From the NCBI GenBank assembly GCA_021792795.1, contig JAJYUB010000010.1, positions 1 to 64,000 on the forward strand: 64,000 nucleotides of DNA. Reading direction: 5' to 3'. The position numbers and the translations under genes are program-made. The stretch comes from Acidobacteriota bacterium (GTDB taxonomy: Bacteria > Acidobacteriota > Terriglobia > Terriglobales > Acidobacteriaceae). Below, one piece after another: positions 1 through 64,000 of the stretch (positions are counted from its first letter, which is position 1; the number at the start of each line of letters is the position of its first letter). The notes beneath the pieces were generated by a model. It ran no database searches. It saw only the letters and a program-made list of their open reading frames with translations, and was not told the origin of the DNA.

Positions 1-74
1 ATATCCTGGGTTTGCTGCGCAACCTGCCGTGCGGATGCGACCAACTGCTCATCGGTTATTCGTGGTCTTGCCAT
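1..74 (-). CDS. Partial N-terminus of an unidentified protein
   Basis: An ATG at 74 on the minus strand opens a frame that stays open to the window edge. It encodes 24 residues beginning MARPRITDEQLVASARQV. The short basic start followed by a helix-like segment resembles the N-terminus of some small DNA-binding proteins, such as TetR-type regulators or transposase helpers, but this is too little to name a family. No convincing Shine-Dalgarno sequence precedes the ATG, so it may not be a gene. Confidence 0.3.
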   Translation of the reverse strand, partial: MARPRITDEQLVASARQVAQQTQD

Positions 75-306
75 GAAGACAAAATAGCATAATTAGTCTC
101 ATCTTGAAAGAGAAGTAGAATAAGGAAATCGCCTTTCCTCGAACCATTGATCTCCCACTGATCGTTCGCAGTTGTTTGCTCTGGCAATTTCCTTCGTCCA
201 TTGAACCGATGAATCAGTGCGCTCATTGCCTTCTAATTACACTTCCTTCCTGACGTGGATACAACAGCGGCTTATTTGCAAATCGTGTACCTTTTGTGCA
301 ATTTCA

Positions 307-341
307 GCCGGGTGCCCCATCCTAGCGAAGCTAGGGTGGGA
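307..341. repeat. Dispersed palindromic repeat R1, copy 1
   Basis: A 35-bp unit identical to 460-494. It begins GCCGGGTGCCCC and contains a hairpin in which CCTAGC and GCTAGG flank a GAA loop. A related half-element in reverse orientation (GGGGCACCCGGC) occurs near 46328. It is non-coding and resembles the short interspersed palindromes common in Acidobacteriota intergenic DNA. Confidence 0.8.
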
Positions 342-433
342 TAGAACGATGCCCGCATCACAACCGCGTGCCACCGACTTGTTCCAACTATTTCACAGTC
401 AATCCTGAGGGAACGTCCATCTTGAATGATGTT

Positions 434-494
434 GCCGGGTGCCCCACCCTAGCCGGATCGCCGGGTGCCCCATCCTAGCGAAGCTAGGGTGGGA
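434..494. repeat. Dispersed palindromic repeat R1, partial copy plus full copy 2
   Basis: Bases 434-459 are a truncated, diverged unit beginning GCCGGGTGCCCCACC. It is followed directly by a full 35-bp unit at 460-494 identical to the copy at 307-341. The block sits 24 bases beyond the gpmA stop codon, so a hairpin here could also limit 3' readthrough. Confidence 0.75.
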
Positions 495-518
495 GGAAAC
501 AAACATCTCAAGCTCCGT

Positions 519-1271
519 TTATTTCGTGACCGCGCCCTGGCTGGCGACGGCGGAAATCATCTGCTCCACCTTCGCTGGATCGCCGAGATAGTAATGCCGC
601 ACCGGCTTCAACCGCTCATCCAGTTCATACACCAGCGGAATCCCCGTGGGAATATTCAGCCCCGCAATGTCCTTGTCGGAAATTTCATCCAGGTATTTCA
701 CCAGCGCCCGCAAACTGTTGCCGTGCGCCGTGATCAGCACCTGGTCCCCCGCCTGCACGCGTGGCGCAATCAGTTGATGCCAGCACGGAAGCACCCGCGC
801 CACCGTGTCCTTCAGGCATTCTGTCAGCGGCAGTTGGCTCTTGCTCAGGTTCTTATACCGCGGATCGAAGCCGGGATAGCGCGGATCTTTCTCATTCAGC
901 GCCGGAGGAGGAACATCGTAGCTCCGCCGCCACAGTTTCATCTGCGCCTCGCCGTATTTTTCCGCCGTCTCCGCCTTGTTCAGCCCTTGCAGCGCTCCAT
1001 AGTGGCGTTCGTTCAGCCGCCAGTCCCGCACCACCGGCACCCACATCTGGTCCATTTCATCCGATGCCATCCACAGCGTCCGAATCGCCCGCTTCAACGC
1101 CGACGTAAACGCCACATCGAAGGCGAACCCTTCCTTCTTCAGCAAACGGCCGGCATCTTTCGCCTCCTGCCTTCCCAGCTCGGAAAGATCGACGTCCGTC
1201 CATCCGGTAAACAGGTTCTCTTTGTTCCAAACGCTCTCTCCATGTCGAAGGAGTACAAGTTTGTTCATCAT
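519..1271 (-). CDS. gpmA: 2,3-bisphosphoglycerate-dependent phosphoglycerate mutase
   Basis: Interconverts 3- and 2-phosphoglycerate in glycolysis and gluconeogenesis in the cytoplasm. The 250-residue length is typical of the family. The N-terminal LLRHGES (residues 7-13) holds the phospho-accepting histidine H10. [13 protein letters not shown], the [11 protein letters not shown] segment and the late [11 protein letters not shown] motif with the second catalytic histidine are all present. The start at 1271 has AAGGA six bases upstream; a second ATG follows immediately at 1268. It is a single gene, divergent from the decaheme cytochrome operon. A weak CRP-like palindrome lies at 1412-1427 in the shared upstream region. 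Confidence 0.95.
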
Positions 1272-1411
1272 GTTTTTCCTTTTCTGGCTCGCAGTAGCGA
1301 GGGGGGTTGTCCAATCGTGGGCTCCGAAGCGGAGCGGTCGTCGTTCGCAACCAAACGGGTCTTCAAGTTGTTACTTCCATCCTAATTGAACGAAGATTGC
1401 GCCATCCGACA

Positions 1412-1427
1412 CATGACTTAGGTCACT
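1412..1427. promoter_or_regulatory. Weak CRP/FNR-like palindrome upstream of gpmA
   Basis: Reads CATGA-CTTAGG-TCACT, also describable as TGAC-TTAG-GTCA. It deviates from the TGTGA-N6-TCACA pattern of the other sites in this window, but a TTCAAT hexamer lies at a comparable distance on the gpmA side (1385-1390). A role for gpmA is only tentative. Confidence 0.3.
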
Positions 1428-1473
1428 TTCCCGCCAGAGATTTCCGCATTTCGGGCTTCCGCGCCCCTCCAAA

Positions 1474-1539
1474 AATATAGTTGCCTTAGCAACTATATTG
1501 GCCAAAAGTGCCCAAATTGGTTGCTAAGGCAACCAATTT
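1474..1539. promoter_or_regulatory. Tandem perfect palindromes with complementary cores
   Basis: Two hairpins, each with an 11-bp perfect stem and 4-nt loop, at 1474-1499 (loop CTTA) and 1514-1539 (loop TAAG, followed by a short T run). The 14-bp cores GTTGCCTTAGCAAC (1480-1493) and GTTGCTAAGGCAAC (1520-1533) are exact reverse complements of each other. Centres are 40 bp apart. The TTGC...GCAA half-sites resemble MarR-family operators. Alternatively they could form mutually exclusive RNA structures. Confidence 0.55.
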
Positions 1540-1628
1540 TTCCGGCCCCGTTTTCCGCGAATTTTCGCCGAAAAATTGTCGCCGTTGTCGCGCCTGTCCA
1601 TCGCCATTCCGACGCCCGACCCAACACC

Positions 1629-1671
1629 TGTGACCACCATCACTGCAAACACGCGCGAGAGATTCTATGTT
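1629..1671 (+). promoter_or_regulatory. CRP/FNR-like site and -10 for the decaheme operon
   Basis: TGTGA-CCACCA-TCACT at 1629-1644, followed 21 nt later by a -10-like TATGTT at 1666-1671. If the site is centred at -41.5, the transcription start would be near 1678, which places TATGTT at -12 to -7. This matches class II activation by CRP-family proteins. The cytochrome start codon is 116 nt beyond the site. Confidence 0.55.
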
Positions 1672-1759
1672 CATGGGTCGCACAAGTCGCCGTCGAAGCA
1701 ATGCGAGTAGGTTGCTAGAACCAAGAAAGCTGTCTGAACTTTGAACGTGGAGGCTGTAT

Positions 1760-2686
1760 ATGAAACGTTTGCTCCTTTGTGTTGCGCTGGCCGTCGGACT
1801 GGCCGGACTCTGGAATACCGGACCGGCGTATGCCGCGGGAAAGACTGGCCTGCAAGCCAACGCGCCCCAAACTCCCCCAGTGGCGACTGCCGGCGCGTCC
1901 GGCTATGTGGGCTCCGATACCTGCATTACCTGCCACGCGGAAGTGGGCAAGAGCTTTGCCAACAATCCGCATTCGAAGCTTGCTTTGCAGCACGGCGGCA
2001 AGGGCATCACCTGCGAGAGCTGCCACGGACCGGGCCAGGCGCACGTGGACGGCGGCGGAGACATCACCAAGATCTTCCTGCCCAGCAAGGCGCCCGCCAG
2101 TCAGGTCGATGCCACCTGTCTCGGTTGCCACGCGGGAGTGCATCCGAATTTCGATCGCTCGCCCCATGCCAAGGCTGGCCTGAGCTGCATCAGTTGTCAT
2201 AGCGTGCATGCCCCGCAGAGCGAACAGGCCCTGCTGAAGCTGCCGCAGCCGACGCTGTGCCTGAGTTGCCACACCGACGTGAAGGGCTCCTTCGACATGC
2301 CGTTCCACCATCCGGTGAACGAGGGCGCGGTCAACTGCACCGACTGCCACGACGTTCACGGTACGTTCCAGAACAACAATTTGAGAATTACCGCCGACCA
2401 GAACATGATCTGCACCAAATGCCACATGGATGTGCGCGGGCCTTTCGTGTACGAGCACGCTGTGGTCAAGGGGGAAGGGTGCATGGCATGCCACACGCCG
2501 CACGGCTCCCAGAACGCGCGGCTGCTGAACATGCCGACGATCAATACGCTGTGCAACCAGTGCCATAGCCAGGTGAGCGCCGATACGATCCATGGGATGA
2601 ACTCAGGATCGCAAGAGCTAACACCCTGCACCAGCTGTCACACCATGATCCACGGATCCAACCTGAATGCCGCTTTCATTCGGTGA
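1760..2686 (+). CDS. MtrA/DmsE-type decaheme c-type cytochrome
   Basis: Predicted periplasmic electron carrier that plugs an outer-membrane barrel to move electrons across the outer membrane. The 308-residue protein has a signal peptide cleaved near residue 25 (after PAYA) and ten CxxCH heme motifs: CITCH, CESCH, CLGCH, CISCH, CLSCH, CTDCH, CTKCH, CMACH, CNQCH and CTSCH. Size, heme number and an adjacent MtrB-type porin match the MtrA/PioA/DmsE family. The start at 1760 has GGAGG six bases upstream. It is the first gene of a three-gene operon. Direction of electron flow (metal reduction or Fe(II) oxidation) cannot be told from sequence. Confidence 0.93.
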   Translation: MKRLLLCVALAVGLAGLWNTGPAYAAGKTGLQANAPQTPPVATAGASGYVGSDTCITCHAEVGKSFANNPHSKLALQHGGKGITCESCHGPGQAHVDGGGDITKIFLPSKAPASQVDATCLGCHAGVHPNFDRSPHAKAGLSCISCHSVHAPQSEQALLKLPQPTLCLSCHTDVKGSFDMPFHHPVNEGAVNCTDCHDVHGTFQNNNLRITADQNMICTKCHMDVRGPFVYEHAVVKGEGCMACHTPHGSQNARLLNMPTINTLCNQCHSQVSADTIHGMNSGSQELTPCTSCHTMIHGSNLNAAFIR

Positions 2687-2740
2687 TGGGGCAAACTCCG
2701 GGTTTTGATGCATTGACGTTTTTTAAAAGTGAGGATTGAA

Positions 2741-5305
2741 ATGAAGAAAACAGAAGGGCTGTTCAATCGGCACCACCAAAAGCTCTCTCCCGCAATGGCC
2801 CAGCGTATCGCCGGGGGCATGGGAGTCGCCATATTGCTGATGGCCACGGGGGTCGCTGCCGCCCAGGTTGCGATGCCGGACACACCGTCGGTTGCCCCGG
2901 AGGGGTATACACTTCACGGTTCCATCAATCTGGGTGGGAACATGACCAGCCTGACAGGCAGTGGGGCCATGTACGACACGCTGGTCAATATGCAGTCCGG
3001 GCCGCGCGTGCTGGGCAGTTCCTTTCAACTGCAGGCGCTGCCGACCACAAAACATACCCTTGTCGATTCGCTGACGGCGTACAGCACCGGGTGGGGCGGC
3101 GATCCATACGACCTGGCCACGATGGACTTCTCCAAAGGCAAAATCTATCGGTTCTCGGGAAGGTTCCGCCGCGACCGGCAGTACTTCGACTACGACCTGC
3201 TGGGCAACCCGAATATTCCATCGGGAAAGTCGATCCCCATCGGCCCAACCAATGCGCCCACGGGTTCGCTTGCATGGCCGCAGGTGAGGCAGTCGCCATT
3301 CCTGTACAACACCGTGCGCAGGATGACGGACACGAGCCTCGCCATCTTTCCGCTCGCCAAGGTCGCGTACCACTTCGCATACTCCCAGAACGTCTTCCAG
3401 GGTCCGAGCCTCAGCCCTGGCGCGTCGAGTCCCTTCTTTGCTGCCTCGATCGGCACGAACGATCAACTGCTCGAGCAGTATCAACGCAACAGCACCGACG
3501 ATTTCGTCGGAGGGATCGACTGGAAGCCGCTGCTGAGGACCACGCTGACCTTTGAAGAGGAGGTCGACCACTATAAAGACGGCACCTACTTTACTCTGGC
3601 CCCGAGCGATTTTATCGTACAGGAGGCGAACGGAACGCCGGTGGCCCCGGGCGGCTGGGACAGCGTTACGCCTTACGGCATCGGCAGCTGCAATACGGGA
3701 AGTATGGGCGCCCCACCCTACACAATCCTGTCGCCCGCGCAGACCCCAGGCGGTCTGCCGATTATCAATCCGGCATGTAGCGTCGCCACCAGCTACCTGC
3801 GCAGCCAGCCGACGCGCATTCTGTACCCAACGGAGATTTTCCGGTTCCAAAGCTCCAGCATCCGGAACATCGCGATGAACGGCGATGTGCGCTACACCAA
3901 CGCGAATATGAACCTGCCTAACTACTACGAGAATTTTCAAGGATTGTCCGGGGCAGTCCGTTCCATTACATATACCGGAAACGCGAATGCCAAGCGGAAG
4001 GTCGTCGCTATCGACTACGGCATCAATTGGAATGCGACCAAGACGGTCAGCATTGCCGATCAGATTGTCTTCTCCAACGTCCAGCAACCCGGCATCGCGA
4101 ACATCTCCAAAGGGTCCACTCTGGTTACGCCGGCAAACCCAAATGAGACCATCAACTATGCGGGTCCGCTGGCGCCTGGAACTCCTGTCACGGTGGAGGG
4201 CGCCCCCAACGGCACGCCGCTACCGGGCTTTTTCGGACAGAAGTTCCTGACCAACAACCTGATGGCGACCTGGGATGGCTGGTCCCGCGCCACGTTCTCG
4301 CTCGCCTATCGCTACCAGACGCACACCATCGCGGAAGGCATTCCTCATAACGCTCCCCTGGCCCCAGGCGCGGACACTAACGGAACAGTCCTGATTCACG
4401 AAAACGGCGCAATCTTCAACGCCGGCCTGCGTCCCACCGAGCATTGGGACGTGAATGGCAGCATCGAACTACTGTTCGCCGACAACGCATTCACCCCGCT
4501 CACTCCGCGGCAAACGCAGCAGTACAGATTGCATACCATCTACAGGCCAAAGCCCTGGGCGACGCTGTCGGGCGCCTATAACGGCGTGGAACGGCATAAC
4601 AACACAAACAACACCGGCAAGGCCTCCGCGGCCGGACCGCTGGATCATGTCGATCATAGCCGGGTCGTGAGTGTGGGTGCGGTGATGTCGCCGAATGCAC
4701 GCTATGGATTCGATTTCAATTACTCGTACAGCGATGTGTATACGTCGACCAACATCTGCTATGACGCCGCCTCCAGCCCCACGCTGCCGGGCGCCGCGAC
4801 ACCCAGCGGCACGGCATGTCCGGGCGCGACCGTCAGGGGAACCACCTACTACGAGTACGGGCCTGTCAAGGACTTCATGGATGCTCCCACGCAGTTCGGA
4901 TCGGTGGCCCTCCATCTGTCCCCCACCAACCGGATCCACTCCAGTATTGGTTATACCGTCAGCTCGGTGAATGGCAGCCGGTTCTTCAACGATGCGCGGG
5001 ATGTCAACGGCTCGCTGGTCTCAACGTATCAGTCTCCCTATGTGAATCTTGCCTGGACGGTCCATAAGGCATGGATTGTGAGGGCGGAATACAACTTCTA
5101 CGGCTACGGCGAGGGCGGCCCTTCCGGCGCGGCTTTATGCAGCACTTCCAATCCCACGCTTACAACTCCGGTGCCAGGCGTGCCTTGCAACTCTCCCACG
5201 CTGGCGGGACTTCAGACCGGTCTCACCATCTCGCCCGCCGGCGAGACTGCGCCTCGAAACTTTCATGCAAACAATGTGACCATGGGTCTGCACTATGAGT
5301 TTTGA
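2741..5305 (+). CDS. MtrB/PioB-type outer-membrane beta-barrel of a decaheme conduit
   Basis: Predicted porin sheath for the upstream decaheme cytochrome. About 854 residues: a signal peptide with an Ala-rich end near residue 42, then alternating aromatic and polar beta-strand segments and a C-terminal phenylalanine (GLHYEF), typical of outer-membrane barrels. The start at 2741 is preferred over a GTG at 2729 because GTGAGGA lies just upstream. The N-terminal CxxC seen in some MtrB proteins of metal reducers is absent; the cysteines present fall later, mostly in loop-like stretches. Identification rests on barrel character, size and pairing with the decaheme gene. Confidence 0.85.
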   Translation: MKKTEGLFNRHHQKLSPAMAQRIAGGMGVAILLMATGVAAAQVAMPDTPSVAPEGYTLHGSINLGGNMTSLTGSGAMYDTLVNMQSGPRVLGSSFQLQALPTTKHTLVDSLTAYSTGWGGDPYDLATMDFSKGKIYRFSGRFRRDRQYFDYDLLGNPNIPSGKSIPIGPTNAPTGSLAWPQVRQSPFLYNTVRRMTDTSLAIFPLAKVAYHFAYSQNVFQGPSLSPGASSPFFAASIGTNDQLLEQYQRNSTDDFVGGIDWKPLLRTTLTFEEEVDHYKDGTYFTLAPSDFIVQEANGTPVAPGGWDSVTPYGIGSCNTGSMGAPPYTILSPAQTPGGLPIINPACSVATSYLRSQPTRILYPTEIFRFQSSSIRNIAMNGDVRYTNANMNLPNYYENFQGLSGAVRSITYTGNANAKRKVVAIDYGINWNATKTVSIADQIVFSNVQQPGIANISKGSTLVTPANPNETINYAGPLAPGTPVTVEGAPNGTPLPGFFGQKFLTNNLMATWDGWSRATFSLAYRYQTHTIAEGIPHNAPLAPGADTNGTVLIHENGAIFNAGLRPTEHWDVNGSIELLFADNAFTPLTPRQTQQYRLHTIYRPKPWATLSGAYNGVERHNNTNNTGKASAAGPLDHVDHSRVVSVGAVMSPNARYGFDFNYSYSDVYTSTNICYDAASSPTLPGAATPSGTACPGATVRGTTYYEYGPVKDFMDAPTQFGSVALHLSPTNRIHSSIGYTVSSVNGSRFFNDARDVNGSLVSTYQSPYVNLAWTVHKAWIVRAEYNFYGYGEGGPSGAALCSTSNPTLTTPVPGVPCNSPTLAGLQTGLTISPAGETAPRNFHANNVTMGLHYEF

Positions 5306-5355
5306 CCTGGGTCCACGGTTGTTGGCAACAGTGTAGTGGAAGAGGAGATCGAAGG

Positions 5356-5679
5356 ATGAAAACCCGAATGGCAATTGCAATCTTGAGCGTCGTGACGGCG
5401 TTGGCGGCCACGACCGTGTTCGCGCAAGGCCCAGGAGCAGCCACCTACAAGGCAAAATGCGCCATGTGTCATGCCGCGGATGGCAGCGGCGCAACGCCGG
5501 CCGGGAAGGCCATGAAGACGCCCTCCTTCAGTTCGCCGGAGATGATGAAAATGACGACTGCGGAGCTGGTGGCGGGCACGAAGAACGGCAAAGGCAAAAT
5601 GCCCGCGTATTCCGGCAAACTGACGGGCGCGCAGATCGCGGAAGTGGTCGCTTACATTCAGACCTTGCAGAAGAAGTAG
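5356..5679 (+). CDS. Small monoheme cytochrome c (conduit-associated)
   Basis: 107-residue periplasmic class I cytochrome c. Signal peptide 1-23 (VFA/Q), heme motif CAMCH, a distal methionine in GKMPAY, and a C-terminal helix VVAYIQTLQKK. The start at 5356 follows a GAGGAGATCGAAGG ribosome-binding site. It is the third gene after the decaheme cytochrome and barrel, 50 nt downstream. It could carry electrons between the decaheme cytochrome and an inner-membrane complex. A paralogue at 35294-35617 heads the second multiheme locus; 58 of 84 mature residues are identical without gaps by my count. Confidence 0.92.
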   Translation: MKTRMAIAILSVVTALAATTVFAQGPGAATYKAKCAMCHAADGSGATPAGKAMKTPSFSSPEMMKMTTAELVAGTKNGKGKMPAYSGKLTGAQIAEVVAYIQTLQKK

Positions 5680-5723
5680 TTGCGGCAACAACTGCGCGAC
5701 GCGATTTGCAGGGAAAAGTTCAC

Positions 5724-5751
5724 GAGGGCCTGCGACGACAACTGGGCCCTC
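5724..5751 (+). terminator. Possible hairpin after the conduit operon
   Basis: GAGGGCC (5724-5730) and GGCCCTC (5745-5751) can pair around a 14-nt loop, 45 bases after the cytochrome stop codon. No T run follows, so intrinsic termination is uncertain. Confidence 0.25.
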
Positions 5752-5845
5752 GGTTGTATGCAACAGCGGATACACTGTGAACAACTTACGGGGAAGCGTC
5801 ATGCGCAGCATGACCTTCCCTGAACTTTTCTGGGAGAAATGTTGT

Positions 5846-6366
5846 CTACTGTGCGGATTCAGTTGCTGCCACTGGCTGCAATTCAAACAGCAACAAAGAG
5901 CGGGCCGTGACGTCGTAGGATTCACCGGTCGCAAATGTTTCCTTCGCGCTGGATTTTTCTCCTGTGTCCTCAAGAATGTTGGTGTCGATGAGTCGAGACC
6001 ATGCGCTGCCGCCGGGATGTTTCGGCAGGGTGAACGTTACCAGGTCGAAATGACCGTTGACGACCATGAGCAAGGTCGCCTCATGCCCGCGCTGACGGAT
6101 GCCGGTCGCCTGGGCGCGACCGTCCATCAGCATTCCAAAGCAGCGCATGTCGCTGTCGCCCCAGTTGGCATCTTCCATCTCGGAGCCATTGGCGTTGATC
6201 CATGTCACATCTTTCACGCCCAGTTCCCGGCTAAACTCACCCGTCAGGAACAGGTTGCGACGAAGGACCGGGTAGCGATGGCGCAAAGCCGTGAGCTTTC
6301 GGACAAACTCTACAAAAGGCCGGCTTTTTCCAGCAGGCCCCAGTCCACCTAGCTAATGTCGTTGAA
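5846..6366 (-). pseudogene. glgX: Decayed 3' end of a glycogen debranching enzyme (glgX)
   Basis: Only the C-terminal part of a GlgX/isoamylase-type protein remains. The intact frame from about 6313 to 5846 encodes VEFVRKLTALRHRYPVLRR, then DVTWINANGSEM, DANWGDSDMRCFGMLMDG and a tail FTLP...LIDTN, all GlgX C-terminal hallmarks. Upstream, the family's ISWVDW segment appears as ATT AGC TAG GTG GAC TGG, so a tryptophan codon has become a stop, and VDWGLLEKAGL is then out of frame with the rest. The fragment thus carries a nonsense mutation, a frameshift and loss of the catalytic barrel, ending against the DedA gene. Confidence 0.8.
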
Positions 6367-6383
6367 TGGCACAGCCAACTGCC

Positions 6384-7022
6384 TCAGGCTTCGCTCTGCC
6401 TGTTCCGACGGTTCCAATGCGTCCAGAGAAACCAGACGAAAGCTGCTCCCAGCAACAGCAGTATCGCCGCATCCGACCGGTGAAGAATATGCTTCAGGCG
6501 AGGATCGGTGTCCCACGCATTGCCGAGCTTCATTCCGGCATACGCCAGAACGAAACACCACGGCCAGGAACCGACGAAGGTATAGATGTGGAAGCGAACC
6601 TGAGACATGCGCGCAATTCCGGCGGGGAGCGCGATAAAGGTGCGAACGACGGGCAGCAGACGCGCCAGTAAAACGGCGATGGTGCCGAAGCGTTGAAAAA
6701 AACGCGTGGTGCGATCGAGATCGCGATGGTCCAGAAGAATGTAGGAACCGTATTTTTCGACGAGCGGACGGCCGCCATACGCGCCAATCCAGTAGGCAAC
6801 CGCCGAGCCGAGATTGCAGCCGATGGCTCCCGCAGTCGCAACCCAGAACAAACTGAACCTGCCCGTATAGACCAGGTAGCCGGCAAACGGCATGATGATT
6901 TCCGATGGCAGCGGAATGCAAGCCGACTCGATGGCCATCAACAGGGCGACGCCCGGATAGCCGATGCGGGAGACGATGGCGGTGATCCATGGAACAAGGA
7001 AGGTAAGGATTTTTTCTGTCAT
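6384..7022 (-). CDS. DedA-family membrane protein
   Basis: 212-residue inner-membrane protein of the DedA/SNARE-associated family, whose members act in membrane homeostasis and lipid-carrier flipping. It shows the N-terminal ESACIPLPSEIIMPFAGYL segment (E...P.PSE signature), the GCNLGSAVAYWIGAYGGR motif, the RFFQRFG turn and the arginine-rich RLLPVVRTFIALPAG stretch, with four to five hydrophobic segments. It is a single gene, divergent from hemQ, with the glgX relic at its 3' side. The substrate cannot be predicted. Confidence 0.9.
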   Translation of the reverse strand: MTEKILTFLVPWITAIVSRIGYPGVALLMAIESACIPLPSEIIMPFAGYLVYTGRFSLFWVATAGAIGCNLGSAVAYWIGAYGGRPLVEKYGSYILLDHRDLDRTTRFFQRFGTIAVLLARLLPVVRTFIALPAGIARMSQVRFHIYTFVGSWPWCFVLAYAGMKLGNAWDTDPRLKHILHRSDAAILLLLGAAFVWFLWTHWNRRNRQSEA

Positions 7023-7146
7023 CGAGCGTTTGGATGCGGTCTTTCAGCAGTATAGCGGGCGAGGCCGGCATTTCCGGTGAATGCGACAGCGGACACGAAT
7101 GGGACCGGATTTTGCTAGCATGAAGGCTGGAACCCAGGAGAATTCG

Positions 7147-7932
7147 ATGACCGAAGCTGCTGCCACCGAAATCGCAACGGAGACGACCCACGCCACTGCG
7201 ATTCAGAATGCGCCCGCGAAAGAGACTCCCAAGGAAAAGGAGCTGAAGCGGCAGATTGTCTCCTTCCAATTTTTTAAAGCGATGCCGGAATGGCGACGCC
7301 TGCCCGCGGAGGAACGCGCGGCGCACAAACGCGCCGTGGCCGCGGTGCTGGAACGCTGGAACCAGGCGGACAGAATGTTGACGCTGACGTATTCCACCGT
7401 GGGCACGCGCAGCGAATGCGACCTGATGCTGTGGCGGATTTGCACCACTGTGGACGACCTGAACCAGATGACCGCGGAGTTGATGGCGACGCCGATGGGC
7501 GGCTATCTGGAAACAGCCTTCAGCTATCTGGCGATGACCAAGCGCTCGCAATATCTGATTGGCCATGAGCACGAAGGGCAGGCGGACTCGCGCGGATTTT
7601 TGCGTCCGGGACGGCAGAAATACATCTTCGTGTATCCGTTCTGGAAGACGAGGGCCTGGTACCTGCTGCCCAAGGATGAGCGTCAGCGGCTGATGACGGA
7701 GCATATTCGCGTCGGGCATTTGTACCCGCGCGTGAAGTTGAACACCACGTATTCGTTTGGCCTGGACGACCAGGAATTTGTGGTGGCGTTTGAGACCAAT
7801 TATCCCGAAGATTTTCTCGACCTGGTCGAGCAACTGCGCGGCACGGAGATCAGCGCCTATACGCTGAAGGACTATCCCATCTTTACCTGCGTGCGCATGA
7901 CGGCGCAGGAGATGCTGGATCGGGTTGGGTAA
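7147..7932 (+). CDS. hemQ: Coproheme decarboxylase (HemQ, chlorite dismutase family)
   Basis: Predicted to decarboxylate coproheme III to heme b, the last step of the coproporphyrin-dependent heme pathway. After a roughly 40-residue Thr/Ala-rich leader, the family core shows YPFWKTRAWYLL (the tyrosine and lysine expected of HemQ) and EHIRVGHLYPRVKLNTTYSF, containing the probable proximal heme histidine. The distal glutamine position was not checked. The ATG at 7147 is chosen because CAGGAG lies six bases upstream; a longer frame to 7081 lacks a site. It overlaps nth by 8 nt and faces the ccsA-hemACD operon, supporting a heme role. Confidence 0.88.
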   Translation: MTEAAATEIATETTHATAIQNAPAKETPKEKELKRQIVSFQFFKAMPEWRRLPAEERAAHKRAVAAVLERWNQADRMLTLTYSTVGTRSECDLMLWRICTTVDDLNQMTAELMATPMGGYLETAFSYLAMTKRSQYLIGHEHEGQADSRGFLRPGRQKYIFVYPFWKTRAWYLLPKDERQRLMTEHIRVGHLYPRVKLNTTYSFGLDDQEFVVAFETNYPEDFLDLVEQLRGTEISAYTLKDYPIFTCVRMTAQEMLDRVG

Positions 7933-8734
7933 ACCGGTGCCGACCGCGCGTCCGCAAAAAAAGGCAGAGACGAAGACGGCTGCCGCGAAGGCGGTGTTGG
8001 AGCGGACCGCAAAAAAAGAAGCTGCGGCAAAAACAGCTATGGGACGCGGCGCGAACAAGACCGCGAAGAAGAAATCCGTTGTCGGTCCGACGAATCCGCA
8101 GCGAGTGGAAACTATCCTGCAGCGGCTGGCAGAACACTATGCGAACGCGGTCTGCGCGCTGCACCATAGGAACGCGTGGGAGCTGACGGTGGCGACCATT
8201 CTTTCCGCGCAGTGTACCGATGTCCGCGTGAATATGGTGACGCCGGCGCTGTTCCAGCGCTTTCCTACGCCGCAGGCGATGGCGAAGGCCCCGCAGGCGG
8301 AAGTGGAAGAGCTGGTCCGCACCACGGGATTTTTCCGCAACAAGGCGAAGAACATCGTTGGCGCGGCACGGAAAATCATCGCGGAATTCGGCGGTAAGGT
8401 TCCGCAGACGATGGAAGAGTTGTTGACCATCCCCGGCGTGGCGCGCAAGACGGCCAATGTCGTTTCCGGCTCTTGGTACAAAATCCCGCTGGGAGTGGTG
8501 GTCGATACGCACGTGATGCGCATCACGCAGCGGCTGGAGCTGACGAAGTCCACGACGCCGGAAAAAATCGAACAGGACTTGATGCAATTGATCCCACAGG
8601 ATGCCTGGATTGACTTTTCCCACCGCGTGATTCACTTTGGCCGGGAAATTTGTATCGCGCGGAAACCTCGCTGCGCCGATTGCTTCCTGGAAGACCGCTG
8701 CAACTCCAAAGACAAGACGTGGAGCACGCACTAA
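7925..8734 (+). CDS. nth: Endonuclease III with a basic N-terminal tail
   Basis: Base-excision-repair glycosylase/AP lyase for oxidised pyrimidines. The helix-hairpin-helix LLTIPGVARKTANVV contains the catalytic lysine and VDTHVMR the catalytic aspartate. The C-terminal 4Fe-4S cluster motif C-x6-C-x2-C-x5-C is intact. The first about 50 residues are a Lys/Ala-rich extension before the fold. The TTG at 7925 overlaps the hemQ stop; an ATG at 8039 is an alternative that removes most of the tail. The stop overlaps that of the convergent hemD by 3 nt. Confidence 0.9.
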   Translation: MGKPVPTARPQKKAETKTAAAKAVLERTAKKEAAAKTAMGRGANKTAKKKSVVGPTNPQRVETILQRLAEHYANAVCALHHRNAWELTVATILSAQCTDVRVNMVTPALFQRFPTPQAMAKAPQAEVEELVRTTGFFRNKAKNIVGAARKIIAEFGGKVPQTMEELLTIPGVARKTANVVSGSWYKIPLGVVVDTHVMRITQRLELTKSTTPEKIEQDLMQLIPQDAWIDFSHRVIHFGREICIARKPRCADCFLEDRCNSKDKTWSTH

Positions 8735-9531
8735 CGATTCGCGGCTGTTGCTTGCGTCGCCGACCAGCGGCAGAGGGCCGCGACCAGGCCGGGGATGGTA
8801 TATTCCGTGGCTTCGACGGCAGGTCCGATGCCGTGCTGGCGAAGGGTCTGGCTGGTGATGGGGCCGATGGAGGCTGCGGCCACGCCGGTTGGCCATGCGG
8901 CGATGTTTGCTTCGCGCAGCAAGCGAAAGAAATTGGTCACGGTGGAGGAACTGGTAAACGTGACCGCGTCGGGAAGGTGGCTGGGCGCGGCGAAGAGAAG
9001 CCGCACATCATCCGCGGATGTCGCAGGAACCACGGTCTGATAAGCATCGACAACATCGACTGTGGCGCCGGCTTTCCGGAGTTCTTCGGGAAGCACATCG
9101 CGCGCGACCTTGGCGCGCACCAATAAAATATTCAGGCCGAAGACTTGTTCCCGCAGCGATTCGACCAGCGACTCGGCAATGGATTGCTTGGGAACTTCAT
9201 CGACGTGCAGGCCAAGTTCGCCAAGCGCGCGCGCCGTGGCCGGGCCGATGGCGGCAATCTTCAGACTGTCGAGGACGCCGCTGCCCACTCCCAGATCTCT
9301 GAGCCGCTGCGCCAGCACTTCCGCGCCGTTCACGCTGGTGACCACCAGCCACCGATATTTTCGGGCGTTCCACAGCGCCGCATCCAGGGCATCGTAGGAA
9401 TCGGGCGGAATGATTTCGATGGCCGGGATGGCGATGACGGCCGCGCCGTTTTCTTCCAGCGCCGTTGCCAGCGGTTGCGCCTGATGGCGCGCGCGCGTGA
9501 TCAAAATTCGTCGTCCCGCCAGCGGTTTCAT
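8731..9531 (-). CDS. hemD: Uroporphyrinogen-III synthase
   Basis: Closes and rearranges hydroxymethylbilane to uroporphyrinogen III. 266 residues. The start MKPLAGRRILITRAR gives the expected first strand, and the two alternating alpha/beta domains follow with typical VVTSVNGAEVL, IAAIGPATARAL and DAVTFTSSSTVTNFF segments. The family is poorly conserved, so placement after hemC is strong support. The start overlaps the hemC stop as ATGA (9528-9531), indicating translational coupling. It is the last gene of ccsA-hemA-hemC-hemD. Confidence 0.92.
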   Translation of the reverse strand: MKPLAGRRILITRARHQAQPLATALEENGAAVIAIPAIEIIPPDSYDALDAALWNARKYRWLVVTSVNGAEVLAQRLRDLGVGSGVLDSLKIAAIGPATARALGELGLHVDEVPKQSIAESLVESLREQVFGLNILLVRAKVARDVLPEELRKAGATVDVVDAYQTVVPATSADDVRLLFAAPSHLPDAVTFTSSSTVTNFFRLLREANIAAWPTGVAAASIGPITSQTLRQHGIGPAVEATEYTIPGLVAALCRWSATQATAANR

Positions 9532-10469
9532 CTGGCTATATTTCCGGCGGGCGGCGCGGCTCCAGCGGCGGCAAGGAATTCCGCTGCGCCACGCGCCAAT
9601 AAACGATCCGCCATGGCAAGGCCCGAGTCTTCGGCAGACCCGTGTTGCTCGCGGAGTTCCATTTGTTCGCGCAAAACCTGCGATCCGTCCGGGCGAGCGA
9701 CGACGCCCGTGATCGTCCAGCCGTTCCCTGCGGGCGCGCAGTACACGCCGACCGGAAGATGACAGCCTCCGCCTAATGTCGCCAGCACTGCGCGTTCTAC
9801 ATGCACGGCAAAGTTGGTGGGTGCATGGTCGAGCGCCGCAACCAAGGCGCGTGTCGCATTGTCGTTCGTTCGGCACTCGATGGCGAGCGCGCCCTGCCCT
9901 GCTGCAGGACACATTTGTTGCGAGGAAAATAATTCCTTCACGTCGGCAGCGAGGCCGAGGCGATCCAGACCGGCGGCGGCAAGGATGATGGCGTCGTATT
10001 GGCCTTGGTGCAGCTTGCGCAGCCGGGTATCGACGTTGCCGCGCAGCTCGCGAATGTCGAGGTCGTCGCGCAGCGCGCGCAGTTGCGCCTGGCGGCGCAG
10101 GCTGCTGGTGCCCACCACCGCGCCCGATGGCAGCTCTGCAAAATTTTCATAGCGGACCGAAACAAACGCGTCGCGCGCGTCCGCGCGTTTTGGAATCGCC
10201 GCGATGGTGAAGTGTTCGGGCAATTCTGTCGGCAGATCTTTCAGGCTGTGGACGGCGAGATCGATGCGCTCATCCGCAAGCGCCTCTTCAATCTCCTTGG
10301 TGAACATGCCCTTGGCGCCCACCTGCATGAAGGGGGCGTGCTGGACGCGGTCGCCGGTGGTGACCAGAATTTCAATGGAGGCATGGTGGCCGCGATCGCG
10401 CAGTTCGGCGGCGATGTGGTCCGCCTGCCAGCGGGCCAGCGCGGAACCGCGACTCCCAATGCGGATCAC
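9528..10469 (-). CDS. hemC: Hydroxymethylbilane synthase (porphobilinogen deaminase)
   Basis: Polymerises four porphobilinogens to hydroxymethylbilane. 313 residues with IRIGSRGSALARWQA, the AVHSLKDLPT segment, TSSLRRQAQL and RGNVDTRLRKL for substrate and cofactor binding, and LGGGCHLPVGVY with the dipyrromethane-anchoring cysteine. I choose GTG 10469 because it overlaps the hemA stop as GTGA and lies 10 nt after AGAGG. The TTG three codons earlier would sit too close to that ribosome-binding site. Confidence 0.95.
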   Translation of the reverse strand: MIRIGSRGSALARWQADHIAAELRDRGHHASIEILVTTGDRVQHAPFMQVGAKGMFTKEIEEALADERIDLAVHSLKDLPTELPEHFTIAAIPKRADARDAFVSVRYENFAELPSGAVVGTSSLRRQAQLRALRDDLDIRELRGNVDTRLRKLHQGQYDAIILAAAGLDRLGLAADVKELFSSQQMCPAAGQGALAIECRTNDNATRALVAALDHAPTNFAVHVERAVLATLGGGCHLPVGVYCAPAGNGWTITGVVARPDGSQVLREQMELREQHGSAEDSGLAMADRLLARGAAEFLAAAGAAPPAGNIAR

Positions 10470-11956
10470 GGTAAACAATCCTCTTTGAGGGAACTGGTTT
10501 TCGGCGCGGTTGCGGAGACAGGGGTTGCGACGGCGGTGGCATCGGGCGTCGGCAAGAATGCGGCGTCTTGCAACTCGCTGTGCGCGATGGCATCGGCGGC
10601 TTGCTGCTCCGCGTTGCCGGCAGCCTCCGTCGTCTCGGCATTCTCCGCTTGTTTTGCGTGGCGATCCAAATCGAACACGGTTTGAATCACGGCGAGGGTT
10701 TCACGGTCGCCTTCCTGGGCGGCGCGCTTGATGGCTTGAATGGGCGCATGCTGCAGTTTGTGGACCAGCGAGCGCGTCATCTGCTCGACCGCCTGCAATT
10801 GCTCGCTGGATAAATTGGCGAGACGAGGGGCCATGCGGCGCATTTCGTTTTGCCGGACATCTTCCAGGCTTTGCTGCAGGGCGACGATGGAAGGAACGCC
10901 GTTGAGCGATTGCATCCGCTGCGAATAGCGCTCCACTTCCGCGCGGATGATGGCCTCGGCGTCCTTCGCTTCTTTGGTACGGCTGGACAGGTTCGAGACA
11001 GCGACGGCCTGCAGGTCGTCGATGTTATAAACGAAAACGCCTTCCACGCTGTTGATCTCCGGATCGACATCGCGCGGCACGGCGATATCGATAAAAAACA
11101 TGGGCCGCTGCTTGCGGCGCTGCATGTATTGCTCGGCATGCTTGCGATTGAAGATGGGTTGCTCGGCGCCGGTGCAACTGACGATAATGTCCGCGGTGGC
11201 GGCGTACTGGTGCAGCAGGTCGTAGGAGATGGGCTGCACGATTGCGGATTGGCCGGTCGCAGAGCCGCTCTCGGAGCGCACGCCGGGAAATTTTCCTGCC
11301 AGCTCGACGGCGCGTTCGTAGGTGCGGTTGCAGACGTAGATGGTGCTGGCCCCGTGCTGCATCATGCTGCGGGCGGCCAGTTCTCCCATTTTGCCCGCGC
11401 CCATCAGCAGCACAGTCTTCCCTTGCAAGGAGCCGAAAATTTTGCGGGCGAGATCGACGGCCACCGAAGCGATGGACACCGAGGAGATGCCAATGCTGGT
11501 CTGGTGGCGAACTTTGCGGGCCACGGTGAAGGCGCGCTGCATCAGCGGGTCCAGATTGTTGTTGACTCCGCCAATCGATCGCGCCAGGGTGTAGGACTCT
11601 TTTACCTGGCCAAGGATTTGCGGCTCGCCAACCACCAGCGAATCCAGGCTGGAGGCGACGCGGAACACATGCCGGACGACTTCCGACGCGCGGTATTCAT
11701 ACATGTACGGGTGGAGCGCGTCCTTCTCGATGGCGAAATAATTCTGAATAAATTCCAGCAGATCGGCCTGGGCCGGCTCCTGATAGGTGAGGAACTCGAC
11801 GCGGTTGCAGGTGGAAAGAATCATGCCTTCGCGAACGCACGGTACGCTCAACAGGGAGAGCGTTGCTTCCTGCAGACGCGCTGCGGGAATGGCAAGCCGC
11901 TCCCGCACCTGCAGGGGGGCAGATTTGTGATTCACGCCGATGAGGACAAGGTTCAT
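10466..11956 (-). CDS. hemA: Glutamyl-tRNA reductase
   Basis: First committed step of C5-pathway tetrapyrrole synthesis, reducing Glu-tRNA to glutamate-1-semialdehyde with NADPH. 496 residues: catalytic STCNR with C50, the VVGEPQILGQVKE region, an NADPH-binding domain starting VLLMGAGKMGELAA, and a C-terminal dimerisation helix region. The last about 65 residues are an extra low-complexity Ala/Glu/Thr tail not needed by the fold. The start overlaps the ccsA stop as ATGA (11953-11956). The rest of the open frame upstream of 11956 is ccsA in another frame, not an extension. Confidence 0.95.
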   Translation of the reverse strand: MNLVLIGVNHKSAPLQVRERLAIPAARLQEATLSLLSVPCVREGMILSTCNRVEFLTYQEPAQADLLEFIQNYFAIEKDALHPYMYEYRASEVVRHVFRVASSLDSLVVGEPQILGQVKESYTLARSIGGVNNNLDPLMQRAFTVARKVRHQTSIGISSVSIASVAVDLARKIFGSLQGKTVLLMGAGKMGELAARSMMQHGASTIYVCNRTYERAVELAGKFPGVRSESGSATGQSAIVQPISYDLLHQYAATADIIVSCTGAEQPIFNRKHAEQYMQRRKQRPMFFIDIAVPRDVDPEINSVEGVFVYNIDDLQAVAVSNLSSRTKEAKDAEAIIRAEVERYSQRMQSLNGVPSIVALQQSLEDVRQNEMRRMAPRLANLSSEQLQAVEQMTRSLVHKLQHAPIQAIKRAAQEGDRETLAVIQTVFDLDRHAKQAENAETTEAAGNAEQQAADAIAHSELQDAAFLPTPDATAVATPVSATAPKTSSLKEDCLP

Positions 11957-12774
11957 GGCGCGGGAAACCTGTGGACGGTGCTGAACTGGTTGGCCACCCA
12001 GACGGTGAGCGCCATGAGAAATACCAGCGAAGAGAGATAGACGGCCCGCTTGCCGCGAAGGCCGGTGTGGCGGCGGACGTAGAGCATCCAGACGTAGAGG
12101 AACCACATGCCGATGGAGAGCAGGACTTTGGGGTCGAGAAAATAAGCGGCCCCCACGCTTTCCTGGGCGATCAAAGCGCCCGCCAGCAGACCCAAGGTCA
12201 TGCAAGGCAGGCCGATAACAAGGGTGACAAACGCGATGCGATCGATGGTGTCGAGAGGCGGCAGATGACTGAAGATGCCTCCAATCTGCTTGTTCTTCAA
12301 GCGCCGTTCCTGGATGAGGTAGAGCAAACTGGAAAGGAGACTGAACAACAGTAATGTGTACGCCACCAGCAGCAGCGCGATATGGAGCAGGATCCATCCA
12401 TTGTGCATCCACTGGCTGGAGACAGGGGCGTGGTCGGGTTGAGCGGCGGGCACTAGCAGCAGAAGAAAGATGACGGGCAGAACAAACAGGCCGAAGGAAA
12501 TGGCGCGATAGCGCCAGTAAATCGCCAGAAATGTGAGGGTCAGCAGAAGCGCGAACGAAGTTTCGACTTCGTGCAAACTGGCCGGGACCCAGTGATGGGC
12601 CAGACGCATCATTTCCACCAAAGCGACCAGATGAAAATAGAACGCGGAGACACAGACGGGATGCACAAACTTTCGCCAGCGGTCGTGGCCGGTGAGCACA
12701 TCTGGAATGACCGTAAGGCTGGAGACGCCGTATAGAACCAGCGCCACCCGCAGCCAGATGAGATACATTGCCAT
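11953..12774 (-). CDS. CcsA/HemX-like cytochrome c assembly membrane protein
   Basis: About 273 residues with eight or so hydrophobic segments. It belongs to the HemX/CcsA group that often precedes hemA: HNGWILLHIALLLVAYTLLLFS and a degenerate tryptophan-rich loop (GAAYFLDPKVLLSIGMWFLYV). Members handle heme for c-type cytochrome maturation or influence HemA levels; which applies here is unclear. The start at 12774 (MAMYLIW) is chosen because the hydrophobic helix begins there; a second ATG is at 12768. First gene of the ccsA-hemA-hemC-hemD operon, with two operator-like repeats at 12841-12872 upstream. Confidence 0.82.
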   Translation of the reverse strand: MAMYLIWLRVALVLYGVSSLTVIPDVLTGHDRWRKFVHPVCVSAFYFHLVALVEMMRLAHHWVPASLHEVETSFALLLTLTFLAIYWRYRAISFGLFVLPVIFLLLLVPAAQPDHAPVSSQWMHNGWILLHIALLLVAYTLLLFSLLSSLLYLIQERRLKNKQIGGIFSHLPPLDTIDRIAFVTLVIGLPCMTLGLLAGALIAQESVGAAYFLDPKVLLSIGMWFLYVWMLYVRRHTGLRGKRAVYLSSLVFLMALTVWVANQFSTVHRFPAP

Positions 12775-12811
12775 CGCTCGAAGGACGCTCCCTGCGCTGA
12801 ACGTACAAGTA

Positions 12812-12872
12812 AGTATATAGCTCAGACAAAAGCCGTTTACTGTGATGCAGGACACATGTGATGCAGAACACA
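12812..12872 (-). promoter_or_regulatory. Tandem CRP-like sites and -10 before ccsA-hemACD
   Basis: Two adjacent 16-bp units, TGTGATGCAGGACACA (12841-12856) and TGTGATGCAGAACACA (12857-12872), differ at one base. Each has the TGTGA half-site and an ACACA right half, one mismatch from TCACA. On the minus strand TATATA (12819-12814) follows the proximal unit by 21 nt, overlapped by TATACT (12817-12812). This is the same geometry as the other CRP-like sites in the window. The region is shared with the divergent mutS operon. Confidence 0.45.
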
Positions 12873-13047
12873 CCGGTTCCGCAGCGGTTGGTGGACCCGA
12901 CTTCCTTGGGGCGACCTGCAGACAGCGGAAGCGGGAGCGCCTTTCCGATGCTGTAGATTGGTACACATCGTTGCTTGTGGCCTATCTTTAAAGGAAAGGC
13001 CGCCTGTTATTTTGTTGCGCCCCAGATCCAGGAGAACCGGTCTGTCC

Positions 13048-15714
13048 GTGTCCAGCCCCAGTCCGAACGCAACGGTTGAAACGGCCTCCACGCCGTTGAT
13101 GCGGCAGTATGCCGCAGCCAAGCAAAAATATCCAGACACGCTGCTGTTCTTCCGGCTGGGAGATTTCTACGAGCTGTTCTACGAGGACGCCAAGACCGCC
13201 TCGCGGGAACTGCAAATCACGCTGACGTCCCGGGACAAGGAGCGGGCCATCCCGATGTGCGGCGTGCCACACCATGCCGCCGACCAGTACATTACCCGCC
13301 TGCTGCGGCTGGGGTATCGCATTGCGATCTGCGAACAACTGGAAGACCCGAAGCTGACAAAAACCATTGTGCGTCGCGAGGTGACGCGGGTCCTGACGCC
13401 AGGGACGGCGATCGATCCCACGCTGCACTCGGAGCAAAACAATTTTCTGGCGGCGTTGTACTTTGACGGAGACCCTCATGGAGCACGGATTGGACTGGCG
13501 CTGCTGGACAACTCGACGGGCGATTTTCGCGCGACAGAATTTCGCGGCCGCGATGCGCAGGATGCCGCCTCGCAATGCGGCGACGAGCTGACGCGCTTCA
13601 ATCCGGCTGAGATTTTGCTGGCCGAGAATGCCAGCGCGAATGCCGCGCAACTGGAAGAGGCGTTACGCAGCCGCACGGTGACGCGCCTGGAGCCCTGGGT
13701 GCTGACCAAGGACTATGCGGTCCCGCTGCTGGAAAATCACCTGGGCACACGGGAGTTGGCAGGGTTTGGGTTGGAGGGCCACACCGCAGCGGCGGTCGCG
13801 GCGGGCGGCATTCTGCACTATCTGCGGGCGACGCAACTGGGCCAGTTGGAACACATCGACCGGGTGCGCTATTACGAACACAGCGGCTGCCTGCAACTGG
13901 ATGCCGTGACGGTCCGCAATCTGGAACTGGTCGAGCCGTCGATGCCGGATGCGCGCCGGCAGACGACGCTGTTTCACACGCTGGACGCGTGCCAGACGCC
14001 GATGGGCAAGCGCAAACTGCGGACAACGGTCCTGCGGCCGCTGATCGATCTGGCGGCGATTCACGAGCGCCTGGACGGCGTTGCCGAGTTGCACAGCGAC
14101 CTGCAGATGCGCGAGCGAGTGCGAGAGAGCCTTGCCGGCATTCTGGACCTGGAGCGATTGTTGAGTCGGATTTCGCTCGACAGCGCGGGACCGCGCGATT
14201 TGCTGGCGCTCGCCAGTTCCGCTGCGAAATTGCCGGCGGTAGCTGCCGTGCTGGCATCGCTTCAGTCGGCGGCGTGGAAACGAATGCATGCCTCGCTCGA
14301 CTGCCTGACGGACCTGCAGCAGGCGATTGCGACGACGCTGACGGAGCAGCCCCCGGTGCATTTGGAAGATGGCGGAGCGATTGCCGCCGGGGTGGATGCG
14401 GAGTTGGACCAACTGCGGTCGTTGAGCTTGAGCGGCAAACAATCCATTGCGGCGATCGAGGAGCGCGAACGCCAGCGCACCGGGATTGGATCGCTGAAGG
14501 TCCGCTACAACTCCGTGTTCGGCTATTACATTGAGATCACGAAATCGAACCTGGACCATGTTCCCGCGGAGTATGAGCGCAAGCAAACCCTGGTAAATGC
14601 CGAGCGCTTTACCACGCCGGAATTGAAGGAGTACGAACGAAGCGTGTTGGGCGCGCAGGAGCGCTGCCTGGAGATTGAGCGGCGAATTTTTCTCGAACTG
14701 CGGCAGACAATTTTGGCAGCGAGCGCGCGGATTCGGGCCAGCGCGGAGACCGTTGCCGAAATCGACTTGCTGGCATGCTTTGCGCATCTGGCGGCGGCGC
14801 GGCGCTATGTGCGGCCGGAGGTCGATGACTCGGGAGTGTTTGAAGCCCTGGCGGCGCGTCATCCGGTGATTGAATGGCACATGGAGCAGGCGTCGGAGGG
14901 ACGGTTCGTTCCCAACAGCGTTTATCTCGACATTGCAGGGCCGAGTCTTTTGCTGGTGACCGGGCCGAACATGGGCGGCAAATCCACGTATCTGCGGCAG
15001 GCGGCGCTGCTGGCGATCCTGGCACAGATGGGATGTTTTGTTCCGGCACAGCGGATGCGTCTGGGAATTGTGGACCGCATCTACACGCGCATTGGCGCCA
15101 GCGACAATGTCGCCGAGGGCCGCTCGACATTTATGGTGGAGATGACGGAGACGGCCACGATTTTGAATACGGCGACGCGCCAATCGTTGCTGCTGCTGGA
15201 CGAGATGGGACGCGGCACGGCGACCTTCGACGGCATGTCGCTGGCCTGGGCAACAGTTGAACATATCCATGAAGTATTAGGCGCAAGGACTTTATTCGCA
15301 ACGCATTATCACGAACTGACGATGCTGTCTGGAATTCTCCCTCGGCTGAAAAATCTGCGCGTGACGGTGCAGGAAAATCCCAAGGGAATTGTCTTCCTCC
15401 ACGCCATTGAGGAAGGCGCGGCGAACAAAAGTTACGGGATTGAAGTGGCGCGGCTGGCGGGCATTCCGCGGGAAGTGGTGGTGCGGGCAAGAGAAATTCT
15501 GCGCCAGCATGAGCGATCGGAAAAGCGAGAGATTGAATCGAGCGGTGAGCGGGATGTGCAGATGACGTTGTTCACTCCGCTGTCGCAGCGGGTCGTCGAT
15601 GCGATCCATGCGCTCGACCTCAACTCACTGACTCCAATGCAGGCTTTGAATTTATTGCAGGAGCTGCAGCAGGAAGTCCGCGAAGGACTGCCGGCGATGG
15701 AGACGCGCGCATGA
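13048..15714 (+). CDS. mutS: DNA mismatch repair protein MutS
   Basis: Recognises mismatches and, with ATP, starts mismatch repair. About 888 residues: the mismatch-binding domain has LFFRLGDFYELF with the F-x-E element, followed by connector, lever and clamp domains and the ATPase with GPNMGGKST (Walker A), LLLDEMGRGTATFDG (Walker B/signature) and ATHYHEL. The GTG at 13048 is chosen from the AGGAG at 13030-13034, although the spacing is long. First gene of a coupled run with nagZ and anmK; its stop overlaps the nagZ start as ATGA. Confidence 0.95.
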   Translation: MSSPSPNATVETASTPLMRQYAAAKQKYPDTLLFFRLGDFYELFYEDAKTASRELQITLTSRDKERAIPMCGVPHHAADQYITRLLRLGYRIAICEQLEDPKLTKTIVRREVTRVLTPGTAIDPTLHSEQNNFLAALYFDGDPHGARIGLALLDNSTGDFRATEFRGRDAQDAASQCGDELTRFNPAEILLAENASANAAQLEEALRSRTVTRLEPWVLTKDYAVPLLENHLGTRELAGFGLEGHTAAAVAAGGILHYLRATQLGQLEHIDRVRYYEHSGCLQLDAVTVRNLELVEPSMPDARRQTTLFHTLDACQTPMGKRKLRTTVLRPLIDLAAIHERLDGVAELHSDLQMRERVRESLAGILDLERLLSRISLDSAGPRDLLALASSAAKLPAVAAVLASLQSAAWKRMHASLDCLTDLQQAIATTLTEQPPVHLEDGGAIAAGVDAELDQLRSLSLSGKQSIAAIEERERQRTGIGSLKVRYNSVFGYYIEITKSNLDHVPAEYERKQTLVNAERFTTPELKEYERSVLGAQERCLEIERRIFLELRQTILAASARIRASAETVAEIDLLACFAHLAAARRYVRPEVDDSGVFEALAARHPVIEWHMEQASEGRFVPNSVYLDIAGPSLLLVTGPNMGGKSTYLRQAALLAILAQMGCFVPAQRMRLGIVDRIYTRIGASDNVAEGRSTFMVEMTETATILNTATRQSLLLLDEMGRGTATFDGMSLAWATVEHIHEVLGARTLFATHYHELTMLSGILPRLKNLRVTVQENPKGIVFLHAIEEGAANKSYGIEVARLAGIPREVVVRAREILRQHERSEKREIESSGERDVQMTLFTPLSQRVVDAIHALDLNSLTPMQALNLLQELQQEVREGLPAMETRA

Positions 15715-16811
15715 AAACGACGGCGCTTCGCCATCGCGCCGGATCGCTGCTGATCGTGGGCGTCGAATCCACTGCGCTGACCGCGTTGGAAACGGCGTGG
15801 CTGCACAGTTTGCAGCCGAGCGGAATCATTTTGTTCCGGCGGAACATAGAAGCGGCGGCGCAGTTACATGGACTGTGGCAACAAGCTGCATCGACGCTGA
15901 CGCAACCGTTCTTTCGCTGCGTCGATCTCGAAGGCGGGACAGTGGACCGGTTGCGAGACCTGATCGGGCCAACGCCTTCCGCAGCCGAAGTTGCCTCGAC
16001 GAATCGACCCGCTGTCTTCCGAGCGCATGGCGCGCTGATCGGACGCATGCTGCACGCACTCGGCTTCAACCTGGACCTGGCGCCGGTGCTGGACCTGGCA
16101 TTGCCGATTTCGCGCGGCGTGATGGGCACGCGTGTCGTCTCTGCTGATCCAGCGAACGTGATTGCATACGCTCGAGAATTCATCGCTGGGCTGCAACCAC
16201 ACGGAGTCTTATGCTGCGGCAAGCATTTTCCGGGGCTTGGCGGCGGAACATTGGATTCGCACCGCGCCACGCCGAGCATCTCCCTAACGTGGGAGCAGGT
16301 TTGGGAGCAAGACCTGCAACCGTATCGCGCGCTGGCTGCCGAGCTGCCGCTGATCATGGTAAATCACGCGGCCTATCCGAAGATCGAGCGGCCGTCGCGG
16401 CCGGCGTCTCTGTCGCGCTTCTGGATTCAGGAGGTGCTGCGGGGGAAACTGCGGTATCGCGGACTGGTCATTTCCGACGACATGGAAATGGGCGGAGTGC
16501 TGGACCACGCGTCGCCGGAAGCTGCCGCGATTGAGGCCATCGCCGCTGGGACGGATCTGCTGGAAATCTGCCATCGTGCCGACCGCGTACTGGCCACGCA
16601 TGAAGCGCTGCTGCGAGAGGCGGAGCGCTCGCCTGCATTTGCACGCTGCGTGGACAATGCGGCCAAACGCGCGGCTGGCGCGAAGCTGCAATTGCTGAAA
16701 AAGCCGGACTTGCCACGACCGCTTTCTGTCGCCGCGCTGAAACAGTTACAAAACGCGCAGCAGCGGTTGCGTGAGAGAATCGCACGCGCAACTGCGGAGA
16801 CGGCGGGATGA
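15711..16811 (+). CDS. nagZ: Glycoside hydrolase family 3 beta-N-acetylhexosaminidase (NagZ-like)
   Basis: Predicted to remove N-acetylglucosamine from muropeptides during cell-wall recycling. 366 residues forming a single GH3 barrel. It has GIILFRRNI near the N-terminus, CVDLEGGTVDRL, the NagZ catalytic loop CGKHFPGLGGGTLDSH with its His/Asp pair, and LVISDDMEMGG with the nucleophilic aspartate. No signal peptide, in line with a cytoplasmic role. It overlaps mutS and anmK by 4 nt each. Pairing with AnmK, which acts on a product of the same pathway, supports the assignment. Confidence 0.9.
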   Translation: MKTTALRHRAGSLLIVGVESTALTALETAWLHSLQPSGIILFRRNIEAAAQLHGLWQQAASTLTQPFFRCVDLEGGTVDRLRDLIGPTPSAAEVASTNRPAVFRAHGALIGRMLHALGFNLDLAPVLDLALPISRGVMGTRVVSADPANVIAYAREFIAGLQPHGVLCCGKHFPGLGGGTLDSHRATPSISLTWEQVWEQDLQPYRALAAELPLIMVNHAAYPKIERPSRPASLSRFWIQEVLRGKLRYRGLVISDDMEMGGVLDHASPEAAAIEAIAAGTDLLEICHRADRVLATHEALLREAERSPAFARCVDNAAKRAAGAKLQLLKKPDLPRPLSVAALKQLQNAQQRLRERIARATAETAG

Positions 16812-18028
16812 AAAAACCTTCCAGCGAGAAACTTACTCCGCAGAAACGAAGCCGACCGTTGACCGTTGCCGGAATTATGAGCGGCACTTCCGCCGACGGC
16901 ATCGATGTGGCGCTGGTCCGGATTGCGCCGCCGCGCGGCCCGCAAAACGATCTTCCGCGTCTGCGACTTCTGGCGCACGTGGCTGTTCCGTATCCGGCAG
17001 CGTTTCGCAGGCGCATCCTGCAAATGATGAATGCCGAGTGCGCATCGGTCGCGGAAATGTCGCGGCTGCATTGGCGGCTGGGACAGATGTATGCGGACGC
17101 GGTGGAGTCGGCGCTGCAAAAACATCCGATGCAGGTTGACCTGGTGGGCTGCCACGGCCAGACAATTTACCATCAAGGCGTTGCCGCGCCGTTTCTCGGC
17201 GGCCGGGTCGCGTGTACATGGCAGATGGGAGAAGCTTCTGCGATCGCCGCCAGGCTTGGCGTTCCGGTCGTGTCGGATTTTCGGCCGGCCGATATCGCTG
17301 TCGGCGGCCAGGGCGCGCCGCTGGTACCGCTGCTGGATACCGTTGCGTTTCACCATCCCACACGCAATCGCGTGCTGCAAAATCTTGGCGGCATCGCCAA
17401 CCTGACGGTGATTCCAGCGGGCGCCTCGCAACAGGAAGTTTTCGCCTTCGATACTGGCCCGGCGAACATGGCGATCGACGCGTTGATGACGGAATTGTTC
17501 GGCAGGAAATATGACGCCGCAGGCGCGACGGCGAGGCGCGGTCGCGTGCTGGATGCGGTGGTGCGCAATTGTTTGCGCGATCGATTTTTCCATGCGCCGC
17601 CGCCGAAGTCCGCCGGCAGAGAACAATTCGGGCGCGAGTTTGTGGCGCGTTTTCTGTTGGACTGCCGGAAGAAAAGCAAGCAGCGTGAAGATGCCGTCGC
17701 GACGGCAACGGCGCTGACGGCGCGCAGCATTGGGCTGGCGTGGAGGGACTTTGTTGCACCGGCGCTGAGCGACGCGCCGACGGACTATATTGTTGCGGGC
17801 GGCGGCGTGCGCAACGCGACCTTGATGAAAATGGTCCGCGAGGAATTGGCAGTCTTCGGAACAATCAAGGTCAAGACAAGCGACGAGTTTGGAATGCCGG
17901 CGGCGGCGAAAGAAGCGATGGCCTTCGCGCTGCTTGCGTATCGGACGTGGCGCCGTTTGCCGGGAAACCTGCCGAGGGCGACGGGCGCGGAGCGGGCTGC
18001 GATCCTGGGAAAAATTACCTATGCGTAA
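16808..18028 (+). CDS. anmK: Anhydro-N-acetylmuramic acid kinase
   Basis: Hydrolyses and phosphorylates 1,6-anhydro-MurNAc to MurNAc-6-phosphate in peptidoglycan recycling. 406 residues with the family's GIMSGTSADGIDVALVRI nucleotide loop, GCHGQTIYH, LQNLGGIANLT, AFDTGPANMAIDAL and VAGGGVRNATLM. The start overlaps the nagZ stop as ATGA (16808-16811), and its stop overlaps the next gene by 8 nt, so all are probably co-translated. Confidence 0.95.
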   Translation: MKKPSSEKLTPQKRSRPLTVAGIMSGTSADGIDVALVRIAPPRGPQNDLPRLRLLAHVAVPYPAAFRRRILQMMNAECASVAEMSRLHWRLGQMYADAVESALQKHPMQVDLVGCHGQTIYHQGVAAPFLGGRVACTWQMGEASAIAARLGVPVVSDFRPADIAVGGQGAPLVPLLDTVAFHHPTRNRVLQNLGGIANLTVIPAGASQQEVFAFDTGPANMAIDALMTELFGRKYDAAGATARRGRVLDAVVRNCLRDRFFHAPPPKSAGREQFGREFVARFLLDCRKKSKQREDAVATATALTARSIGLAWRDFVAPALSDAPTDYIVAGGGVRNATLMKMVREELAVFGTIKVKTSDEFGMPAAAKEAMAFALLAYRTWRRLPGNLPRATGAERAAILGKITYA

Positions 18029-19586
18029 CTGGCGCCGGTTGTGCGCCCGCACTGTGGCAAGACTTTGCCTGGCGAGCGCTTCTACTTGCGGCGTGGCCCT
18101 GTTGCTGGGATGCGGCCAAAAGCCAGTTGACCCGAACGTTGTCACGGTCGCGATTGAAAGCAGCCCGACGAATCTCGATCCGAGGATTGGACCCGACGCG
18201 CAATCGGAGCGAATCGACGAGCTGATCTTCGATTCGCTGGTGAAAAAAGATGCGCAATTCAATCTGCAACCGGACCTGGCGACCCGCTGGGAGATGCCAA
18301 ATCCACTGACGTACGTGTTTCATCTGCGTACCGGCGTGCGGTTCCAGAATGGCCAGGTTTTTACGGCGCGCGACGTAAAGTGGACGCTGGACTCGATGCG
18401 GGACCACAGCATTTTGACCGCGAAATACCAGGCCTACAGAAACATTGCTTCGATCGACGCGCCGGATGCGCAGACCGTGGTCATCCACATGCAGCAGCCC
18501 GACGCGGCGCTGCTGTGGAGCCTTTCCGACGGCGCGCTCGGCATTGTTCCGTACGGAAGCGGGCGCGATTTCCAGCAGCATCCCATCGGCACCGGACCGT
18601 TTCGCTTTGTCAGCCAGGAGCTGGACAAGGAAGTTGTGCTGGAGCGCAATCCGCTCAGTTGGCAGGCAGTTCCAAAGATCGCGCGACTGCGGTTTGAAGT
18701 GGTCCCCGACGCGATGACGCGCGCGCTGGAGTTGCGCAAGGGCTCTGCGGATGCGGCATCGAACGCCCTGTCTCCGGACATGATCTGGTCGATGCGCAAG
18801 GACCCGAAACTGGCGGTCGCAGAGGCGCCTGGAACGGTCGTGCAATATCTCACGTTCAATTTGCGCGACCGATATCTACGGGACGTGCGTGTACGCCAGG
18901 CGATTGCCGACGCCATGAATCGTCCGCTGCTGATCGCCACGCTGTTGCGCGGCATGGCGCGTCCTGCGGACAGTCTGCTTCCCCCAAACCATTGGGCGTA
19001 CACGGGGGACGTGACGCAGTACGACTACGATCCGCAGCAAGCGCGACGGCTTTTAGACGATGCCGGGTATCGACCCGGACGGGATGGCATCCGCTTTCAT
19101 CTGACGATGAAGACATCGAACGATGAAGGGACGCGATTGCTGGCCATGGCGCTGCAACAACAGTTGCGGGCGGTGGGGATTGCGCTCGATGTGCGCAGTT
19201 TTGAGTTTGCCACGTTTTATTCCGATATCTCGCGCGGATCGTTCGGCATGTACAGTCTGCGCTGGATTGGCGGCAATGAGGACCCGGATATTTTTCGCTA
19301 TGCGTTTGCGTCGTCCAGTGTTCCGCCGCATGGCGCGAATCGCGGAAATTATTCCAACGCGGAAGTCGACGGGTTGTTGCAGGCGGCGGCGGAAGACTCG
19401 AACCAGGCGGAGCGTCGCACAGCGTATGTGCGGGTGCAGCAGGTTCTGGCCAACGATCTGCCGAGTTTGCCGCTGTGGTTTCTCGATTCCGTCGTGATCT
19501 ACAATCGGCGACTCAGCGGCGTCGAGGCATCGCCGTCTGGAAATTTTTATTTCCTGGAGACGGCAGTTCCCCATGCGGCGCAATAG
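18021..19586 (+). CDS. ABC transporter substrate-binding lipoprotein, family 5 (peptide type)
   Basis: 521-residue extracytoplasmic solute-binding protein of the DppA/OppA family. An N-terminal signal ends in the lipobox LLGC. The mature part shows ESSPTNLDPRIGPDAQS, WEMPNPLTYVFHLRTGVRF, FTARDVKWTLDSM and IGTGPFRFVSQ, all hallmarks of the family. The ATG at 18021 lies inside the anmK stop region. Coupling to nagZ-anmK suggests it may collect murein peptides, but family 5 proteins also bind other peptides, nickel or heme. No permease or ATPase gene follows; an OppB-type permease lies at 28100-29026. Confidence 0.9.
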   Translation: MRNWRRLCARTVARLCLASASTCGVALLLGCGQKPVDPNVVTVAIESSPTNLDPRIGPDAQSERIDELIFDSLVKKDAQFNLQPDLATRWEMPNPLTYVFHLRTGVRFQNGQVFTARDVKWTLDSMRDHSILTAKYQAYRNIASIDAPDAQTVVIHMQQPDAALLWSLSDGALGIVPYGSGRDFQQHPIGTGPFRFVSQELDKEVVLERNPLSWQAVPKIARLRFEVVPDAMTRALELRKGSADAASNALSPDMIWSMRKDPKLAVAEAPGTVVQYLTFNLRDRYLRDVRVRQAIADAMNRPLLIATLLRGMARPADSLLPPNHWAYTGDVTQYDYDPQQARRLLDDAGYRPGRDGIRFHLTMKTSNDEGTRLLAMALQQQLRAVGIALDVRSFEFATFYSDISRGSFGMYSLRWIGGNEDPDIFRYAFASSSVPPHGANRGNYSNAEVDGLLQAAAEDSNQAERRTAYVRVQQVLANDLPSLPLWFLDSVVIYNRRLSGVEASPSGNFYFLETAVPHAAQ

Positions 19587-19615
19587 GCAGGGATTTTCCC
19601 GTAGAAATACATGGG

Positions 19616-19640
19616 TCCTTCGCTGCGCTCAGGATGACAT
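19616..19640. repeat. Dispersed repeat R3 (CTTCGCTGCGCTCAGGATGAC type)
   Basis: A short element ending GCTGCGCTCAGGATGACA. Related copies occur at 57071-57097 and, in variant forms, at 32480-32509 and 39396-39449. All are just beyond gene 3' ends. Confidence 0.6.
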
Positions 19641-19658
19641 TTCAACATATCTATGGAG

Positions 19659-20528
19659 CTACAGAAACCGCGGGACCGTGCCCGTCGCAATTCGGGAGGG
19701 TCTCCGGGGCGGGCTGGAAAAGCCGGCCAGGCGTACGGTCAGCAGCATCGCGGGCACAAGAAACACGGTTGAGTTGAGCACCCACATGATGACGCCGGCG
19801 GCGACCTGGTCCGAGAGCGGAGAGACGTGGAATGGGTTGGGCCCGGAAACATAGAACTGATAAATCGGCCGATCGCAGAATGCGAGAAACGCGGAGAGCG
19901 CGGTGTTCACGATGTCCGCGGAGAGAAGGTACACCAGGACCATCCAGCCGTTGTAGCGAGCGCTGCTGGGCCACGGATTCAGCACCACCCGCCAGAAAAG
20001 CAGCGCCGTGACGAGAAAACATATGTGTTCAAAGTCGTGGACATTTTCGTTGCGCAGGGCGTAATCGTATGCTTTGGGAAGGTGCCAGCCGAGAAAGACT
20101 GCATTGAACGCGAGCCAGGAGACTATAGGACCGGCAAGGAAATGGCCGACGGCGCGCAACCAGCGCAGGCCGATCAGCGGTCCGGCGATGCGCTGGACGC
20201 TCCATCGGGGCAGTCCGCGCAGCAGAGGCACCACAGGAGCGCCGAGCAGCACGAGCGGCGGGACGGCGGACATCAGCAAAAAGTGCTGCACCATGTGGGC
20301 GCCGAGCAACGTGTCGGCGAATCCATCGATCGGCGAGGCGATGGCGAGCCACAAGACCGCCATGCCGACGACAAAACTCGCGAGGCGCTCGATGGTGAAA
20401 TAGGCCGGCCTGGTCCGGCGAATCGCGAGCCAGCCACGCACGTAGACCACGGACACAACGATGACGCTGACGGTCAGCCAGAACGGCGGCGACCAAGCGT
20501 CAAAAATTGCCTGCGTTGCTGTGGACAT
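19659..20528 (-). CDS. ctaG: Cytochrome c oxidase assembly factor CtaG (caa3 type)
   Basis: 289-residue polytopic membrane protein of the caa3_CtaG family, needed for maturation of Bacillus-type cytochrome c oxidase. Seven hydrophobic segments; conserved histidines in GAHMVQHFLLMSAVPPL, NAVFLGWHLP and DFEHICFLV, candidates for copper or heme contact. It is the last gene of the minus-strand respiratory cluster, 187 nt after the cytochrome b gene. The gap contains palindromic repeats, so it may have reduced expression relative to the upstream genes or its own promoter. Confidence 0.9.
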   Translation of the reverse strand: MSTATQAIFDAWSPPFWLTVSVIVVSVVYVRGWLAIRRTRPAYFTIERLASFVVGMAVLWLAIASPIDGFADTLLGAHMVQHFLLMSAVPPLVLLGAPVVPLLRGLPRWSVQRIAGPLIGLRWLRAVGHFLAGPIVSWLAFNAVFLGWHLPKAYDYALRNENVHDFEHICFLVTALLFWRVVLNPWPSSARYNGWMVLVYLLSADIVNTALSAFLAFCDRPIYQFYVSGPNPFHVSPLSDQVAAGVIMWVLNSTVFLVPAMLLTVRLAGFSSPPRRPSRIATGTVPRFL

Positions 20529-20562
20529 GGCATCCTCGCTTCGGTGCTTACCTTAGTTTCTC

Positions 20563-20660
20563 CCCACTCAAGCCAACAGATGGCTTGAATGGGCCGCCCT
20601 CGGATTTTTGTTGCGTCCTCGGAAAGAATACGAACCCAGGTTAGCTACGCGAACCTGGGG
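20563..20660. repeat. Palindromic repeat pair R2 between cytochrome b and ctaG
   Basis: CCCACTCAAGCC (20563-20574) pairs with GGCTTGAATGGG (20582-20593) with one mismatch. A second hairpin pairs CCCAGGTT (20635-20642) with AACCTGGG (20652-20659) perfectly. The first belongs to the same family as 46241-46271 and 57003-57047. Inside an otherwise co-directional operon these hairpins could act as processing or attenuation points. Confidence 0.65.
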
Positions 20661-20715
20661 CGCCCGCAGTCCTACGCAAACTGCAAATCCTCTCTAAGAA
20701 TGCATGGATGACGCG

Positions 20716-22215
20716 CTACTGCTTGCCGTCCTGACGCGGCTGCGCAAGCGGCGCGCCCTCCGCCAATGGACGGGCCAGGTCGCGCGCCGGCATTTGATTG
20801 CCGTTCAGCGTTTCGAGGAAACCGACCAAAGCCGTCGTTTCCTGCGGACTCAATGCGCTGCCATACGCGGGCATGTTCCCGCTGCCCTGCAGCACCTGGC
20901 GGATCAACTGGCTTTCCGTCATCTGCGTCGCCACGCGATTCAGTTCAGGTCCACGCTTGCCTCCGACACCATCGAGCGAGTGGCAATTGCGACATTGCAT
21001 TTGTTGAAAGACGACCGCGCCGCGCCGTTCCAGCGGAGTCCGGTCCTTCAGATATTTCGGCTGCACCGGGTCCGCGCTCCACGCATTCATGACCGGGCTC
21101 CACGGCGGATTTTCTCCCAGGCTGGTGAGGATGGCGAGCGAGACGGCAATCGCGCAAACCATTAGCACAGCGACAGGGCGACGCGACCAGTGTTTCTCGC
21201 CTTCTCCCGCGTACAGCGGCAGTCCAAGCATCACGCAGATCACCGCAACGGGCGCGATGAGAAGAAGCGACGTTTCCAGAGCGGGCGGAGCCAGCGCGAA
21301 GATCGCGTAGATCCAAAGGAACGCCACATCCGGCTTGGGCGCGGTTTGGATGATGGTGGGATCGGGCGGGCCGCTGGGCCCGATGGGACCAAAGAAAATG
21401 GCGCAGGCCATGATTGCCAGAAGAATGGCGGCGGAAAACATGACATCTTTCCAGGCCGCGTCCGGAACGAAGGGGACACCGTCTTGATGGGTCTGCGCTT
21501 CGTATTCCTGAATGTAGGTGCTGCGGCGCACCAGCCGGCCCGGCATGGGCCACTCGTTGATGCCGAGGCGGAGGACCATCCACACATGCACGCCGACCAG
21601 GGCAATCAGAATTCCGGGAATAATAAACACGTGCAGCGCAAAGAATCGCGAGAAGGTGGTTGCCCCAATGATGGGACCGCCGAGCATGAAGTGGACCAGC
21701 CACGCGCCGATGAGAGGGACCCTCCCCATGATGGACGCGCCAATCCCCAATCCCCAATAGGCATCCTGATCGAAGCGAAGCACCTGGCCGGTGAAGGCCA
21801 TGCCGAGCGTCAGCAGCAACAGGAACACGCCGACGATCCAGGTGAGTTCGCGGGGAAACTTATACGCGCCGAACAGGAACACCTGGGTCATGTGAATCAG
21901 GACGATGGCGATCATGAAATCCGATCCCCATCCGTGCAGCGCGCGCAGGAACCATCCCAGCGTCAGGCCGTGGTTCAAGAAGTTCAGGCTGTTCCAGGCG
22001 TCGCGCGCGGTGGGCGTGTAGACCAGCGCCAGCAGGATGCCGGTGACCACCTGCAACATCAGGATCACGGAAGCCGCGCTGCCAAAGACGTACCACCAAC
22101 TGGCGCTGTTTGCCGGAATTGGATGCTCGGCTGCTTCGGTGACGGGTTTGGCGAAACCCAGGCGACGGTCGAGCCACCGATAGAGCGCAAGGCCCTTTTC
22201 CTTTATCCCTGGCAT
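20716..22215 (-). CDS. Fused cytochrome b (b6-like) and cytochrome c subunit
   Basis: Membrane core of a quinol:cytochrome c oxidoreductase with its own cytochrome c at the C-terminus. The b domain has two helix heme-ligand pairs: histidines 14 apart in ALHGWGSDFMIAIVLIH and 15 apart in ALHVFIIPGILIALVGVH. The second spacing is that of b6-type proteins. Both N- and C-terminal b domains are in one chain. A single-heme domain (CRNCH, distal Met in GNMPAYG) follows. The Qo-site PEWY position appears as PDVA. The ATG at 22215 is used; a GTG at 22224 is possible. It overlaps the Rieske gene. Confidence 0.92.
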   Translation of the reverse strand: MPGIKEKGLALYRWLDRRLGFAKPVTEAAEHPIPANSASWWYVFGSAASVILMLQVVTGILLALVYTPTARDAWNSLNFLNHGLTLGWFLRALHGWGSDFMIAIVLIHMTQVFLFGAYKFPRELTWIVGVFLLLLTLGMAFTGQVLRFDQDAYWGLGIGASIMGRVPLIGAWLVHFMLGGPIIGATTFSRFFALHVFIIPGILIALVGVHVWMVLRLGINEWPMPGRLVRRSTYIQEYEAQTHQDGVPFVPDAAWKDVMFSAAILLAIMACAIFFGPIGPSGPPDPTIIQTAPKPDVAFLWIYAIFALAPPALETSLLLIAPVAVICVMLGLPLYAGEGEKHWSRRPVAVLMVCAIAVSLAILTSLGENPPWSPVMNAWSADPVQPKYLKDRTPLERRGAVVFQQMQCRNCHSLDGVGGKRGPELNRVATQMTESQLIRQVLQGSGNMPAYGSALSPQETTALVGFLETLNGNQMPARDLARPLAEGAPLAQPRQDGKQ

Positions 22216-22799
22216 GATGCGCACCCCGGCCCGGCAACGCTGGCTTCTGTCGATAAAGTGGGCAATTCACCCGCCCAGATGAGAAGTTGATTGCCGGCGA
22301 TTTTGTATTTGTATTCATACAGCCCGCGCGGCGGAGGTCCGGCAGCGACCGAGCCATCCTGGTAGTACACGCCGCCATGGCAAGGGCACATGAACAGTTC
22401 GGATTGAGGGAACCAGTGTACCGGGCAGTCCATGTGGGCGCAGTTGATGGCGAACACCTGGAATCGATTGCCGGCAATATGCCGCACCCAGCAAGGCAGC
22501 GTGCGTGTCTGGCCGTCCGCCGGCGTGCCCATCGGATTGCGATATTTTCCGAGGCGCGTTTCTCCCGGTGGAAACCGATCGAGGGTCCCGACGGAGACCC
22601 AGTTGTTGTAGCTTGCATTTCGCTTGAAGAATGGGCCGAACAGATAGCCGAGAACAGGCGCCGCCAAAACAGCGCCCACGGCGCCGTTCAGCAGCAGGGA
22701 GACCTTGAAAAGAAATTTTCTGCGCGAGTGTTCGCTCGGCTGATTCAGCGGATTGTCGCTGCTCGGGTCATCGATCGAATGGTTCAAAGGGTCCTCCAC
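22203..22799 (-). CDS. Rieske [2Fe-2S] protein of the b/c complex
   Basis: Iron-sulfur subunit that takes one electron from quinol at the Qo site. About 198 residues: an N-terminal SRRKFLFKVSLLLNGAVGAV anchor with a twin-arginine, a long periplasmic domain, and cluster motifs NCAHMDCPVHW and FMCPCHGG giving two Cys and two His ligands plus the disulfide cysteines. The second GTG (22799) is chosen because AGGAG lies five bases upstream; the frame also allows GTG 22805. It sits between the diheme cytochrome and cytochrome b genes. Confidence 0.92.
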   Translation of the reverse strand: MEDPLNHSIDDPSSDNPLNQPSEHSRRKFLFKVSLLLNGAVGAVLAAPVLGYLFGPFFKRNASYNNWVSVGTLDRFPPGETRLGKYRNPMGTPADGQTRTLPCWVRHIAGNRFQVFAINCAHMDCPVHWFPQSELFMCPCHGGVYYQDGSVAAGPPPRGLYEYKYKIAGNQLLIWAGELPTLSTEASVAGPGCASCQG

Positions 22800-22829
22800 C
22801 GTCACTCCTGTTGCGGCACTTCGTTGGTT

Positions 22830-23612
22830 TCAGTTCCTTTTCGGGGGATTTTGACCGGTCGGCGGCGAACTGGGAAACGGCTGGCCGGGAAACCGAACGC
22901 GGTGCGATCCCAACCACGCAACCACGTCGGTGACTTGCTTGTCGGTCATGGGTTCGTCGAAACCATCGCCGCGCCAGTCCGGCATTCCCTCACCGGGAAG
23001 ACCGGCAACCACAATGTCGCGCAATCCCCGATTGCCGATCAGCGACAGGTAGGTTGGATCGACAATGGAGCCGGCCACGCTGGACTTCGAGGCGGCACCG
23101 GTCGCAGCCGCGCCAGTCCCATCCGCGCCGTGACAGCGGGCGCAATGGGCTTGAAATGCCGTTTTGCCCGCGACAATGTCGGGGGCCGTTGTCGCCGTGT
23201 AGCCGGGCGGATGGGTCCCATCCAGAATGCCGGGTCTCCCCCAATGCGCGATCATTCCGTTGACAATGTTTTCCACCTGCTGGCCCGTCAACATGCCGCC
23301 GCTGGACTGCGCAAAGGCATGCATGGACTGAAGCGACACGCCGCCGGCAACGATGGGGACCATGCGATCGTGTCCCGCCCAGGCGAGATACACGGGATTG
23401 TCGAGAGGCAGGGCGGGGCCGTTCAATCCGCCGTCGCCGTGACAGGCGGAACAATTGTCCTTGTAGAGAATCGCGAAGCCTAGGGTTTGGTCCGGGCGCA
23501 ACGTTTCCTGGCGAAATCCAGGCTTGCCCGGCAGATGACTACAACCCTCCGCGGCAAGCAGGAGGATGGCGGCGACGATGCTTGCGCCCGCAGTTTGCAA
23601 ACTTGTCCTCAT
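22830..23612 (-). CDS. Diheme cytochrome c lipoprotein
   Basis: 260 residues with a signal sequence ending in a probable lipobox (LLAAEGC), then two class I cytochrome c domains with CSACH and CARCH. Later segments (DRMVPIVAGG, GEGMPDW) supply possible distal methionines. Location between the oxidase genes and the Rieske gene suggests it shuttles electrons from the b/c complex to the oxidase. The start overlaps the stop of the preceding gene as ATGA. Confidence 0.9.
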   Translation of the reverse strand: MRTSLQTAGASIVAAILLLAAEGCSHLPGKPGFRQETLRPDQTLGFAILYKDNCSACHGDGGLNGPALPLDNPVYLAWAGHDRMVPIVAGGVSLQSMHAFAQSSGGMLTGQQVENIVNGMIAHWGRPGILDGTHPPGYTATTAPDIVAGKTAFQAHCARCHGADGTGAAATGAASKSSVAGSIVDPTYLSLIGNRGLRDIVVAGLPGEGMPDWRGDGFDEPMTDKQVTDVVAWLGSHRVRFPGQPFPSSPPTGQNPPKRN

Positions 23613-24472
23613 TGGGTGCGGTCCTCGTCATCCGCTTCCTCTTCCACGCCCGGCGAGATCAAACCTGCGCGTTCCGCAAATGGCCGCGCCTGGAATTGCG
23701 GAGTGCGCACGCGAACATGCAGATTCACCACAAAGCCGGCCACCAGGCCGAAGGCAATCTGCGATGCAATGAACCAGAGCCAGTCGATCCGCCGGTTCAT
23801 GGTTGGATTGACGGCCTCCAGGCCCGCATACAAAAGCCCGCTCCAGAAAATGGGAGCCAGAAACCCGGCAGTGGCAATCGGTTCCCACGGAAACATGGGA
23901 AGGATGGCGCCGTAGAGAAGGCCGACCAGTACCGACGCAAGAACATGCACCACGCCGGCCACCAGCAAGCCTTCGAGATGGAAGGAACTGAGGAATGCGG
24001 TGCTCCTCTCCGACCATCCAGGGATGGCCATCGCCGCCAGCAGGTTGGGAGCGTACCAAAGACTGTGAAAACGAACCAGCCCAAAGATCGTCGCCGGGGC
24101 AATCATGGCGACTCCGCCGGCCAGGCCTCCCTTGACGCCGGCGCTCAGCGTATATCGTTCCACCGGAAGGAAGCTGCGGTGCGAGGCGGCGGCAGGCAGG
24201 CGCGCCACTTGTTCGCGCGAGCTTTTGATTTCGATGATTTCAGTGGTCACCGATACATACTCGTGCCGCTCGTGCGGAAAAATATTTCGGAACCAGCCGA
24301 CGCAGGCGAACACGATCAGAACGAACCCGAGTGCGCTGATGGCCCAGGCCGTCACCAGGCCGGCAAACAGCAATGTCGCCCCGATCGCCAATATAAATGG
24401 CCACGCTGTGGGGGCGGGCATGTGAATGGCATGGACGGAGGAACGGCCGTTCTCAGTTTTGGTATTCATCAT
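23609..24472 (-). CDS. Polytopic membrane protein of the oxidase operon
   Basis: About 287 residues, seven or so hydrophobic segments, no heme motif. The N-terminal part (HMPAPTAWPFILAIGATLLFAGLVTAW, then WFRNIFPHERHEY) resembles small subunit-IV-like proteins of caa3 oxidases. The C-terminal five-helix part (GLAGGVAMIAPATIFGLVRF onward) I do not recognise. It lies directly after ctaE and overlaps the diheme cytochrome gene by 4 nt, so it is probably a structural or assembly factor of the oxidase or supercomplex. ATGs at 24472 and 24469 are both possible. Confidence 0.75.
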   Translation of the reverse strand: MMNTKTENGRSSVHAIHMPAPTAWPFILAIGATLLFAGLVTAWAISALGFVLIVFACVGWFRNIFPHERHEYVSVTTEIIEIKSSREQVARLPAAASHRSFLPVERYTLSAGVKGGLAGGVAMIAPATIFGLVRFHSLWYAPNLLAAMAIPGWSERSTAFLSSFHLEGLLVAGVVHVLASVLVGLLYGAILPMFPWEPIATAGFLAPIFWSGLLYAGLEAVNPTMNRRIDWLWFIASQIAFGLVAGFVVNLHVRVRTPQFQARPFAERAGLISPGVEEEADDEDRTQ

Positions 24473-24485
24473 GTTTCTCGCATCG

Positions 24486-25082
24486 TCATCTTCCAACGAT
24501 ATAAACGACGGTCAGAACAACCACCCATACCGCGTCGACAAAGTGCCAGTACATTGAGAGCGTATGGAAATGGTCGGTTTGATCTTCGCCGACCAAGCCA
24601 AATAATCCGAGAATCAGCACCACGCTGAGCATGAGAAGCCCAATCAGGACGTGGGTGGCGTGCAACCCCACCAGAGAATAAAACGTGGTGCCGAACAGAC
24701 TGGTGTGGATGGTGAAATTTTGTTTGTAAATTAGATCGAGCCACTCTCTGGCGGTGCCCAGCAAAAAAATCCCTCCCAGCAAGATGGTGCCCGCAAGCCA
24801 GCCGATAAAGGACAAGCGGCTCCGTTTTTTGAGGCCATCGACGGACAAGTGTATGGTCAGGCTGCTGGAGAGCAAACAGATGGTGCCAAAAATCGGCAGC
24901 TTGAGGATTTCCCTTGGGGTGGGTCCGCTGAGACTCTTTCCTATGTAGTAAATGTAGGCCACCACAAAGATGAGGAACATGGCGGATTCGGCGGTGATCA
25001 AACACCACATCCCCACGCTGCCGCGGTACGGCAACTCCCATGGATCGTCCTTGACGTCGAAGGTGAACGGGATCGTCGTCAT
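24486..25082 (-). CDS. ctaE: Cytochrome c oxidase subunit III
   Basis: 198-residue, five-helix heme-copper oxidase subunit III. Typical segments are YRGSVGMWCLITAESAMFLIFVVAYIYY near the start, GTTFYSLVGLHATHVLIGL, and SMYWHFVDAVWVVVLTVVYI at the end. It overlaps ctaD by 4 nt (25079-25082). The compact five-helix form is the one usually seen in caa3-type oxidases. Confidence 0.95.
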   Translation of the reverse strand: MTTIPFTFDVKDDPWELPYRGSVGMWCLITAESAMFLIFVVAYIYYIGKSLSGPTPREILKLPIFGTICLLSSSLTIHLSVDGLKKRSRLSFIGWLAGTILLGGIFLLGTAREWLDLIYKQNFTIHTSLFGTTFYSLVGLHATHVLIGLLMLSVVLILGLFGLVGEDQTDHFHTLSMYWHFVDAVWVVVLTVVYIVGR

Positions 25083-26800
25083 TTTTGGGCCGCCAGTCGA
25101 TTCTCGGTTTCGAGTTCATATTTCCAGTCCGGATCTTCCGGATGTTTCAAGTCCCACAGGGGGCGACGGCTGCGGACCATGGGATCTTCGGCGAAGTTGT
25201 AGCTGGGCGGCGGTGAGGTGGTCGCCCACTCCAGCGTCCATGCGTCCCAGGGATCGTTGCCGGCAAGTTCGCCGTAAAAGTGGGAGCGCACCAGGTTGTA
25301 AACGAAGATGAGGACCGCAATCGCCTGAATGAATGCTCCCAGGGTCACGACCAGGTTCCACGTGGCCCAGTGGTGACCTGGCTCGTAGGTATAAATCTCG
25401 CGGGGCATCCCCAGCAGGCCGACGATGTGCATGAAGTCGAAGGTCATCTGAAAGCCGATGACGAAAAGCCAGAAGTGCCACCTGCCTAACCTTTCACTCA
25501 TCATGCGGCCGGTGATCTTCGGGAACCAATAATAGAACGCGGCAAACAGGGCAAAAACGATGCCGCCGACAATGACGTAGTGAAAATGGGCAATCAGAAA
25601 ATAGGAATTGTGCAATTGCCAGTCGAAGGGCGCCACCGACAACATGATTCCAGTCAGCCCTCCCAGCGTGAATTGAAACAGGAACGCCGTGCAGAACAGC
25701 ATGGGGACGGTGAAATGGATTTTTCCGCCCCACATGGTCGCCAGCCAGTTGAAGATTTTGATCCCAGTGGGAACGGAAATGATCATGGTAGACAGGACAA
25801 AGGCAGTGTTGGCAGCCGCTCCCATGCCCACCGTGAACATGTGGTGCGCCCATACCGTGAAGCTGATGAATCCAATCCCGACTGAAGCCGCTACCATGGC
25901 CGGATATCCGAAGATGGCTTTACGCGAGAAGACGGGAACGATTTCGTTGACAAATCCAAAGGCGGGCAGCACCAGGATGTAGACTTCCGGATGTCCGAAG
26001 ATCCAGAAGAAATGCGCCCATAGAACGGCCGAGCCGCCAGCCTGAGAGTCGAAGAAATGGCCGCCCAGGAAACGATCGATCAGCAGCATGATCTGCGCGG
26101 CGGACAACGGCGGAATGGCCCCAAGCGCCATCACGGACGTGACCAGCATCAGCCAGACGAACAGCGGCATCCGGTTCAGCTTCATCCCTTTGCAGCGCAT
26201 GCAGAGCGTGGTGGCAACGATATTCAGGGCGGTGCCGATGGTCCCAATGCCGCTGATAAAGATCCCCAGCGCCCAATAGTCGGCGGCATGGCCTTTTGAG
26301 AAGGCAGTTGAGGTCAGCGGCGCATACGCAAACCAGCCCTGGTCGGGAACTCCAGGACCGCCGTAGAGGCCCTGGCCTCCCACCAGGCTGTAGTAGAGCA
26401 ACAGGGCGCCAAAGAAAAAGATCCAGAAGCTGAAGGCATTCAGCCGGGGAAATGCCATGTCGCGAGCGCCGATCATCAGCGGCACGAAGTAGTTCGCGAA
26501 CCCGAACAAAATCGGCATGGCCACGAAAAAGATCATGGTAGTGCCATGCAGCGTGAATAGCTGATTGAAGTGTTCCGGCGAGAGAAATGTCGCCTCGGGC
26601 CTGGCAAGCTGGATGCGAATCAACAGAATTTCGATTCCGCCGATGAGGAAAAACAATAGCGCGGCGGCGATGTACATGAGCCCGATTTTCTTGTGATCGG
26701 TGGTCACGATCCACGCATGCATCACCTCCAGCCAGGGCCGGGGATGCTTCTGCTTCGGAGTCAGATCGAGCACTCCCGACAGCGGTATGGAATCAGCCAT
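25079..26800 (-). CDS. ctaD: Cytochrome c oxidase subunit I
   Basis: Catalytic subunit with the heme-copper oxygen-reducing centre. 573 residues, at least 12 transmembrane helices. FGHPEVYILVLP carries the CuB histidine, the cross-linking tyrosine and the D-channel glutamate typical of type A1 oxidases; WAHHMFTVGM gives two further CuB histidines; HFHYVIVGG supplies heme ligands. The start at 26800 has GAGAGG upstream. An A1-type enzyme is usually a low-affinity, proton-pumping oxidase, implying use at higher oxygen. Confidence 0.96.
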   Translation of the reverse strand: MADSIPLSGVLDLTPKQKHPRPWLEVMHAWIVTTDHKKIGLMYIAAALLFFLIGGIEILLIRIQLARPEATFLSPEHFNQLFTLHGTTMIFFVAMPILFGFANYFVPLMIGARDMAFPRLNAFSFWIFFFGALLLYYSLVGGQGLYGGPGVPDQGWFAYAPLTSTAFSKGHAADYWALGIFISGIGTIGTALNIVATTLCMRCKGMKLNRMPLFVWLMLVTSVMALGAIPPLSAAQIMLLIDRFLGGHFFDSQAGGSAVLWAHFFWIFGHPEVYILVLPAFGFVNEIVPVFSRKAIFGYPAMVAASVGIGFISFTVWAHHMFTVGMGAAANTAFVLSTMIISVPTGIKIFNWLATMWGGKIHFTVPMLFCTAFLFQFTLGGLTGIMLSVAPFDWQLHNSYFLIAHFHYVIVGGIVFALFAAFYYWFPKITGRMMSERLGRWHFWLFVIGFQMTFDFMHIVGLLGMPREIYTYEPGHHWATWNLVVTLGAFIQAIAVLIFVYNLVRSHFYGELAGNDPWDAWTLEWATTSPPPSYNFAEDPMVRSRRPLWDLKHPEDPDWKYELETENRLAAQK

Positions 26801-26825
26801 GGCTTGCGCCTCTCGCTTTCTCAGC

Positions 26826-27911
26826 TTACTTCAGTGTCGCCAGATAGGACGCGATCAAGGCAACGTCCGCATCGCTCAGTTTCATGGCCGGCATCAGGCA
26901 ACCGGGTTTGTAGCGGTCAGGGTCTTTGATCCAGCCCTCCAGATTGTCGTGGGTATTCGGCAACGCGCCCGATGCAAGAGTGTCGCGGCTCATCAGGTGG
27001 GTCAGGTCCGGTCCGAAGCGGCCGTTCGCCACTGTGCCGCGGATGGTGTGGCAGTTGATGCAGGCGTTCTGTTCAAACACCGCTCTTCCGGCCGCTACGC
27101 TGGGGTCTTGAACGGCTGGTTTCTGCTGATTGGCGAGCCACTTCTGGAAGTCGGCGGGCGTCTGGGCGTAGACGCGAATCAGCATCCGGGCATGCTCCGC
27201 GCCGCAAAACTGCGCGCACTGGCCAAGGTAGACGCCGGTCGCTTCCGGCTGAATCCACATTTCGTTCACCTGGCCGGCCATCAGGTCCGTCTTGCCGGCC
27301 AGCCGCGGCACCCAGAAACTGTGATCGACATCCGCCGTGACAAGTTTCATGAAGGTTGGCATCGGATGTTTCGCATCGTCGCTGACTGGAACGTGCAACT
27401 CATCCGCCGTCGCAAAGTTGTATTTCGGGTAGGTAAACTCCCACCAGAACTGATGGCCGGTGACGGTGACATCGAGCGCCTGTGCCGGGTGCGGAGCGTT
27501 TTGGACGCTGAAGACGATTCGCACGGTGGATAGAAACAGCACTACCACAATCAGGATTGGAATTACGGTCCACGCCAGTTCAATCTGGTTGCTTCCGTAA
27601 ATCTGGGGCGGCTCTGTGTCGTCATCTCCGGGGCGCCAGCGAAAGCGAATGACGACGTACAGCAGCAATCCGAAAACAATGACGAAAATTGCGCCGGTGA
27701 CGATGAGCACAAACATCGAGAGCCGAAAAATGTCGTGGGCAGGCGCCGACTGGGGAGAAAAGATGTTGGTGGAAGATGTAAAAAGCTTCTCGAAGAAGCC
27801 GCCGCCGGAGCGAGCGGCCATTGCCAGGGCCGCGGCATGGAAGGATGCATGACCCTGCGCCGCCGACAACAGTATCGCGGGCCGCACGGCATTCAAACTG
27901 GGAAACCTCAA
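26826..27911 (-). CDS. ctaC: Cytochrome c oxidase subunit II with C-terminal cytochrome c (caa3 type)
   Basis: Accepts electrons from cytochrome c. About 361 residues: signal or anchor region, two transmembrane hairpin helices, the CuA domain with HQFWWEF and GQCAQFCGAEHARM (two Cys, His and Met ligands), and a fused class I cytochrome c domain with CINCH and a distal Met near CLMPAMKL. I set the start at TTG 27911, since AGGAG (27919-27923) lies seven bases upstream; an internal ATG sits near the start of the mature region. First gene of the respiratory operon. Confidence 0.93.
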   Translation of the reverse strand: MRFPSLNAVRPAILLSAAQGHASFHAAALAMAARSGGGFFEKLFTSSTNIFSPQSAPAHDIFRLSMFVLIVTGAIFVIVFGLLLYVVIRFRWRPGDDDTEPPQIYGSNQIELAWTVIPILIVVVLFLSTVRIVFSVQNAPHPAQALDVTVTGHQFWWEFTYPKYNFATADELHVPVSDDAKHPMPTFMKLVTADVDHSFWVPRLAGKTDLMAGQVNEMWIQPEATGVYLGQCAQFCGAEHARMLIRVYAQTPADFQKWLANQQKPAVQDPSVAAGRAVFEQNACINCHTIRGTVANGRFGPDLTHLMSRDTLASGALPNTHDNLEGWIKDPDRYKPGCLMPAMKLSDADVALIASYLATLK

Positions 27912-28099
27912 TGCACCGCTCCTGCAACGCTGAATGCCGGTGTTTGTTTGTCGGAAAGGTTTTGCATGCCCGCTGATGGCTGAATCCGGAGTGATGTGCC
28001 CACATTCCAGTATGCCATCGATCCGCCTGGCAGTTGCGCGATCCATATTTTGAAATGCAACAGCCATTCGATGCAGTATGTTTCTCCGGCTTCATTGCA

Positions 28100-29026
28100 T
28101 CACTGACGGATACGAGGATTGGCGAGGATGTAGAGCGCATCGGTGAGAAGATTGACCAGCACATAGGTCAGACCGATCGCCAGAATGCAGCCCTGCACCA
28201 AGGGATAATCCCGATTGGAGATGGCGGAGATGGTGAGCCGACCGATTCCGGGCCAGGAAAAGATGGTCTCGGTCACAATGGCGCCGGCCAGCAACACTCC
28301 GAACTGCAGGCCGATGACCGTCAGCAGAGGAATCATCGCGTTGGGCAGGGCGTGACGATAGACGACCGCGCGCTCGGAAAGACCTTTGGCGCGGGCGGTG
28401 CGAATGTAGTCCTGGCCAAGTTCCTCCAGCATGGAGGTGCGAACCATGCGCGTCAGAATGGCCGCCAGAGCGGACCCCATGGTGAGCGTCGGCAGAATAA
28501 AATTCCGCCACGACCCCGTACCCGAGACGGGAAGCCATCCCAGTACAATGCCGAACACCAGAATCAAAATGGGTCCAAGCGTGAAACTTGGAAACGAGAC
28601 CCCAAACAAACTGATCGCGCCCAGGCTTTGGTCCTGCCACTTGGAGCGGTGGCGCGCGGACGCGATGCCGGCGGGGAACGACAGTAGAATGGCGAGCAAA
28701 ATCGCGGGGACCGCAAGCTCCAATGTATAGGGATAGCGCGACAGAATCAGTTCTGTCACCGGCCTGTTGAAGCGAAGCGATTGTCCCAGGCTGCCGTGCA
28801 GCACGCCATTCCAATAGCGGACATATTGGACGCCAAGCGGAACATCCAGGCCATACGCGTGCCGCAGCGCGCCAATGTCGGACGCGGTCGCTCCCTCCCC
28901 CAGCATCTGCTCGACTGGATCGCCGGGGACAAGATGGATGAGAAAGAAGATGAGCGATACAACAAGCCACAGCACGGGAAGCAACAGCAGGAGCCGCTTG
29001 AGGACCGTTCGCCAGGCTGCCTTCAT
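28100..29026 (-). CDS. OppB/DppB-type ABC transporter permease
   Basis: 308-residue inner-membrane permease of the peptide/nickel uptake family. The N-terminal helix is followed by HLVPGDPVEQMLGE, then five more helices and the EAA-type loop EELGQDYIRTARAKGLSERA. It ends without a partner permease (DppC) or ATPase; ctaC follows. The start overlaps the stop of the CNNM/CBS gene as ATGA. The solute-binding protein at 18021-19586 belongs to the matching family, but the two are not in one operon. Confidence 0.9.
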   Translation of the reverse strand: MKAAWRTVLKRLLLLLPVLWLVVSLIFFLIHLVPGDPVEQMLGEGATASDIGALRHAYGLDVPLGVQYVRYWNGVLHGSLGQSLRFNRPVTELILSRYPYTLELAVPAILLAILLSFPAGIASARHRSKWQDQSLGAISLFGVSFPSFTLGPILILVFGIVLGWLPVSGTGSWRNFILPTLTMGSALAAILTRMVRTSMLEELGQDYIRTARAKGLSERAVVYRHALPNAMIPLLTVIGLQFGVLLAGAIVTETIFSWPGIGRLTISAISNRDYPLVQGCILAIGLTYVLVNLLTDALYILANPRIRQ

Positions 29027-30534
29027 GCGGGACCGCTCCCCTCGGCTTTGTTCAGGCCGATCTTGCTCCCTGGATTTTCAACTTCGGCATTGGCGTCGAT
29101 GCTTTCGGGTCTGGCCGGCAGCATGACGCTGTCGTCGAAGAGGGAGCCTTGCGCCTGAACGTTTGGCAACGGTTGTCGATCGGCTGGCGTGAACGATTCA
29201 ACGCGGATGCTGGTGATGCGGCGGTCTTCCATGGAGGCGACGGTGAACCTTCGCCCGTCATGCACAAAAGAGTCTCCCACCCTGGGAATTTTCTGCATGT
29301 ACACCAGCAGAAATCCAGCCAGAGTTTCCACCCCGCCATCGTGCGGCAGATGCCAACCCAATTGCGTTTCCAGGTCCAGCAGGGTCACGTTGCCATGCAG
29401 CACCAGCGTGCCCGAGGAAAGTTTTTGCATGGAGCTGTCGCGCACATCGAACTCGTCCTCCATCTCGCCGACAATCTGCTCCAGCGCGTCTTCGACCGTG
29501 ACCAATCCGGTGATCGAACCGAATTCGTCCACAACGATGGCCAGATGCCTCCTTCGCGTCTGAAACTCCGTCAACAGATCGGAAACCGCCTTGGTCTCGG
29601 GAACGAAAAAGACATCGTGCATCAGTTGACCGATTTGCATCTCGCTCTCGCCGCCGTGGATTGCGTTCCCAGGAGGCGTTGTCCGCAGGATGGCGCGGGA
29701 ATGCATCAGTCGCGCCATGTCCTTGGCATAGACCACGCCGACGATGTGCTCCGGTCCTCGCGCAGGATCGTAGACCGGCACTCGCGAGCGCTGCACCTGC
29801 GTAAGGCGAGCATTGGCTTCCGCAATGGGAAGATTGGCGGGCAGAGAGAAAATCTTCTGCCGCGGCGTCATGATTTCGCGCACGGTGATCGTGTCCAGAT
29901 CGAGCACGCGATGGATGATCCGCTCCTGCTTTTCCGGCAGCAGGCCCATGCGGCGGGTGGCCGTGGCGATCAGCTTCAACTCCTCCGGGGAGTGGACGCT
30001 GCCTTCGGGCGCGCGGGAGAGCCGGAACAAACGCAGCACGACCTCCGCCGAAGCGTTCATCAGGCGGACCAGAGGCCGCGTGACGCGCATAAAGACATGA
30101 ATGGGGCCGGCGATGGCCAATGCCATTTTTTCGCCCTGGCGCAGCGCCAGCGACTTGGGAACGAGTTCGCCGAAAATGACTTCCAGATAGGTAATCAGGC
30201 TGAACGCCAGCGCGCCGGACAGAATGCCGCCGTAGAAACGCGCATGTGGCAGCAGGGAAAGCCAGGGCAGCAAAAAGCGGGCGACAAACGGTTCGCCGAG
30301 CCAGCCCAGGGTCAGGCTGGCCAAGGTCACGCCCAGTTGGACGGCGGGCAACAGCTCGTCGAGATTGGCCTGTAAATCGGCGACGATGCGGGCGCCCGTG
30401 CGTTTCTGTTCAATCAGTTGCTGCACGCGTGTTCGCCGCAACGAGACCAGGGCAAACTCCGCCGCGACGAAAAAAGCGTTGGCCAAGATCAGCGCGGCAA
30501 TGGCGGCGGCCCGAAATAGCGGCAGACTGGGCAT
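29023..30534 (-). CDS. CNNM/CBS-domain membrane protein (HlyC/CorC family)
   Basis: 503 residues: an N-terminal CNNM transmembrane domain (about 1-200; LANAFFVAAEFALVSLRRTRVQQL and FGELVPKSLAL), a CBS pair (about 215-340; DTITVREIMTPR, RSRVPVYD, HLAIVVDEFGSITGLVTVEDALEQIVGE) and a CorC/HlyC C-terminal domain. Family members are linked to magnesium or cobalt efflux and to hemolysin-like proteins; the ion here is not predictable. It is the first gene of a two-gene run with an OppB-type permease, divergent from the DUF4097 gene. Confidence 0.9.
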   Translation of the reverse strand: MPSLPLFRAAAIAALILANAFFVAAEFALVSLRRTRVQQLIEQKRTGARIVADLQANLDELLPAVQLGVTLASLTLGWLGEPFVARFLLPWLSLLPHARFYGGILSGALAFSLITYLEVIFGELVPKSLALRQGEKMALAIAGPIHVFMRVTRPLVRLMNASAEVVLRLFRLSRAPEGSVHSPEELKLIATATRRMGLLPEKQERIIHRVLDLDTITVREIMTPRQKIFSLPANLPIAEANARLTQVQRSRVPVYDPARGPEHIVGVVYAKDMARLMHSRAILRTTPPGNAIHGGESEMQIGQLMHDVFFVPETKAVSDLLTEFQTRRRHLAIVVDEFGSITGLVTVEDALEQIVGEMEDEFDVRDSSMQKLSSGTLVLHGNVTLLDLETQLGWHLPHDGGVETLAGFLLVYMQKIPRVGDSFVHDGRRFTVASMEDRRITSIRVESFTPADRQPLPNVQAQGSLFDDSVMLPARPESIDANAEVENPGSKIGLNKAEGSGPA

Positions 30535-30711
30535 TCGCCTCCGAGTCTAAAGCAAAACCGGGGACGCTGTAGCGCTGCTGGAGGCGGGCCCGCGGAAGGA
30601 ATCCGAGGCATGGGTTAGTTTTCCGGGAACCCTTGTCAGGAATTCCTCGTAACTTTGGCTTGCCGGTAGTACATTCTCAATTGATCTTAGGTTTCGTCGG
30701 AGGATTCCCCC

Positions 30712-31626
30712 ATGCACGCTCCACGATTTGCCACGGCATTTTTTGCCGTCATTTTCCTTTCAACCCTTTGCTTTGCGGCGGAACCGGAATTCCACCGCTC
30801 CTTGACCGTCAACGGAAATCTGACCTTCAGCGTCTGCGCCACTTCCGGATCGATCCACGTTGCCGGAGTCGAAGGCAGCAAGGTTGCAATCTCGGCCAAC
30901 CTGCACAAAAGCAACTGGCACACCACCGGCACGTCTGGAGACATGAAGGAGATTGCCGCCAATCCTCCCATCCACCAGACTGGCAATGAAATCAAGGTGG
31001 GCGACGCGGACACATGCGGCGGCGCCAAGGCCCACAACATCGATATCGACTATGAGATTACGGTCCCTAAAAGCTCCACCGTGGAGGCCGTGACCGGGCC
31101 CGGCAACGTGCATGTGGAAAATATCGGCGGTTTTGTCCATGTCGCGGCAGGCAGCGGCAATATCGTCGCCAGCAACGTTGGCCCGGATTCCAAACTTGCC
31201 ACTCGGTCCGGCACTGTCGATATTCAGGGGGCCCATGGGGCGGTGATGGCCGTCACCGGATCGGGGAACCTGTCGGTCCGCGATTCTGAGGTAAGCGAAG
31301 CGCGGCTACACACCGGCTCGGGAAACATTACGACCACGAACCTTCATGGCGGCATGCGGGTCAACTCGGGCACCGGGAACCTGACCATCGGCGGGATGCC
31401 GAGCGCCGATTGGAAGCTCGAGACTGGCTCCGGGGCCATTCAAATCCATGTCGACCCGAACGCGAAATTCACATTGGACGCGGAGACCGGCTCCGGCACC
31501 ATCGATTCAAACCTGCCCAGCCCACTCTCCGGCCACATCGCCAACGGCGTGTTAAAAGGGCCGGTGAACGGCGGCGGCCCGACCGTCCAGGTGTATACGG
31601 GTTCGGGAAAAATTACTTTCGATTAA
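30712..31626 (+). CDS. Secreted DUF4097-type beta-repeat protein
   Basis: 304 residues with a signal peptide ending CFAAEPE. The body is a run of short beta-strand repeats with recurring GSGN, TGSGNI and TGSGTI turns, the pattern of DUF4097 (putative adhesin) right-handed beta-helix proteins. An early cysteine (SVCATSG) and DTCGG are present. A ribosome-binding site GGAGG precedes the ATG by about eight bases. No function is established; it is a single gene, divergent from the CNNM protein, and likely exported to the periplasm or surface. Confidence 0.85.
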   Translation: MHAPRFATAFFAVIFLSTLCFAAEPEFHRSLTVNGNLTFSVCATSGSIHVAGVEGSKVAISANLHKSNWHTTGTSGDMKEIAANPPIHQTGNEIKVGDADTCGGAKAHNIDIDYEITVPKSSTVEAVTGPGNVHVENIGGFVHVAAGSGNIVASNVGPDSKLATRSGTVDIQGAHGAVMAVTGSGNLSVRDSEVSEARLHTGSGNITTTNLHGGMRVNSGTGNLTIGGMPSADWKLETGSGAIQIHVDPNAKFTLDAETGSGTIDSNLPSPLSGHIANGVLKGPVNGGGPTVQVYTGSGKITFD

Positions 31627-31749
31627 GAATGCCGCAAGCAGATGCGGGGGCCGCGAACGAATGTTTCTCCCTGGAAACTCTGCGCGATGTTGTCCATCGT
31701 GGCAGCCCCGCTGCATTTTTGGCCGCCCGGTTTCGCTTACAGTAGAGAT

Positions 31750-32481
31750 ATGGTCCATGGGCCCCGCAACCTCCCCGTTGAGCGCTTTCGCCTGATTGTG
31801 TTTGACCTGGACGGAACGCTGATCGATTCTCGCGCCGACCTGACGCACTCCGTCAACGCGATGCTGCGATACCTTCACCGGACTGAACTGCCGGAGGACG
31901 TGATCGCCAGCTATATCGGCGACGGTGTCGGGATGCTGGTGCGGCGCGCGCTGGGAGACCCAGCCGATGCCGCGCTGCTGGACGACGCCGTCGAGTATTT
32001 CCTCGCCTATTATCGCGAGCACAAACTGGACAACACTTACGTCTATCCCGGAATGCTGCCGCTGCTGGACGCGTTGCGCGATCATCCGAAGCGGCCTCTG
32101 CTGGCGGTGCTGACGAACAAGCCGGTGGGGCCGTCGCGGGCCATCTGCGAAGCGCTGGGACTGGCGGAGGGAATGTTTCGCATCTACGGCGGCGACAGCT
32201 TTCCCACCAAGAAGCCGGATGCGCTGGGGTTGCAGACCTTACTGGGAGAAGCCAAGGTTGCACCCCATCAGGCGGTCATGGTCGGAGATTCCGATGTCGA
32301 TGTTCTAGTGGCGAAGAATGCCGGAACGTTTTCGATCGGCTGCAGCTTCGGCCTCTCGCCGCACACCTTGGAGATTGTGCCGCCCGACGTGCTGGTTCAC
32401 GCGCCGCTGGACTTGCTCCCATTGCTGGCGGGCCAGGACGGAATGCCAGATACTGCCGTCGAAATGGGACGAGTCATCTGA
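31750..32481 (+). CDS. gph: HAD hydrolase, phosphoglycolate phosphatase-like
   Basis: 243 residues with the HAD motifs FDLDGTLIDS (I, nucleophilic Asp), LAVLTNKPVG (II), a lysine in FPTKKPDALGL (III) and MVGDSDVDVLVAKNAG (IV), plus a helical cap between I and II, as in Gph. It would remove phosphate from 2-phosphoglycolate formed in DNA repair or oxygenation, though related substrates are possible. The ATG at 31750 is chosen because the domain begins shortly after it; the frame is open further upstream without a site. Confidence 0.85.
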   Translation: MVHGPRNLPVERFRLIVFDLDGTLIDSRADLTHSVNAMLRYLHRTELPEDVIASYIGDGVGMLVRRALGDPADAALLDDAVEYFLAYYREHKLDNTYVYPGMLPLLDALRDHPKRPLLAVLTNKPVGPSRAICEALGLAEGMFRIYGGDSFPTKKPDALGLQTLLGEAKVAPHQAVMVGDSDVDVLVAKNAGTFSIGCSFGLSPHTLEIVPPDVLVHAPLDLLPLLAGQDGMPDTAVEMGRVI

Positions 32482-32509
32482 GCCCTTCGGCTGCGCTCGG
32501 AGCAGGCTC
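32480..32509. repeat. Dispersed repeat R3 variant
   Basis: GAGCCCTTCGGCTGCGCTCGG-type palindromic element straight after the gph stop codon; GAGCC and GGCTC arms can pair. Likely acts as or near a transcription end. Confidence 0.45.
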
Positions 32510-32653
32510 TTAAAGCCGTGCCCCGATACAAGACCTGAAATGATTTCTTTCCGGCAGAAGACCGAAGATTATTTCTTCCACGAATTTACGACTCAAGACC
32601 CTAGCCTCGCCAGGATGCGTCACCCATGACATTTCGCTATCGGTGGAAATGCG

Positions 32654-34915
32654 TTAGGCCACGGCGATGGCGGCGACCTCATAGTCTTCGACGCGCGGGA
32701 TGGTGAACTGCAAGGTCTGGCGCGCCAGATGAAACGGCACTGTTTGCCCGGCTTTCAGCAGCTCGACGGATTTCACGCCGACTCCCTGCGGCAGCTTCAT
32801 GCGGACGGTTTGCGGGCCCAGCGGGTAGGCCGACTGCAGCCAGCAGTGCTGGGCGTTGGGGTTGGTGTAGTTGAGCAGATGCACGGCGTAGCCGGGGGAC
32901 GTCTCCCAAGTGAGGGTCTCGATGAAGCCTTCTCCATCAACGTGAACGATGTGCTGGTCGCGGGTGATCCAGCGGAGGGTGTTGCGCAGCAGCCGCAGTA
33001 GATCGCCGTGGCCGGTGAGCCAGTAGGTGCGCTCGATGTCTCCGGGGAAGTAGGCGATGCGGCTGGGGCCGGTTTCGCGCAGGACCACGGCGGGCACATC
33101 GGTGTGCGGGACAGGCGGGTAGGCCAGCTCCGGCGGATAGCTGACGAAGCCGGGGACGACGGTGAGCAGCGGACCCGGCACGGGCTGGAGAGGCACGCGA
33201 TTTTGCGCGCCGGGCAGCCAGTTAGTGTCGGTGAATCCACGCAGGAGCGGATGTTGGCTGGTGGCGTTCGGATTTTCAATGCGCGCATAGTACGCATTGC
33301 CGTTGGTGCCGACGACCTCTCCGGCCTTGTGGATGCCGAGCAGGTCGGCGAGGCCGAAATCCGCGCGCGGGGCGAGATTTTCGTCGTAGAGAGAAGTCTC
33401 GAAGCTGGCCATGATCGATCCGCCCGAGCGCACATAGTCGCCAATCTGCCGGCATTGACGGTCGCTGAGCATGGCGATGTTCGGCAGTACGAGTGCGCGA
33501 TATCTGCTGAGGCGTTCCGCGTCGAGACGGTCTTCATGGACGAAGTCGAACGCGAAACGGCCCTGGAGGAGCGCGTCGTAGAGGCCCTGGATCGTCTGAT
33601 GCATATAGTCGCGCGAACGCGCGGTGACGGGACCGGGGTAGAGCAACTGCGTGCTTTGTCCCATGACGACGCCGATGTTGGCGATGGAGCGGCGGGTGGT
33701 GAAGTGGGCATCGTGTTGCGCGGTCCAGCGGAAGTAATCGGCCCCAACTTTCTGCCAACGGCGATCTTCGCCCAGGCCGTCCTCTGACCCGACAAAGTGA
33801 TAGTACGGAACCATGCCGCCTGCAAGCGTCTCGTTCAACCACATCGTGGCCTCGGCGGGCGTCTTGGAGCCGTTGCGCCATGTAACAGCGCCGGTGGAGT
33901 ACGCGCCGGTCACGTTGGCGGCGAACTTGCCGTCGAGCACGGCATTGCAGACGCGGCCCTGCAATGTGCATCCCCAGACGGCGGAGTCGTTATAGGTGCG
34001 GCCTTGATTATCGGCCTGGAACCAGGCAGCGAGTTTGCCGAGGCGGTCGAGATTGGGTCCGCAGCGGACGTTGCCGCCGAGGTTGGCGAAAAAGAAGCTG
34101 TCCGGCTTTTTTTCTTTGGCAATGGCGTCGTACTTTTGCCACAGCTCGAAAACGCGGTCGTCGAAGACGCGCCAGTATGCCGGAGTGTTGGCGGGCGGCA
34201 GCTTGCTGCAGATGGCACAGTGGCAATCCGGCAGGCTGCCGATGGGCGGCCAGCCGTTGGTGTAGAAACAGTCCACGTCGTAGAGCGAGTTGACCTCCCG
34301 CATGATGGCCGGAACGTAGTCGTCCATATAGGTGGAGAACATGCAGGTCTTGAAGAGGCGCGGTTCTTCACTGTTGTGTTGTACCGAGCCGTCCTTATAG
34401 CGCATGGCCCACTCTGGATGGGCGGCGAGGGCGTCGCCCCAATTGAGGTCGGGGCTCATGCGGGCGACCACGCGCATGTTGCGCTTCTTCGCGGCGGTGA
34501 CGCACTCGCCGAAGAAGTCGCGGCCATGCAGGTATTTTCCGTGGCGATGGAACGGCACCTTGGAGGGATAGAACGCGAGGATGCCGGTGACGCTGACAAA
34601 GACAATGTCGGCCTCGGCGGAGTGCCAGTAATCTGCCCACTCTTCAATGTTCATCACGGCGGGGTCGTGCTCGGTCATATTGCTCTGGCCGACGCGGCGG
34701 ACCTTTTGCTGCCATGGCCCGGCGGCTGGATCGACGGGAGCCAGGCGCGGCGGCAGCGGGATGAGCCGCGGCGCGGGCCCGCTGGCGACAGCGACAGCCG
34801 CTTGTTCCGCGGTGAGCGTCGACGCTGGGTTGAGGGCCTGGAGCGCGGCTGAAACGGGAAGGACGGCGGCGCTGGTTTTCAGGCCAGTTTTCAAGAAGGC
34901 GCGGCGGTTGAGCAT
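32654..34915 (-). CDS. Tat-exported GHL6-type glycoside hydrolase with trimerisation domain
   Basis: About 753 residues. The N-terminus MLNRRAFLKTG is a twin-arginine signal. The next about 350 residues resemble hypothetical glycosyl hydrolase 6 barrels (EEWADYWHSAEADIVFVSVTG, CFYTNGWPPIG, a CxxC-like CHCAICSKL loop). A GH42-like trimerisation domain (YRALVLPNIAMLSDRQCRQIGDYV) and a C-terminal beta-domain (HLLNYTNP) follow. The substrate is unknown; beta-galactoside or fucoside-type sugars are plausible. The ATG at 34915 with AGAGGGG upstream is preferred over 34996. Single gene, convergent with gph. Confidence 0.82.
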   Translation of the reverse strand: MLNRRAFLKTGLKTSAAVLPVSAALQALNPASTLTAEQAAVAVASGPAPRLIPLPPRLAPVDPAAGPWQQKVRRVGQSNMTEHDPAVMNIEEWADYWHSAEADIVFVSVTGILAFYPSKVPFHRHGKYLHGRDFFGECVTAAKKRNMRVVARMSPDLNWGDALAAHPEWAMRYKDGSVQHNSEEPRLFKTCMFSTYMDDYVPAIMREVNSLYDVDCFYTNGWPPIGSLPDCHCAICSKLPPANTPAYWRVFDDRVFELWQKYDAIAKEKKPDSFFFANLGGNVRCGPNLDRLGKLAAWFQADNQGRTYNDSAVWGCTLQGRVCNAVLDGKFAANVTGAYSTGAVTWRNGSKTPAEATMWLNETLAGGMVPYYHFVGSEDGLGEDRRWQKVGADYFRWTAQHDAHFTTRRSIANIGVVMGQSTQLLYPGPVTARSRDYMHQTIQGLYDALLQGRFAFDFVHEDRLDAERLSRYRALVLPNIAMLSDRQCRQIGDYVRSGGSIMASFETSLYDENLAPRADFGLADLLGIHKAGEVVGTNGNAYYARIENPNATSQHPLLRGFTDTNWLPGAQNRVPLQPVPGPLLTVVPGFVSYPPELAYPPVPHTDVPAVVLRETGPSRIAYFPGDIERTYWLTGHGDLLRLLRNTLRWITRDQHIVHVDGEGFIETLTWETSPGYAVHLLNYTNPNAQHCWLQSAYPLGPQTVRMKLPQGVGVKSVELLKAGQTVPFHLARQTLQFTIPRVEDYEVAAIAVA

Positions 34916-35293
34916 GGGGACCCCTCTGGATTTCTCTGCGAGAGAAGTGTACTTGCCGGCGGGGAGGTTGGGCCACCCGATGCGACGGGGTTGCAACCGC
35001 AGTCTTCCCGGCCGGTGGTATCGCTCCGTACTTTTATGGCCTATGGCCGGTCACACTAGGCAAGCCATCGATCCGGCAGTTCCGGTGCATGGGAGCGGCC
35101 TGGCAAAATCCAGGCTGGTTTGGGGCCGCGCGTGCCTGCATCCGCGCGTGGCAATTGGCGATTCCTTACGGCGTGATATCCGTCACAGCAACTCGTCCGC
35201 CAAGTTTTATATTCTTCACAGTTGAGAACGAAGCAGTATCGTACATGCAATTGCTTGGCAAGAACTGACTCCACATAGTCAAAGGACCCCTGT
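34916..35293. other. Divergent promoter region of the second multiheme locus
   Basis: 378 bases with no supported gene between the Tat hydrolase and the small cytochrome c. It contains a CRP-like site at 35173-35188 with a -10-like TATATT at 35209-35214, a small inverted repeat CCTGG...CCAGG near 35100-35115, and AAAGGA before the ATG at 35294. Confidence 0.65.
35173..35214 (+). promoter_or_regulatory. CRP/FNR-like site and -10 of the second multiheme operon
   Basis: CGTGA-TATCCG-TCACA at 35173-35188, then 20 nt, then TATATT at 35209-35214 (five of six matches to TATAAT). This is nearly the same arrangement as the site at 1629-1671. The start codon of the small cytochrome c is 105 nt downstream of the site. 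Confidence 0.6.
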
Positions 35294-35617
35294 ATGAATC
35301 GACACAAAACAGTATTGGCCACTCTGGTGTTCGCCGGTTTGGCAACATGCACCGTGCTGGCGCAAAGCAGCGGGGCGGACGTCTACAAAAGCAAATGCGC
35401 GATGTGTCACGCCGCCGACGGCAGCGCGAGCTCGCCTGCCGGGAAGGCGATGAAGGTGCCGTCCTTCCTGGCGCCGGAGGCGAAAAAAGCGTCGACGGCC
35501 GACTACATCGCGATCGTGAAAAATGGCAAAGGAAAGATGCCGGCCTATGCCAGTAAGCTGACGGGCCCGGAAATCGCCGGGGTTGTCGCCTACATTCGCA
35601 CGTTGCAGAAGAAGTAG
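35294..35617 (+). CDS. Small monoheme cytochrome c, paralogue of the conduit-associated one
   Basis: 107 residues, signal peptide 1-23 (VLA/Q), heme motif CAMCH and distal Met in GKMPAYA. It has the same length and the same cleavage position as the cytochrome at 5356-5679, with 58 of 84 mature positions identical by ungapped count. AAAGGA lies eight bases before the ATG. First gene of the second multiheme locus. It may be a shared or interchangeable soluble carrier between the two loci. Confidence 0.93.
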   Translation: MNRHKTVLATLVFAGLATCTVLAQSSGADVYKSKCAMCHAADGSASSPAGKAMKVPSFLAPEAKKASTADYIAIVKNGKGKMPAYASKLTGPEIAGVVAYIRTLQKK

Positions 35618-35739
35618 TCGCGGAAGCGGGGCGGAAGATGCGGTCATCGTGTAGATTCGGGAGTCGCAACTCGTTCTCTCCCGCATGGAGAAGCGTCCCG
35701 GATGGGTGCGAAGCCCGATTGAGGACGGCCTCTTTCACG

Positions 35740-37011
35740 ATGGAGGTCCTCCGTAACCGATATGCGCCTGTGGGGCGCGAGCGAAAGTCTTACGGCGACC
35801 GATGCGGCGCCGCGAAACCTGCGATCGGCGCGAGATGGCTGGCCGCAGGTTTTTTTGTCTTGTGGATGCTGGCAATCCCCCGCGCGATGCTGGCCAAGGA
35901 TGCGGACTGCCTGTCCTGCCACGCCGACAAGACGATGCAGGACGCGTCCGGGAAAAACGTCGGCGTGGATGCGACCGCGTTTCATTCCAGCATTCACGGC
36001 AGCCTGGCTTGCAGCGATTGCCATGCTTCCATCCACGAGTATCCCCATCCGGACCATCCGGCGGCGGTCGAGTGCGCGACCTGCCATGCGGACCAGGCCA
36101 AGGGACTCAAGGGCAGCGTGCATGCCAAGGCAAGCGCGCATCCCTGCGCCAGTTGCCATGGCGACGCGCATGCGATCTTCGCCAAAGACGATGTAAGGTC
36201 GGCGGTCTATCCGTTGAACATTCCACGGACGTGCGGGACCTGCCATGGCGATCACTTGCTGGCAAAGAAGTACGGACTGCAGAATGTCTATTCGGCGTAC
36301 ATGGATTCGATCCACGGTTATGCGGTCAGCAAAGAGGGGCTGCTGGTGGCGGCGAACTGCATGAGCTGCCACGGATCGCACCACATCCTGGGCCACAATG
36401 ACCCTAAAAGCCCCACGTACAAGACGAACATCCCGAACACCTGCGGGACCTGTCACGGAGGTGTGGAGGACCAGTATCTTGGCGGAGTGCATGGCAAGGC
36501 GGTCGCGAGCGGCGATCTGAAGGCGCCGGTTTGCACGGACTGCCATACGGCGCACGCGATCCTGCAGCCGACGATGGCGAGTTTTCGTATGCAGTCGACG
36601 CCGATTTGCGGCTCGTGCCATCAGGGCAGGTTCGCCACCTACGGAGACACGTTCCACTCGCAACTGGGTCTGCTGGGCGGGTATGTGCAGACGGCGCGTT
36701 GCTGGGACTGCCATGGAGCGCACGAGATTCTGCCCGCGTCCGACCCTCGGTCTCCGGTTGCGCCGGCGAACCTGATCGAGACCTGCGGCAAGTGTCATGC
36801 GGACGCGAACGCCAGCTTTGTGCAGTATCAGCCGCACGCCAACCCACGCGATCGAAGGCTGAATCCGGCGCTTTACTACATCAGGCTGTTTATGAACCTG
36901 TTGCTATGGAGCGTGCTGGGATTCTTCGCTCTCCATACCCTGCTGTGGTTTCTTCGTTCGAGGCGGGAGCAGGCCAAGAACGGACACGCCGGGGAGGCGA
37001 AACATGACTGA
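35740..37011 (+). CDS. Membrane-anchored 11-heme c-type cytochrome
   Basis: About 423 residues with an N-terminal export helix (RWLAAGFFVLWMLAIPRAMLA), eleven CxxCH motifs (CLSCH, CSDCH, CATCH, CASCH, CGTCH, CMSCH, CGTCH, CTDCH, CGSCH, CWDCH, CGKCH) and a C-terminal transmembrane helix (LFMNLLLWSVLGFFALHTLLW). It would expose a periplasmic heme wire tied to the inner membrane. The start is uncertain: ATG 35740 has only a distant GAGG; GTG 35770 is another option. It overlaps the next gene, a b-type cytochrome, by 8 nt, so the two probably form one complex. Confidence 0.88.
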   Translation: MEVLRNRYAPVGRERKSYGDRCGAAKPAIGARWLAAGFFVLWMLAIPRAMLAKDADCLSCHADKTMQDASGKNVGVDATAFHSSIHGSLACSDCHASIHEYPHPDHPAAVECATCHADQAKGLKGSVHAKASAHPCASCHGDAHAIFAKDDVRSAVYPLNIPRTCGTCHGDHLLAKKYGLQNVYSAYMDSIHGYAVSKEGLLVAANCMSCHGSHHILGHNDPKSPTYKTNIPNTCGTCHGGVEDQYLGGVHGKAVASGDLKAPVCTDCHTAHAILQPTMASFRMQSTPICGSCHQGRFATYGDTFHSQLGLLGGYVQTARCWDCHGAHEILPASDPRSPVAPANLIETCGKCHADANASFVQYQPHANPRDRRLNPALYYIRLFMNLLLWSVLGFFALHTLLWFLRSRREQAKNGHAGEAKHD

Positions 37012-37879
37012 GCCGACAGAGACCGGGATTGTGCCCGCAACGCAACCGGAAGCGAAGAAGGAGGAGACATACTATCTCCGATTCACGTTGCCGCAGCGAT
37101 ACCTGCATGTGGTGCTGTTCACCTCTTTTCTAGGCCTGGCGGCGACCGGGTTGCCGATGCGCTTCAGCGACAATGCCTCGGCACGTTTTTTCGCGCGCGC
37201 CGTGGGCGGCTTTGGGGCCATCCTTTTCCTGCACAAATTTTGCGCCATCGTGCTGACGCTGGCGTTTCTCTATCACCTGAAAGACATCTTTACCCGGGCC
37301 GCGATGCATAAGGAAAAGGGGATGTTCTGGGGCCCTACCTCGATGGTGGCCAATTGGAAGGACGTGAAGGACCTGGTGGGGCACCTGAAGTGGTTTGTGG
37401 GGTTGGGTCCGAGACCCCAGTTCGATCGCTACGCCTATTGGGAGAAGTTCGATTATTGGGCGGTCTTCTGGGGGATGATCGTCATCGGCTTTTCCGGGTA
37501 CGCGATGTGGTTCGCTCCATTTTTCGCGAAGTTTCTGCCGGGATGGGCATTGAACGCAGTGCTGGTCGTCCACGGCGAGGAAGCGCTGCTCGCCATTCTG
37601 TTCATCTTTTCCATCCACTTTGTCAACACCCACCTGCGACCTGACAGTTTCCCCATGGACATGGTGATTTTTACCGGCAAGGAGACGGAAGATGAGTTTA
37701 AGAAAAAGCGTCCCCTGGAGTATGAGCGCCTTGCCCGCCAGGGAAAGCTGGAGGAAAAGGTCGCCGACAAGCCGGTGTATTGGTGGGTGAATTTCGCCAG
37801 GGTGGTAGGATTTACCGCGATCTTGATTGGGCTGCTCCTGCTGGTCTTGACATTGATCGCCTATTTCGGCACTGTATAA
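37004..37879 (+). CDS. b-type membrane cytochrome (formate dehydrogenase gamma/DUF4405-like)
   Basis: 291 residues, four main transmembrane segments plus a C-terminal one, with histidines placed for two hemes b: LPQRYLHVVLF, FLHKFCAIVLTLAFLYHLKDIF, VVHGEEALLAILFIFSIHFVNTH. This layout is shared by quinone-reactive b subunits. Overlap with the 11-heme gene and the following NapC-like gene suggests a quinol:multiheme cytochrome complex analogous to Cbc-type complexes of Geobacter; that comparison is inference. Confidence 0.85.
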   Translation: MTEPTETGIVPATQPEAKKEETYYLRFTLPQRYLHVVLFTSFLGLAATGLPMRFSDNASARFFARAVGGFGAILFLHKFCAIVLTLAFLYHLKDIFTRAAMHKEKGMFWGPTSMVANWKDVKDLVGHLKWFVGLGPRPQFDRYAYWEKFDYWAVFWGMIVIGFSGYAMWFAPFFAKFLPGWALNAVLVVHGEEALLAILFIFSIHFVNTHLRPDSFPMDMVIFTGKETEDEFKKKRPLEYERLARQGKLEEKVADKPVYWWVNFARVVGFTAILIGLLLLVLTLIAYFGTV

Positions 37880-37898
37880 CGCACGAAAAGAGGGAATG

Positions 37899-39323
37899 AT
37901 GTTCGGTGCATTCGAGAAGAAGCTGAGGCCAGTCCTTTTTTATGGGAACAACCCGTTAAGTTTGATCGGCGGCGCGCTGACGAGCGCTTCCGCGTTTGTC
38001 TTGGTCGGCTTCTGGGTGGTCCAGATCTTTGGACATGGCGGCTCGAAAAACCCATATCTCGGCCTGATTTTCGACGTATTTCTGCCGGCGCTGTTTGTTC
38101 TTGGGCTGGTCCTGATTCCCATTGGCATCGGGCTGCGGTACAGCCATCTCAAAGCCACGGGACAACTGCCCTCGGTCTATCCCCAGATTGACCTGCAGGA
38201 CCCGGTCTTCCGGCGCGGCATCGAGGTCATGATTGCCGCCACCTTCATCAACTTCGTGATCGTCGGCACGGCCAGCTATCGCGGCGTCTCCTACATGGAT
38301 TCGCCGAACTTCTGCGGGCAAACGTGCCATGTGATGGCGCCGCAGTGGGCCGCGTATCAGGTCTCTCCGCACTCGCATGTGGCCTGCGTGGAGTGCCACA
38401 TCGGCTCCGGATTCGATGCCGCCGTGGAAGCCAAAATGAACGGCACCAAGCAACTGGTGGAAGTCGCGTTTCACACCTATCCCACGCCGATCCGGGCATC
38501 GCTTTCAGTGCTGCGGCCGGCGCGGGCGACCTGCGAGCAGTGTCACATGCCCACCAGGTTCGTCGGCGACCGGCTGCTGGTCAAGACGGCGTTCGGCGAC
38601 GACGAAAAAAATTCCATCACCCGGACCGTGCTGGTGCTGCATCTTGGCGGGGTCGATTCTCTTTCGCAGTTGAGCGGGATCCACGGCCATCATCTGAACG
38701 ATTTCGAGTACGTCGCCACGGACGCGACCGACCAGACCATCATTTCCGTGAAGGCGCGCAACGCGGACGGCTCCGTCACCGACTACGTGAGTTCCGGCTG
38801 GAAAGGGCCGGTGAAGGGAGTGGAACGGGTGATGGACTGCATGGACTGCCACAACCAGGCGACCCACATTTCCCCGACGCCGCAGGACGCGATCGACGAA
38901 GCGATGCTGGACAGCAGCGTGGACCCGGCGCTGCCGTTTGTCCATAAAGAAGGACTGCAACTGATCCAGGCGAATTATTCCTCGCAGGCGGAAGCGGCCG
39001 CCAAGATCGCGAACGGACTGGAGCAGTACTACAAGTCGCAATACCCGGCGGTGTGGAACAGCCAGCGCGGCCAGGTGCTGGAATCGGCGCGGACATTGGC
39101 CGCCATCTACAAGCGGAATGTATTCCCTACCATGAATGTGAAATGGGGCACCTATCCCAACAACATTGGGCACAACGACTTTCCCGGTTGCTTCCGCTGC
39201 CATGATGGAAACCATGTTTCAAAAGATGGAAAAACGCTGACCAACGATTGCAGCGTTTGCCACAATCTGCTGGCCGTGGATGACAAGAACCCCAAGGTGC
39301 TGACCGATCTGGGCATGCAGTAG
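37899..39323 (+). CDS. NapC/NirT-like membrane multiheme cytochrome c
   Basis: About 474 residues. Three N-terminal hydrophobic segments precede a periplasmic domain with five CxxCH motifs (CVECH, CEQCH, CMDCH, CFRCH, CSVCH) and one CX3CH-type motif, FCGQTCHVM, at the position of the first NapC/NrfH heme. It is likely a quinol dehydrogenase subunit. The second ATG (37899) is preferred since the AGAGG site would be only two bases from the first (37896). It is last in the locus. Confidence 0.88.
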   Translation: MFGAFEKKLRPVLFYGNNPLSLIGGALTSASAFVLVGFWVVQIFGHGGSKNPYLGLIFDVFLPALFVLGLVLIPIGIGLRYSHLKATGQLPSVYPQIDLQDPVFRRGIEVMIAATFINFVIVGTASYRGVSYMDSPNFCGQTCHVMAPQWAAYQVSPHSHVACVECHIGSGFDAAVEAKMNGTKQLVEVAFHTYPTPIRASLSVLRPARATCEQCHMPTRFVGDRLLVKTAFGDDEKNSITRTVLVLHLGGVDSLSQLSGIHGHHLNDFEYVATDATDQTIISVKARNADGSVTDYVSSGWKGPVKGVERVMDCMDCHNQATHISPTPQDAIDEAMLDSSVDPALPFVHKEGLQLIQANYSSQAEAAAKIANGLEQYYKSQYPAVWNSQRGQVLESARTLAAIYKRNVFPTMNVKWGTYPNNIGHNDFPGCFRCHDGNHVSKDGKTLTNDCSVCHNLLAVDDKNPKVLTDLGMQ

Positions 39324-39395
39324 GGGCCCGGACCGTAGAAATCTGCGGGCGCGCGCGCGTGGCAGAGGCCGCGGGCGGCTCGGCGAGAACGCAGA

Positions 39396-39449
39396 TCCTT
39401 CGACTCCGTTTGGCAAAAAAAACGCGCCAAACTACGCTCAGGATGACAG
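39396..39449. repeat. Dispersed repeat R3 with an internal inverted repeat
   Basis: Begins TCCTTCGACTCCG and ends CTCAGGATGACAG like other R3 copies, but the centre contains an extra inverted repeat: TTTGGC and GCCAAA around an A-rich loop (about 39409-39431). It lies between convergent genes and could serve as a bidirectional terminator. Confidence 0.5.
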
Positions 39450-39482
39450 TGTTTTTATTTCGCGAATTTCAGACTCGGGAAG

Positions 39483-40433
39483 CTAGGGCGGTGCCTGCTC
39501 CTGCTGGTCGCGGGCAGAGTGGCGGGGAACACTTTGCCATGGGGATTCCGCTTTCAGCACCAGGACAGGGCAGTGGGCCTCGCAGAGGACGCGATACGCG
39601 TTTCCGGGGATGAACCGTGGGTTGAAGGCCGAATGGGCGGAGGCGCCGAGAAGAATCATGTCGGCGGCGTGGTGCTTGGCGTAGGCAAGGATCGATTCCG
39701 CGGGCTGGCCGTAGGCGACTTCGCAGGAAGCGCGGGCCTTGCGGAGCGGCTTGATTGCCAATAAATCCTGCATCATCTTGTGGGCATACACCCGCGCTGA
39801 AACGGTGGTGGGATGTTCGGGAACGACATTTTGCAGCACATGCAGCAGGGTGATGTCGGCGCTGCGCTTTTCAGCAACGCTGAGGGCGAACTCCGCGATC
39901 CGGCGGGAATTGTGGTCGAGGGAAGCGGCAAACACGATGCGCGGATGTCCCTTGATGGACGCGTCGGTGGGAACAGCCTTGGGGCCCACGGCAAGGACCG
40001 GAATGTCGATCTGATGGAAGATGGACTCCGCGATGGACCCGAGGATGTGGTGATGGAATTTCGCTTTTCCGTGGGAGCCTGCGATCAGCCGGTCGGCCTT
40101 CCATTCGGCGGCTGCTTGGAGGATTTCCTTGACGGTGTGGCCGGTGGCCAGATGAAACGAGCATCGGATGCCCTCGGCTTTGGCTTCCGCCACCACTTTT
40201 CCCAACGAGGTTTCCGCCGACTTCCGCATGCCGGCGGCGTCAAAATAGGCCATCAAAGCGGGATCGATGGGCGCGGCGTTGGGATCGGGCAGGACATGGA
40301 CAATCCGCAGTTCGGCCTTGTAGACAAGCGCCTGCTGCTTGGCGATCGGAAGCGTAAATCCTAAGTCTGTAAGGTCAGTGGCCAACAGAATGCGCCGTGG
40401 ATGGGTCCACTCCCGTAACTGCTTGTTGGACAT
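39483..40433 (-). CDS. Tandem-domain universal stress protein 1
   Basis: 316 residues made of two UspA domains. Domain 1 begins RRILLATDLTD and keeps the ATP-binding loop GSHGKAKFHHHILGSIAE (G-x2-G-x9-G-S). Domain 2 (PRIVFAASLDHNSRRIAEFAL) has a degenerate loop (LGASAHSAF...PGNAYR). Such proteins respond to starvation or respiratory arrest and may bind ATP. The ATG at 40433 has AGGAG seven bases upstream. A CRP-like site lies at 40507-40522, 73 nt before the start. Confidence 0.92.
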   Translation of the reverse strand: MSNKQLREWTHPRRILLATDLTDLGFTLPIAKQQALVYKAELRIVHVLPDPNAAPIDPALMAYFDAAGMRKSAETSLGKVVAEAKAEGIRCSFHLATGHTVKEILQAAAEWKADRLIAGSHGKAKFHHHILGSIAESIFHQIDIPVLAVGPKAVPTDASIKGHPRIVFAASLDHNSRRIAEFALSVAEKRSADITLLHVLQNVVPEHPTTVSARVYAHKMMQDLLAIKPLRKARASCEVAYGQPAESILAYAKHHAADMILLGASAHSAFNPRFIPGNAYRVLCEAHCPVLVLKAESPWQSVPRHSARDQQEQAPP

Positions 40434-40506
40434 AGGAAAACTCCTGAATATCGATTCATTGTGGACGCGCTGTCCGTTTCTGGATGTGCCAACTGGCACC
40501 AATGCT

Positions 40507-40522
40507 TGTGATCTCCATCACC
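40507..40522 (-). promoter_or_regulatory. CRP/FNR-like site upstream of universal stress gene 1
   Basis: TGTGA-TCTCCA-TCACC, embedded in a longer interrupted palindrome CTTGTG (40505-40510) / CACAAG (40522-40527). The distance to the start codon (73 nt) equals that of the site before the second universal stress gene. I see no good -10 hexamer at the expected place. Confidence 0.5.
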
Positions 40523-40675
40523 ACAAGGCAACGAAAGAGAGATGTTACGCCGGAAATGGTGCCCGTCGGAAGTTCGTGCGTCTTTTGAAAACCGGCTGAA
40601 GCTATTTTCATAAAGTCCAGCAATTTGTATGGACTTCACCGATACGTCCGATACGTTTTGCGCTCGCCGCCGGCG

Positions 40676-41578
40676 TCAAACGCAGGCCGTCGGATGGCTT
40701 GCCGTATGTGCCGCATGGTGACGATGGGGCGCGGGGACATCGCGCAGAATCAGGGCCGGGCAGCGGGACATTCGCAACACCCTGGCCATCAATCCAGGCC
40801 GCAGGTGGGTCAACAATTCGCTGCCGCGGCGCGCGCTCATGACCAGGAGATCGGCGTGCGCGTCGTCGACCATGCGGACGATTTCCTGTGCCGGATCGCC
40901 CTCGCGAATCAGGCATTGGGGCTTGACGGAAAGCCAGGCATCGCGACACATTATTGTTTCCAGGGCGTCGAACTGGCCTTCGGCGGGGTCAGCCATGCTT
41001 TCTTTTTTGACAGTGAAGATGGTCAGGCGGGCGTGGTGACCGCTGGCGATATCGCCGGCCAGTCGGGCCGCCTCGGTCACTCCCGCTGCGGTGTCGCAGG
41101 CCAGCATGAGGTGCTTCCAGGGAAGGGTTTCTTTCGACATGGCCGCGGCTTGAGGGCCGACGACAATGACGGGACGGTCCGATTTGCGGATGACCGCTTC
41201 GGCGACGGAGCCCAGGATGAGACGCTCGAACCCGCTGAGATCTTCTGTGCCGACGACAATAAATGCCGCGCGCAGTTTGTTCGCCAGACGGATGAGTTCA
41301 TGCGCGGGCGAGCCAAAGACCAGGGTGCTGTAGACCTTCAGTCCGCTGCCCTGGAGCTTCTGTCTGGCGGCATTCACGTACTCCTCGAGTTCCATTTGCT
41401 GGATTCGCAGCAGGTCCGGGGAATCGTCGGAGACGATGGGCATGACATGGACGAAATGCAATGGCCGCAATTCCTGCAGCGCCAACTTCGCCGCGTAATC
41501 TAAAATGGACTTGGACAGATGGGAAAAATCAATTCCCACGAGAATCGGGCCTTGGGTGAGTGCCGGGTCGTTCTGCAT
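40676..41578 (-). CDS. Tandem-domain universal stress protein 2
   Basis: 300 residues, two UspA domains. Domain 1: GPILVGIDFSHLSKSILDYA with the loop VGTEDLSGFERLILGSVAEAV. Domain 2: HLMLACDTAAGVTEAARLAG with a weaker loop MSARRGSELLTHLRPG. It is a separate transcription unit from the first usp gene, divergent from the phosphotransacetylase gene. GGGAGG lies eight bases before the ATG. The shared upstream region carries two CRP-like palindromes. Confidence 0.92.
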   Translation of the reverse strand: MQNDPALTQGPILVGIDFSHLSKSILDYAAKLALQELRPLHFVHVMPIVSDDSPDLLRIQQMELEEYVNAARQKLQGSGLKVYSTLVFGSPAHELIRLANKLRAAFIVVGTEDLSGFERLILGSVAEAVIRKSDRPVIVVGPQAAAMSKETLPWKHLMLACDTAAGVTEAARLAGDIASGHHARLTIFTVKKESMADPAEGQFDALETIMCRDAWLSVKPQCLIREGDPAQEIVRMVDDAHADLLVMSARRGSELLTHLRPGLMARVLRMSRCPALILRDVPAPHRHHAAHTASHPTACV

Positions 41579-41651
41579 ACATTTGGCCTCCCTTTAGCGA
41601 GATCATAGGAGCGGGGCCAGGGAATAGAGTGTGACGAAACGTACAGCATCG

Positions 41652-41667
41652 TGTGACGGCAATCACA
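41652..41667 (-). promoter_or_regulatory. Consensus CRP/FNR-family site TGTGA-N6-TCACA
   Basis: TGTGACGGCAATCACA matches the classical CRP consensus half-sites perfectly. It lies 73 nt before the universal stress gene 2 start. On the minus strand a -10-like TCTATT occurs at 41628-41623, 23 nt beyond the site. Confidence 0.65.
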
Positions 41668-41733
41668 TTTCTTGCAGGGCGGCAGGCAGGCCCTGTCTGC
41701 AAGCGCCAGGAGACTGCGGGAAGAGACGACAGC

Positions 41734-41777
41734 CGTGACGATCGTCACGCAGGAAGCGAAGGAAAACGCTTTATCCT
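41734..41777 (+). promoter_or_regulatory. CRP/FNR-like perfect palindrome and -10 of the phosphotransacetylase gene
   Basis: CGTGACGATCGTCACG (41734-41749) is a 16-bp perfect palindrome of the GTGA-N6-TCAC type. A -10-like TATCCT (41772-41777) follows 22 nt later, the same geometry as at 1629 and 35173. The start codon is at 41890. Confidence 0.6.
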
Positions 41778-41889
41778 GAATGGTTGCCGTCCGGTGCCCG
41801 GGCGGTCGCCCGCGATGACGCCTACGCTGCTGGCCGGCGCGCGTAACGTCGTGAAATTCAATACGGAAAGATGGAAAGAAGGGCATTGA

Positions 41890-42852
41890 ATGTCAACCCA
41901 AACCGGCACCTCGGTGAGCCGCTTTGACGTACTTTTGGAACGCGCCCGGCAACTGCCGCCCATTCCCGTTGCGGTCTGTTATCCGCTGACGAAGGTTGCC
42001 CTGGCCGGGGCCCTGGAGTCCGCCGTTTGCGACGTGATCCGGCCCATCCTGGTGGGACCGAAGGCGAGGATTCAACGTCTCGCGGAGGCGGAAGGGTTCG
42101 ATATCGGGTCGTGCGAAATGATCGACGCCGAAGACGAAACCCAGGCGGCAAAGATCTCCGTGGAACTGTGCCGCACCAAGGTGGCCGACGCGCTGATGAA
42201 GGGGAGCCTGCACACCGATGCGTTTATGCGTCCGGTGCTGGCCAAGGAAACCGGGTTGCGCACGCTGCGCAGGATCAGCCATTCCTTTGTGATGGAAACG
42301 CCCGCTTACGATCGCATCCTGTTGATCACCGATGCCGCCATCAATATTCTGCCGACGCTGGACGATAAGGTGGACATTGTGCAGAATGCCATCGACCTGG
42401 CACATGTGCTGGGAGTTCCGATGCCGAAGGTGGCGATTCTGTCGGCGGTGGAGACGGTCCAGTCCAGCATTGTTTCGACCATCCACGCGGCGGCGCTTTG
42501 CAAAATGGCGGACCGGGGGCAGATCACCGGAGGCGTTCTGGATGGCCCGCTTGCATTCGATACCGCTGTCAGCCCGGAAGCGATGAAGATCAAACGCCTG
42601 GTTTCCGCGGTTGCGGGGCAGGCGGACATCGTCGTGGTCCCCGACCTTGAATCCGGCAATATGCTGGCCAAGCAGTTGGAATATCTTGGCGGGGCGAGCC
42701 TGGCGGGAATCGTGACGGGCGCTTCCGTGCCTATTATTCTGACCAGTCGCGCGGATTCTGCCAAGACGCGCATGACCTCCGCGGCGGTCGCCTTGCTGAT
42801 GCATGCGGACGCGTCGTTGCAAGACACTTCACGCAGCGAGCCGGAGTGTTGA
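41890..42852 (+). CDS. Phosphate acetyl/butyryltransferase
   Basis: 320-residue member of the Pta/Ptb family, transferring acetyl or butyryl between CoA and phosphate. Conserved segments are GPKARIQRLAE, ADALMKGSLHTDAF, RRISHSFVME, ITDAAINILPTLDDKVDIVQNA, GGVLDGPLAFDTAVS and VVPDLESGNMLAKQL. The short form lacks the DRTGG regulatory part of long Pta. No acetate kinase gene is adjacent. Acetyl versus butyryl preference cannot be told. Co-regulation with universal stress genes resembles anaerobic-survival modules of other bacteria. Confidence 0.9.
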   Translation: MSTQTGTSVSRFDVLLERARQLPPIPVAVCYPLTKVALAGALESAVCDVIRPILVGPKARIQRLAEAEGFDIGSCEMIDAEDETQAAKISVELCRTKVADALMKGSLHTDAFMRPVLAKETGLRTLRRISHSFVMETPAYDRILLITDAAINILPTLDDKVDIVQNAIDLAHVLGVPMPKVAILSAVETVQSSIVSTIHAAALCKMADRGQITGGVLDGPLAFDTAVSPEAMKIKRLVSAVAGQADIVVVPDLESGNMLAKQLEYLGGASLAGIVTGASVPIILTSRADSAKTRMTSAAVALLMHADASLQDTSRSEPEC

Positions 42853-42854
42853 GC

Positions 42855-42916
42855 GGCCATCGCCAGGATGGCCGGAAAAGCGCCGGGACCGGGCAAACTG
42901 GGTCCCAGTTTTCTTC
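42855..42916 (+). terminator. Hairpins and T-rich tract after the phosphotransacetylase gene
   Basis: A first stem GGCCATC/GATGGCC (42855-42861, 42867-42873) directly follows the stop codon. A second stem GGGACC/GGTCCC (42885-42890, 42901-42906) is followed by AGTTTTCTTC (42907-42916). The second looks like an intrinsic terminator. Confidence 0.5.
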
Positions 42917-43021
42917 GTGAGCCAAGGCCGACGCTGGAACGCCGGAGCGGCGCCCCTTGAGAGACAATTCCATCCCTTCCTTAGCCTTTCAGTAACAGAC
43001 CATTTATCGTACATAGTAGCG

Positions 43022-44311
43022 ATGATGAGTCAGATCAAGGCTGTACGCGGCACGCGCGATTTGCTGCCGCCGGAAACAGAACTATGGAATCGAGTGGAGG
43101 CAACGGCGCGGCGCGTGTTCGAGCGCTATGCGTTCGGGGAAATTCGCACGCCGATATTTGAAGATACGCAGTTGTTTGCGCGCGGCGTGGGCGAAGAAAC
43201 CGACATTGTCTCCAAGGAAATGTACACGTGGGAGGACCGCCCGCGAGCGCAGTCGGAAAAAGCGCAGATGCTCACGCTGCGGCCGGAGAATACAGCGGGG
43301 GTGGTGCGGGCGTATATCGAACACAAGCTGGGCGACAGTGGGCTGTTGCAGAAGCTCTACTATATAGGTCCGCAATTTCGCAGGGAACGTCCGCAGAAGG
43401 GGCGGTATCGGCAATTTTTTCAGATTGGCGCCGAGGTGATTGGGCCGGTGAGCGCGGGCAGCGAATCTCCGCTGCGCGATGCGGAAGTGCTGGAGATGCT
43501 GGCGACGTTTCTGGATGAGCTTGGCGTGACGGGCTGGACGCTTGAATTGAATTCGGTGGGTTCGGCGCAGGATCGGCCCCGGTATGTCGAAGCATTGCGG
43601 GCAGCGCTGACGGACGTAGCGCCGACGCTGTGCGTGGATTGCCAGCGGCGGGCGGTGACCAATCCGCTGCGAGTGCTGGACTGCAAAGTGCTGGATGACC
43701 AGGACAAGATCAATGCGCTGCCGAAGATTGCGGAATTTCTGGATGAGGAATCGCGGGCGCATTTTGCGGCGGTGCTGGCGGCGCTGGATGCTTGTGGCGT
43801 GCGGTATACGGTGAATCCCAGGCTGGTGCGGGGCCTCGATTACTACACGCGGACGACGTTTGAATTTACCCATGGTGGATTGGGTGCGCAGAATGCATTG
43901 CTCGGCGGCGGACGGTACGACGGACTGAGCGAGGCCATTGGAGGGCCGAAAGCGCCGGGAATTGGATTTGCGATTGGAGCGGACCGGCTGGTGCTGACGC
44001 TACAGGCGGCGGCTTCGGGAGAGATGGCGGGCGCGTTGGCGGATGTGTATGTCGCTCCGCTGGGCGAGGCACGGCAGGCAGAAGCGTTAGTGCTGGCGCG
44101 GGAGTTGCGGCGGGCCGGGTTGCGCGTGGAACTTGGCGAAGGATCGTTCCGGTTGAAGAAGTCGTTTGAGATGGGGAATAAAGTGGCGCGGGCGATTGTG
44201 TTGTTTGGAGAAGACGAGGCCAAGTCCGGTGTGATGACCGTGAAGGATTTCGCAACCGGAGAACAGACGAAAGTTGCGCGCGGTGACTTGGCGGAATTTC
44301 TGCGCAAGTAA
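43022..44311 (+). CDS. hisS: Histidyl-tRNA synthetase
   Basis: Charges tRNA-His. 429 residues, class II fold: AVRGTRDLLPPE at the start, motif 2 region YYIGPQFRRERPQKGRYRQF, the HisRS-specific RGLDYYTRTTFEF, and motif 3 GGGRYDGL...GFAIGADRL, then an anticodon-binding domain (ADVYVAPLGE). ATGs at 43022 and 43025 are both possible; neither has a clear ribosome-binding site. It precedes aspS by 58 nt, probably as an operon. Confidence 0.95.
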   Translation: MMSQIKAVRGTRDLLPPETELWNRVEATARRVFERYAFGEIRTPIFEDTQLFARGVGEETDIVSKEMYTWEDRPRAQSEKAQMLTLRPENTAGVVRAYIEHKLGDSGLLQKLYYIGPQFRRERPQKGRYRQFFQIGAEVIGPVSAGSESPLRDAEVLEMLATFLDELGVTGWTLELNSVGSAQDRPRYVEALRAALTDVAPTLCVDCQRRAVTNPLRVLDCKVLDDQDKINALPKIAEFLDEESRAHFAAVLAALDACGVRYTVNPRLVRGLDYYTRTTFEFTHGGLGAQNALLGGGRYDGLSEAIGGPKAPGIGFAIGADRLVLTLQAAASGEMAGALADVYVAPLGEARQAEALVLARELRRAGLRVELGEGSFRLKKSFEMGNKVARAIVLFGEDEAKSGVMTVKDFATGEQTKVARGDLAEFLRK

Positions 44312-44369
44312 TAAATACGCGGTAAGCAGCACAAGGTAATAAAAAATTCAGCACGGCAATAAGGGAACG

Positions 44370-46202
44370 ATGGCACTGGATCTTTTAGGAAATTTGCAGC
44401 GAACACATACGTGCGGAGAGCTGCGGCTGTCTGCGGATGGTCGGCAAGTTGTCGTGATGGGGTGGGTGAACCGTCGCCGCGATCATGGAAATTTAATTTT
44501 TCTCGACCTTCGGGACCGCGCCGGGATTGTGCAGATTGTGTTGGACAAGGAACGGTGTCCAGAGGCGCATGCGAAGGCGGAGACGGTTCGACCGGAATAT
44601 GTGGTGGCGGTGCAGGGGAGGGTGCGGCGGCGCGATGCGGCGTCCATTAATCCGAATATGCCGACGGGCGAGATTGAAATTGACGCAGATGAGTTGCGCA
44701 TTTTGAACGATGCCAGGACACCGCCGTTTTCGCCCGCAGAAGAGGCGATTGGCAACGAAGAACTGCGCTTGAAGTATCGGTACATCGATCTGCGGCGGCC
44801 AGCGATGCAGGAGAACATGATCCTGCGGCACAAGGTGGCGCTGGCGATTCGGCAGTATCTTTCCGGCGAGGGATTTTTGGAGATTGAAACTCCGTTTATG
44901 ACGCGTTCGACGCCGGAGGGCGCGCGCGATTACCTGGTGCCGAGCCGGGTGCATCCGGGAGAATTTTACGCGCTGCCGCAGTCGCCGCAGATGTTCAAGC
45001 AGATCCTGATGATCGGCGGGCTGGACCGGTATTTCCAGATTGCGCGCTGTTTCCGCGATGAAGATTTGCGCGCCGACCGGCAGCCGGAGTTTACCCAGAT
45101 CGACCTGGAGATGACGTTTCCGCAACAGGAGACGGTGTTCCGCGTGGTAGAAGGATTTTTGACGGCGGCCTTTCGCGAGGCCGGGATCGCCTTATCGACG
45201 CCCTTTCCGCAGATCACGTATGACGATGCGATTCGTCGTTTCGGCATCGACAAGCCGGACATGCGTTTGCCGGAGTTGACGGATGTTCGCGGTGCGTTTG
45301 AAGCCGCCGAGCTTGAGTCGCTGAAGATCGGGCCGGGTCTGCCGATTTTGGCCATCGTGGTTCCCAACAAGCAGGCGATGAGCAATACGCAGAAGAAAGC
45401 GTTCATCAAGGAAGTGGAGACATGGCTGGGGCCGGACCTTGCGTACCTGGACGTGGAGCGGCTGGCAAGCAGCGCGCAGTACGCCGGGCTGGCGCAGAGA
45501 ATCGATCGCGCTGTGGCCAGCAATTGCAAGCTTGACCGGATCGAGCCTGAACATCGGCTGGTGGTGGTGAGCCCGCGGGTTGGGGCCAACAAGTCGCGCG
45601 ACAACTCCTGGATTTACAAGAAAGCGGGACAACTGCGGCTGGAGTTGGCCAAGCGGTTCCGGGAAGAACACAGAGCGTTCGAGAAGAAGGGCACGCCGGA
45701 GGATTACAAATTTCTGTGGGTGACCGATTTTCCGTTCTTCGAGTGGGATGAAGCGGCGCGTACCTGGACATTTGCGCACCATCCATTCACGTCGCCGCAC
45801 GAGGATGATTTGCAGGCGGGGCGCATGGAGTCCGATCCGGGGGCAGTGCGGGCGCTGGCCTATGACATTGTGCTGAATGGCATTGAGCTTGGTTCGGGAT
45901 CGATCCGTATCCATCGCCAGGAGGTGCAGCAGCAGATTTTTCATTCGCTGGGCATGAGCGAGGCAGAAGCGAAAGAGCGATTCGGATTCTTTTTGGAAGC
46001 GCTGGAGTATGGGACGCCTCCGCACGGCGGCATCGCGCTGGGGCTGGATCGGATCGTGATGATTCTGGCCGGGGCGCAGAGCCTGCGCGAGGTGATTGCG
46101 TTCCCGAAAACGGCGAAGGCCGTGGACCTGATGGTGGATGCGCCCTCGCCTGCGACGGAAACGCAACTGAAAGAGTTGCATATTCAGCGACGGCGGAGTT
46201 AG
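44370..46202 (+). CDS. aspS: Aspartyl-tRNA synthetase (bacterial type)
   Basis: 610 residues: N-terminal OB fold (GWVNRRRDHGNLIFLDLRDR), class II catalytic core with YRYIDLRRP, TRSTPEGARDYLVPSR, FRDEDLRADRQPEFTQIDLEM, the bacterial GAD insertion, and motif 3 GGIALGLDRIVMILAG. The histidine in RRDHG (residue 39) is the residue seen in non-discriminating AspRS that also charge tRNA-Asn. The second common marker, a glycine before the NPNM segment, appears to be alanine here, so specificity stays open. Follows hisS. Confidence 0.95.
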   Translation: MALDLLGNLQRTHTCGELRLSADGRQVVVMGWVNRRRDHGNLIFLDLRDRAGIVQIVLDKERCPEAHAKAETVRPEYVVAVQGRVRRRDAASINPNMPTGEIEIDADELRILNDARTPPFSPAEEAIGNEELRLKYRYIDLRRPAMQENMILRHKVALAIRQYLSGEGFLEIETPFMTRSTPEGARDYLVPSRVHPGEFYALPQSPQMFKQILMIGGLDRYFQIARCFRDEDLRADRQPEFTQIDLEMTFPQQETVFRVVEGFLTAAFREAGIALSTPFPQITYDDAIRRFGIDKPDMRLPELTDVRGAFEAAELESLKIGPGLPILAIVVPNKQAMSNTQKKAFIKEVETWLGPDLAYLDVERLASSAQYAGLAQRIDRAVASNCKLDRIEPEHRLVVVSPRVGANKSRDNSWIYKKAGQLRLELAKRFREEHRAFEKKGTPEDYKFLWVTDFPFFEWDEAARTWTFAHHPFTSPHEDDLQAGRMESDPGAVRALAYDIVLNGIELGSGSIRIHRQEVQQQIFHSLGMSEAEAKERFGFFLEALEYGTPPHGGIALGLDRIVMILAGAQSLREVIAFPKTAKAVDLMVDAPSPATETQLKELHIQRRRS

Positions 46203-46240
46203 GGCATTTTCACGGTTGGCGTCACGCGAGCCTTGTCTAT

Positions 46241-46340
46241 CCCACTCAAGCCAAACGCGGGCTTGAATGGGGCATCCGGATTTTCGAGCCGCGAACATTT
46301 TCATCCCATGTCTCAGAAGCGAGACCTGGGGCACCCGGCG
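46241..46340. repeat. Dispersed repeat R2 and reverse R1 half-element
   Basis: CCCACTCAAGCC (46241-46252) pairs with GGCTTGAATGGG (46260-46271), the same element as at 20563. Further on, GGGGCACCCGGC (about 46328-46339) is the reverse complement of the R1 start. The block fills the gap between the convergent aspS and acyl-CoA dehydrogenase genes and may end both transcripts. Confidence 0.65.
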
Positions 46341-46349
46341 ACGGCGCAG

Positions 46350-47528
46350 CTAGTAGGCTGGAATGCCGGTGACGCTTTGGCCGATGATGAGGGTGTGCAT
46401 GTTGTGGGTGCCCTCGTAGGTCTTTACAGACTCCAGATTCATCATGTGGCGCATGACGGGGTAGTCGTCGGTGATGCCGTTGGCTCCGAGAATGTCGCGG
46501 GACTTGCGCGCGCATTCCAGCGCCATCCAGACATTGTTGCGCTTGGCCATGGAGATGTGTTCGTGACCGACGGCGCCGGCATCTTTCAAGCGACCGACCT
46601 GGAGTGAAAGCAGTTGGCCCTTGGTGATTTCGCTGATCATCCAGGCCAGTTCTTCCTGAATCAGCTGATGGCTGGCGATGGGCTGATCGCGGAACTGCTT
46701 GCGCAGCAGGGAATATTGCAGCGCCGTGTCGTAGCAGGCCATGGCTGCGCCGATCGCGCCCCAACCGATGCCATAGCGGGCCTGATTCAAGCACATCAGC
46801 GGAGATTTCAGGCCGCCGCTGCCGGGCAGCAACGCCGAAGCGGGCACGCGCACATCCTGCATGGAGAGGCCGGAGGTGACGGAGGCGCGCAACGACCATT
46901 TGCCGTGGACGTCGTAGGCGCTGAAGCCGAGGAGTTTGGTGTCGACGAGGAATCCGCGCACGCGGCCGTTTTCGTCCTCGACCTTGGCCCAAATGATTGC
47001 GACATCGGCCAGCGTGCCGCTGGTGATCCACATTTTTTCGCCGTTCAGGATGTAGTCGCCGCCATGTTTTTTCGCGCGCGTGCGCATGCCGCCGGGGTTG
47101 GAGCCGAAGTCCGGCTCGGTAAGGCCGAAGCAGCCGAGTTTTTCGCCGGTGGCCATTTGCGGCAGCCATTCATTCTTTTGTTCGTCGCTGCCAAAGGCGT
47201 GGATGGGATACATGCACAACGCGGACTGCACGCTGACGAAACTGCGCACGCCGGAGTCGCCGCGCTCGGTTTCCTGCATGACCAGGCCATACTCGACATT
47301 GTTCATTCCGGCGCAGCCGTGGCCCTGGATGGTGGCGCCGTAAAAGCCAAGCTCGCCCATGGGCCGGATCAGTTCTTTGGGGAAGCGGCCTTCGCGGTTG
47401 CATTCCTCAATAATGGGGATGAGGTTGTCTTCAATAAACTGGCGCGCGGTATCGCGGACCAGGCGCTCGTCCTCGCTGAGCAGGGTGTCGAAGCCGATAA
47501 AATCGACTCCTTTAAATTTGAAAGCCAT
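46350..47528 (-). CDS. Acyl-CoA dehydrogenase, glutaryl-CoA dehydrogenase-like
   Basis: 392-residue FAD flavoenzyme oxidising an acyl-CoA at the alpha-beta bond. It has CFGLTEPDFGSNPGGMRTRA (FAD/substrate loop), KMWITSGTLADVAIIWAK, ARYGIGWGAIGAAMACYDTA and TYEGTHNMHTLIIGQ with the catalytic glutamate. The YEGT-containing end is the pattern of glutaryl-CoA dehydrogenases, which also decarboxylate, but other short branched substrates are possible. GGAGAAG precedes the start. Single gene. Confidence 0.9.
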   Translation of the reverse strand: MAFKFKGVDFIGFDTLLSEDERLVRDTARQFIEDNLIPIIEECNREGRFPKELIRPMGELGFYGATIQGHGCAGMNNVEYGLVMQETERGDSGVRSFVSVQSALCMYPIHAFGSDEQKNEWLPQMATGEKLGCFGLTEPDFGSNPGGMRTRAKKHGGDYILNGEKMWITSGTLADVAIIWAKVEDENGRVRGFLVDTKLLGFSAYDVHGKWSLRASVTSGLSMQDVRVPASALLPGSGGLKSPLMCLNQARYGIGWGAIGAAMACYDTALQYSLLRKQFRDQPIASHQLIQEELAWMISEITKGQLLSLQVGRLKDAGAVGHEHISMAKRNNVWMALECARKSRDILGANGITDDYPVMRHMMNLESVKTYEGTHNMHTLIIGQSVTGIPAY

Positions 47529-47728
47529 ACGATCTTCTCCGTATACAAACCTGCAAACTCTTTAGGCTAGCAGAGAGGAGTGGCTGGCGCAGGGAATGGC
47601 GCGACGCGATGGGACTTCAGGCAATCTGTTCGCCGTTCATCGCCTGTTGACATAGGCTGCCGGGCCGCGTGTAAGAATAGTGCGACCGCTTGTCGGGAGC
47701 GGCGAGCTGGGCTGAGGTGGCAGATTCG

Positions 47729-48691
47729 ATGCGTCGTGTTGCGCTGATTTACAACCCGGCATCCGGACAGCGTACGGAGCGGCGGGCCGTCGCGATCGCG
47801 GCGGTGGCGGCGGTACTTCGCGGGGCGGGCGTGGAGGTGAAAGTGGTCGCCACCGAATCGCCGGAAAGCGCCGGAACGCAGGCGCGCGCGGCGATGCAAG
47901 AAGGGTACGACACCATCCTGGCCTGCGGCGGCGATGGCACCGTGCATGAAACGCTGCAGCGGCTGGTGGGCGGAACGGCGGCGCTGGGCGTGGTTCCGAT
48001 GGGAACGGCGAACGCGCTGGCTGCGGACCTGGGGATGCCGGCCTCGCCGGTGAAGGCCGCGAAGATGCTGCTGACGGCAACGCCGAAGCGGGTGTCGGTG
48101 GGCCAGGTTTTTTATCGGGACCTCGAAGGCAATGCCCGTTCGCGATATTTTATCGTCGCAGCCGGGGTCGGCGCGGACGCGCTGTTCATGTCGCGGCTGG
48201 ATCCAAAATCGAAACAGCGGTTCGGATATGCGCTGTACGTGGTGGAGGCGTTTCGGCTGTGGGTCGCCTACAGCTATCCCATGTTTAGGGCGCGCTTTCA
48301 AGAGAGCGGAAATCCAACGCCGCGAGTGGAAGAAGTGTCGCAAATTCTGGCGGTGCGCATCGGCAATTTTGGCGGCGTGCTGGGCAACCTGGCGCCTGGC
48401 GCCGCCATCGCCAACCGCCATCTGCATGTCATTGCGCTGAAAACGCGCAGCCGTCTGCGCTACTTGCGATTCATGATCGCGGTCCTGTTGCGACGGCATC
48501 GGTACGCGAGTCCGATTGAGTTGGTGGATTGCGAATCGGTCGAGTGCTTCCATTTGGAAGGCCCGACCGGGCCATTGCTTATCGAAGCGGATGGAGAATG
48601 GCTGGGCACGTTGCCGGCGCGGATGGAAGTGGCCCCGGAAGCCTTGACCTTGTTGGTCCCGCAAAAAACTCTGGCGCGCGGAAAATTGTAG
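47729..48691 (+). CDS. Diacylglycerol kinase-family lipid kinase
   Basis: 320 residues with a DAGK catalytic domain: VALIYNPASGQRTERR, LACGGDGTVHETLQRLVG (nucleotide loop GGDGT), VVPMGTANALAADLGMP, then a C-terminal beta-sandwich with IGNFGGVLGNLAPGA and IEADGEWLG. Bacterial members phosphorylate diacylglycerol, ceramide or related lipids. The start at 47729 is preceded by GAGGTGG about eight bases upstream. Convergent with the TonB-dependent receptor. Confidence 0.9.
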   Translation: MRRVALIYNPASGQRTERRAVAIAAVAAVLRGAGVEVKVVATESPESAGTQARAAMQEGYDTILACGGDGTVHETLQRLVGGTAALGVVPMGTANALAADLGMPASPVKAAKMLLTATPKRVSVGQVFYRDLEGNARSRYFIVAAGVGADALFMSRLDPKSKQRFGYALYVVEAFRLWVAYSYPMFRARFQESGNPTPRVEEVSQILAVRIGNFGGVLGNLAPGAAIANRHLHVIALKTRSRLRYLRFMIAVLLRRHRYASPIELVDCESVECFHLEGPTGPLLIEADGEWLGTLPARMEVAPEALTLLVPQKTLARGKL

Positions 48692-48772
48692 CGGTGCGGA
48701 GCGGTTTTCGGGGACGTGAGGGACCGGCACTCATGGGACGCGATACGGGTCCGGCGATTCACGCGGAACGGA

Positions 48773-51670
48773 TCAGTATTCATAATCCAGAGAGAACTGG
48801 ATCCTTCGGGGGTCGGCGACCTGGATCGGCTGGTTGAATTGCCGGTCGGCGCTTGCGCCCGATCCATAGACGGGATTGACCACATCGACATTTTGCTTAT
48901 TCAGCAGGTTGAAGGATTCGGCGACGATGTCCAGATGCCCGCGCCAGATGGGAACCATCTTGAGAATGCGGAGATCGAAGTGGACATTCGGCGGCGTTTG
49001 CAGGCTGTTGCGAGCCAGCCCAAGCGGGCGCGCGGCAAAAGGATAAATATGTTCCAGGTTGCTGTCCACGCCAGTGAGCGGGTTGGCTCGGAAGCCGCTA
49101 TCGACCGCAAGAATCGGGGCGAATTCCAATCCGTAGAGAGCGTGTAGAAGCGGGTTGGAAGCGCCTCCTTTGGCGGTGTCCTGGGGGTCGTCGAGGTCGG
49201 GGCCAAGCACCCAGAGTCCGCTCAGGACGAAGCGATGCCGCTGGTCTTCGAGCGAGAGCGCGCGCTCATCGTTAAGGGCATAGGGATTCTGCGGCTGCTC
49301 GGTATCGTAGGAGGCGTCGTCGATGGTCTTGGAGAAGGTGTAGCCGGCCATCAGCTCGAATTCTTCGTTAAATTGCCGGTTCAGCGTGACGGTGACGCCG
49401 TTGTAGTTTGAGCTGGCTTCGGTCTGAAACTGGTTGATGGCGTCATACGCCGGGTTGAGGCGCTGCGAAGGAAAGATCGGGCGGCCGATCTGCTGGGCTG
49501 TGGGCGCCGAAATTCCCAGGCCCGCCGCATTCGCCAACGTCAGAGGCACGGGAGGCGGCAGATTGACGTTGACCGTGCGCCCCATTTTTACGCCGCGAAC
49601 GAAGCGGTATTCAGCGCTGGCCGTCCATTGCGCCGGAAGCTGGCGCTCGATGCCGAAGGATGCGGTCTCGCTGTAAGGATTGGCCAGGTTCGGCTGCGCC
49701 TGCCAGATGCTGGGCGCAATGCCGGGATGCGGCGCGGTGAAGGAACTTTCCGACTGATAGAGGGATGCGGCGTCCGCGCCTTCCGCAATCTGCTGCGTGG
49801 CGTGGAGACCGTCGAACTCCTCAATGCGGTTGATGGTGGAGAGCAGATACCGATCGAAGAAGATTCCGAATCCTCCGCGGACCACCCAGTTTTTGTCCGG
49901 CGACCAGGCAAAGCCAAGTCGCGGGCTTAGATTGTCGGCGTCTTGCGGAAGGGAAGCAGGCAGACGGTTGTACTCATACCGCAGCCCGTAGTCCAGGGCG
50001 AGGCTTCGGAATGGTGTCCAGTGGTCCTGCACGTAGGCCGCGCCGCGAAGCTCGGAAAAATTCGTATTGGGATCGCCGAAGCTCTGGGTGTAGAAGTCCG
50101 CTTGTCCGTCGGCGAGCGCGGTCAAATTTGAAAACACATAGACGCCCCCAAATCCGTCGAGATTGGCGGCACGCAAAGCAATGTGGCTGACCGTCGCTCC
50201 CGCTTGGAAAAGGTGCTTGCCATATTGCCGAATCACGCCATCGCCAAAGTCCACGTGGGTTTCATAGCGGCGGCTGTTTCCGGCATAGGGCGTGCCGAGC
50301 TGCGCGATACCGGCGACCACGATTCCGGGCCCGCTGGTAGAGCCCGTGCGCAGCGCGACCCGGCGCTGCGCCACTTCAAAATTCATCTGATTCAGCAGCC
50401 GCGGAGAGATAGTGGCGCTCCACGAACCGTTCAAGCTGTTGTCGTTGTAGAACGCCGAGCCGCGCGCGCTCAGGTCGGTCAGGTCGTCCATGTTGAAGGC
50501 GTCGTTCACGGAGCGATTGTTGGTCAGCGCATAGCGCAGCATCAGGCTGTTGGCGGCGAAGGCGCGGTCCATGCGTCCGGAAAGTTCCGTCTCCTGGTTG
50601 GTGGTGGGGAAGAATCCTTGTTGCAGGCGAAAGCCGCGCAGGGGGCCGATTTGCTGCAATGCATTGTCGATCGTCGCGGCGAGGTGCGGATTGAAGTCGC
50701 CCGCTTCTTCGCCGCGCGCCATTTCCTGCTCGGCGGCAATGTAGTAGAAAAGTTTGTCTTTCTCGATTGGGCCGCCGGTGGAGAGGCCGGCGCGCAAGCG
50801 GTTTTCGTCCGGCTTGCGCGGCACCAGTTCCAGCGCGGGCGTCCCGTTCAACGCTCCGTTCTGAACGAACAGAAAAGCGTCGCCATGCTGCACGTTTGCG
50901 CCGGAGCGCGTTTCGACATCGACCGACCCGCCGGCGGAACCGCCGTATTCAGCGCCATAGCCGTGGTTCACCACCTGAAAATCGCTGATGGCTTCCGGGG
51001 AAAGCTCCGTCCTGCTGAGGCCGGTGTATTCATCGTTGTCGTCGACGCCGTCGATGTAGAGCGCATTGCTCGATGGGCGCAGTCCGCCGGCGCTGAATCC
51101 GCCTTCGCCCGCCGCCCCGGGAGATTGCACTCCCAGCGCGGGGTTTGCCGTGCCCAGCGACGGCGCCAGCAGGGTGAAACTGAGGTAGTTCCGGCTGGGA
51201 ATTGGAAGCTCCTCGATGCGATCGCGGTCGATGTTGGTGACTGGCGAAGACTGCGAAGTGTCGAGCGCTTCCGTGCTGGACTGGACGCTGACCTGCTGGC
51301 TGGCGTGTGCCGGGGCGAGCTCGGCATCGAGGCGCGCGTTGCGTCCGACCGCAATGACGACGGATTCGTTGCGGTAGAGGGCGAAGCCGGGCGCGGCAAT
51401 CTCAATCCGATATGTCCCGCTGGGAAGGCTGGCGATGGCAAAGGTCCCATCCGGACCCGCTGCGGTCGCGCGGAGGATTGTCTTGTCCGGGCTGGAAAGC
51501 GCGATGCGCGCCCCGGCAATGGCGGAGCCTGTCGCGTCCGTCACCGTGCCGGAGACAGTGCCCTGCGTCAGGCCGGTTTGTGCCCGCAGCGACGGGGTGA
51601 AAAGCATGGAGAAAAACATAACGGCAAGAACAAGCCGCAGGGGGGCGGCGAAAACAGCTCGGTGAGACAT
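48773..51670 (-). CDS. Oar-like TonB-dependent receptor with carboxypeptidase-regulatory domain
   Basis: 965-residue outer-membrane protein. Signal peptide (1 to about 31, SLRAQ), carboxypeptidase-regulatory-like domain (about 38-115: GTVSGTVTDATGSAIAGARI, GTYRIEIAAPGFALY), plug domain with EELPIPSRNYLSFTLLAPSL and YIDGVDDND, then a large beta-barrel ending in FSLDYEY. This architecture is expanded in Acidobacteriota; the ligand is usually unknown but often plant or other polysaccharide fragments. The ATG at 51670 has GAGGAG just upstream. Single gene. Confidence 0.93.
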   Translation of the reverse strand: MSHRAVFAAPLRLVLAVMFFSMLFTPSLRAQTGLTQGTVSGTVTDATGSAIAGARIALSSPDKTILRATAAGPDGTFAIASLPSGTYRIEIAAPGFALYRNESVVIAVGRNARLDAELAPAHASQQVSVQSSTEALDTSQSSPVTNIDRDRIEELPIPSRNYLSFTLLAPSLGTANPALGVQSPGAAGEGGFSAGGLRPSSNALYIDGVDDNDEYTGLSRTELSPEAISDFQVVNHGYGAEYGGSAGGSVDVETRSGANVQHGDAFLFVQNGALNGTPALELVPRKPDENRLRAGLSTGGPIEKDKLFYYIAAEQEMARGEEAGDFNPHLAATIDNALQQIGPLRGFRLQQGFFPTTNQETELSGRMDRAFAANSLMLRYALTNNRSVNDAFNMDDLTDLSARGSAFYNDNSLNGSWSATISPRLLNQMNFEVAQRRVALRTGSTSGPGIVVAGIAQLGTPYAGNSRRYETHVDFGDGVIRQYGKHLFQAGATVSHIALRAANLDGFGGVYVFSNLTALADGQADFYTQSFGDPNTNFSELRGAAYVQDHWTPFRSLALDYGLRYEYNRLPASLPQDADNLSPRLGFAWSPDKNWVVRGGFGIFFDRYLLSTINRIEEFDGLHATQQIAEGADAASLYQSESSFTAPHPGIAPSIWQAQPNLANPYSETASFGIERQLPAQWTASAEYRFVRGVKMGRTVNVNLPPPVPLTLANAAGLGISAPTAQQIGRPIFPSQRLNPAYDAINQFQTEASSNYNGVTVTLNRQFNEEFELMAGYTFSKTIDDASYDTEQPQNPYALNDERALSLEDQRHRFVLSGLWVLGPDLDDPQDTAKGGASNPLLHALYGLEFAPILAVDSGFRANPLTGVDSNLEHIYPFAARPLGLARNSLQTPPNVHFDLRILKMVPIWRGHLDIVAESFNLLNKQNVDVVNPVYGSGASADRQFNQPIQVADPRRIQFSLDYEY

Positions 51671-51767
51671 CGAACTCCTCTTCTGTGAATGCGGCGCTCC
51701 GTCAGAACAGCAGGCGCGAAAGGGCGCGCCCATCGCTGTCGCTTCCAGCGTGAGTTCACAGGGAGGA

Positions 51768-52082
51768 TCAGATTCGGAGCGGTACCAGCGGCGGACTTGC
51801 CGTGGACGCGGGGCGTTCGGGGGCGACCGCTCGCATGAATGCCAGGGACGCGTGCGGCAGGCCGGGGCGTCTCTTTGAAGACGCGAGCGTGGGCACATAG
51901 CGCAGCAGCTTTGCTAAGGCCACGGCGATGCCGACGCCCACAAACCAGGCGGTGATGTTGAGTTCGGTGTCGTTCGCCGGCACAACATGCTTGTCCCAGT
52001 GGTCGAAGCTCTCCGCCAGAGGAGTGAGCGTGACCAGAATCAGGACAAGGCCAGCCGCGAATTGGAAAATACGCCGCGCCAC
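51768..52082 (-). CDS. Small two-helix membrane protein of unknown function
   Basis: 104 residues with two predicted transmembrane segments (IFQFAAGLVLILVTLTPLAESF and NITAWFVGVGIAVALAKLL) around a polar loop with an HWDKH element, and a Pro/Arg-rich C-terminus. The start is a GTG with no clear ribosome-binding site. It lies just upstream of the TonB-dependent receptor on the same strand, and could be co-transcribed with it. I do not recognise the family. Confidence 0.55.
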   Translation of the reverse strand: MARRIFQFAAGLVLILVTLTPLAESFDHWDKHVVPANDTELNITAWFVGVGIAVALAKLLRYVPTLASSKRRPGLPHASLAFMRAVAPERPASTASPPLVPLRI

Positions 52083-52296
52083 TAGTCAAAGAATAGCCGG
52101 GCGGGAGCGGTCATCGCAAATGTGGGCGACGAGCGCGGATCGAGAATTGCCAATTGGAGTGCCAGCCGGGATCGAAGCGGCGCCGCAAGCTTTGATCGTA
52201 TTGATTCCGCAAAATAGTTTGAACCGCAGACAACATCCTGGTGGCTGGAGCGTAGACCTTTGGAGTCAAGTCTGTGCCATACAGAATGTGGCATGT

Positions 52297-55224
52297 TCAG
52301 AACAAGGCGGGTTCGGCTGATTCTTCAATGTCTTCGCCGCTGTCAAAGTCAGCGGAGTTGTGTTCTGCCCGTGGCGCAATATCTTTCGCGTTCAAGCCCG
52401 GTTCTCTGTCGAGAAGCTCGCGGATGAAACGGAGGTCTGGGATAGAAAGAACCTTGCAGAGGGCTTGATCGATCTCTACGCGTACAGGGTCAGACTTGAG
52501 GTTGGAGAGTGCCTGCAATTCTGTATTTGCTAGTGAGTCATAGGCGGCCGCCAGCATGTTGATTTGCTTCGACGACAAGGCGCGGACGTCGAGAACCGGC
52601 ATTCCTTCCCACGCTGGTTGCTTCATCTGCATCCATGCGCCTTGTGTTATGACGCGACGTCCAAAAAACAACAGCAGAGATAACGAGCTATTGAGCCACA
52701 CGATCAAAGCTTTTTCTTGCCGAGGATTGAGATTCTTTACCTTCATTGCCCACCAAGTGTTTCCCAATACCTCGGTATCGAAGCCTACCGCCAACACCCG
52801 ATGTGTATTTGAGCGTAAACGTTCCACAAGCAAGATAGTTCCCGCTCTCTCCCACAAATGTGCGCCATAGTTTGGCCCACGCGGCGATTCCAGCCACGCT
52901 GCCAACCGCGCATTCGGCTGCTGGTTGATCGTCCGTACCTTAGAAGATTCGTGCCCCCAAAAGGCGGGGTACGGTGTCCAGTCGTCCGTTGTGACTTTGA
53001 ATCCTTCGTGAATGCGTTTGCGGTCTGGGCCAAGGGCACCGAGATTATCCAGCCTGCATAACGGCATTGGCACAGTTGTGTTGCTGCCGGGGATGCAAAG
53101 CGCACCACTCTCAAGTTTCCACCACGCTCGTAGCAATTCACTTTGCGCGAAAAGAGCGCCCGTCCAATTCTCCCTTTCTCTTGCTGGCGGCACTGTGATG
53201 ACTTCGCCAAGCTTGTTGTCAGTTCCACGAATTGTCGTGATGCCCGCGCCCGCTATCTTTACTGGCTCCTTGATCTGAATGATTCGATTGGCGAGGTCAA
53301 GCGCTTCGTGGATCGTGCGTGGGTTGCGCCAGAGACTAATGTAGGTAGTACGACCGGGCTGCTCATCTTGGCCAAGCTTCCGCGCTATGAAGAGGATTTC
53401 GGACAGGTCAGTATTTTCAGAGAAATTAGGCCGCTCCGCATCGTGACTCGATATGACGGTTTCCAGATGGTAGCGTTCGGCAATGAGTTTTCTGGTATCT
53501 CCCCACGCCTCACCGGAAACGAGGGCTGCCGGAAGCACGAATGCAAGCCGCCCTTCAGTCTTGAGACATCGGTCGGCTAGAGCGACGAATACACTCCCCA
53601 GCCCTGCCGTGGCGCTCGCGCCGATTTGTTTGACGCGGCGCTTGAGTTCCTTTTGGAGGAGGCCCCGCTCATCTGGCAGAGAGCCAAATAACAAATTGCC
53701 GCCTACGCTGCGTACGAAAGGCGGATTCATCACGCAGAGGTCCAGCCTCGGCACAACTGCATTGCCTGAGCGGGAGGACGCGGCGCCGGTCTGCACATCT
53801 TCTCTGTGGGAGTAATCAAGCGCCATCTGTGTCCTGATTTCGGTTCCGATAAGAAAATCCAAGCTGCCAAGCTTTGCAATGCCACGATCAAGGCCTAACG
53901 GCATCACATACAGCGCCATCCGCACAAAGGCAACTTCTGGAGCCAACATGGCCAGAGTAGACGCCGTCAGATGCACTGCCGAGGGAAGTACATCGTAGCC
54001 ATGCAGAACGTTTTCCATCAGCGTGCGATGCAGCGTGGTCATGTCGTTGATACTCAGTGGAAGGTCGTGGTCTGCACGTTCTCGAATATAGATATCCGAT
54101 AAGGCTTGAGCGCTGGCCATCAGGAGCGTTCCTGTGCCACAAGCCAGATCCGCAACTTTGAAAGATGACAACTCCGCAGGGTCGCTGAAATCTTGATTCC
54201 ATTTCGCCGCAATCGTCAACTTCATCAGCAGCGTAGCGGCGGAGACGGAGGTGTAATAAGTTCCTAGATACTTAGCTTCATGGAGAAGCCAGTGATAAAT
54301 GCGGCCCATCAAATCATGTCTTAACGCCGCTTGCTGGGAGCAAATCGAGATGGCTTGCGACAGTAAAGCGTGTGTGGCAATGGCGGAGTTCCCATCGATT
54401 GGGAGTTCGTTCAAAACCCGTTCCCCAAGCTGGAAGATCGGGACGTAATTGATGTTTTCCCAAATCCATTTCCAGTGCTTCGCCGTTGCTCCCACCGGGT
54501 CTTTTTCATTGTCGAGTTTTCGCAGAGATAAAATCCTGCCATCTGTACCCGCGAGTTGTTCCTGGAAGATGAAGGCATTTGCCAGAACCAAGGCTGACAC
54601 CTTGGCCGCAGTTTCTCTACGCAACTGCGCCTTTTCCGACGGCTCACCCTTCGGCGGATATATACCGAGGATTTGCGACAATCGGTCGCATGAACCCTTC
54701 TGTCCCATCCACAATTTAGCTACAGCGACCAGATGCACAGACAGGGATCTAGCAGTTTGCTCAACAATGTCATCTTTGGTAAGAGCTTCCTGAGCACGTC
54801 GTAAGGCGTCCATCAGCGAAGCGGGAGTTCCTTCAAACCACTCCGGCGATTCGTCGGCTTCAGCGACAATCCGAAATTTCAAAAGTGACTTACGGAGGAT
54901 TCCCAATACCTTGGTCGTCGGTGTGCTACGAAGCGCAACTGGATAGACGACAGCGGCTGCGATATGGGCAATACCGCTGCGTACCCGGTTCCGAGCATCT
55001 CCTAAGACAACTTGTTCGGCCCCAGGGTGGTCGGCAAGTTTCGCTTCGATGACCACTCGAAGTCCACGTAGCTGAAACAACACGTCGGGACGATGTTTGC
55101 CGTGGACGTGAATGGTCTCGGCATCTGCAGTCACCCCAAGCCTTGAAATCAGAATTGCGAGTTGGGTATTGATTACCTCTTCCCGGTTTCTTTGTTCCGG
55201 CATGTTTCTGGATTGTCTCGCCAT
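52297..55224 (-). CDS. Single-chain type IIG-like restriction-modification protein
   Basis: 975 residues. The N-terminus carries a PD-(D/E)xK-like nuclease motif: P46-D47 then E60-A-K62. A helical stretch follows. The N6-adenine methyltransferase core has motif I DLACGTGTLL (about 358-367) and motif IV NPPF (about 500-503). The C-terminal third is a probable target-recognition region. This order, nuclease-methyltransferase-recognition in one chain, is that of type IIG/IIL enzymes such as MmeI. No separate R or S gene is nearby. Visibly lower GC than its neighbours and isolation suggest horizontal acquisition. ATG 55203 is another start. Confidence 0.8.
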   Translation of the reverse strand: MARQSRNMPEQRNREEVINTQLAILISRLGVTADAETIHVHGKHRPDVLFQLRGLRVVIEAKLADHPGAEQVVLGDARNRVRSGIAHIAAAVVYPVALRSTPTTKVLGILRKSLLKFRIVAEADESPEWFEGTPASLMDALRRAQEALTKDDIVEQTARSLSVHLVAVAKLWMGQKGSCDRLSQILGIYPPKGEPSEKAQLRRETAAKVSALVLANAFIFQEQLAGTDGRILSLRKLDNEKDPVGATAKHWKWIWENINYVPIFQLGERVLNELPIDGNSAIATHALLSQAISICSQQAALRHDLMGRIYHWLLHEAKYLGTYYTSVSAATLLMKLTIAAKWNQDFSDPAELSSFKVADLACGTGTLLMASAQALSDIYIRERADHDLPLSINDMTTLHRTLMENVLHGYDVLPSAVHLTASTLAMLAPEVAFVRMALYVMPLGLDRGIAKLGSLDFLIGTEIRTQMALDYSHREDVQTGAASSRSGNAVVPRLDLCVMNPPFVRSVGGNLLFGSLPDERGLLQKELKRRVKQIGASATAGLGSVFVALADRCLKTEGRLAFVLPAALVSGEAWGDTRKLIAERYHLETVISSHDAERPNFSENTDLSEILFIARKLGQDEQPGRTTYISLWRNPRTIHEALDLANRIIQIKEPVKIAGAGITTIRGTDNKLGEVITVPPARERENWTGALFAQSELLRAWWKLESGALCIPGSNTTVPMPLCRLDNLGALGPDRKRIHEGFKVTTDDWTPYPAFWGHESSKVRTINQQPNARLAAWLESPRGPNYGAHLWERAGTILLVERLRSNTHRVLAVGFDTEVLGNTWWAMKVKNLNPRQEKALIVWLNSSLSLLLFFGRRVITQGAWMQMKQPAWEGMPVLDVRALSSKQINMLAAAYDSLANTELQALSNLKSDPVRVEIDQALCKVLSIPDLRFIRELLDREPGLNAKDIAPRAEHNSADFDSGEDIEESAEPALF

Positions 55225-55314
55225 ATCGTCATGTTCAATATAGCCGCTTTGATTGACTGCTCGAAATCAACTGCGCGTCGACGGAAACAAAAATGGAACG
55301 GGAAAGCGGAGTTA

Positions 55315-56154
55315 CTACGCTAAATATTCCTGGATGTAGGGGTCTTTGGAGCGGAGGAGATCGACGAGGGAGCCGGTGAAGGCGATGCGGCCTTGCTTCA
55401 GCACCATGATGGTGGTGTTGGGATCGATGCCGTCGTTTTCGATGCGCTCCATGCGATTTTCTTTCAGATTGAAGCGATGGGTGGCGAGGGTGAAGGCGTC
55501 CTGCAGGCGATGGGTGACCAGCAGGGCAGTGCTTTCGTAGACGTCGCGCTGTTTCATGACCAGCTCAATAATGGTGGTGGAAGTGATGGGGTCGAGGCCG
55601 CCGGTGGGTGAGTCGTAGAGCAGCAAACTGGGCTGCGTGATGATGGCGCGGGCAATGGCGACGCGGCGCTTCATGCCGCCGGAAAGCTCCGGAGGAAATT
55701 TGTCGATGGCTTCTTCCAGTTCCACAAACCGCAGGCATTCGAGGACGCGGCGATCGATGTCTTCCTGGTTGTCACGCTCCTCGATCAGACGATAGGAGAC
55801 GTTGTCGCGGACGGAAAGAGAGTCGAACAGGGCGCTTTCCTGGAAGACCATTCCGATGTGCCTGCGGAATGTAAACAGCTCATCCTGTGGGAGCGTTTGG
55901 ATGTTCATCCCAAAGAGCCGGATGCGTCCCGCATCGGGCGGGAGCAGGCCATTGGCCAGCTTGAGCAGGACGCTTTTTCCGCCGCCGGCAGGGCCGAGGA
56001 CGATGACCATTTCTCCGGAGCGGGCCTGGAAGTTGATGTCGAGCAGAACAGGATGACCGTCGAAGCCGATGGAAACATGCTCAAACGAGACCACCGGCGC
56101 TGTGGGATCGCCGATCGCCTGGTCCGGGGCGGGGACGGTTTCCGTGGTCGACAT
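55315..56154 (-). CDS. mlaF: MlaF-like ABC transporter ATPase
   Basis: 279-residue ATP-binding subunit. Walker A is GPAGGGKSVLLKL (GxxGxGKS), the signature is ELSGGMKRRVAIARA and Walker B is LLLYDSPTGG, where the usual catalytic glutamate after the aspartate is replaced by serine. Together with the adjacent MlaE permease it should power phospholipid exchange between the membranes. An N-terminal extension of about 25 residues precedes the fold. It starts 3 nt after the mlaE stop. No MlaD gene is in the window. Confidence 0.88.
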   Translation of the reverse strand: MSTTETVPAPDQAIGDPTAPVVSFEHVSIGFDGHPVLLDINFQARSGEMVIVLGPAGGGKSVLLKLANGLLPPDAGRIRLFGMNIQTLPQDELFTFRRHIGMVFQESALFDSLSVRDNVSYRLIEERDNQEDIDRRVLECLRFVELEEAIDKFPPELSGGMKRRVAIARAIITQPSLLLYDSPTGGLDPITSTTIIELVMKQRDVYESTALLVTHRLQDAFTLATHRFNLKENRMERIENDGIDPNTTIMVLKQGRIAFTGSLVDLLRSKDPYIQEYLA

Positions 56155-56157
56155 TCT

Positions 56158-56925
56158 TTATCGTCCGAAGATGCCGATGGTCAACCGGCTGATCAGGAAG
56201 TCGCTGAAAACGATCAAGACCGAACTGTAGACGACGGCTTGGGTGGTGGAGCGGCCCACGCCTTGCGTGCCGCCGCGCGTGGACATGCCGAAATAGCAGC
56301 CGATGGTTGCGATAATAAAGCCGAAGATGAGGGGCTTGACCAGGCCTTCCAGGATGTCGGGATACTCGAGCGTCTGGTAGGCCATGTGGAAGTATTGTGA
56401 AGCATTGATCCCCAGACCGCTGGAGATCCAGCCGCCGCCCGCGACTCCTAAGCTGTCGGAGATGATGGTGAGGAAGACCAGCATGACGATGGTTGAAAGC
56501 ACGCGCGGGGTGACCAGTTTTTTCAGCGGGTCGACGCCGAGGGCGCGCATGGCGTCAATCTGCTCCGTCACCTGCATGGAGCCGAGTTCGCTGGCCATGC
56601 CGGAAGCATTGCGGCCAGAGACCATGAGACCGGTGAGCACGGGGCCCAGTTCTTTGACCATGGACAGGCTGACCAACTCGCCGGTGACGGCCTTGGCGCC
56701 GAATTGCGCCAGGGTGGTGGCGGAGTTCAGGGCCAGCACGCCGCCGGTAAAAAAACCGGTGAGGATGACAATGGGGACGGAGCCGAAGCCGATGAGATCG
56801 GCTTGGGTATAAAGGTCCGCCCAGTAAAAAGGGCGACGAAACATATTCGCGATCGCGGTCCAGGACAGCAGGGAATAATCCTGTACGGCCAGGACCTTTT
56901 CTCGGAGAAACTCGCCAATCTCCAT
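56158..56925 (-). CDS. mlaE: MlaE-family phospholipid transport permease
   Basis: 255-residue permease with the MlaE (DUF140) signature: GFGSVPIVILTGFFTGGVLALNS, KELGPVLTGLMVSGRNASGMASELGSMQVTEQIDAMRALG and a C-terminal run of helices. It forms the membrane channel of an MCE-type lipid transporter with the downstream ATPase. The substrate-binding MlaD/MCE protein is missing here and presumably encoded elsewhere. Confidence 0.92.
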   Translation of the reverse strand: MEIGEFLREKVLAVQDYSLLSWTAIANMFRRPFYWADLYTQADLIGFGSVPIVILTGFFTGGVLALNSATTLAQFGAKAVTGELVSLSMVKELGPVLTGLMVSGRNASGMASELGSMQVTEQIDAMRALGVDPLKKLVTPRVLSTIVMLVFLTIISDSLGVAGGGWISSGLGINASQYFHMAYQTLEYPDILEGLVKPLIFGFIIATIGCYFGMSTRGGTQGVGRSTTQAVVYSSVLIVFSDFLISRLTIGIFGR

Positions 56926-57002
56926 ATTGGCATTATGGCATCTGCGGCGCGATTGGCGAAGAAATAGGGTGAATCGCGGCGCGGGGACGCAATGTTATTC
57001 AT

Positions 57003-57097
57003 CCCACTCAAGCGTCGCCGCGGCGACAGGGCTTGAGTCGATGGGGCATCCTGGCCCGCCATGACTCTCTGGATTCTTCGCTGCGCTCAGAATGACA
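57003..57097. repeat. Dispersed repeats R2 and R3 upstream of mlaE
   Basis: CCCACTCAAGC at 57003 pairs with GCTTGAGT...GGGG (to 57047) around an inner GTCGCC/GGCGAC hairpin, a GC-rich R2 variant. It is followed by an R3 element ending GCTGCGCTCAGAATGAC (to 57097). Both fill the gap between the M28 peptidase 3' end and mlaE. Confidence 0.6.
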
Positions 57098-57109
57098 AGC
57101 CACGTTTGG

Positions 57110-59284
57110 CTAGGGCATTTTGTTCAGGGTTGCGGCGGCGCGGTCGAGAGCGTGGGTCAATGCTTCAAGCTGATCGGCGGCGCGGGCGGGGTCTTTGGCG
57201 TCGATGGCTTCATTGACGCCGGGAATGACCACGGCGGCGTAGCCGGTGTACTCCCCGGGAGCGTAGACGGTGTGCTTGAACCATGGCCGGTCGGGCAGGC
57301 CTCGCGGGTTGAGCAGGTCTTCTTCCGCATTGCGGAGGATGCGATTCTCTTGCGCCAGTGGGCCGGCGGGACCGCGCTCGGCGGCCAATGCGCGCTGGCC
57401 TGCATCTTGAAAGCGATGGGCGGCGGCAATGGCGGCGGCAAAGTTGAGGCTGGTCATGCCGGACTTGGTGGCCCTTTCCTGCGCAGTCTGGAGATAGCCA
57501 AGGACCTCTGCGCCGTATTCCGCATAGTCGTAGGGAGGCAGGTCGGCATCGGCCATGTGCAGCGCCTCCAGGCCAAGGATGCGGGCCTGCTGCTGCAGAT
57601 AGGCGAATGTGGGATCGGCGAACTTGGTGAACCAGGTGTAATCGTCAAAGGCGGAATGATAGACGCCGTAGGGACCAGTCGAGCCAATGTCGGTGGAGGG
57701 GACGCCGAGGTGCTGGATAAAGGGAGTGTAGTCGGAGCCGCTGCCGAGATCGCCCATGCGAATTCCCTCGACCAGCGGGGAATTGTGCTGGCCTTGGTCC
57801 ATGTGTTCGTCGAGACTGCGACTTTTTGCGTCGGAGGGCTGCTGGTTCGCGAGCCACGCGTCGTAGACAGTTCCGCCTAGCGGGCTGGGAACTTCTTTGG
57901 CGATGTTGACAACGAACGATTTCAACGAAGGCACGGCCTGGGCATCGAACGTGGGGCCGGAGACGGCGACATCGACATTGAAATACGCGGCAGCGTGGGC
58001 CAGCATCTCGGCATGGCCTTCGGCCCACTCGGTTGAGCCGAGGAGACCTTCTTCCTCGCCATCCCAACTGGCGAAGATGAGGGTGCGTTTCGGTTTCCAG
58101 CCGCTTTGCAGAAGAGTGCCGATGCCGTGGACGGCTTCCAGCATGGAGGCGGTGCCGCTGTTGGGATCGACCGCGCCGAAGACCCAGGCATCGCGATGGT
58201 TGCCGACAAGGACGGGATCATTGGGATACTGCGCGCCGGGAATTTTTCCGATGACATCCCAAATAGTGTGGAGTGCGTAGTCCTGCTGCAGGAACATGTG
58301 GACCTTCACCGGACCCGGGCCCATGTGGTAGGTGAACGGTAGCGCGCCCTGCCATGCGTGCGGCGATTTCGGGCCGCCGAGCGCTTGCAGAATGGGCGCG
58401 GCATCGCCATATGACAAGGGCGTCGAAGGAATTTTCGGCTGGTTGGCGGCGTCTGCGAGCGGAATACGTTTGTCGGCGGGAAGGTCTGGCGTGGAAGCGA
58501 AGCCAGGGGTTGTGGGATCGCCGGGATACTGGAAGAGATATTGAATCGAACCGCGCTGGACGCCGGTTTCGGGGCGGTAGGGGCCATCGGGATAGATATC
58601 TCCCTGGAAGTAGCCGTCGTCGGCCGGGTCGGAGTAGATGATGACACCGGCAGCGCCGTGCTGCTGTGCCAGGTACACTTTGACGCCGCGGAAATTCTTG
58701 CCGTAGCGGACGATGACGATTTTGCCGCGCACGCCGATGTGTTTGGCTGCAAGCTCGGCGAAATCTTTGGGCGTGCCGTAGTTGGCGTAGACCGCTTCGG
58801 CGGTGACATCGCCGGAAGGGGAATAAGCGTTGAAGGCAGCCGCGATGCGCTTGTCATCCTGAAACGGATCGTCCGTGACATGTTCGGGCGATGGACCGGA
58901 CATGAGCTGCCTGCCATTGGCGTCGAACGCAGTGACTTGAATTTTCTTCGGGAAATTCATCATCACGCGGTAGGGCACGATTTTTGTTTCCAGGCCGGCG
59001 TCGCGAAACTTCTGCGCGACGTATTGGGCGGTCGCATGGTCTTCTTTCGATCCTGCGATGTGCGGAGCGGCGGTGAGGATTTTCAATTCCTGGCCTGCGA
59101 GGGCTGCGCTGGGGACCTGAAGAAATTGCCGGTCGAGCTTGGTCTGCGCGGCAGCGTCGCGAAACCCGAGCATGGCGGCAGGGAGCGCGGGACTTGCGGG
59201 AGTCGAGGGTGGATTGGGCGGTATTGTTGATTGTCCGGAGACGAAGGAGACAAACAAAAGGAACGCCGCGGCACGCAGAATCAA
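57110..59284 (-). CDS. M28 metallopeptidase, glutamate carboxypeptidase II-like
   Basis: About 724 residues, exported: LRAAAFLLFVSFVSGQS is a signal peptide. A PA domain (GVRGKIVIVRYG, GVIIYSDPADDGYF), an M28 peptidase domain and a C-terminal dimerisation domain follow, as in GCPII. The di-zinc ligands look complete: the His of VGNHRDAW, the Asp of AVDPNSGTA, the Glu pair of DGEEEGLLGS, the Asp of NVDVAVSG and the His of YHSAFDDY. I set the start at TTG 59284 (GGGAG upstream, signal follows); ATG 59344 is the alternative. Single gene, degrading peptides outside the cytoplasm. Confidence 0.88.
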   Translation of the reverse strand: MILRAAAFLLFVSFVSGQSTIPPNPPSTPASPALPAAMLGFRDAAAQTKLDRQFLQVPSAALAGQELKILTAAPHIAGSKEDHATAQYVAQKFRDAGLETKIVPYRVMMNFPKKIQVTAFDANGRQLMSGPSPEHVTDDPFQDDKRIAAAFNAYSPSGDVTAEAVYANYGTPKDFAELAAKHIGVRGKIVIVRYGKNFRGVKVYLAQQHGAAGVIIYSDPADDGYFQGDIYPDGPYRPETGVQRGSIQYLFQYPGDPTTPGFASTPDLPADKRIPLADAANQPKIPSTPLSYGDAAPILQALGGPKSPHAWQGALPFTYHMGPGPVKVHMFLQQDYALHTIWDVIGKIPGAQYPNDPVLVGNHRDAWVFGAVDPNSGTASMLEAVHGIGTLLQSGWKPKRTLIFASWDGEEEGLLGSTEWAEGHAEMLAHAAAYFNVDVAVSGPTFDAQAVPSLKSFVVNIAKEVPSPLGGTVYDAWLANQQPSDAKSRSLDEHMDQGQHNSPLVEGIRMGDLGSGSDYTPFIQHLGVPSTDIGSTGPYGVYHSAFDDYTWFTKFADPTFAYLQQQARILGLEALHMADADLPPYDYAEYGAEVLGYLQTAQERATKSGMTSLNFAAAIAAAHRFQDAGQRALAAERGPAGPLAQENRILRNAEEDLLNPRGLPDRPWFKHTVYAPGEYTGYAAVVIPGVNEAIDAKDPARAADQLEALTHALDRAAATLNKMP

Positions 59285-59403
59285 AGGGGAGTCTCCCGGG
59301 GGAAGTAGAAATTCAAGGATACAGGATGCAGGTGAAGAGTCCATTGCAGGCAGGCAACCGGCAACCCCAGGCCCCTCCACTTCGGTTGATGACAAGCCTA
59401 TGT

Positions 59404-60222
59404 TCAGTCTTTCAGGCGATCGAGATGCTGGAAGCCGCCGCTGGCATAAAAAATGGCGGCGAAGATGGAGAGGTTATAGCAGGCGTGGACCAGGGCGGAG
59501 CAGGCGACGGAGTTGGTTCGCTCGCGCACCCACACCAGCACCAGACTGACGATGAAGACCAGGCTGAGCGGACCCCAGGCGCGACCGACCTGCTGCGCGT
59601 GGAGCAGGGTGAAGGGAATGCTGGTTAAGATTGCGGCGAGGATTCGGCCGGTCCACGGACGGAGCGAGGGATAGAGAAATCCGCGAAAGGCAATCTCCTC
59701 GCAGATGGGAGCGATGAAGACGCCGAACAGCGCCACCATCCATGCATCCGGCGCGTTCTGGAAGAAGGAATCGACGGGCAATTCTTTTGGGATGGGCAGA
59801 TAGTTCGATGCCAGTTGCATGGCGAATCCCAGTCCGATTCCCAACGCGGGAAGCCAGATCGCATACCGTCGCGCCTGAGAAAAATTCCAATGGATGCCGG
59901 CGAGAAAACCGTCGGGCCACACGCGCCGGTAGAGAGCGACCGTAGCGACGGCGACTGCTCCATACGAGACGACCATGGCTGGAATGGTGAAGCGCGGTAG
60001 ATAGGCAAGTTTGCGCAGAGCGATCTTGCCGAAGAGATGCCAGTGGATCGCGATGGCGACGCTAAGAGCTTGAATGACTGTAATGAGGATGGCGGCCAGG
60101 GTAAAAAAGGCAACCATTTCCAGAAACGCGGGGGTCTCGCTGGCGCGCGGCGAGGACTTGTGCGCGATTTCGTCGTCGGCGGGCGGCAAGGCTTCCGGCA
60201 CTGGGTAGGAGTTCCAACTCAT
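59404..60222 (-). CDS. CPBP-family intramembrane metalloprotease
   Basis: About 272 residues with seven to eight hydrophobic segments. The CAAX-protease/bacteriocin-processing motifs are present: CEEIAFRGFLYP (EExxxR), FTLLHAQQ (FxxxH) and ALVHACYN. Bacterial members cleave membrane substrates or give bacteriocin self-immunity; no bacteriocin gene is nearby. The ATG at 60222 begins the first soluble segment; the frame is open further upstream but overlaps nothing recognisable. Confidence 0.88.
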   Translation of the reverse strand: MSWNSYPVPEALPPADDEIAHKSSPRASETPAFLEMVAFFTLAAILITVIQALSVAIAIHWHLFGKIALRKLAYLPRFTIPAMVVSYGAVAVATVALYRRVWPDGFLAGIHWNFSQARRYAIWLPALGIGLGFAMQLASNYLPIPKELPVDSFFQNAPDAWMVALFGVFIAPICEEIAFRGFLYPSLRPWTGRILAAILTSIPFTLLHAQQVGRAWGPLSLVFIVSLVLVWVRERTNSVACSALVHACYNLSIFAAIFYASGGFQHLDRLKD

Positions 60223-60271
60223 GCTGTGGTGTTCCGGACCCGCGGGTCTTGGATGGATTCTTGTGGGGCGT

Positions 60272-63193
60272 CTATAGTTGTATCTTTTTCCGGGCGGAAG
60301 CGCGACCATTCTTTGCAGTGAGGAATCCATTTTGTTGCGGTTTTTTTTGCGGGCCGGGCTGAGGAAAGTAACGGAGCAGAAATTTTCCAGTATAGGACGC
60401 GGGAGTGGCGGCAACTTGCGCTGGCGTGCCTTCGGCGACGATTTCACCGCCTTCCTTGCCGCCCTCCGGGCCCAGGTCAAGGATCCAGTCGGCGCTGCGG
60501 ATGACATCCAGATTGTGCTCGATGATCAGGATGGTGTTGCCGAGATCGGTGAGCCGGTGCAGCACCTCCATCAATTTGCGCACGTCGTCGAAATGCAGGC
60601 CAGTCGTGGGCTCATCCAGCAGGTAGAGCGTTCGCCCGGTCTGGCGCTTGGAAAGCTCCCGCGCCAGCTTCATGCGCTGCGCTTCGCCGCCGGAAAGCGT
60701 TGTCGCCGACTGGCCAAGGTGGACATAGCCGAGGCCGACATCGTTCAGCGTCGCCAGCTTTTGCCGCACCACGGGAATGTCTTCGAGGACCGCTAGGGCG
60801 TCCGAGATCGGCAGCTCCAGAATGTCGGCGATGGAACGGCCCTTGAAGCGGACCGCCAGCGTCTCCTGATTGTAACGGCGACCGTTACATACTTCGCAGG
60901 TGACGTACACATCGGGGAGAAAGTTCATTTCAATGCGACGCTGGCCGTCGCCCTGGCAGGTTTCGCAGCGGCCTCCGGGAACGTTGAAGGAGAAGCGGCC
61001 GGCCTTGTAGCCGCGCTCGCGCGCTTCGGGCAGCATGGCGAACAGTTCGCGGATGGCCGTGAAAACGCCGGTATAGGTTGCCGGGTTGGAGCGCGGCGTG
61101 CGACCGATGGGCGACTGATCGATCTGAATGACCTTGTCGATGATCTTGGCGCCCAGGACGCGATCATGCTCGGCGGGTTCTTCGCGGGAGCCGTATAAAT
61201 CGCGCGCGAGCGCGCGATAGAGAATGTCGTTGATGAGCGTGCTTTTGCCGGAGCCGGAGACGCCGGTGATGACCGTGAGCAGGCCGAGAGGGAATCGCGC
61301 GGTCAGGTTTTTCAGGTTGTGCCCACGCGCGCCTTCCACCGTCAGCCAATGTTCGCCTGCGGGGCGCGGTGCGCCGCGCTGCATCGTTTCCAGAGTCCCG
61401 CTGAGATACTGGCCGGTGAGAGAACCGGGTGTTTCCATGATTTGCGCAGGCGTTCCCTGCGCGACGACAGCGCCGCCCAGCCGGCCCGCGCCGGGGCCAA
61501 GGTCGAGAACGTAGTCGGCGCGGCGGATCGTGTCTTCATCGTGCTCGACAACCAAAATGGTGTTGCCGAGATCGCGCAGAGACGTGAGAGCTTCAATCAG
61601 GCGCTCGTTGTCGCGCTGATGCAGGCCGATGGAAGGTTCGTCGAGGACATAGAGCACGCCGCGCAGACGCGAGCCGATTTGTGTAGCAAGGCGGATGCGC
61701 TGGCCTTCTCCGCCGGAAAGCGTGGCGGCGCTGCGGTCGAGCGAGAGATATCCGAGGCCGACGGCGACCAGGAACTCAAGGCGCTCGACAATTTCGCGCT
61801 GCAGGCGGTCGGCGATGAGTTGCTCGCGTTGGCTGAAGGTAAATCCGCGCGCGGTGGCCAGCGCATCGGCCAGCGGCATGGCGGCGAAGCCGGCAATGGA
61901 GAGGCCGTTTGCAGTGACCGCCAGCGATTCCGGACGAAGGCGTTTGCCGTGGCATTGCGGGCAAACAGTCGCGGACATGTAGCCCATCAGCCACTCGCGA
62001 TAGCTGTCGGAGCGGATCTCGTCGAGCGATTGCCGCAGCCACTTCAGGATGCCGTGAAATCCGGTGCGTGGACCTTCGCCGCGTTCCGGACCGTGGAGCA
62101 GCAATTTTTGTTGGGCCTCGGTAAGTTTCTCAAATGGTTTGCGAAGGTCGATTTTGTAACGGTCGGCGGCAAGGTGGATCAAGCGGCCCAGATATTGCGA
62201 ACTTCCACCAGGGCCGAGGCCGCCTTCCAGCAGCGGCTTCGACCAGTCGATAATGATCTTGGCGGGGTCGAAGTCGTAGATGCTGCCCAGGCCGTTGCAG
62301 TGCGGACAGGCCCCATAGGCGCTGTTGAAGGAAAAGCTGCGCGGCTCCAGTTTGGGAACATTGATGCCGCAGTCCGGGCAGGCCATGGAGGAAGAATACA
62401 GTTGTTCCTCGACTTGACTGCTTGGGACGCGAAGGCCGCCGTTGGAGCGGTCGCCATTGGAGCGGGCGGCGGTGTCTGCCGGCATGGCCACCAGCACCAG
62501 GCCGCTCGCCATCTGTAGCGCCTTGGTGACTGCGGTCTCAAGACGTTTCTCCACGCCTGGCTTGACGACGATTCGGTCCACAATCGCTTCAATGGTGTGG
62601 TTCTTTCGCTTCTCCAGGACGATTTCTTCCGCCAGGTCGCGGACCTCTCCGTCGATGCGCGCGCGAAACCCCTGCTGGTCGAGTTTTTCCAACTCGTCGC
62701 GAAATTCGCCCTTGCGTCCGCGAACGATGGGGGCGTAGATGGTGACGCGCTCGCCAGGCGCCAGTTCCATGACGCGGCTCACGATTTGATCCGCGGACTG
62801 GCGAGAGATGGGCCAGCCGCAGTTGGGGCAATGCGGCAAGCCGATGGAGGCGTACAACAGGCGAAGATAGTCGTAGATTTCTGTAATGGTGCCCACCGTC
62901 GATCGGGGGCTGCGGCTGGTGGTTTTCTGCTCTATGGAAATGGCTGGGCTCAGGCCCTCGATGGAGTCCACGTCCGGGCGCTCCATCTGGTCGAGGAACT
63001 GGCGCGCATAGGCGGAAAGGGTCTCCACATAGCGCCGCTGGCCCTCGGCATAGATGGTGTCAAAGGCGAGCGAGGACTTGCCGGAGCCGGACAGGCCGGT
63101 GATTACGGTGAGGGAATTGCGCGGTATCGCCACCGTGATGTTCTTCAGGTTATGCTGGCGCGCGCCGCGCACGATGAGTTGAGGAATTGACAT
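60272..63193 (-). CDS. uvrA: Excinuclease ABC subunit A
   Basis: Damage-recognition ATPase of nucleotide-excision repair. 973 residues, two ABC modules: [23 protein letters not shown] and [16 protein letters not shown] Walker A loops, two LSGGE signatures ([32 protein letters not shown]), and zinc modules CPDCG...CPHCNGLG and CETCQGDG...CEVCNG. It lies 79 bases before the CPBP ORF start region. An imperfectly explained 15-bp palindrome lies at 63268-63282 upstream. Confidence 0.97.
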
Positions 63194-63267
63194 TGCTCGC
63201 TAACAGGAGGCTTTCCGCGGCACTTTCGCCGCTTGTTCGAGGGCAGTTCGCAACGAAAACTTTAGTG

Positions 63268-63282
63268 TAGAGGAATCCTCTA
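63268..63282 (-). promoter_or_regulatory. 15-bp palindrome upstream of uvrA
   Basis: TAGAGGA-A-TCCTCTA, a perfect 7-bp inverted repeat with a one-base centre, 75 nt before the uvrA start. Flanking TTTAG/TAAAG bases partly extend the symmetry. It could be an operator, for example for an SOS-type repressor, but it does not match the classical LexA boxes I know. Confidence 0.4.
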
Positions 63283-63410
63283 AAGCAATAGAGTTTCTGC
63301 CGAAAATACTAGTATGGCCGGCAAGAATTCAGTTGAATGGAAACCAGCGCTCGTGGAGCCTTTTTTCGCATGGAAATCGTTCGAGCGCAACTTGTCGCGC
63401 TGAAATTGCT

Positions 63411-63593
63411 ATGTATGATAGAGGAAATCCCCCAATGATTGTCTTGATGGTCTCAACCATTCTTGCCTCCGTTGCCATGGGCGTCGCCCTGGCGTACGGG
63501 TGTTGTTCCGCGCTATTTGCCATGGCGAAGATGCATGTTCGCGCGCAACATCCGGCCCCGCTGCGAATCCAGGCCAAATCCGCAAACCCATAA
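63411..63593 (+). CDS. Small single-helix membrane protein, unknown
   Basis: 60 residues from ATG 63411 or 52 from ATG 63435, which follows GAGG by about ten bases. One strong hydrophobic helix (MIVLMVSTILASVAMGVALAYGCC) is followed by a basic, polar C-terminus. I do not recognise it. It lies divergent from uvrA. A true gene is plausible because of the clean helix and stop, but evidence is thin. Confidence 0.4.
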   Translation: MYDRGNPPMIVLMVSTILASVAMGVALAYGCCSALFAMAKMHVRAQHPAPLRIQAKSANP

Positions 63594-63707
63594 ATTCTCC
63601 GCGCCACGGTTTTACCCCTGCTGGGACATTCGATTCCCATCCGCCCAACGTGTGCCCTTCCGCGTCATCGCTCGACCGGCAAAATCCGCTCGCGCGATTG
63701 TCCTTCC

Positions 63708-64000
63708 TCATTGCGGATGCATTCTGCGCATCTCATTGAAGATCTCTTGCGGCGTCTTTGGCTGAACGGGCCCAGTGGGGTCTGCCGGCACGGATGGTTC
63801 GCTGGCTGCGGGAGGCGCCTGCGCGTTGCTCCCCTCGGCTGGAGGATTGGCGGCCCCAGCGTTGCCAACGGTCGACAAGATGAGCCTCGTGGGCGAGTGG
63901 CCTGTGCCGCCAACGATCACATAGTTGTATCCGGAGCCATCCAGCAATGCCGACAACGTGGCGGAAATATTGTCCGGCCCGTATTGCCCATACATGCGCG
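63708..64000 (-). CDS. C-terminal part of an unidentified protein, cut by the window edge
   Basis: About 97 residues to a stop at 63708; the gene continues beyond 64000. The first part (YGQYGPDNISATLSALLDGS, YNYVIVGG) looks like the end of an STN-type (secretin/TonB N-terminal short) domain of the kind found in many acidobacterial proteins. A Pro/Ala-rich linker and a final PKTPQEIFNEMRRMHPQ helix follow. The family is tentative. Confidence 0.6.
   Translation of the reverse strand, partial: RMYGQYGPDNISATLSALLDGSGYNYVIVGGTGHSPTRLILSTVGNAGAANPPAEGSNAQAPPAASEPSVPADPTGPVQPKTPQEIFNEMRRMHPQ

Follow-up and report, generated by a model that had tools for sequence, protein, structure and literature searches.

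The probable conduit operon and its products

The window (the whole stretch of DNA that was analysed, 64 kb) belongs to a genome with a completeness of 98.2% and carries, at 1760-5679 on the + strand, an operon of decaheme cytochrome, barrel and monoheme cytochrome c genes. It was compared with a class sample of 250 genomes and with related loci, taken as the best 80 of 232 relatives and including those of Silvibacterium bohemicum S15 and Terracidiphilus gabretensis S55. These 80 loci and the window form the 81-locus neighbourhood set; for that comparison only, the window was read to 14 kb. Genes of the set were grouped by single linkage, so that cluster 1 mixes several multiheme proteins, and the recurring clusters were annotated in part (5-7, 10, 11 and 14 are among those not fully annotated). 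The features at the operon are:

1630..1643, no strand assigned: Crp/Fnr-type operator GTGACCACCATCAC, lying 130 bases upstream of the start codon (ATG) of the decaheme gene
1760..2686, + strand: decaheme c-type cytochrome of the DmsE/MtrA family with a Sec-type start, by family and MtrA sequence matches
2741..5305, + strand: predicted outer-membrane beta-barrel with the MtrB fold; alternative start GTG 2729
5356..5679, + strand: monoheme class I cytochrome c (Cytochrome_CBB3); the listed ORF begins at TTG 5302

The decaheme cytochrome (308 aa, 10 CxxCH) scored 259.5 bits with TIGR03508 (cut-off 192.2) and matched MtrA of the Shewanella complex (6R2Q_A) over residues 45-302 with an E value of 4e-36; all ten CxxCH motifs are invariant across 74 aligned decaheme rows. 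On sequence grounds it is thus assigned to the MtrA/DmsE family, and it is probably periplasmic, as judged from its signal-like start and not by a predictor. A model of the decaheme alone (mean 64; Z 5.9 to 6R2Q_A, below the 7.6 obtained for OcwA) is too weak to strengthen the sequence match.

The barrel comprises 858 aa from GTG 2729 or 854 aa from ATG 2741; the latter is the likelier start because it is preceded by GTGAGG. For the monoheme cytochrome (Cytochrome_CBB3, E 3e-14), ATG 5356 is likelier than TTG 5302 because it gives a signal-peptide-like start. The listed ORF starts of both genes were therefore rejected as exact. The monoheme protein is likely to be a periplasmic shuttle, and relatives of it occur in 63 of the 81 loci (window and best 80 of 232 relatives). 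Scans for promoters and terminators around the operon stayed at chance level, and a DNA pattern for the heme motif was too unspecific across the genome (83 matches, 33 in the reversed control).

The top fold match of the AlphaFold model of the barrel was MtrB (6R2Q_B; Z 20.3, next row 14.7), with 526 of 649 residues aligned at 3.2 A and 10% identity, and MtrB also ranked first in a Foldseek search. The modelled barrel thus has an MtrB fold, far above all other rows. Pfam model PF11854 (MtrB_PioB) did not match the window barrel and matched only one of 30 relatives, at E 0.02; among PDB sequences the barrel profile had no match. Comparison of the barrel profile with PF11854 members gave 96.6%, against 0.5% for an LptD control. 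We regard the barrel as a divergent lineage because the MtrB/PioB sequence model does not match it; for the same reason it was not assigned to PF11854, to which the profile comparison still connects it. A chance or unrelated barrel was rejected on the fold match and the profile comparison. The window barrel ends in F, as do 75 of 79 barrels longer than 780 aa, and contains neither CxxC nor CxxCH.

TIGR03507 (OmcA/MtrC family), the only surface cytochrome family sought, matched nothing in the whole genome at E<=0.001, and an OmcA/MtrC-family cytochrome lying merely beyond the window was accordingly rejected. The 13-heme protein of one relative (L096) exceeded the cut-off of the MtrC/MtrF domain PF22113 (43.4 against 30 bits) and was read as an inner-membrane protein because of its b561 domain.

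Much of the preliminary description of this DNA agrees with these results. The operon of ten-heme cytochrome, matching barrel and monoheme cytochrome c is confirmed by family, fold and domain matches; the reported lack of an N-terminal CxxC in the barrel extends to 79 of 81 barrels, which have no CxxC at all; and the absence of an outer-surface MtrC/OmcA partner holds genome-wide for the OmcA/MtrC family (TIGR03507). Its placing of the barrel with the MtrB family is upheld by fold and profile comparison, but not by the PF11854 sequence model.

Pairing of cytochrome and barrel

Barrel relatives were found in 144 of the 250 class genomes, many of them as N-terminal matches only, and a frame with ten CxxCH adjoins the barrel in 28 of 29 loci read, the remaining one being cut by a contig end; the pairing is therefore not due to chance. 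Among the best 80 of 232 relatives, an intact decaheme gene adjoins the barrel in 73 loci. In a tree built from 30 class loci and every sixth named locus in which a decaheme was found, and subject to a long-branch warning, decaheme clades correspond to barrel types.

A natural single-chain fusion is encoded on contig C70 of the same genome, with ten CxxCH followed by some 660 residues that resemble a barrel. Full-length decaheme-barrel fusions occur in nine of the 250 class genomes, one of which (G119) has an unfused pair alongside. The neighbours of the fusion gene showed nothing recurrent by eye, and no published report of a natural single-chain decaheme-barrel fusion was found. In a joint read-through model of the window decaheme and barrel (alignment of 93 rows), the decaheme region had low confidence, mostly with pLDDT <60; the natural fusions speak indirectly for a decaheme that would be docked in the barrel. 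An MtrAB-type conduit through the outer membrane, with two components and no MtrC/OmcA, is supported.

Common operators and inner-membrane partners

The motif GTGA-N6-TCAC lies upstream of the decaheme gene in 63 of 73 loci (mean 0.3 and maximum 3 in 30 block shuffles). The 73 upstream regions are those of the window and of 72 of the best 80 of 232 relatives; L100 was dropped as its upstream DNA is missing, and seven others as they have no intact adjoining decaheme frame (L105, L126, L147 and L157 begin at or close to the edge of a contig, L107 and L136 are broken, and L162 is frame-broken). The window contains seven such sites (expected 0.62; largest of 100 shuffles 3), several of them beside a second group of genes:

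35173..35186, no strand assigned: operator of the same GTGA-N6-TCAC type, 121 bases before the second heme operon
35294..35617, + strand: second monoheme cytochrome c, in the second heme operon
35638..37011, + strand: 11-heme cytochrome with a hydrophobic C-terminus; start uncertain
37004..37879, + strand: membrane cytochrome b561/FdnI-like subunit (28.3 bits with Pfam, under a cut-off of 30.1)
37896..39323, + strand: membrane-anchored pentaheme cytochrome with a NapC/NrfH-type region; homologues in 52 of 81 loci (window and best 80 of 232)
40508..40521, no strand assigned: same operator, upstream of the gene for a universal stress protein (39486-40502, - strand)
41653..41748, no strand assigned: pair of operators in the gap that separates pta from another gene for a universal stress protein (40679-41578, - strand)
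41890..42852, + strand: phosphate acetyltransferase (pta), putative regulon member

The second heme operon (35294-39323) was absent from the preliminary description, as were the operators before both heme operons of the window and the fused gene on another contig. The pentaheme cytochrome is likely to be quinol-linked; its gene lies 32 kb from the conduit behind the same operator. In relatives, inner-membrane heme partners adjoin the conduit itself.

Elsewhere in the genome, the operator was found 72 bases upstream of the gene for an Fnr-like regulator (CxxC-x8-C) and 40 bases before cydA, which is next after the regulator gene and is followed by cydB, phosphoketolase and ackA. It also lies 49 bases before an 11-heme/b561 protein gene (contig C89) and about 90 bases before a tetraheme cytochrome gene (contig C98). 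Eight multiheme units were inspected in the genome, with an operator at four and none at three; the fusion gene on C70 has none in the 131 bases readable before the contig end. The survey covered about 50 of the 72 genome sites, to contig C95, with inspection of 19 chosen stretches and of C105. By rough gene calls, a site lies only within a gene in two of the seven window cases and in eight of the 19 other stretches. Owing to this coverage and to these eight, the regulon is to be taken as a set of examples and not as complete.

The operator is CRP-like and not FNR-like; the FNR-type site TTGAT-N4-ATCAA was found in none of the 73 upstream regions, and given both results a cAMP-type Crp may be the regulator. 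Among 45 regulators adjoining conduit loci, 36 have the pattern CxxC-x4-9-C, mostly with x8, and the Fnr-like regulator of this genome is a homologue of them that has it too.

Proposed direction of electron flow and relation to known systems

Gene content, the MtrB fold, the pairing with its matching lineages, the lack of an OmcA/MtrC-family match and the common operator sequences were established directly. From these we infer an MtrAB-type two-component conduit that exports electrons at low oxygen (probability roughly 0.55), with direction and acceptor as proposed here. Quinol electrons would leave the inner membrane via the NapC/NrfH-like pentaheme and the multiheme/cytochrome b561 pairs, and the small monoheme cytochromes would then carry them over the periplasm to the decaheme. 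The latter, docked within the MtrB-like barrel, would form a heme wire through the outer membrane. Because there is no surface cytochrome, handover by heme 10 to a soluble or small acceptor is proposed, for example humics or, at low pH, dissolved Fe(III). The conduit would be induced along with bd oxidase and the acetate metabolism of phosphoketolase, Pta and Ack by a regulator of the Crp/Fnr family, which putatively senses oxygen and binds the operator.

Mto clusters have an adjoining monoheme cytochrome, and pio genes are under Crp/Fnr control; pio-type systems can also be anoxically regulated. Two components without MtrC, the adjoining monoheme cytochrome and Crp/Fnr control would therefore also suit the same conduit in reverse, with MtoAB/PioAB-like oxidation of Fe(II) or another donor and electrons passing from the monoheme cytochrome to a caa3-type oxidase or, uphill, to the quinone pool. 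A caa3-type oxidase operon with CtaG is present in the window at 19.7-28.1 kb and could accept outside electrons; there is, however, no operator site in that region. The operator precedes the genes of bd oxidase, which oxidises quinol and accepts no electrons from cytochrome c. The third gene of the operon encodes no HiPIP, and the pentaheme and b561 partners suit a quinol source, or H2 in view of the hydrogenase genes near the conduit in some relatives (operators near three of five small-subunit genes). In the genome itself, hydrogenase model PF00374 had one match above cut-off, limited to profile positions 1-74. Reversal is thus unlikely. Low-oxygen export is favoured because of the partner genes and the Crp/Fnr-type operator common to cydAB; the closeness to Fe(II)-oxidising conduits is not supported in the form given in the preliminary description, while its two-component MtrAB-type conduit without MtrC/OmcA stands.

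That the conduit serves another terminal step in place of Fe(III) respiration, with an extracellular or outer-membrane reductase (DMSO-like, as in DmsEF) or detoxifying metal reduction, is quite improbable. The decaheme does belong to a family named after DmsE, and no acceptor-side protein was identified near the conduit. Against this, no DMSO-type reductase was seen to recur beside the conduit among the partly annotated clusters, and genes of molybdopterin type (clusters 19 and 20, which by eye resemble xanthine dehydrogenase) occur in only four of the 81 loci (window and best 80 of 232), some kilobases off. A non-conducting pair, with an unrelated porin or sheath for a barrel and a cytochrome that stores electrons in the periplasm, would fit the negative PF11854 result and the low confidence of the decaheme region in the joint model, but is very improbable in view of the wide margin of the MtrB fold match, the natural fusions and the matching lineages.

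Low-oxygen export can be extended to a broader picture, which is tentative and rather doubtful as a whole. The class would have three parallel outer-membrane wires, each with a matched barrel lineage, and one of them a single polypeptide in which a flexible stretch of ~100 residues joins a ten-heme wire to its own barrel, so that one natural gene would encode a whole transmembrane wire. In MtrAB the C-terminus of the cytochrome points outward (PMC7198977), while a barrel is expected to begin at the inner face. The version with two genes would belong to a low-oxygen regulon that also includes bd oxidase and phosphoketolase-Pta-Ack, in which acetate formation yields ATP while surplus electrons, in relatives also those from H2, go to dissolved Fe(III) or humics; the solubility of the acceptor at low pH would make a surface cytochrome unnecessary.

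Acidobacteria rank with the most common bacteria of soil, and the mechanism of Fe(III) reduction in their acidophilic members is unsettled. The analysis names a candidate path for electrons that leads from quinol out of the cell, made up of an inner-membrane module, carriers and the conduit, with a common operator. Electron export in acidobacteria thereby becomes testable, as there are cultured relatives with the decaheme-barrel pair (S. bohemicum S15, T. gabretensis S55 and Granulicella rosea); in the one-chain decaheme-barrel protein, structural work and bioelectronics have a conduit encoded by a single gene. The remark that this group is not usually known for electron exchange carries little weight: mtrA/mtrB homologues in Acidobacteria, including S. 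bohemicum S15 and T. gabretensis S55, were listed in 2018 (available part of PMC5900883), and Acidobacteriaceae isolates reduce Fe(III) according to a review whose abstract calls the mechanisms in extreme acidophiles little known (PMC8790237). The conduit would not explain family-wide Fe(III) reduction, because Acidobacterium capsulatum, described as Fe(III)-reducing in that review, is missing from the mtrA/mtrB list in the available part of PMC5900883.

Shewanella MtrAB (6R2Q, chains A and B) likewise combines an MtrA-like decaheme and an MtrB-fold barrel from adjoining genes, whereas the window barrel is only 10% identical, invisible to PF11854 and devoid of the N-terminal CxxC; unlike MtrCAB systems, the genome has no OmcA/MtrC-family match. 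PioAB and MtoAB consist of two components with a small electron carrier alongside. The locus resembles them in this and in having no surface multiheme cytochrome, but its third gene encodes a Cytochrome_CBB3 monoheme protein and not the HiPIP of PioABC, and it differs further in the inner-membrane b561/pentaheme module and the operator common to cydAB. With regard to MtoAB(D) with CymA, the monoheme gene adjoins the conduit here and the NapC/NrfH-type pentaheme gene is 32 kb off, a comparison made by domains only. Also by domains only, the NapC/NrfH-type multiheme anchor resembles the inner-membrane quinol dehydrogenases ImcH/CymA, and the multiheme and b-type cytochrome combination resembles CbcL, another of that kind. 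Part of the make-up of PioAB and MtoAB is described in the available text of PMC10654088.

The Geobacter pair GSU2203-GSU2204 (OmcK, PMC13194489; barrel, PMC13188914) is approached below threshold throughout: the window decaheme reached 220.4 bits with NF041028 (cut-off 325), NF041027 gave 13.1 bits (cut-off 350), and the L010 barrel and the fusion barrel scored weakly with NF041027. The MtrCAB of 'Group 5' in Acidobacteriia, with MtrC and a tetraheme cytochrome downstream as far as described in the available part of PMC8805035, shares the class and the MtrA/MtrB-type genes. PF11854-type barrels exceed the cut-off in 23 of the 250 class genomes but are absent from this one, and their decahemes form a separate clade in the sampled tree. 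Cyc2, finally, resembles the C70 fusion in joining a heme protein and a barrel in one chain; it has one N-terminal heme-binding motif (available part of PMC10654088), whereas the fusion has ten CxxCH before its barrel-like region.

The cytochrome-barrel pair

The three-gene set claimed in the preliminary description was present in the window:

1760-2686 (+), decaheme cytochrome
2741-5305 (+), barrel
5356-5679 (+), monoheme cytochrome c

By sequence, ATG 2741 is a likelier start than GTG 2729 for the barrel, and ATG 5356 than TTG 5302 for the third gene, whose product is a monoheme Cytochrome_CBB3 protein (Pfam). The decaheme product (308 residues, ten CxxCH motifs) scored 259.5 bits with TIGR03508 (DmsE-family decaheme cytochrome), above the curated cut-off of 192.2. 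Its closest solved structure was MtrA of the Mtr complex (6R2Q chain A; E 4e-36, residues 45-302), which was matched at E 5.8e-51 by a profile built from 74 decaheme relatives. All ten CxxCH motifs were invariant among these 74 alignment rows, and at least ten additional histidines were invariant or almost so, the number needed for bis-histidine hemes, for which they may be the ligands. In the PDB sequence copy the MtrA chain (6r2q_A) carries the molecule name 'Cystathionine beta-synthase', apparently a deposition or copying error.

Barrel relatives were detected at E<=0.001 in 144 of 250 class genomes, many by their N-terminal part only. An adjoining ten-CxxCH frame was found in 28 of the 29 barrel loci read, and in 73 of 80 loci from named records an intact decaheme frame and the barrel frame were no more than 300 bases apart; these loci were the best 80 of 232 relatives found, with Acidobacteria as record titles and genera including Silvibacterium, Granulicella, Bryocella and Terracidiphilus. 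In a tree of 65 decahemes (43 with window-type barrels, 12 with PF11854 barrels and ten fused or split-fusion), which carries a long-branch warning, each of the three groups was set apart from the others by a branch supported at 99/94 or higher. The window cytochrome and barrel belong together.

The proposed MtrB-type identity of the barrel was borne out by profile comparison and fold but not by the curated model PF11854 (MtrB_PioB). Pfam gave no match to the window barrel, NCBIfam gave only a weak one (GSU2204 family, E 0.03), and PF11854 matched nothing in this whole genome and one of 30 relatives of the barrel (E 0.02). In profile-profile comparison, window-type barrels (30 rows) matched PF11854 members of the same class (12 rows) at 96.6 % (E 5e-10, 360 columns), against 0.5 % and 0.15 % for LptD barrels of the class used as control; by this measure the window barrel is a distant MtrB relative. 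An AlphaFold model was built without templates, treating decaheme and barrel as a single chain; its decaheme portion was poor, and its barrel region (from about residue 380) had block pLDDT values mostly of 75-94 with dips to 40-72 and about 26-28 long strands by count. MtrB (6R2Q_B) ranked first with this barrel model both in Foldseek (E 1.5e-13, target-normalised TM 0.67) and in VIA-align (Z 20.3 over 526 of 649 residues at 3.2 A, with Z 14.7 for the next row), and other large barrels, above all TonB receptors, scored lower. The predicted fold is thus that of MtrB.

Two further observations were made near the pair. An ORF of 146 residues at 5846-6286 (-) matched only the C-terminal end of GlgX (glycogen debranching enzyme; profile 565-687 of 688) and looks like a gene remnant. 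The palindrome CCTAGCGAAGCTAGG occurs at 321-335 and 474-488 within longer repeats, with zero copies expected by chance, and is possibly a dispersed REP-like element.

Heme modules and the one-chain protein

Neighbours were counted over 81 loci. The monoheme cytochrome recurred in 63 and a membrane-anchored pentaheme protein of 480 residues in 52, each mostly directly after the barrel; the window was read only to 14 kb in this count, and its own pentaheme copy lies beyond that. Behind the conduit of seven loci (L092, L095, L096, L100, L110, L117 and L162) a longer heme row was found whole or in part, in the order 13-heme protein with C-terminal b561 domain, monoheme, 11-heme, cytochrome b, pentaheme. 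The closing portion of such a row is present in the window at 35294-39323, 30 kb away from the conduit, and an 11-heme-b561 fusion lies on contig C89 of this genome. The 13-heme protein of L096 scores 43.4 bits with PF22113, an MtrC/MtrF domain model with a cut-off of 30, and may have a surface role; because of its b561 domain it is taken as a probable inner-membrane protein. NiFe hydrogenase genes were seen in some longer-row loci and confirmed by Pfam and NCBIfam for L096; with a cytochrome b561 they stand ahead of the conduit at the start of L095, L096, L110 and L162. The window also holds an oxidase operon:

19662-28067 (-), operon for a caa3-type cytochrome c oxidase, including CtaG, a cytochrome b-cytochrome c protein and one more cytochrome c protein

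Besides the window gene, only one decaheme in this genome exceeds the TIGR03508 cut-off (200 to 206 bits), and it is part of a second conduit:

L041:5266-8556, contig C70, decaheme-barrel fusion ORF, 1097 residues

The layout is a signal-like start, ten CxxCH motifs, a stretch of about 100 variable residues and then about 660 barrel-like residues, the last four being GRSW. Full-length homologues, the C70 copy included, were found in nine of 250 class genomes (three families), 45-67 % identical to it across the entire length, and in three of 297 genomes of a phylum sample. In genome G119 the halves are separate adjoining genes, the barrel half with its own signal-like start; G349 looks similar, its barrel frame running off the end of the locus read. 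The one-chain protein therefore likely arose by fusion of such a neighbouring pair, which argues for cytochrome and barrel acting as a unit.

A putative operator and low oxygen

Of 73 regions upstream of the decaheme, 63 contained the palindrome GTGA-N6-TCAC no more than 300 bases ahead of the gene (mean 0.3 and maximum 3 in 30 block shuffles). The window holds seven copies (0.62 expected; maximum 3 in 100 shuffles): one each at -130 of the decaheme, at -121 of the second heme operon and ahead of a universal stress protein gene, two between pta and a second gene of that kind, and two more within genes. Genome-wide, 72 copies were counted against 11 of the reversed control, among them one at -49 of the C89 heme-b561 gene and one at about -90 of a tetraheme gene on C98. 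Copies at -72 of the regulator gene and -40 of cydA lie in the following row:

L238:761-7789, contig C105, Crp/Fnr-family gene, cydA, cydB, phosphoketolase and ackA

Against a regulon, the operator lay only inside a gene in eight of 19 further stretches (rough gene calls). It was present in four and absent in three (C68, C29, C66) of eight multiheme units viewed in this genome; the C70 fusion had none in the 131 upstream bases left before the contig end, and three of eight fusion loci had one (L045, L190, L192). Multiheme cytochromes of this genome with no operator nearby include L043:6329-7993 (nine CxxCH) and L039:1120-2055 (five CxxCH). In L096 and L162 two operators lie near the hydrogenase small subunit gene.

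A Crp/Fnr-type gene neighbours the conduit in 45 of 81 loci (Pfam-checked for one), and 36 of these 45 regulators have CxxC-x4-9-C cysteines, mostly x8; the homologue of this genome is 38 % identical and carries CFMCKERHTDWFC. In E. coli the CRP site is TGTGA-N6-TCACA and the FNR site TTGAT-N4-ATCAA. The operator is thus CRP-like, the regulator cysteines are FNR-like, and the regulator may bind the operator.

The company of bd oxidase, phosphoketolase, Pta and Ack suggests that oxygen is limiting and that acetate formation provides substrate-level phosphorylation. Our preferred reading is export of electrons when oxygen is low, in which they would pass from quinol through inner-membrane heme modules and monoheme carriers to the decaheme in the barrel and on to a soluble acceptor. 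With an acceptor in solution, as Fe(III) is at low pH, the conduit could do without a surface cytochrome. Acidobacterium capsulatum counts against a simple export story, as it is described as iron-reducing (PMC8790237) and is not among the mtrA/mtrB carriers listed in PMC5900883.

Comparison with known systems

Homologues of mtrA/mtrB are reported for 13 genomes of Acidobacteria, S. bohemicum S15 and T. gabretensis S55 among them, with the suggestion that those strains use no Shewanella- or Geobacter-like pathways (PMC5900883). Decaheme sequences are described in Terriglobus and Solibacter, with Fe reduction suggested (PMC3669403), MtrCAB of Acidobacteriia as Group 5 (PMC8805035), PioA/MtoA homologues counted in Acidobacteriia (PMC10654088), porin-cytochrome complexes in a Holophaga genome (PMC7399161), and PCC3 and PCC4 (PMC5566968). 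A literature search for decaheme-barrel fusions, with most subscription journals and all preprints outside its scope, returned only Cyc2-type fusions or unrelated wording in the text available (PMC8415449, PMC10654088, PMC5566968).

The window pair is a genuine conduit of MtrAB type, both widespread and divergent, to which the putative operator-linked low-oxygen module and the one-chain conduit are two additions of interest. By profile comparison the fusion (95.9 % with PF11854 members, 36 % with the window type) is nearer to the PF11854 members than to the window type.
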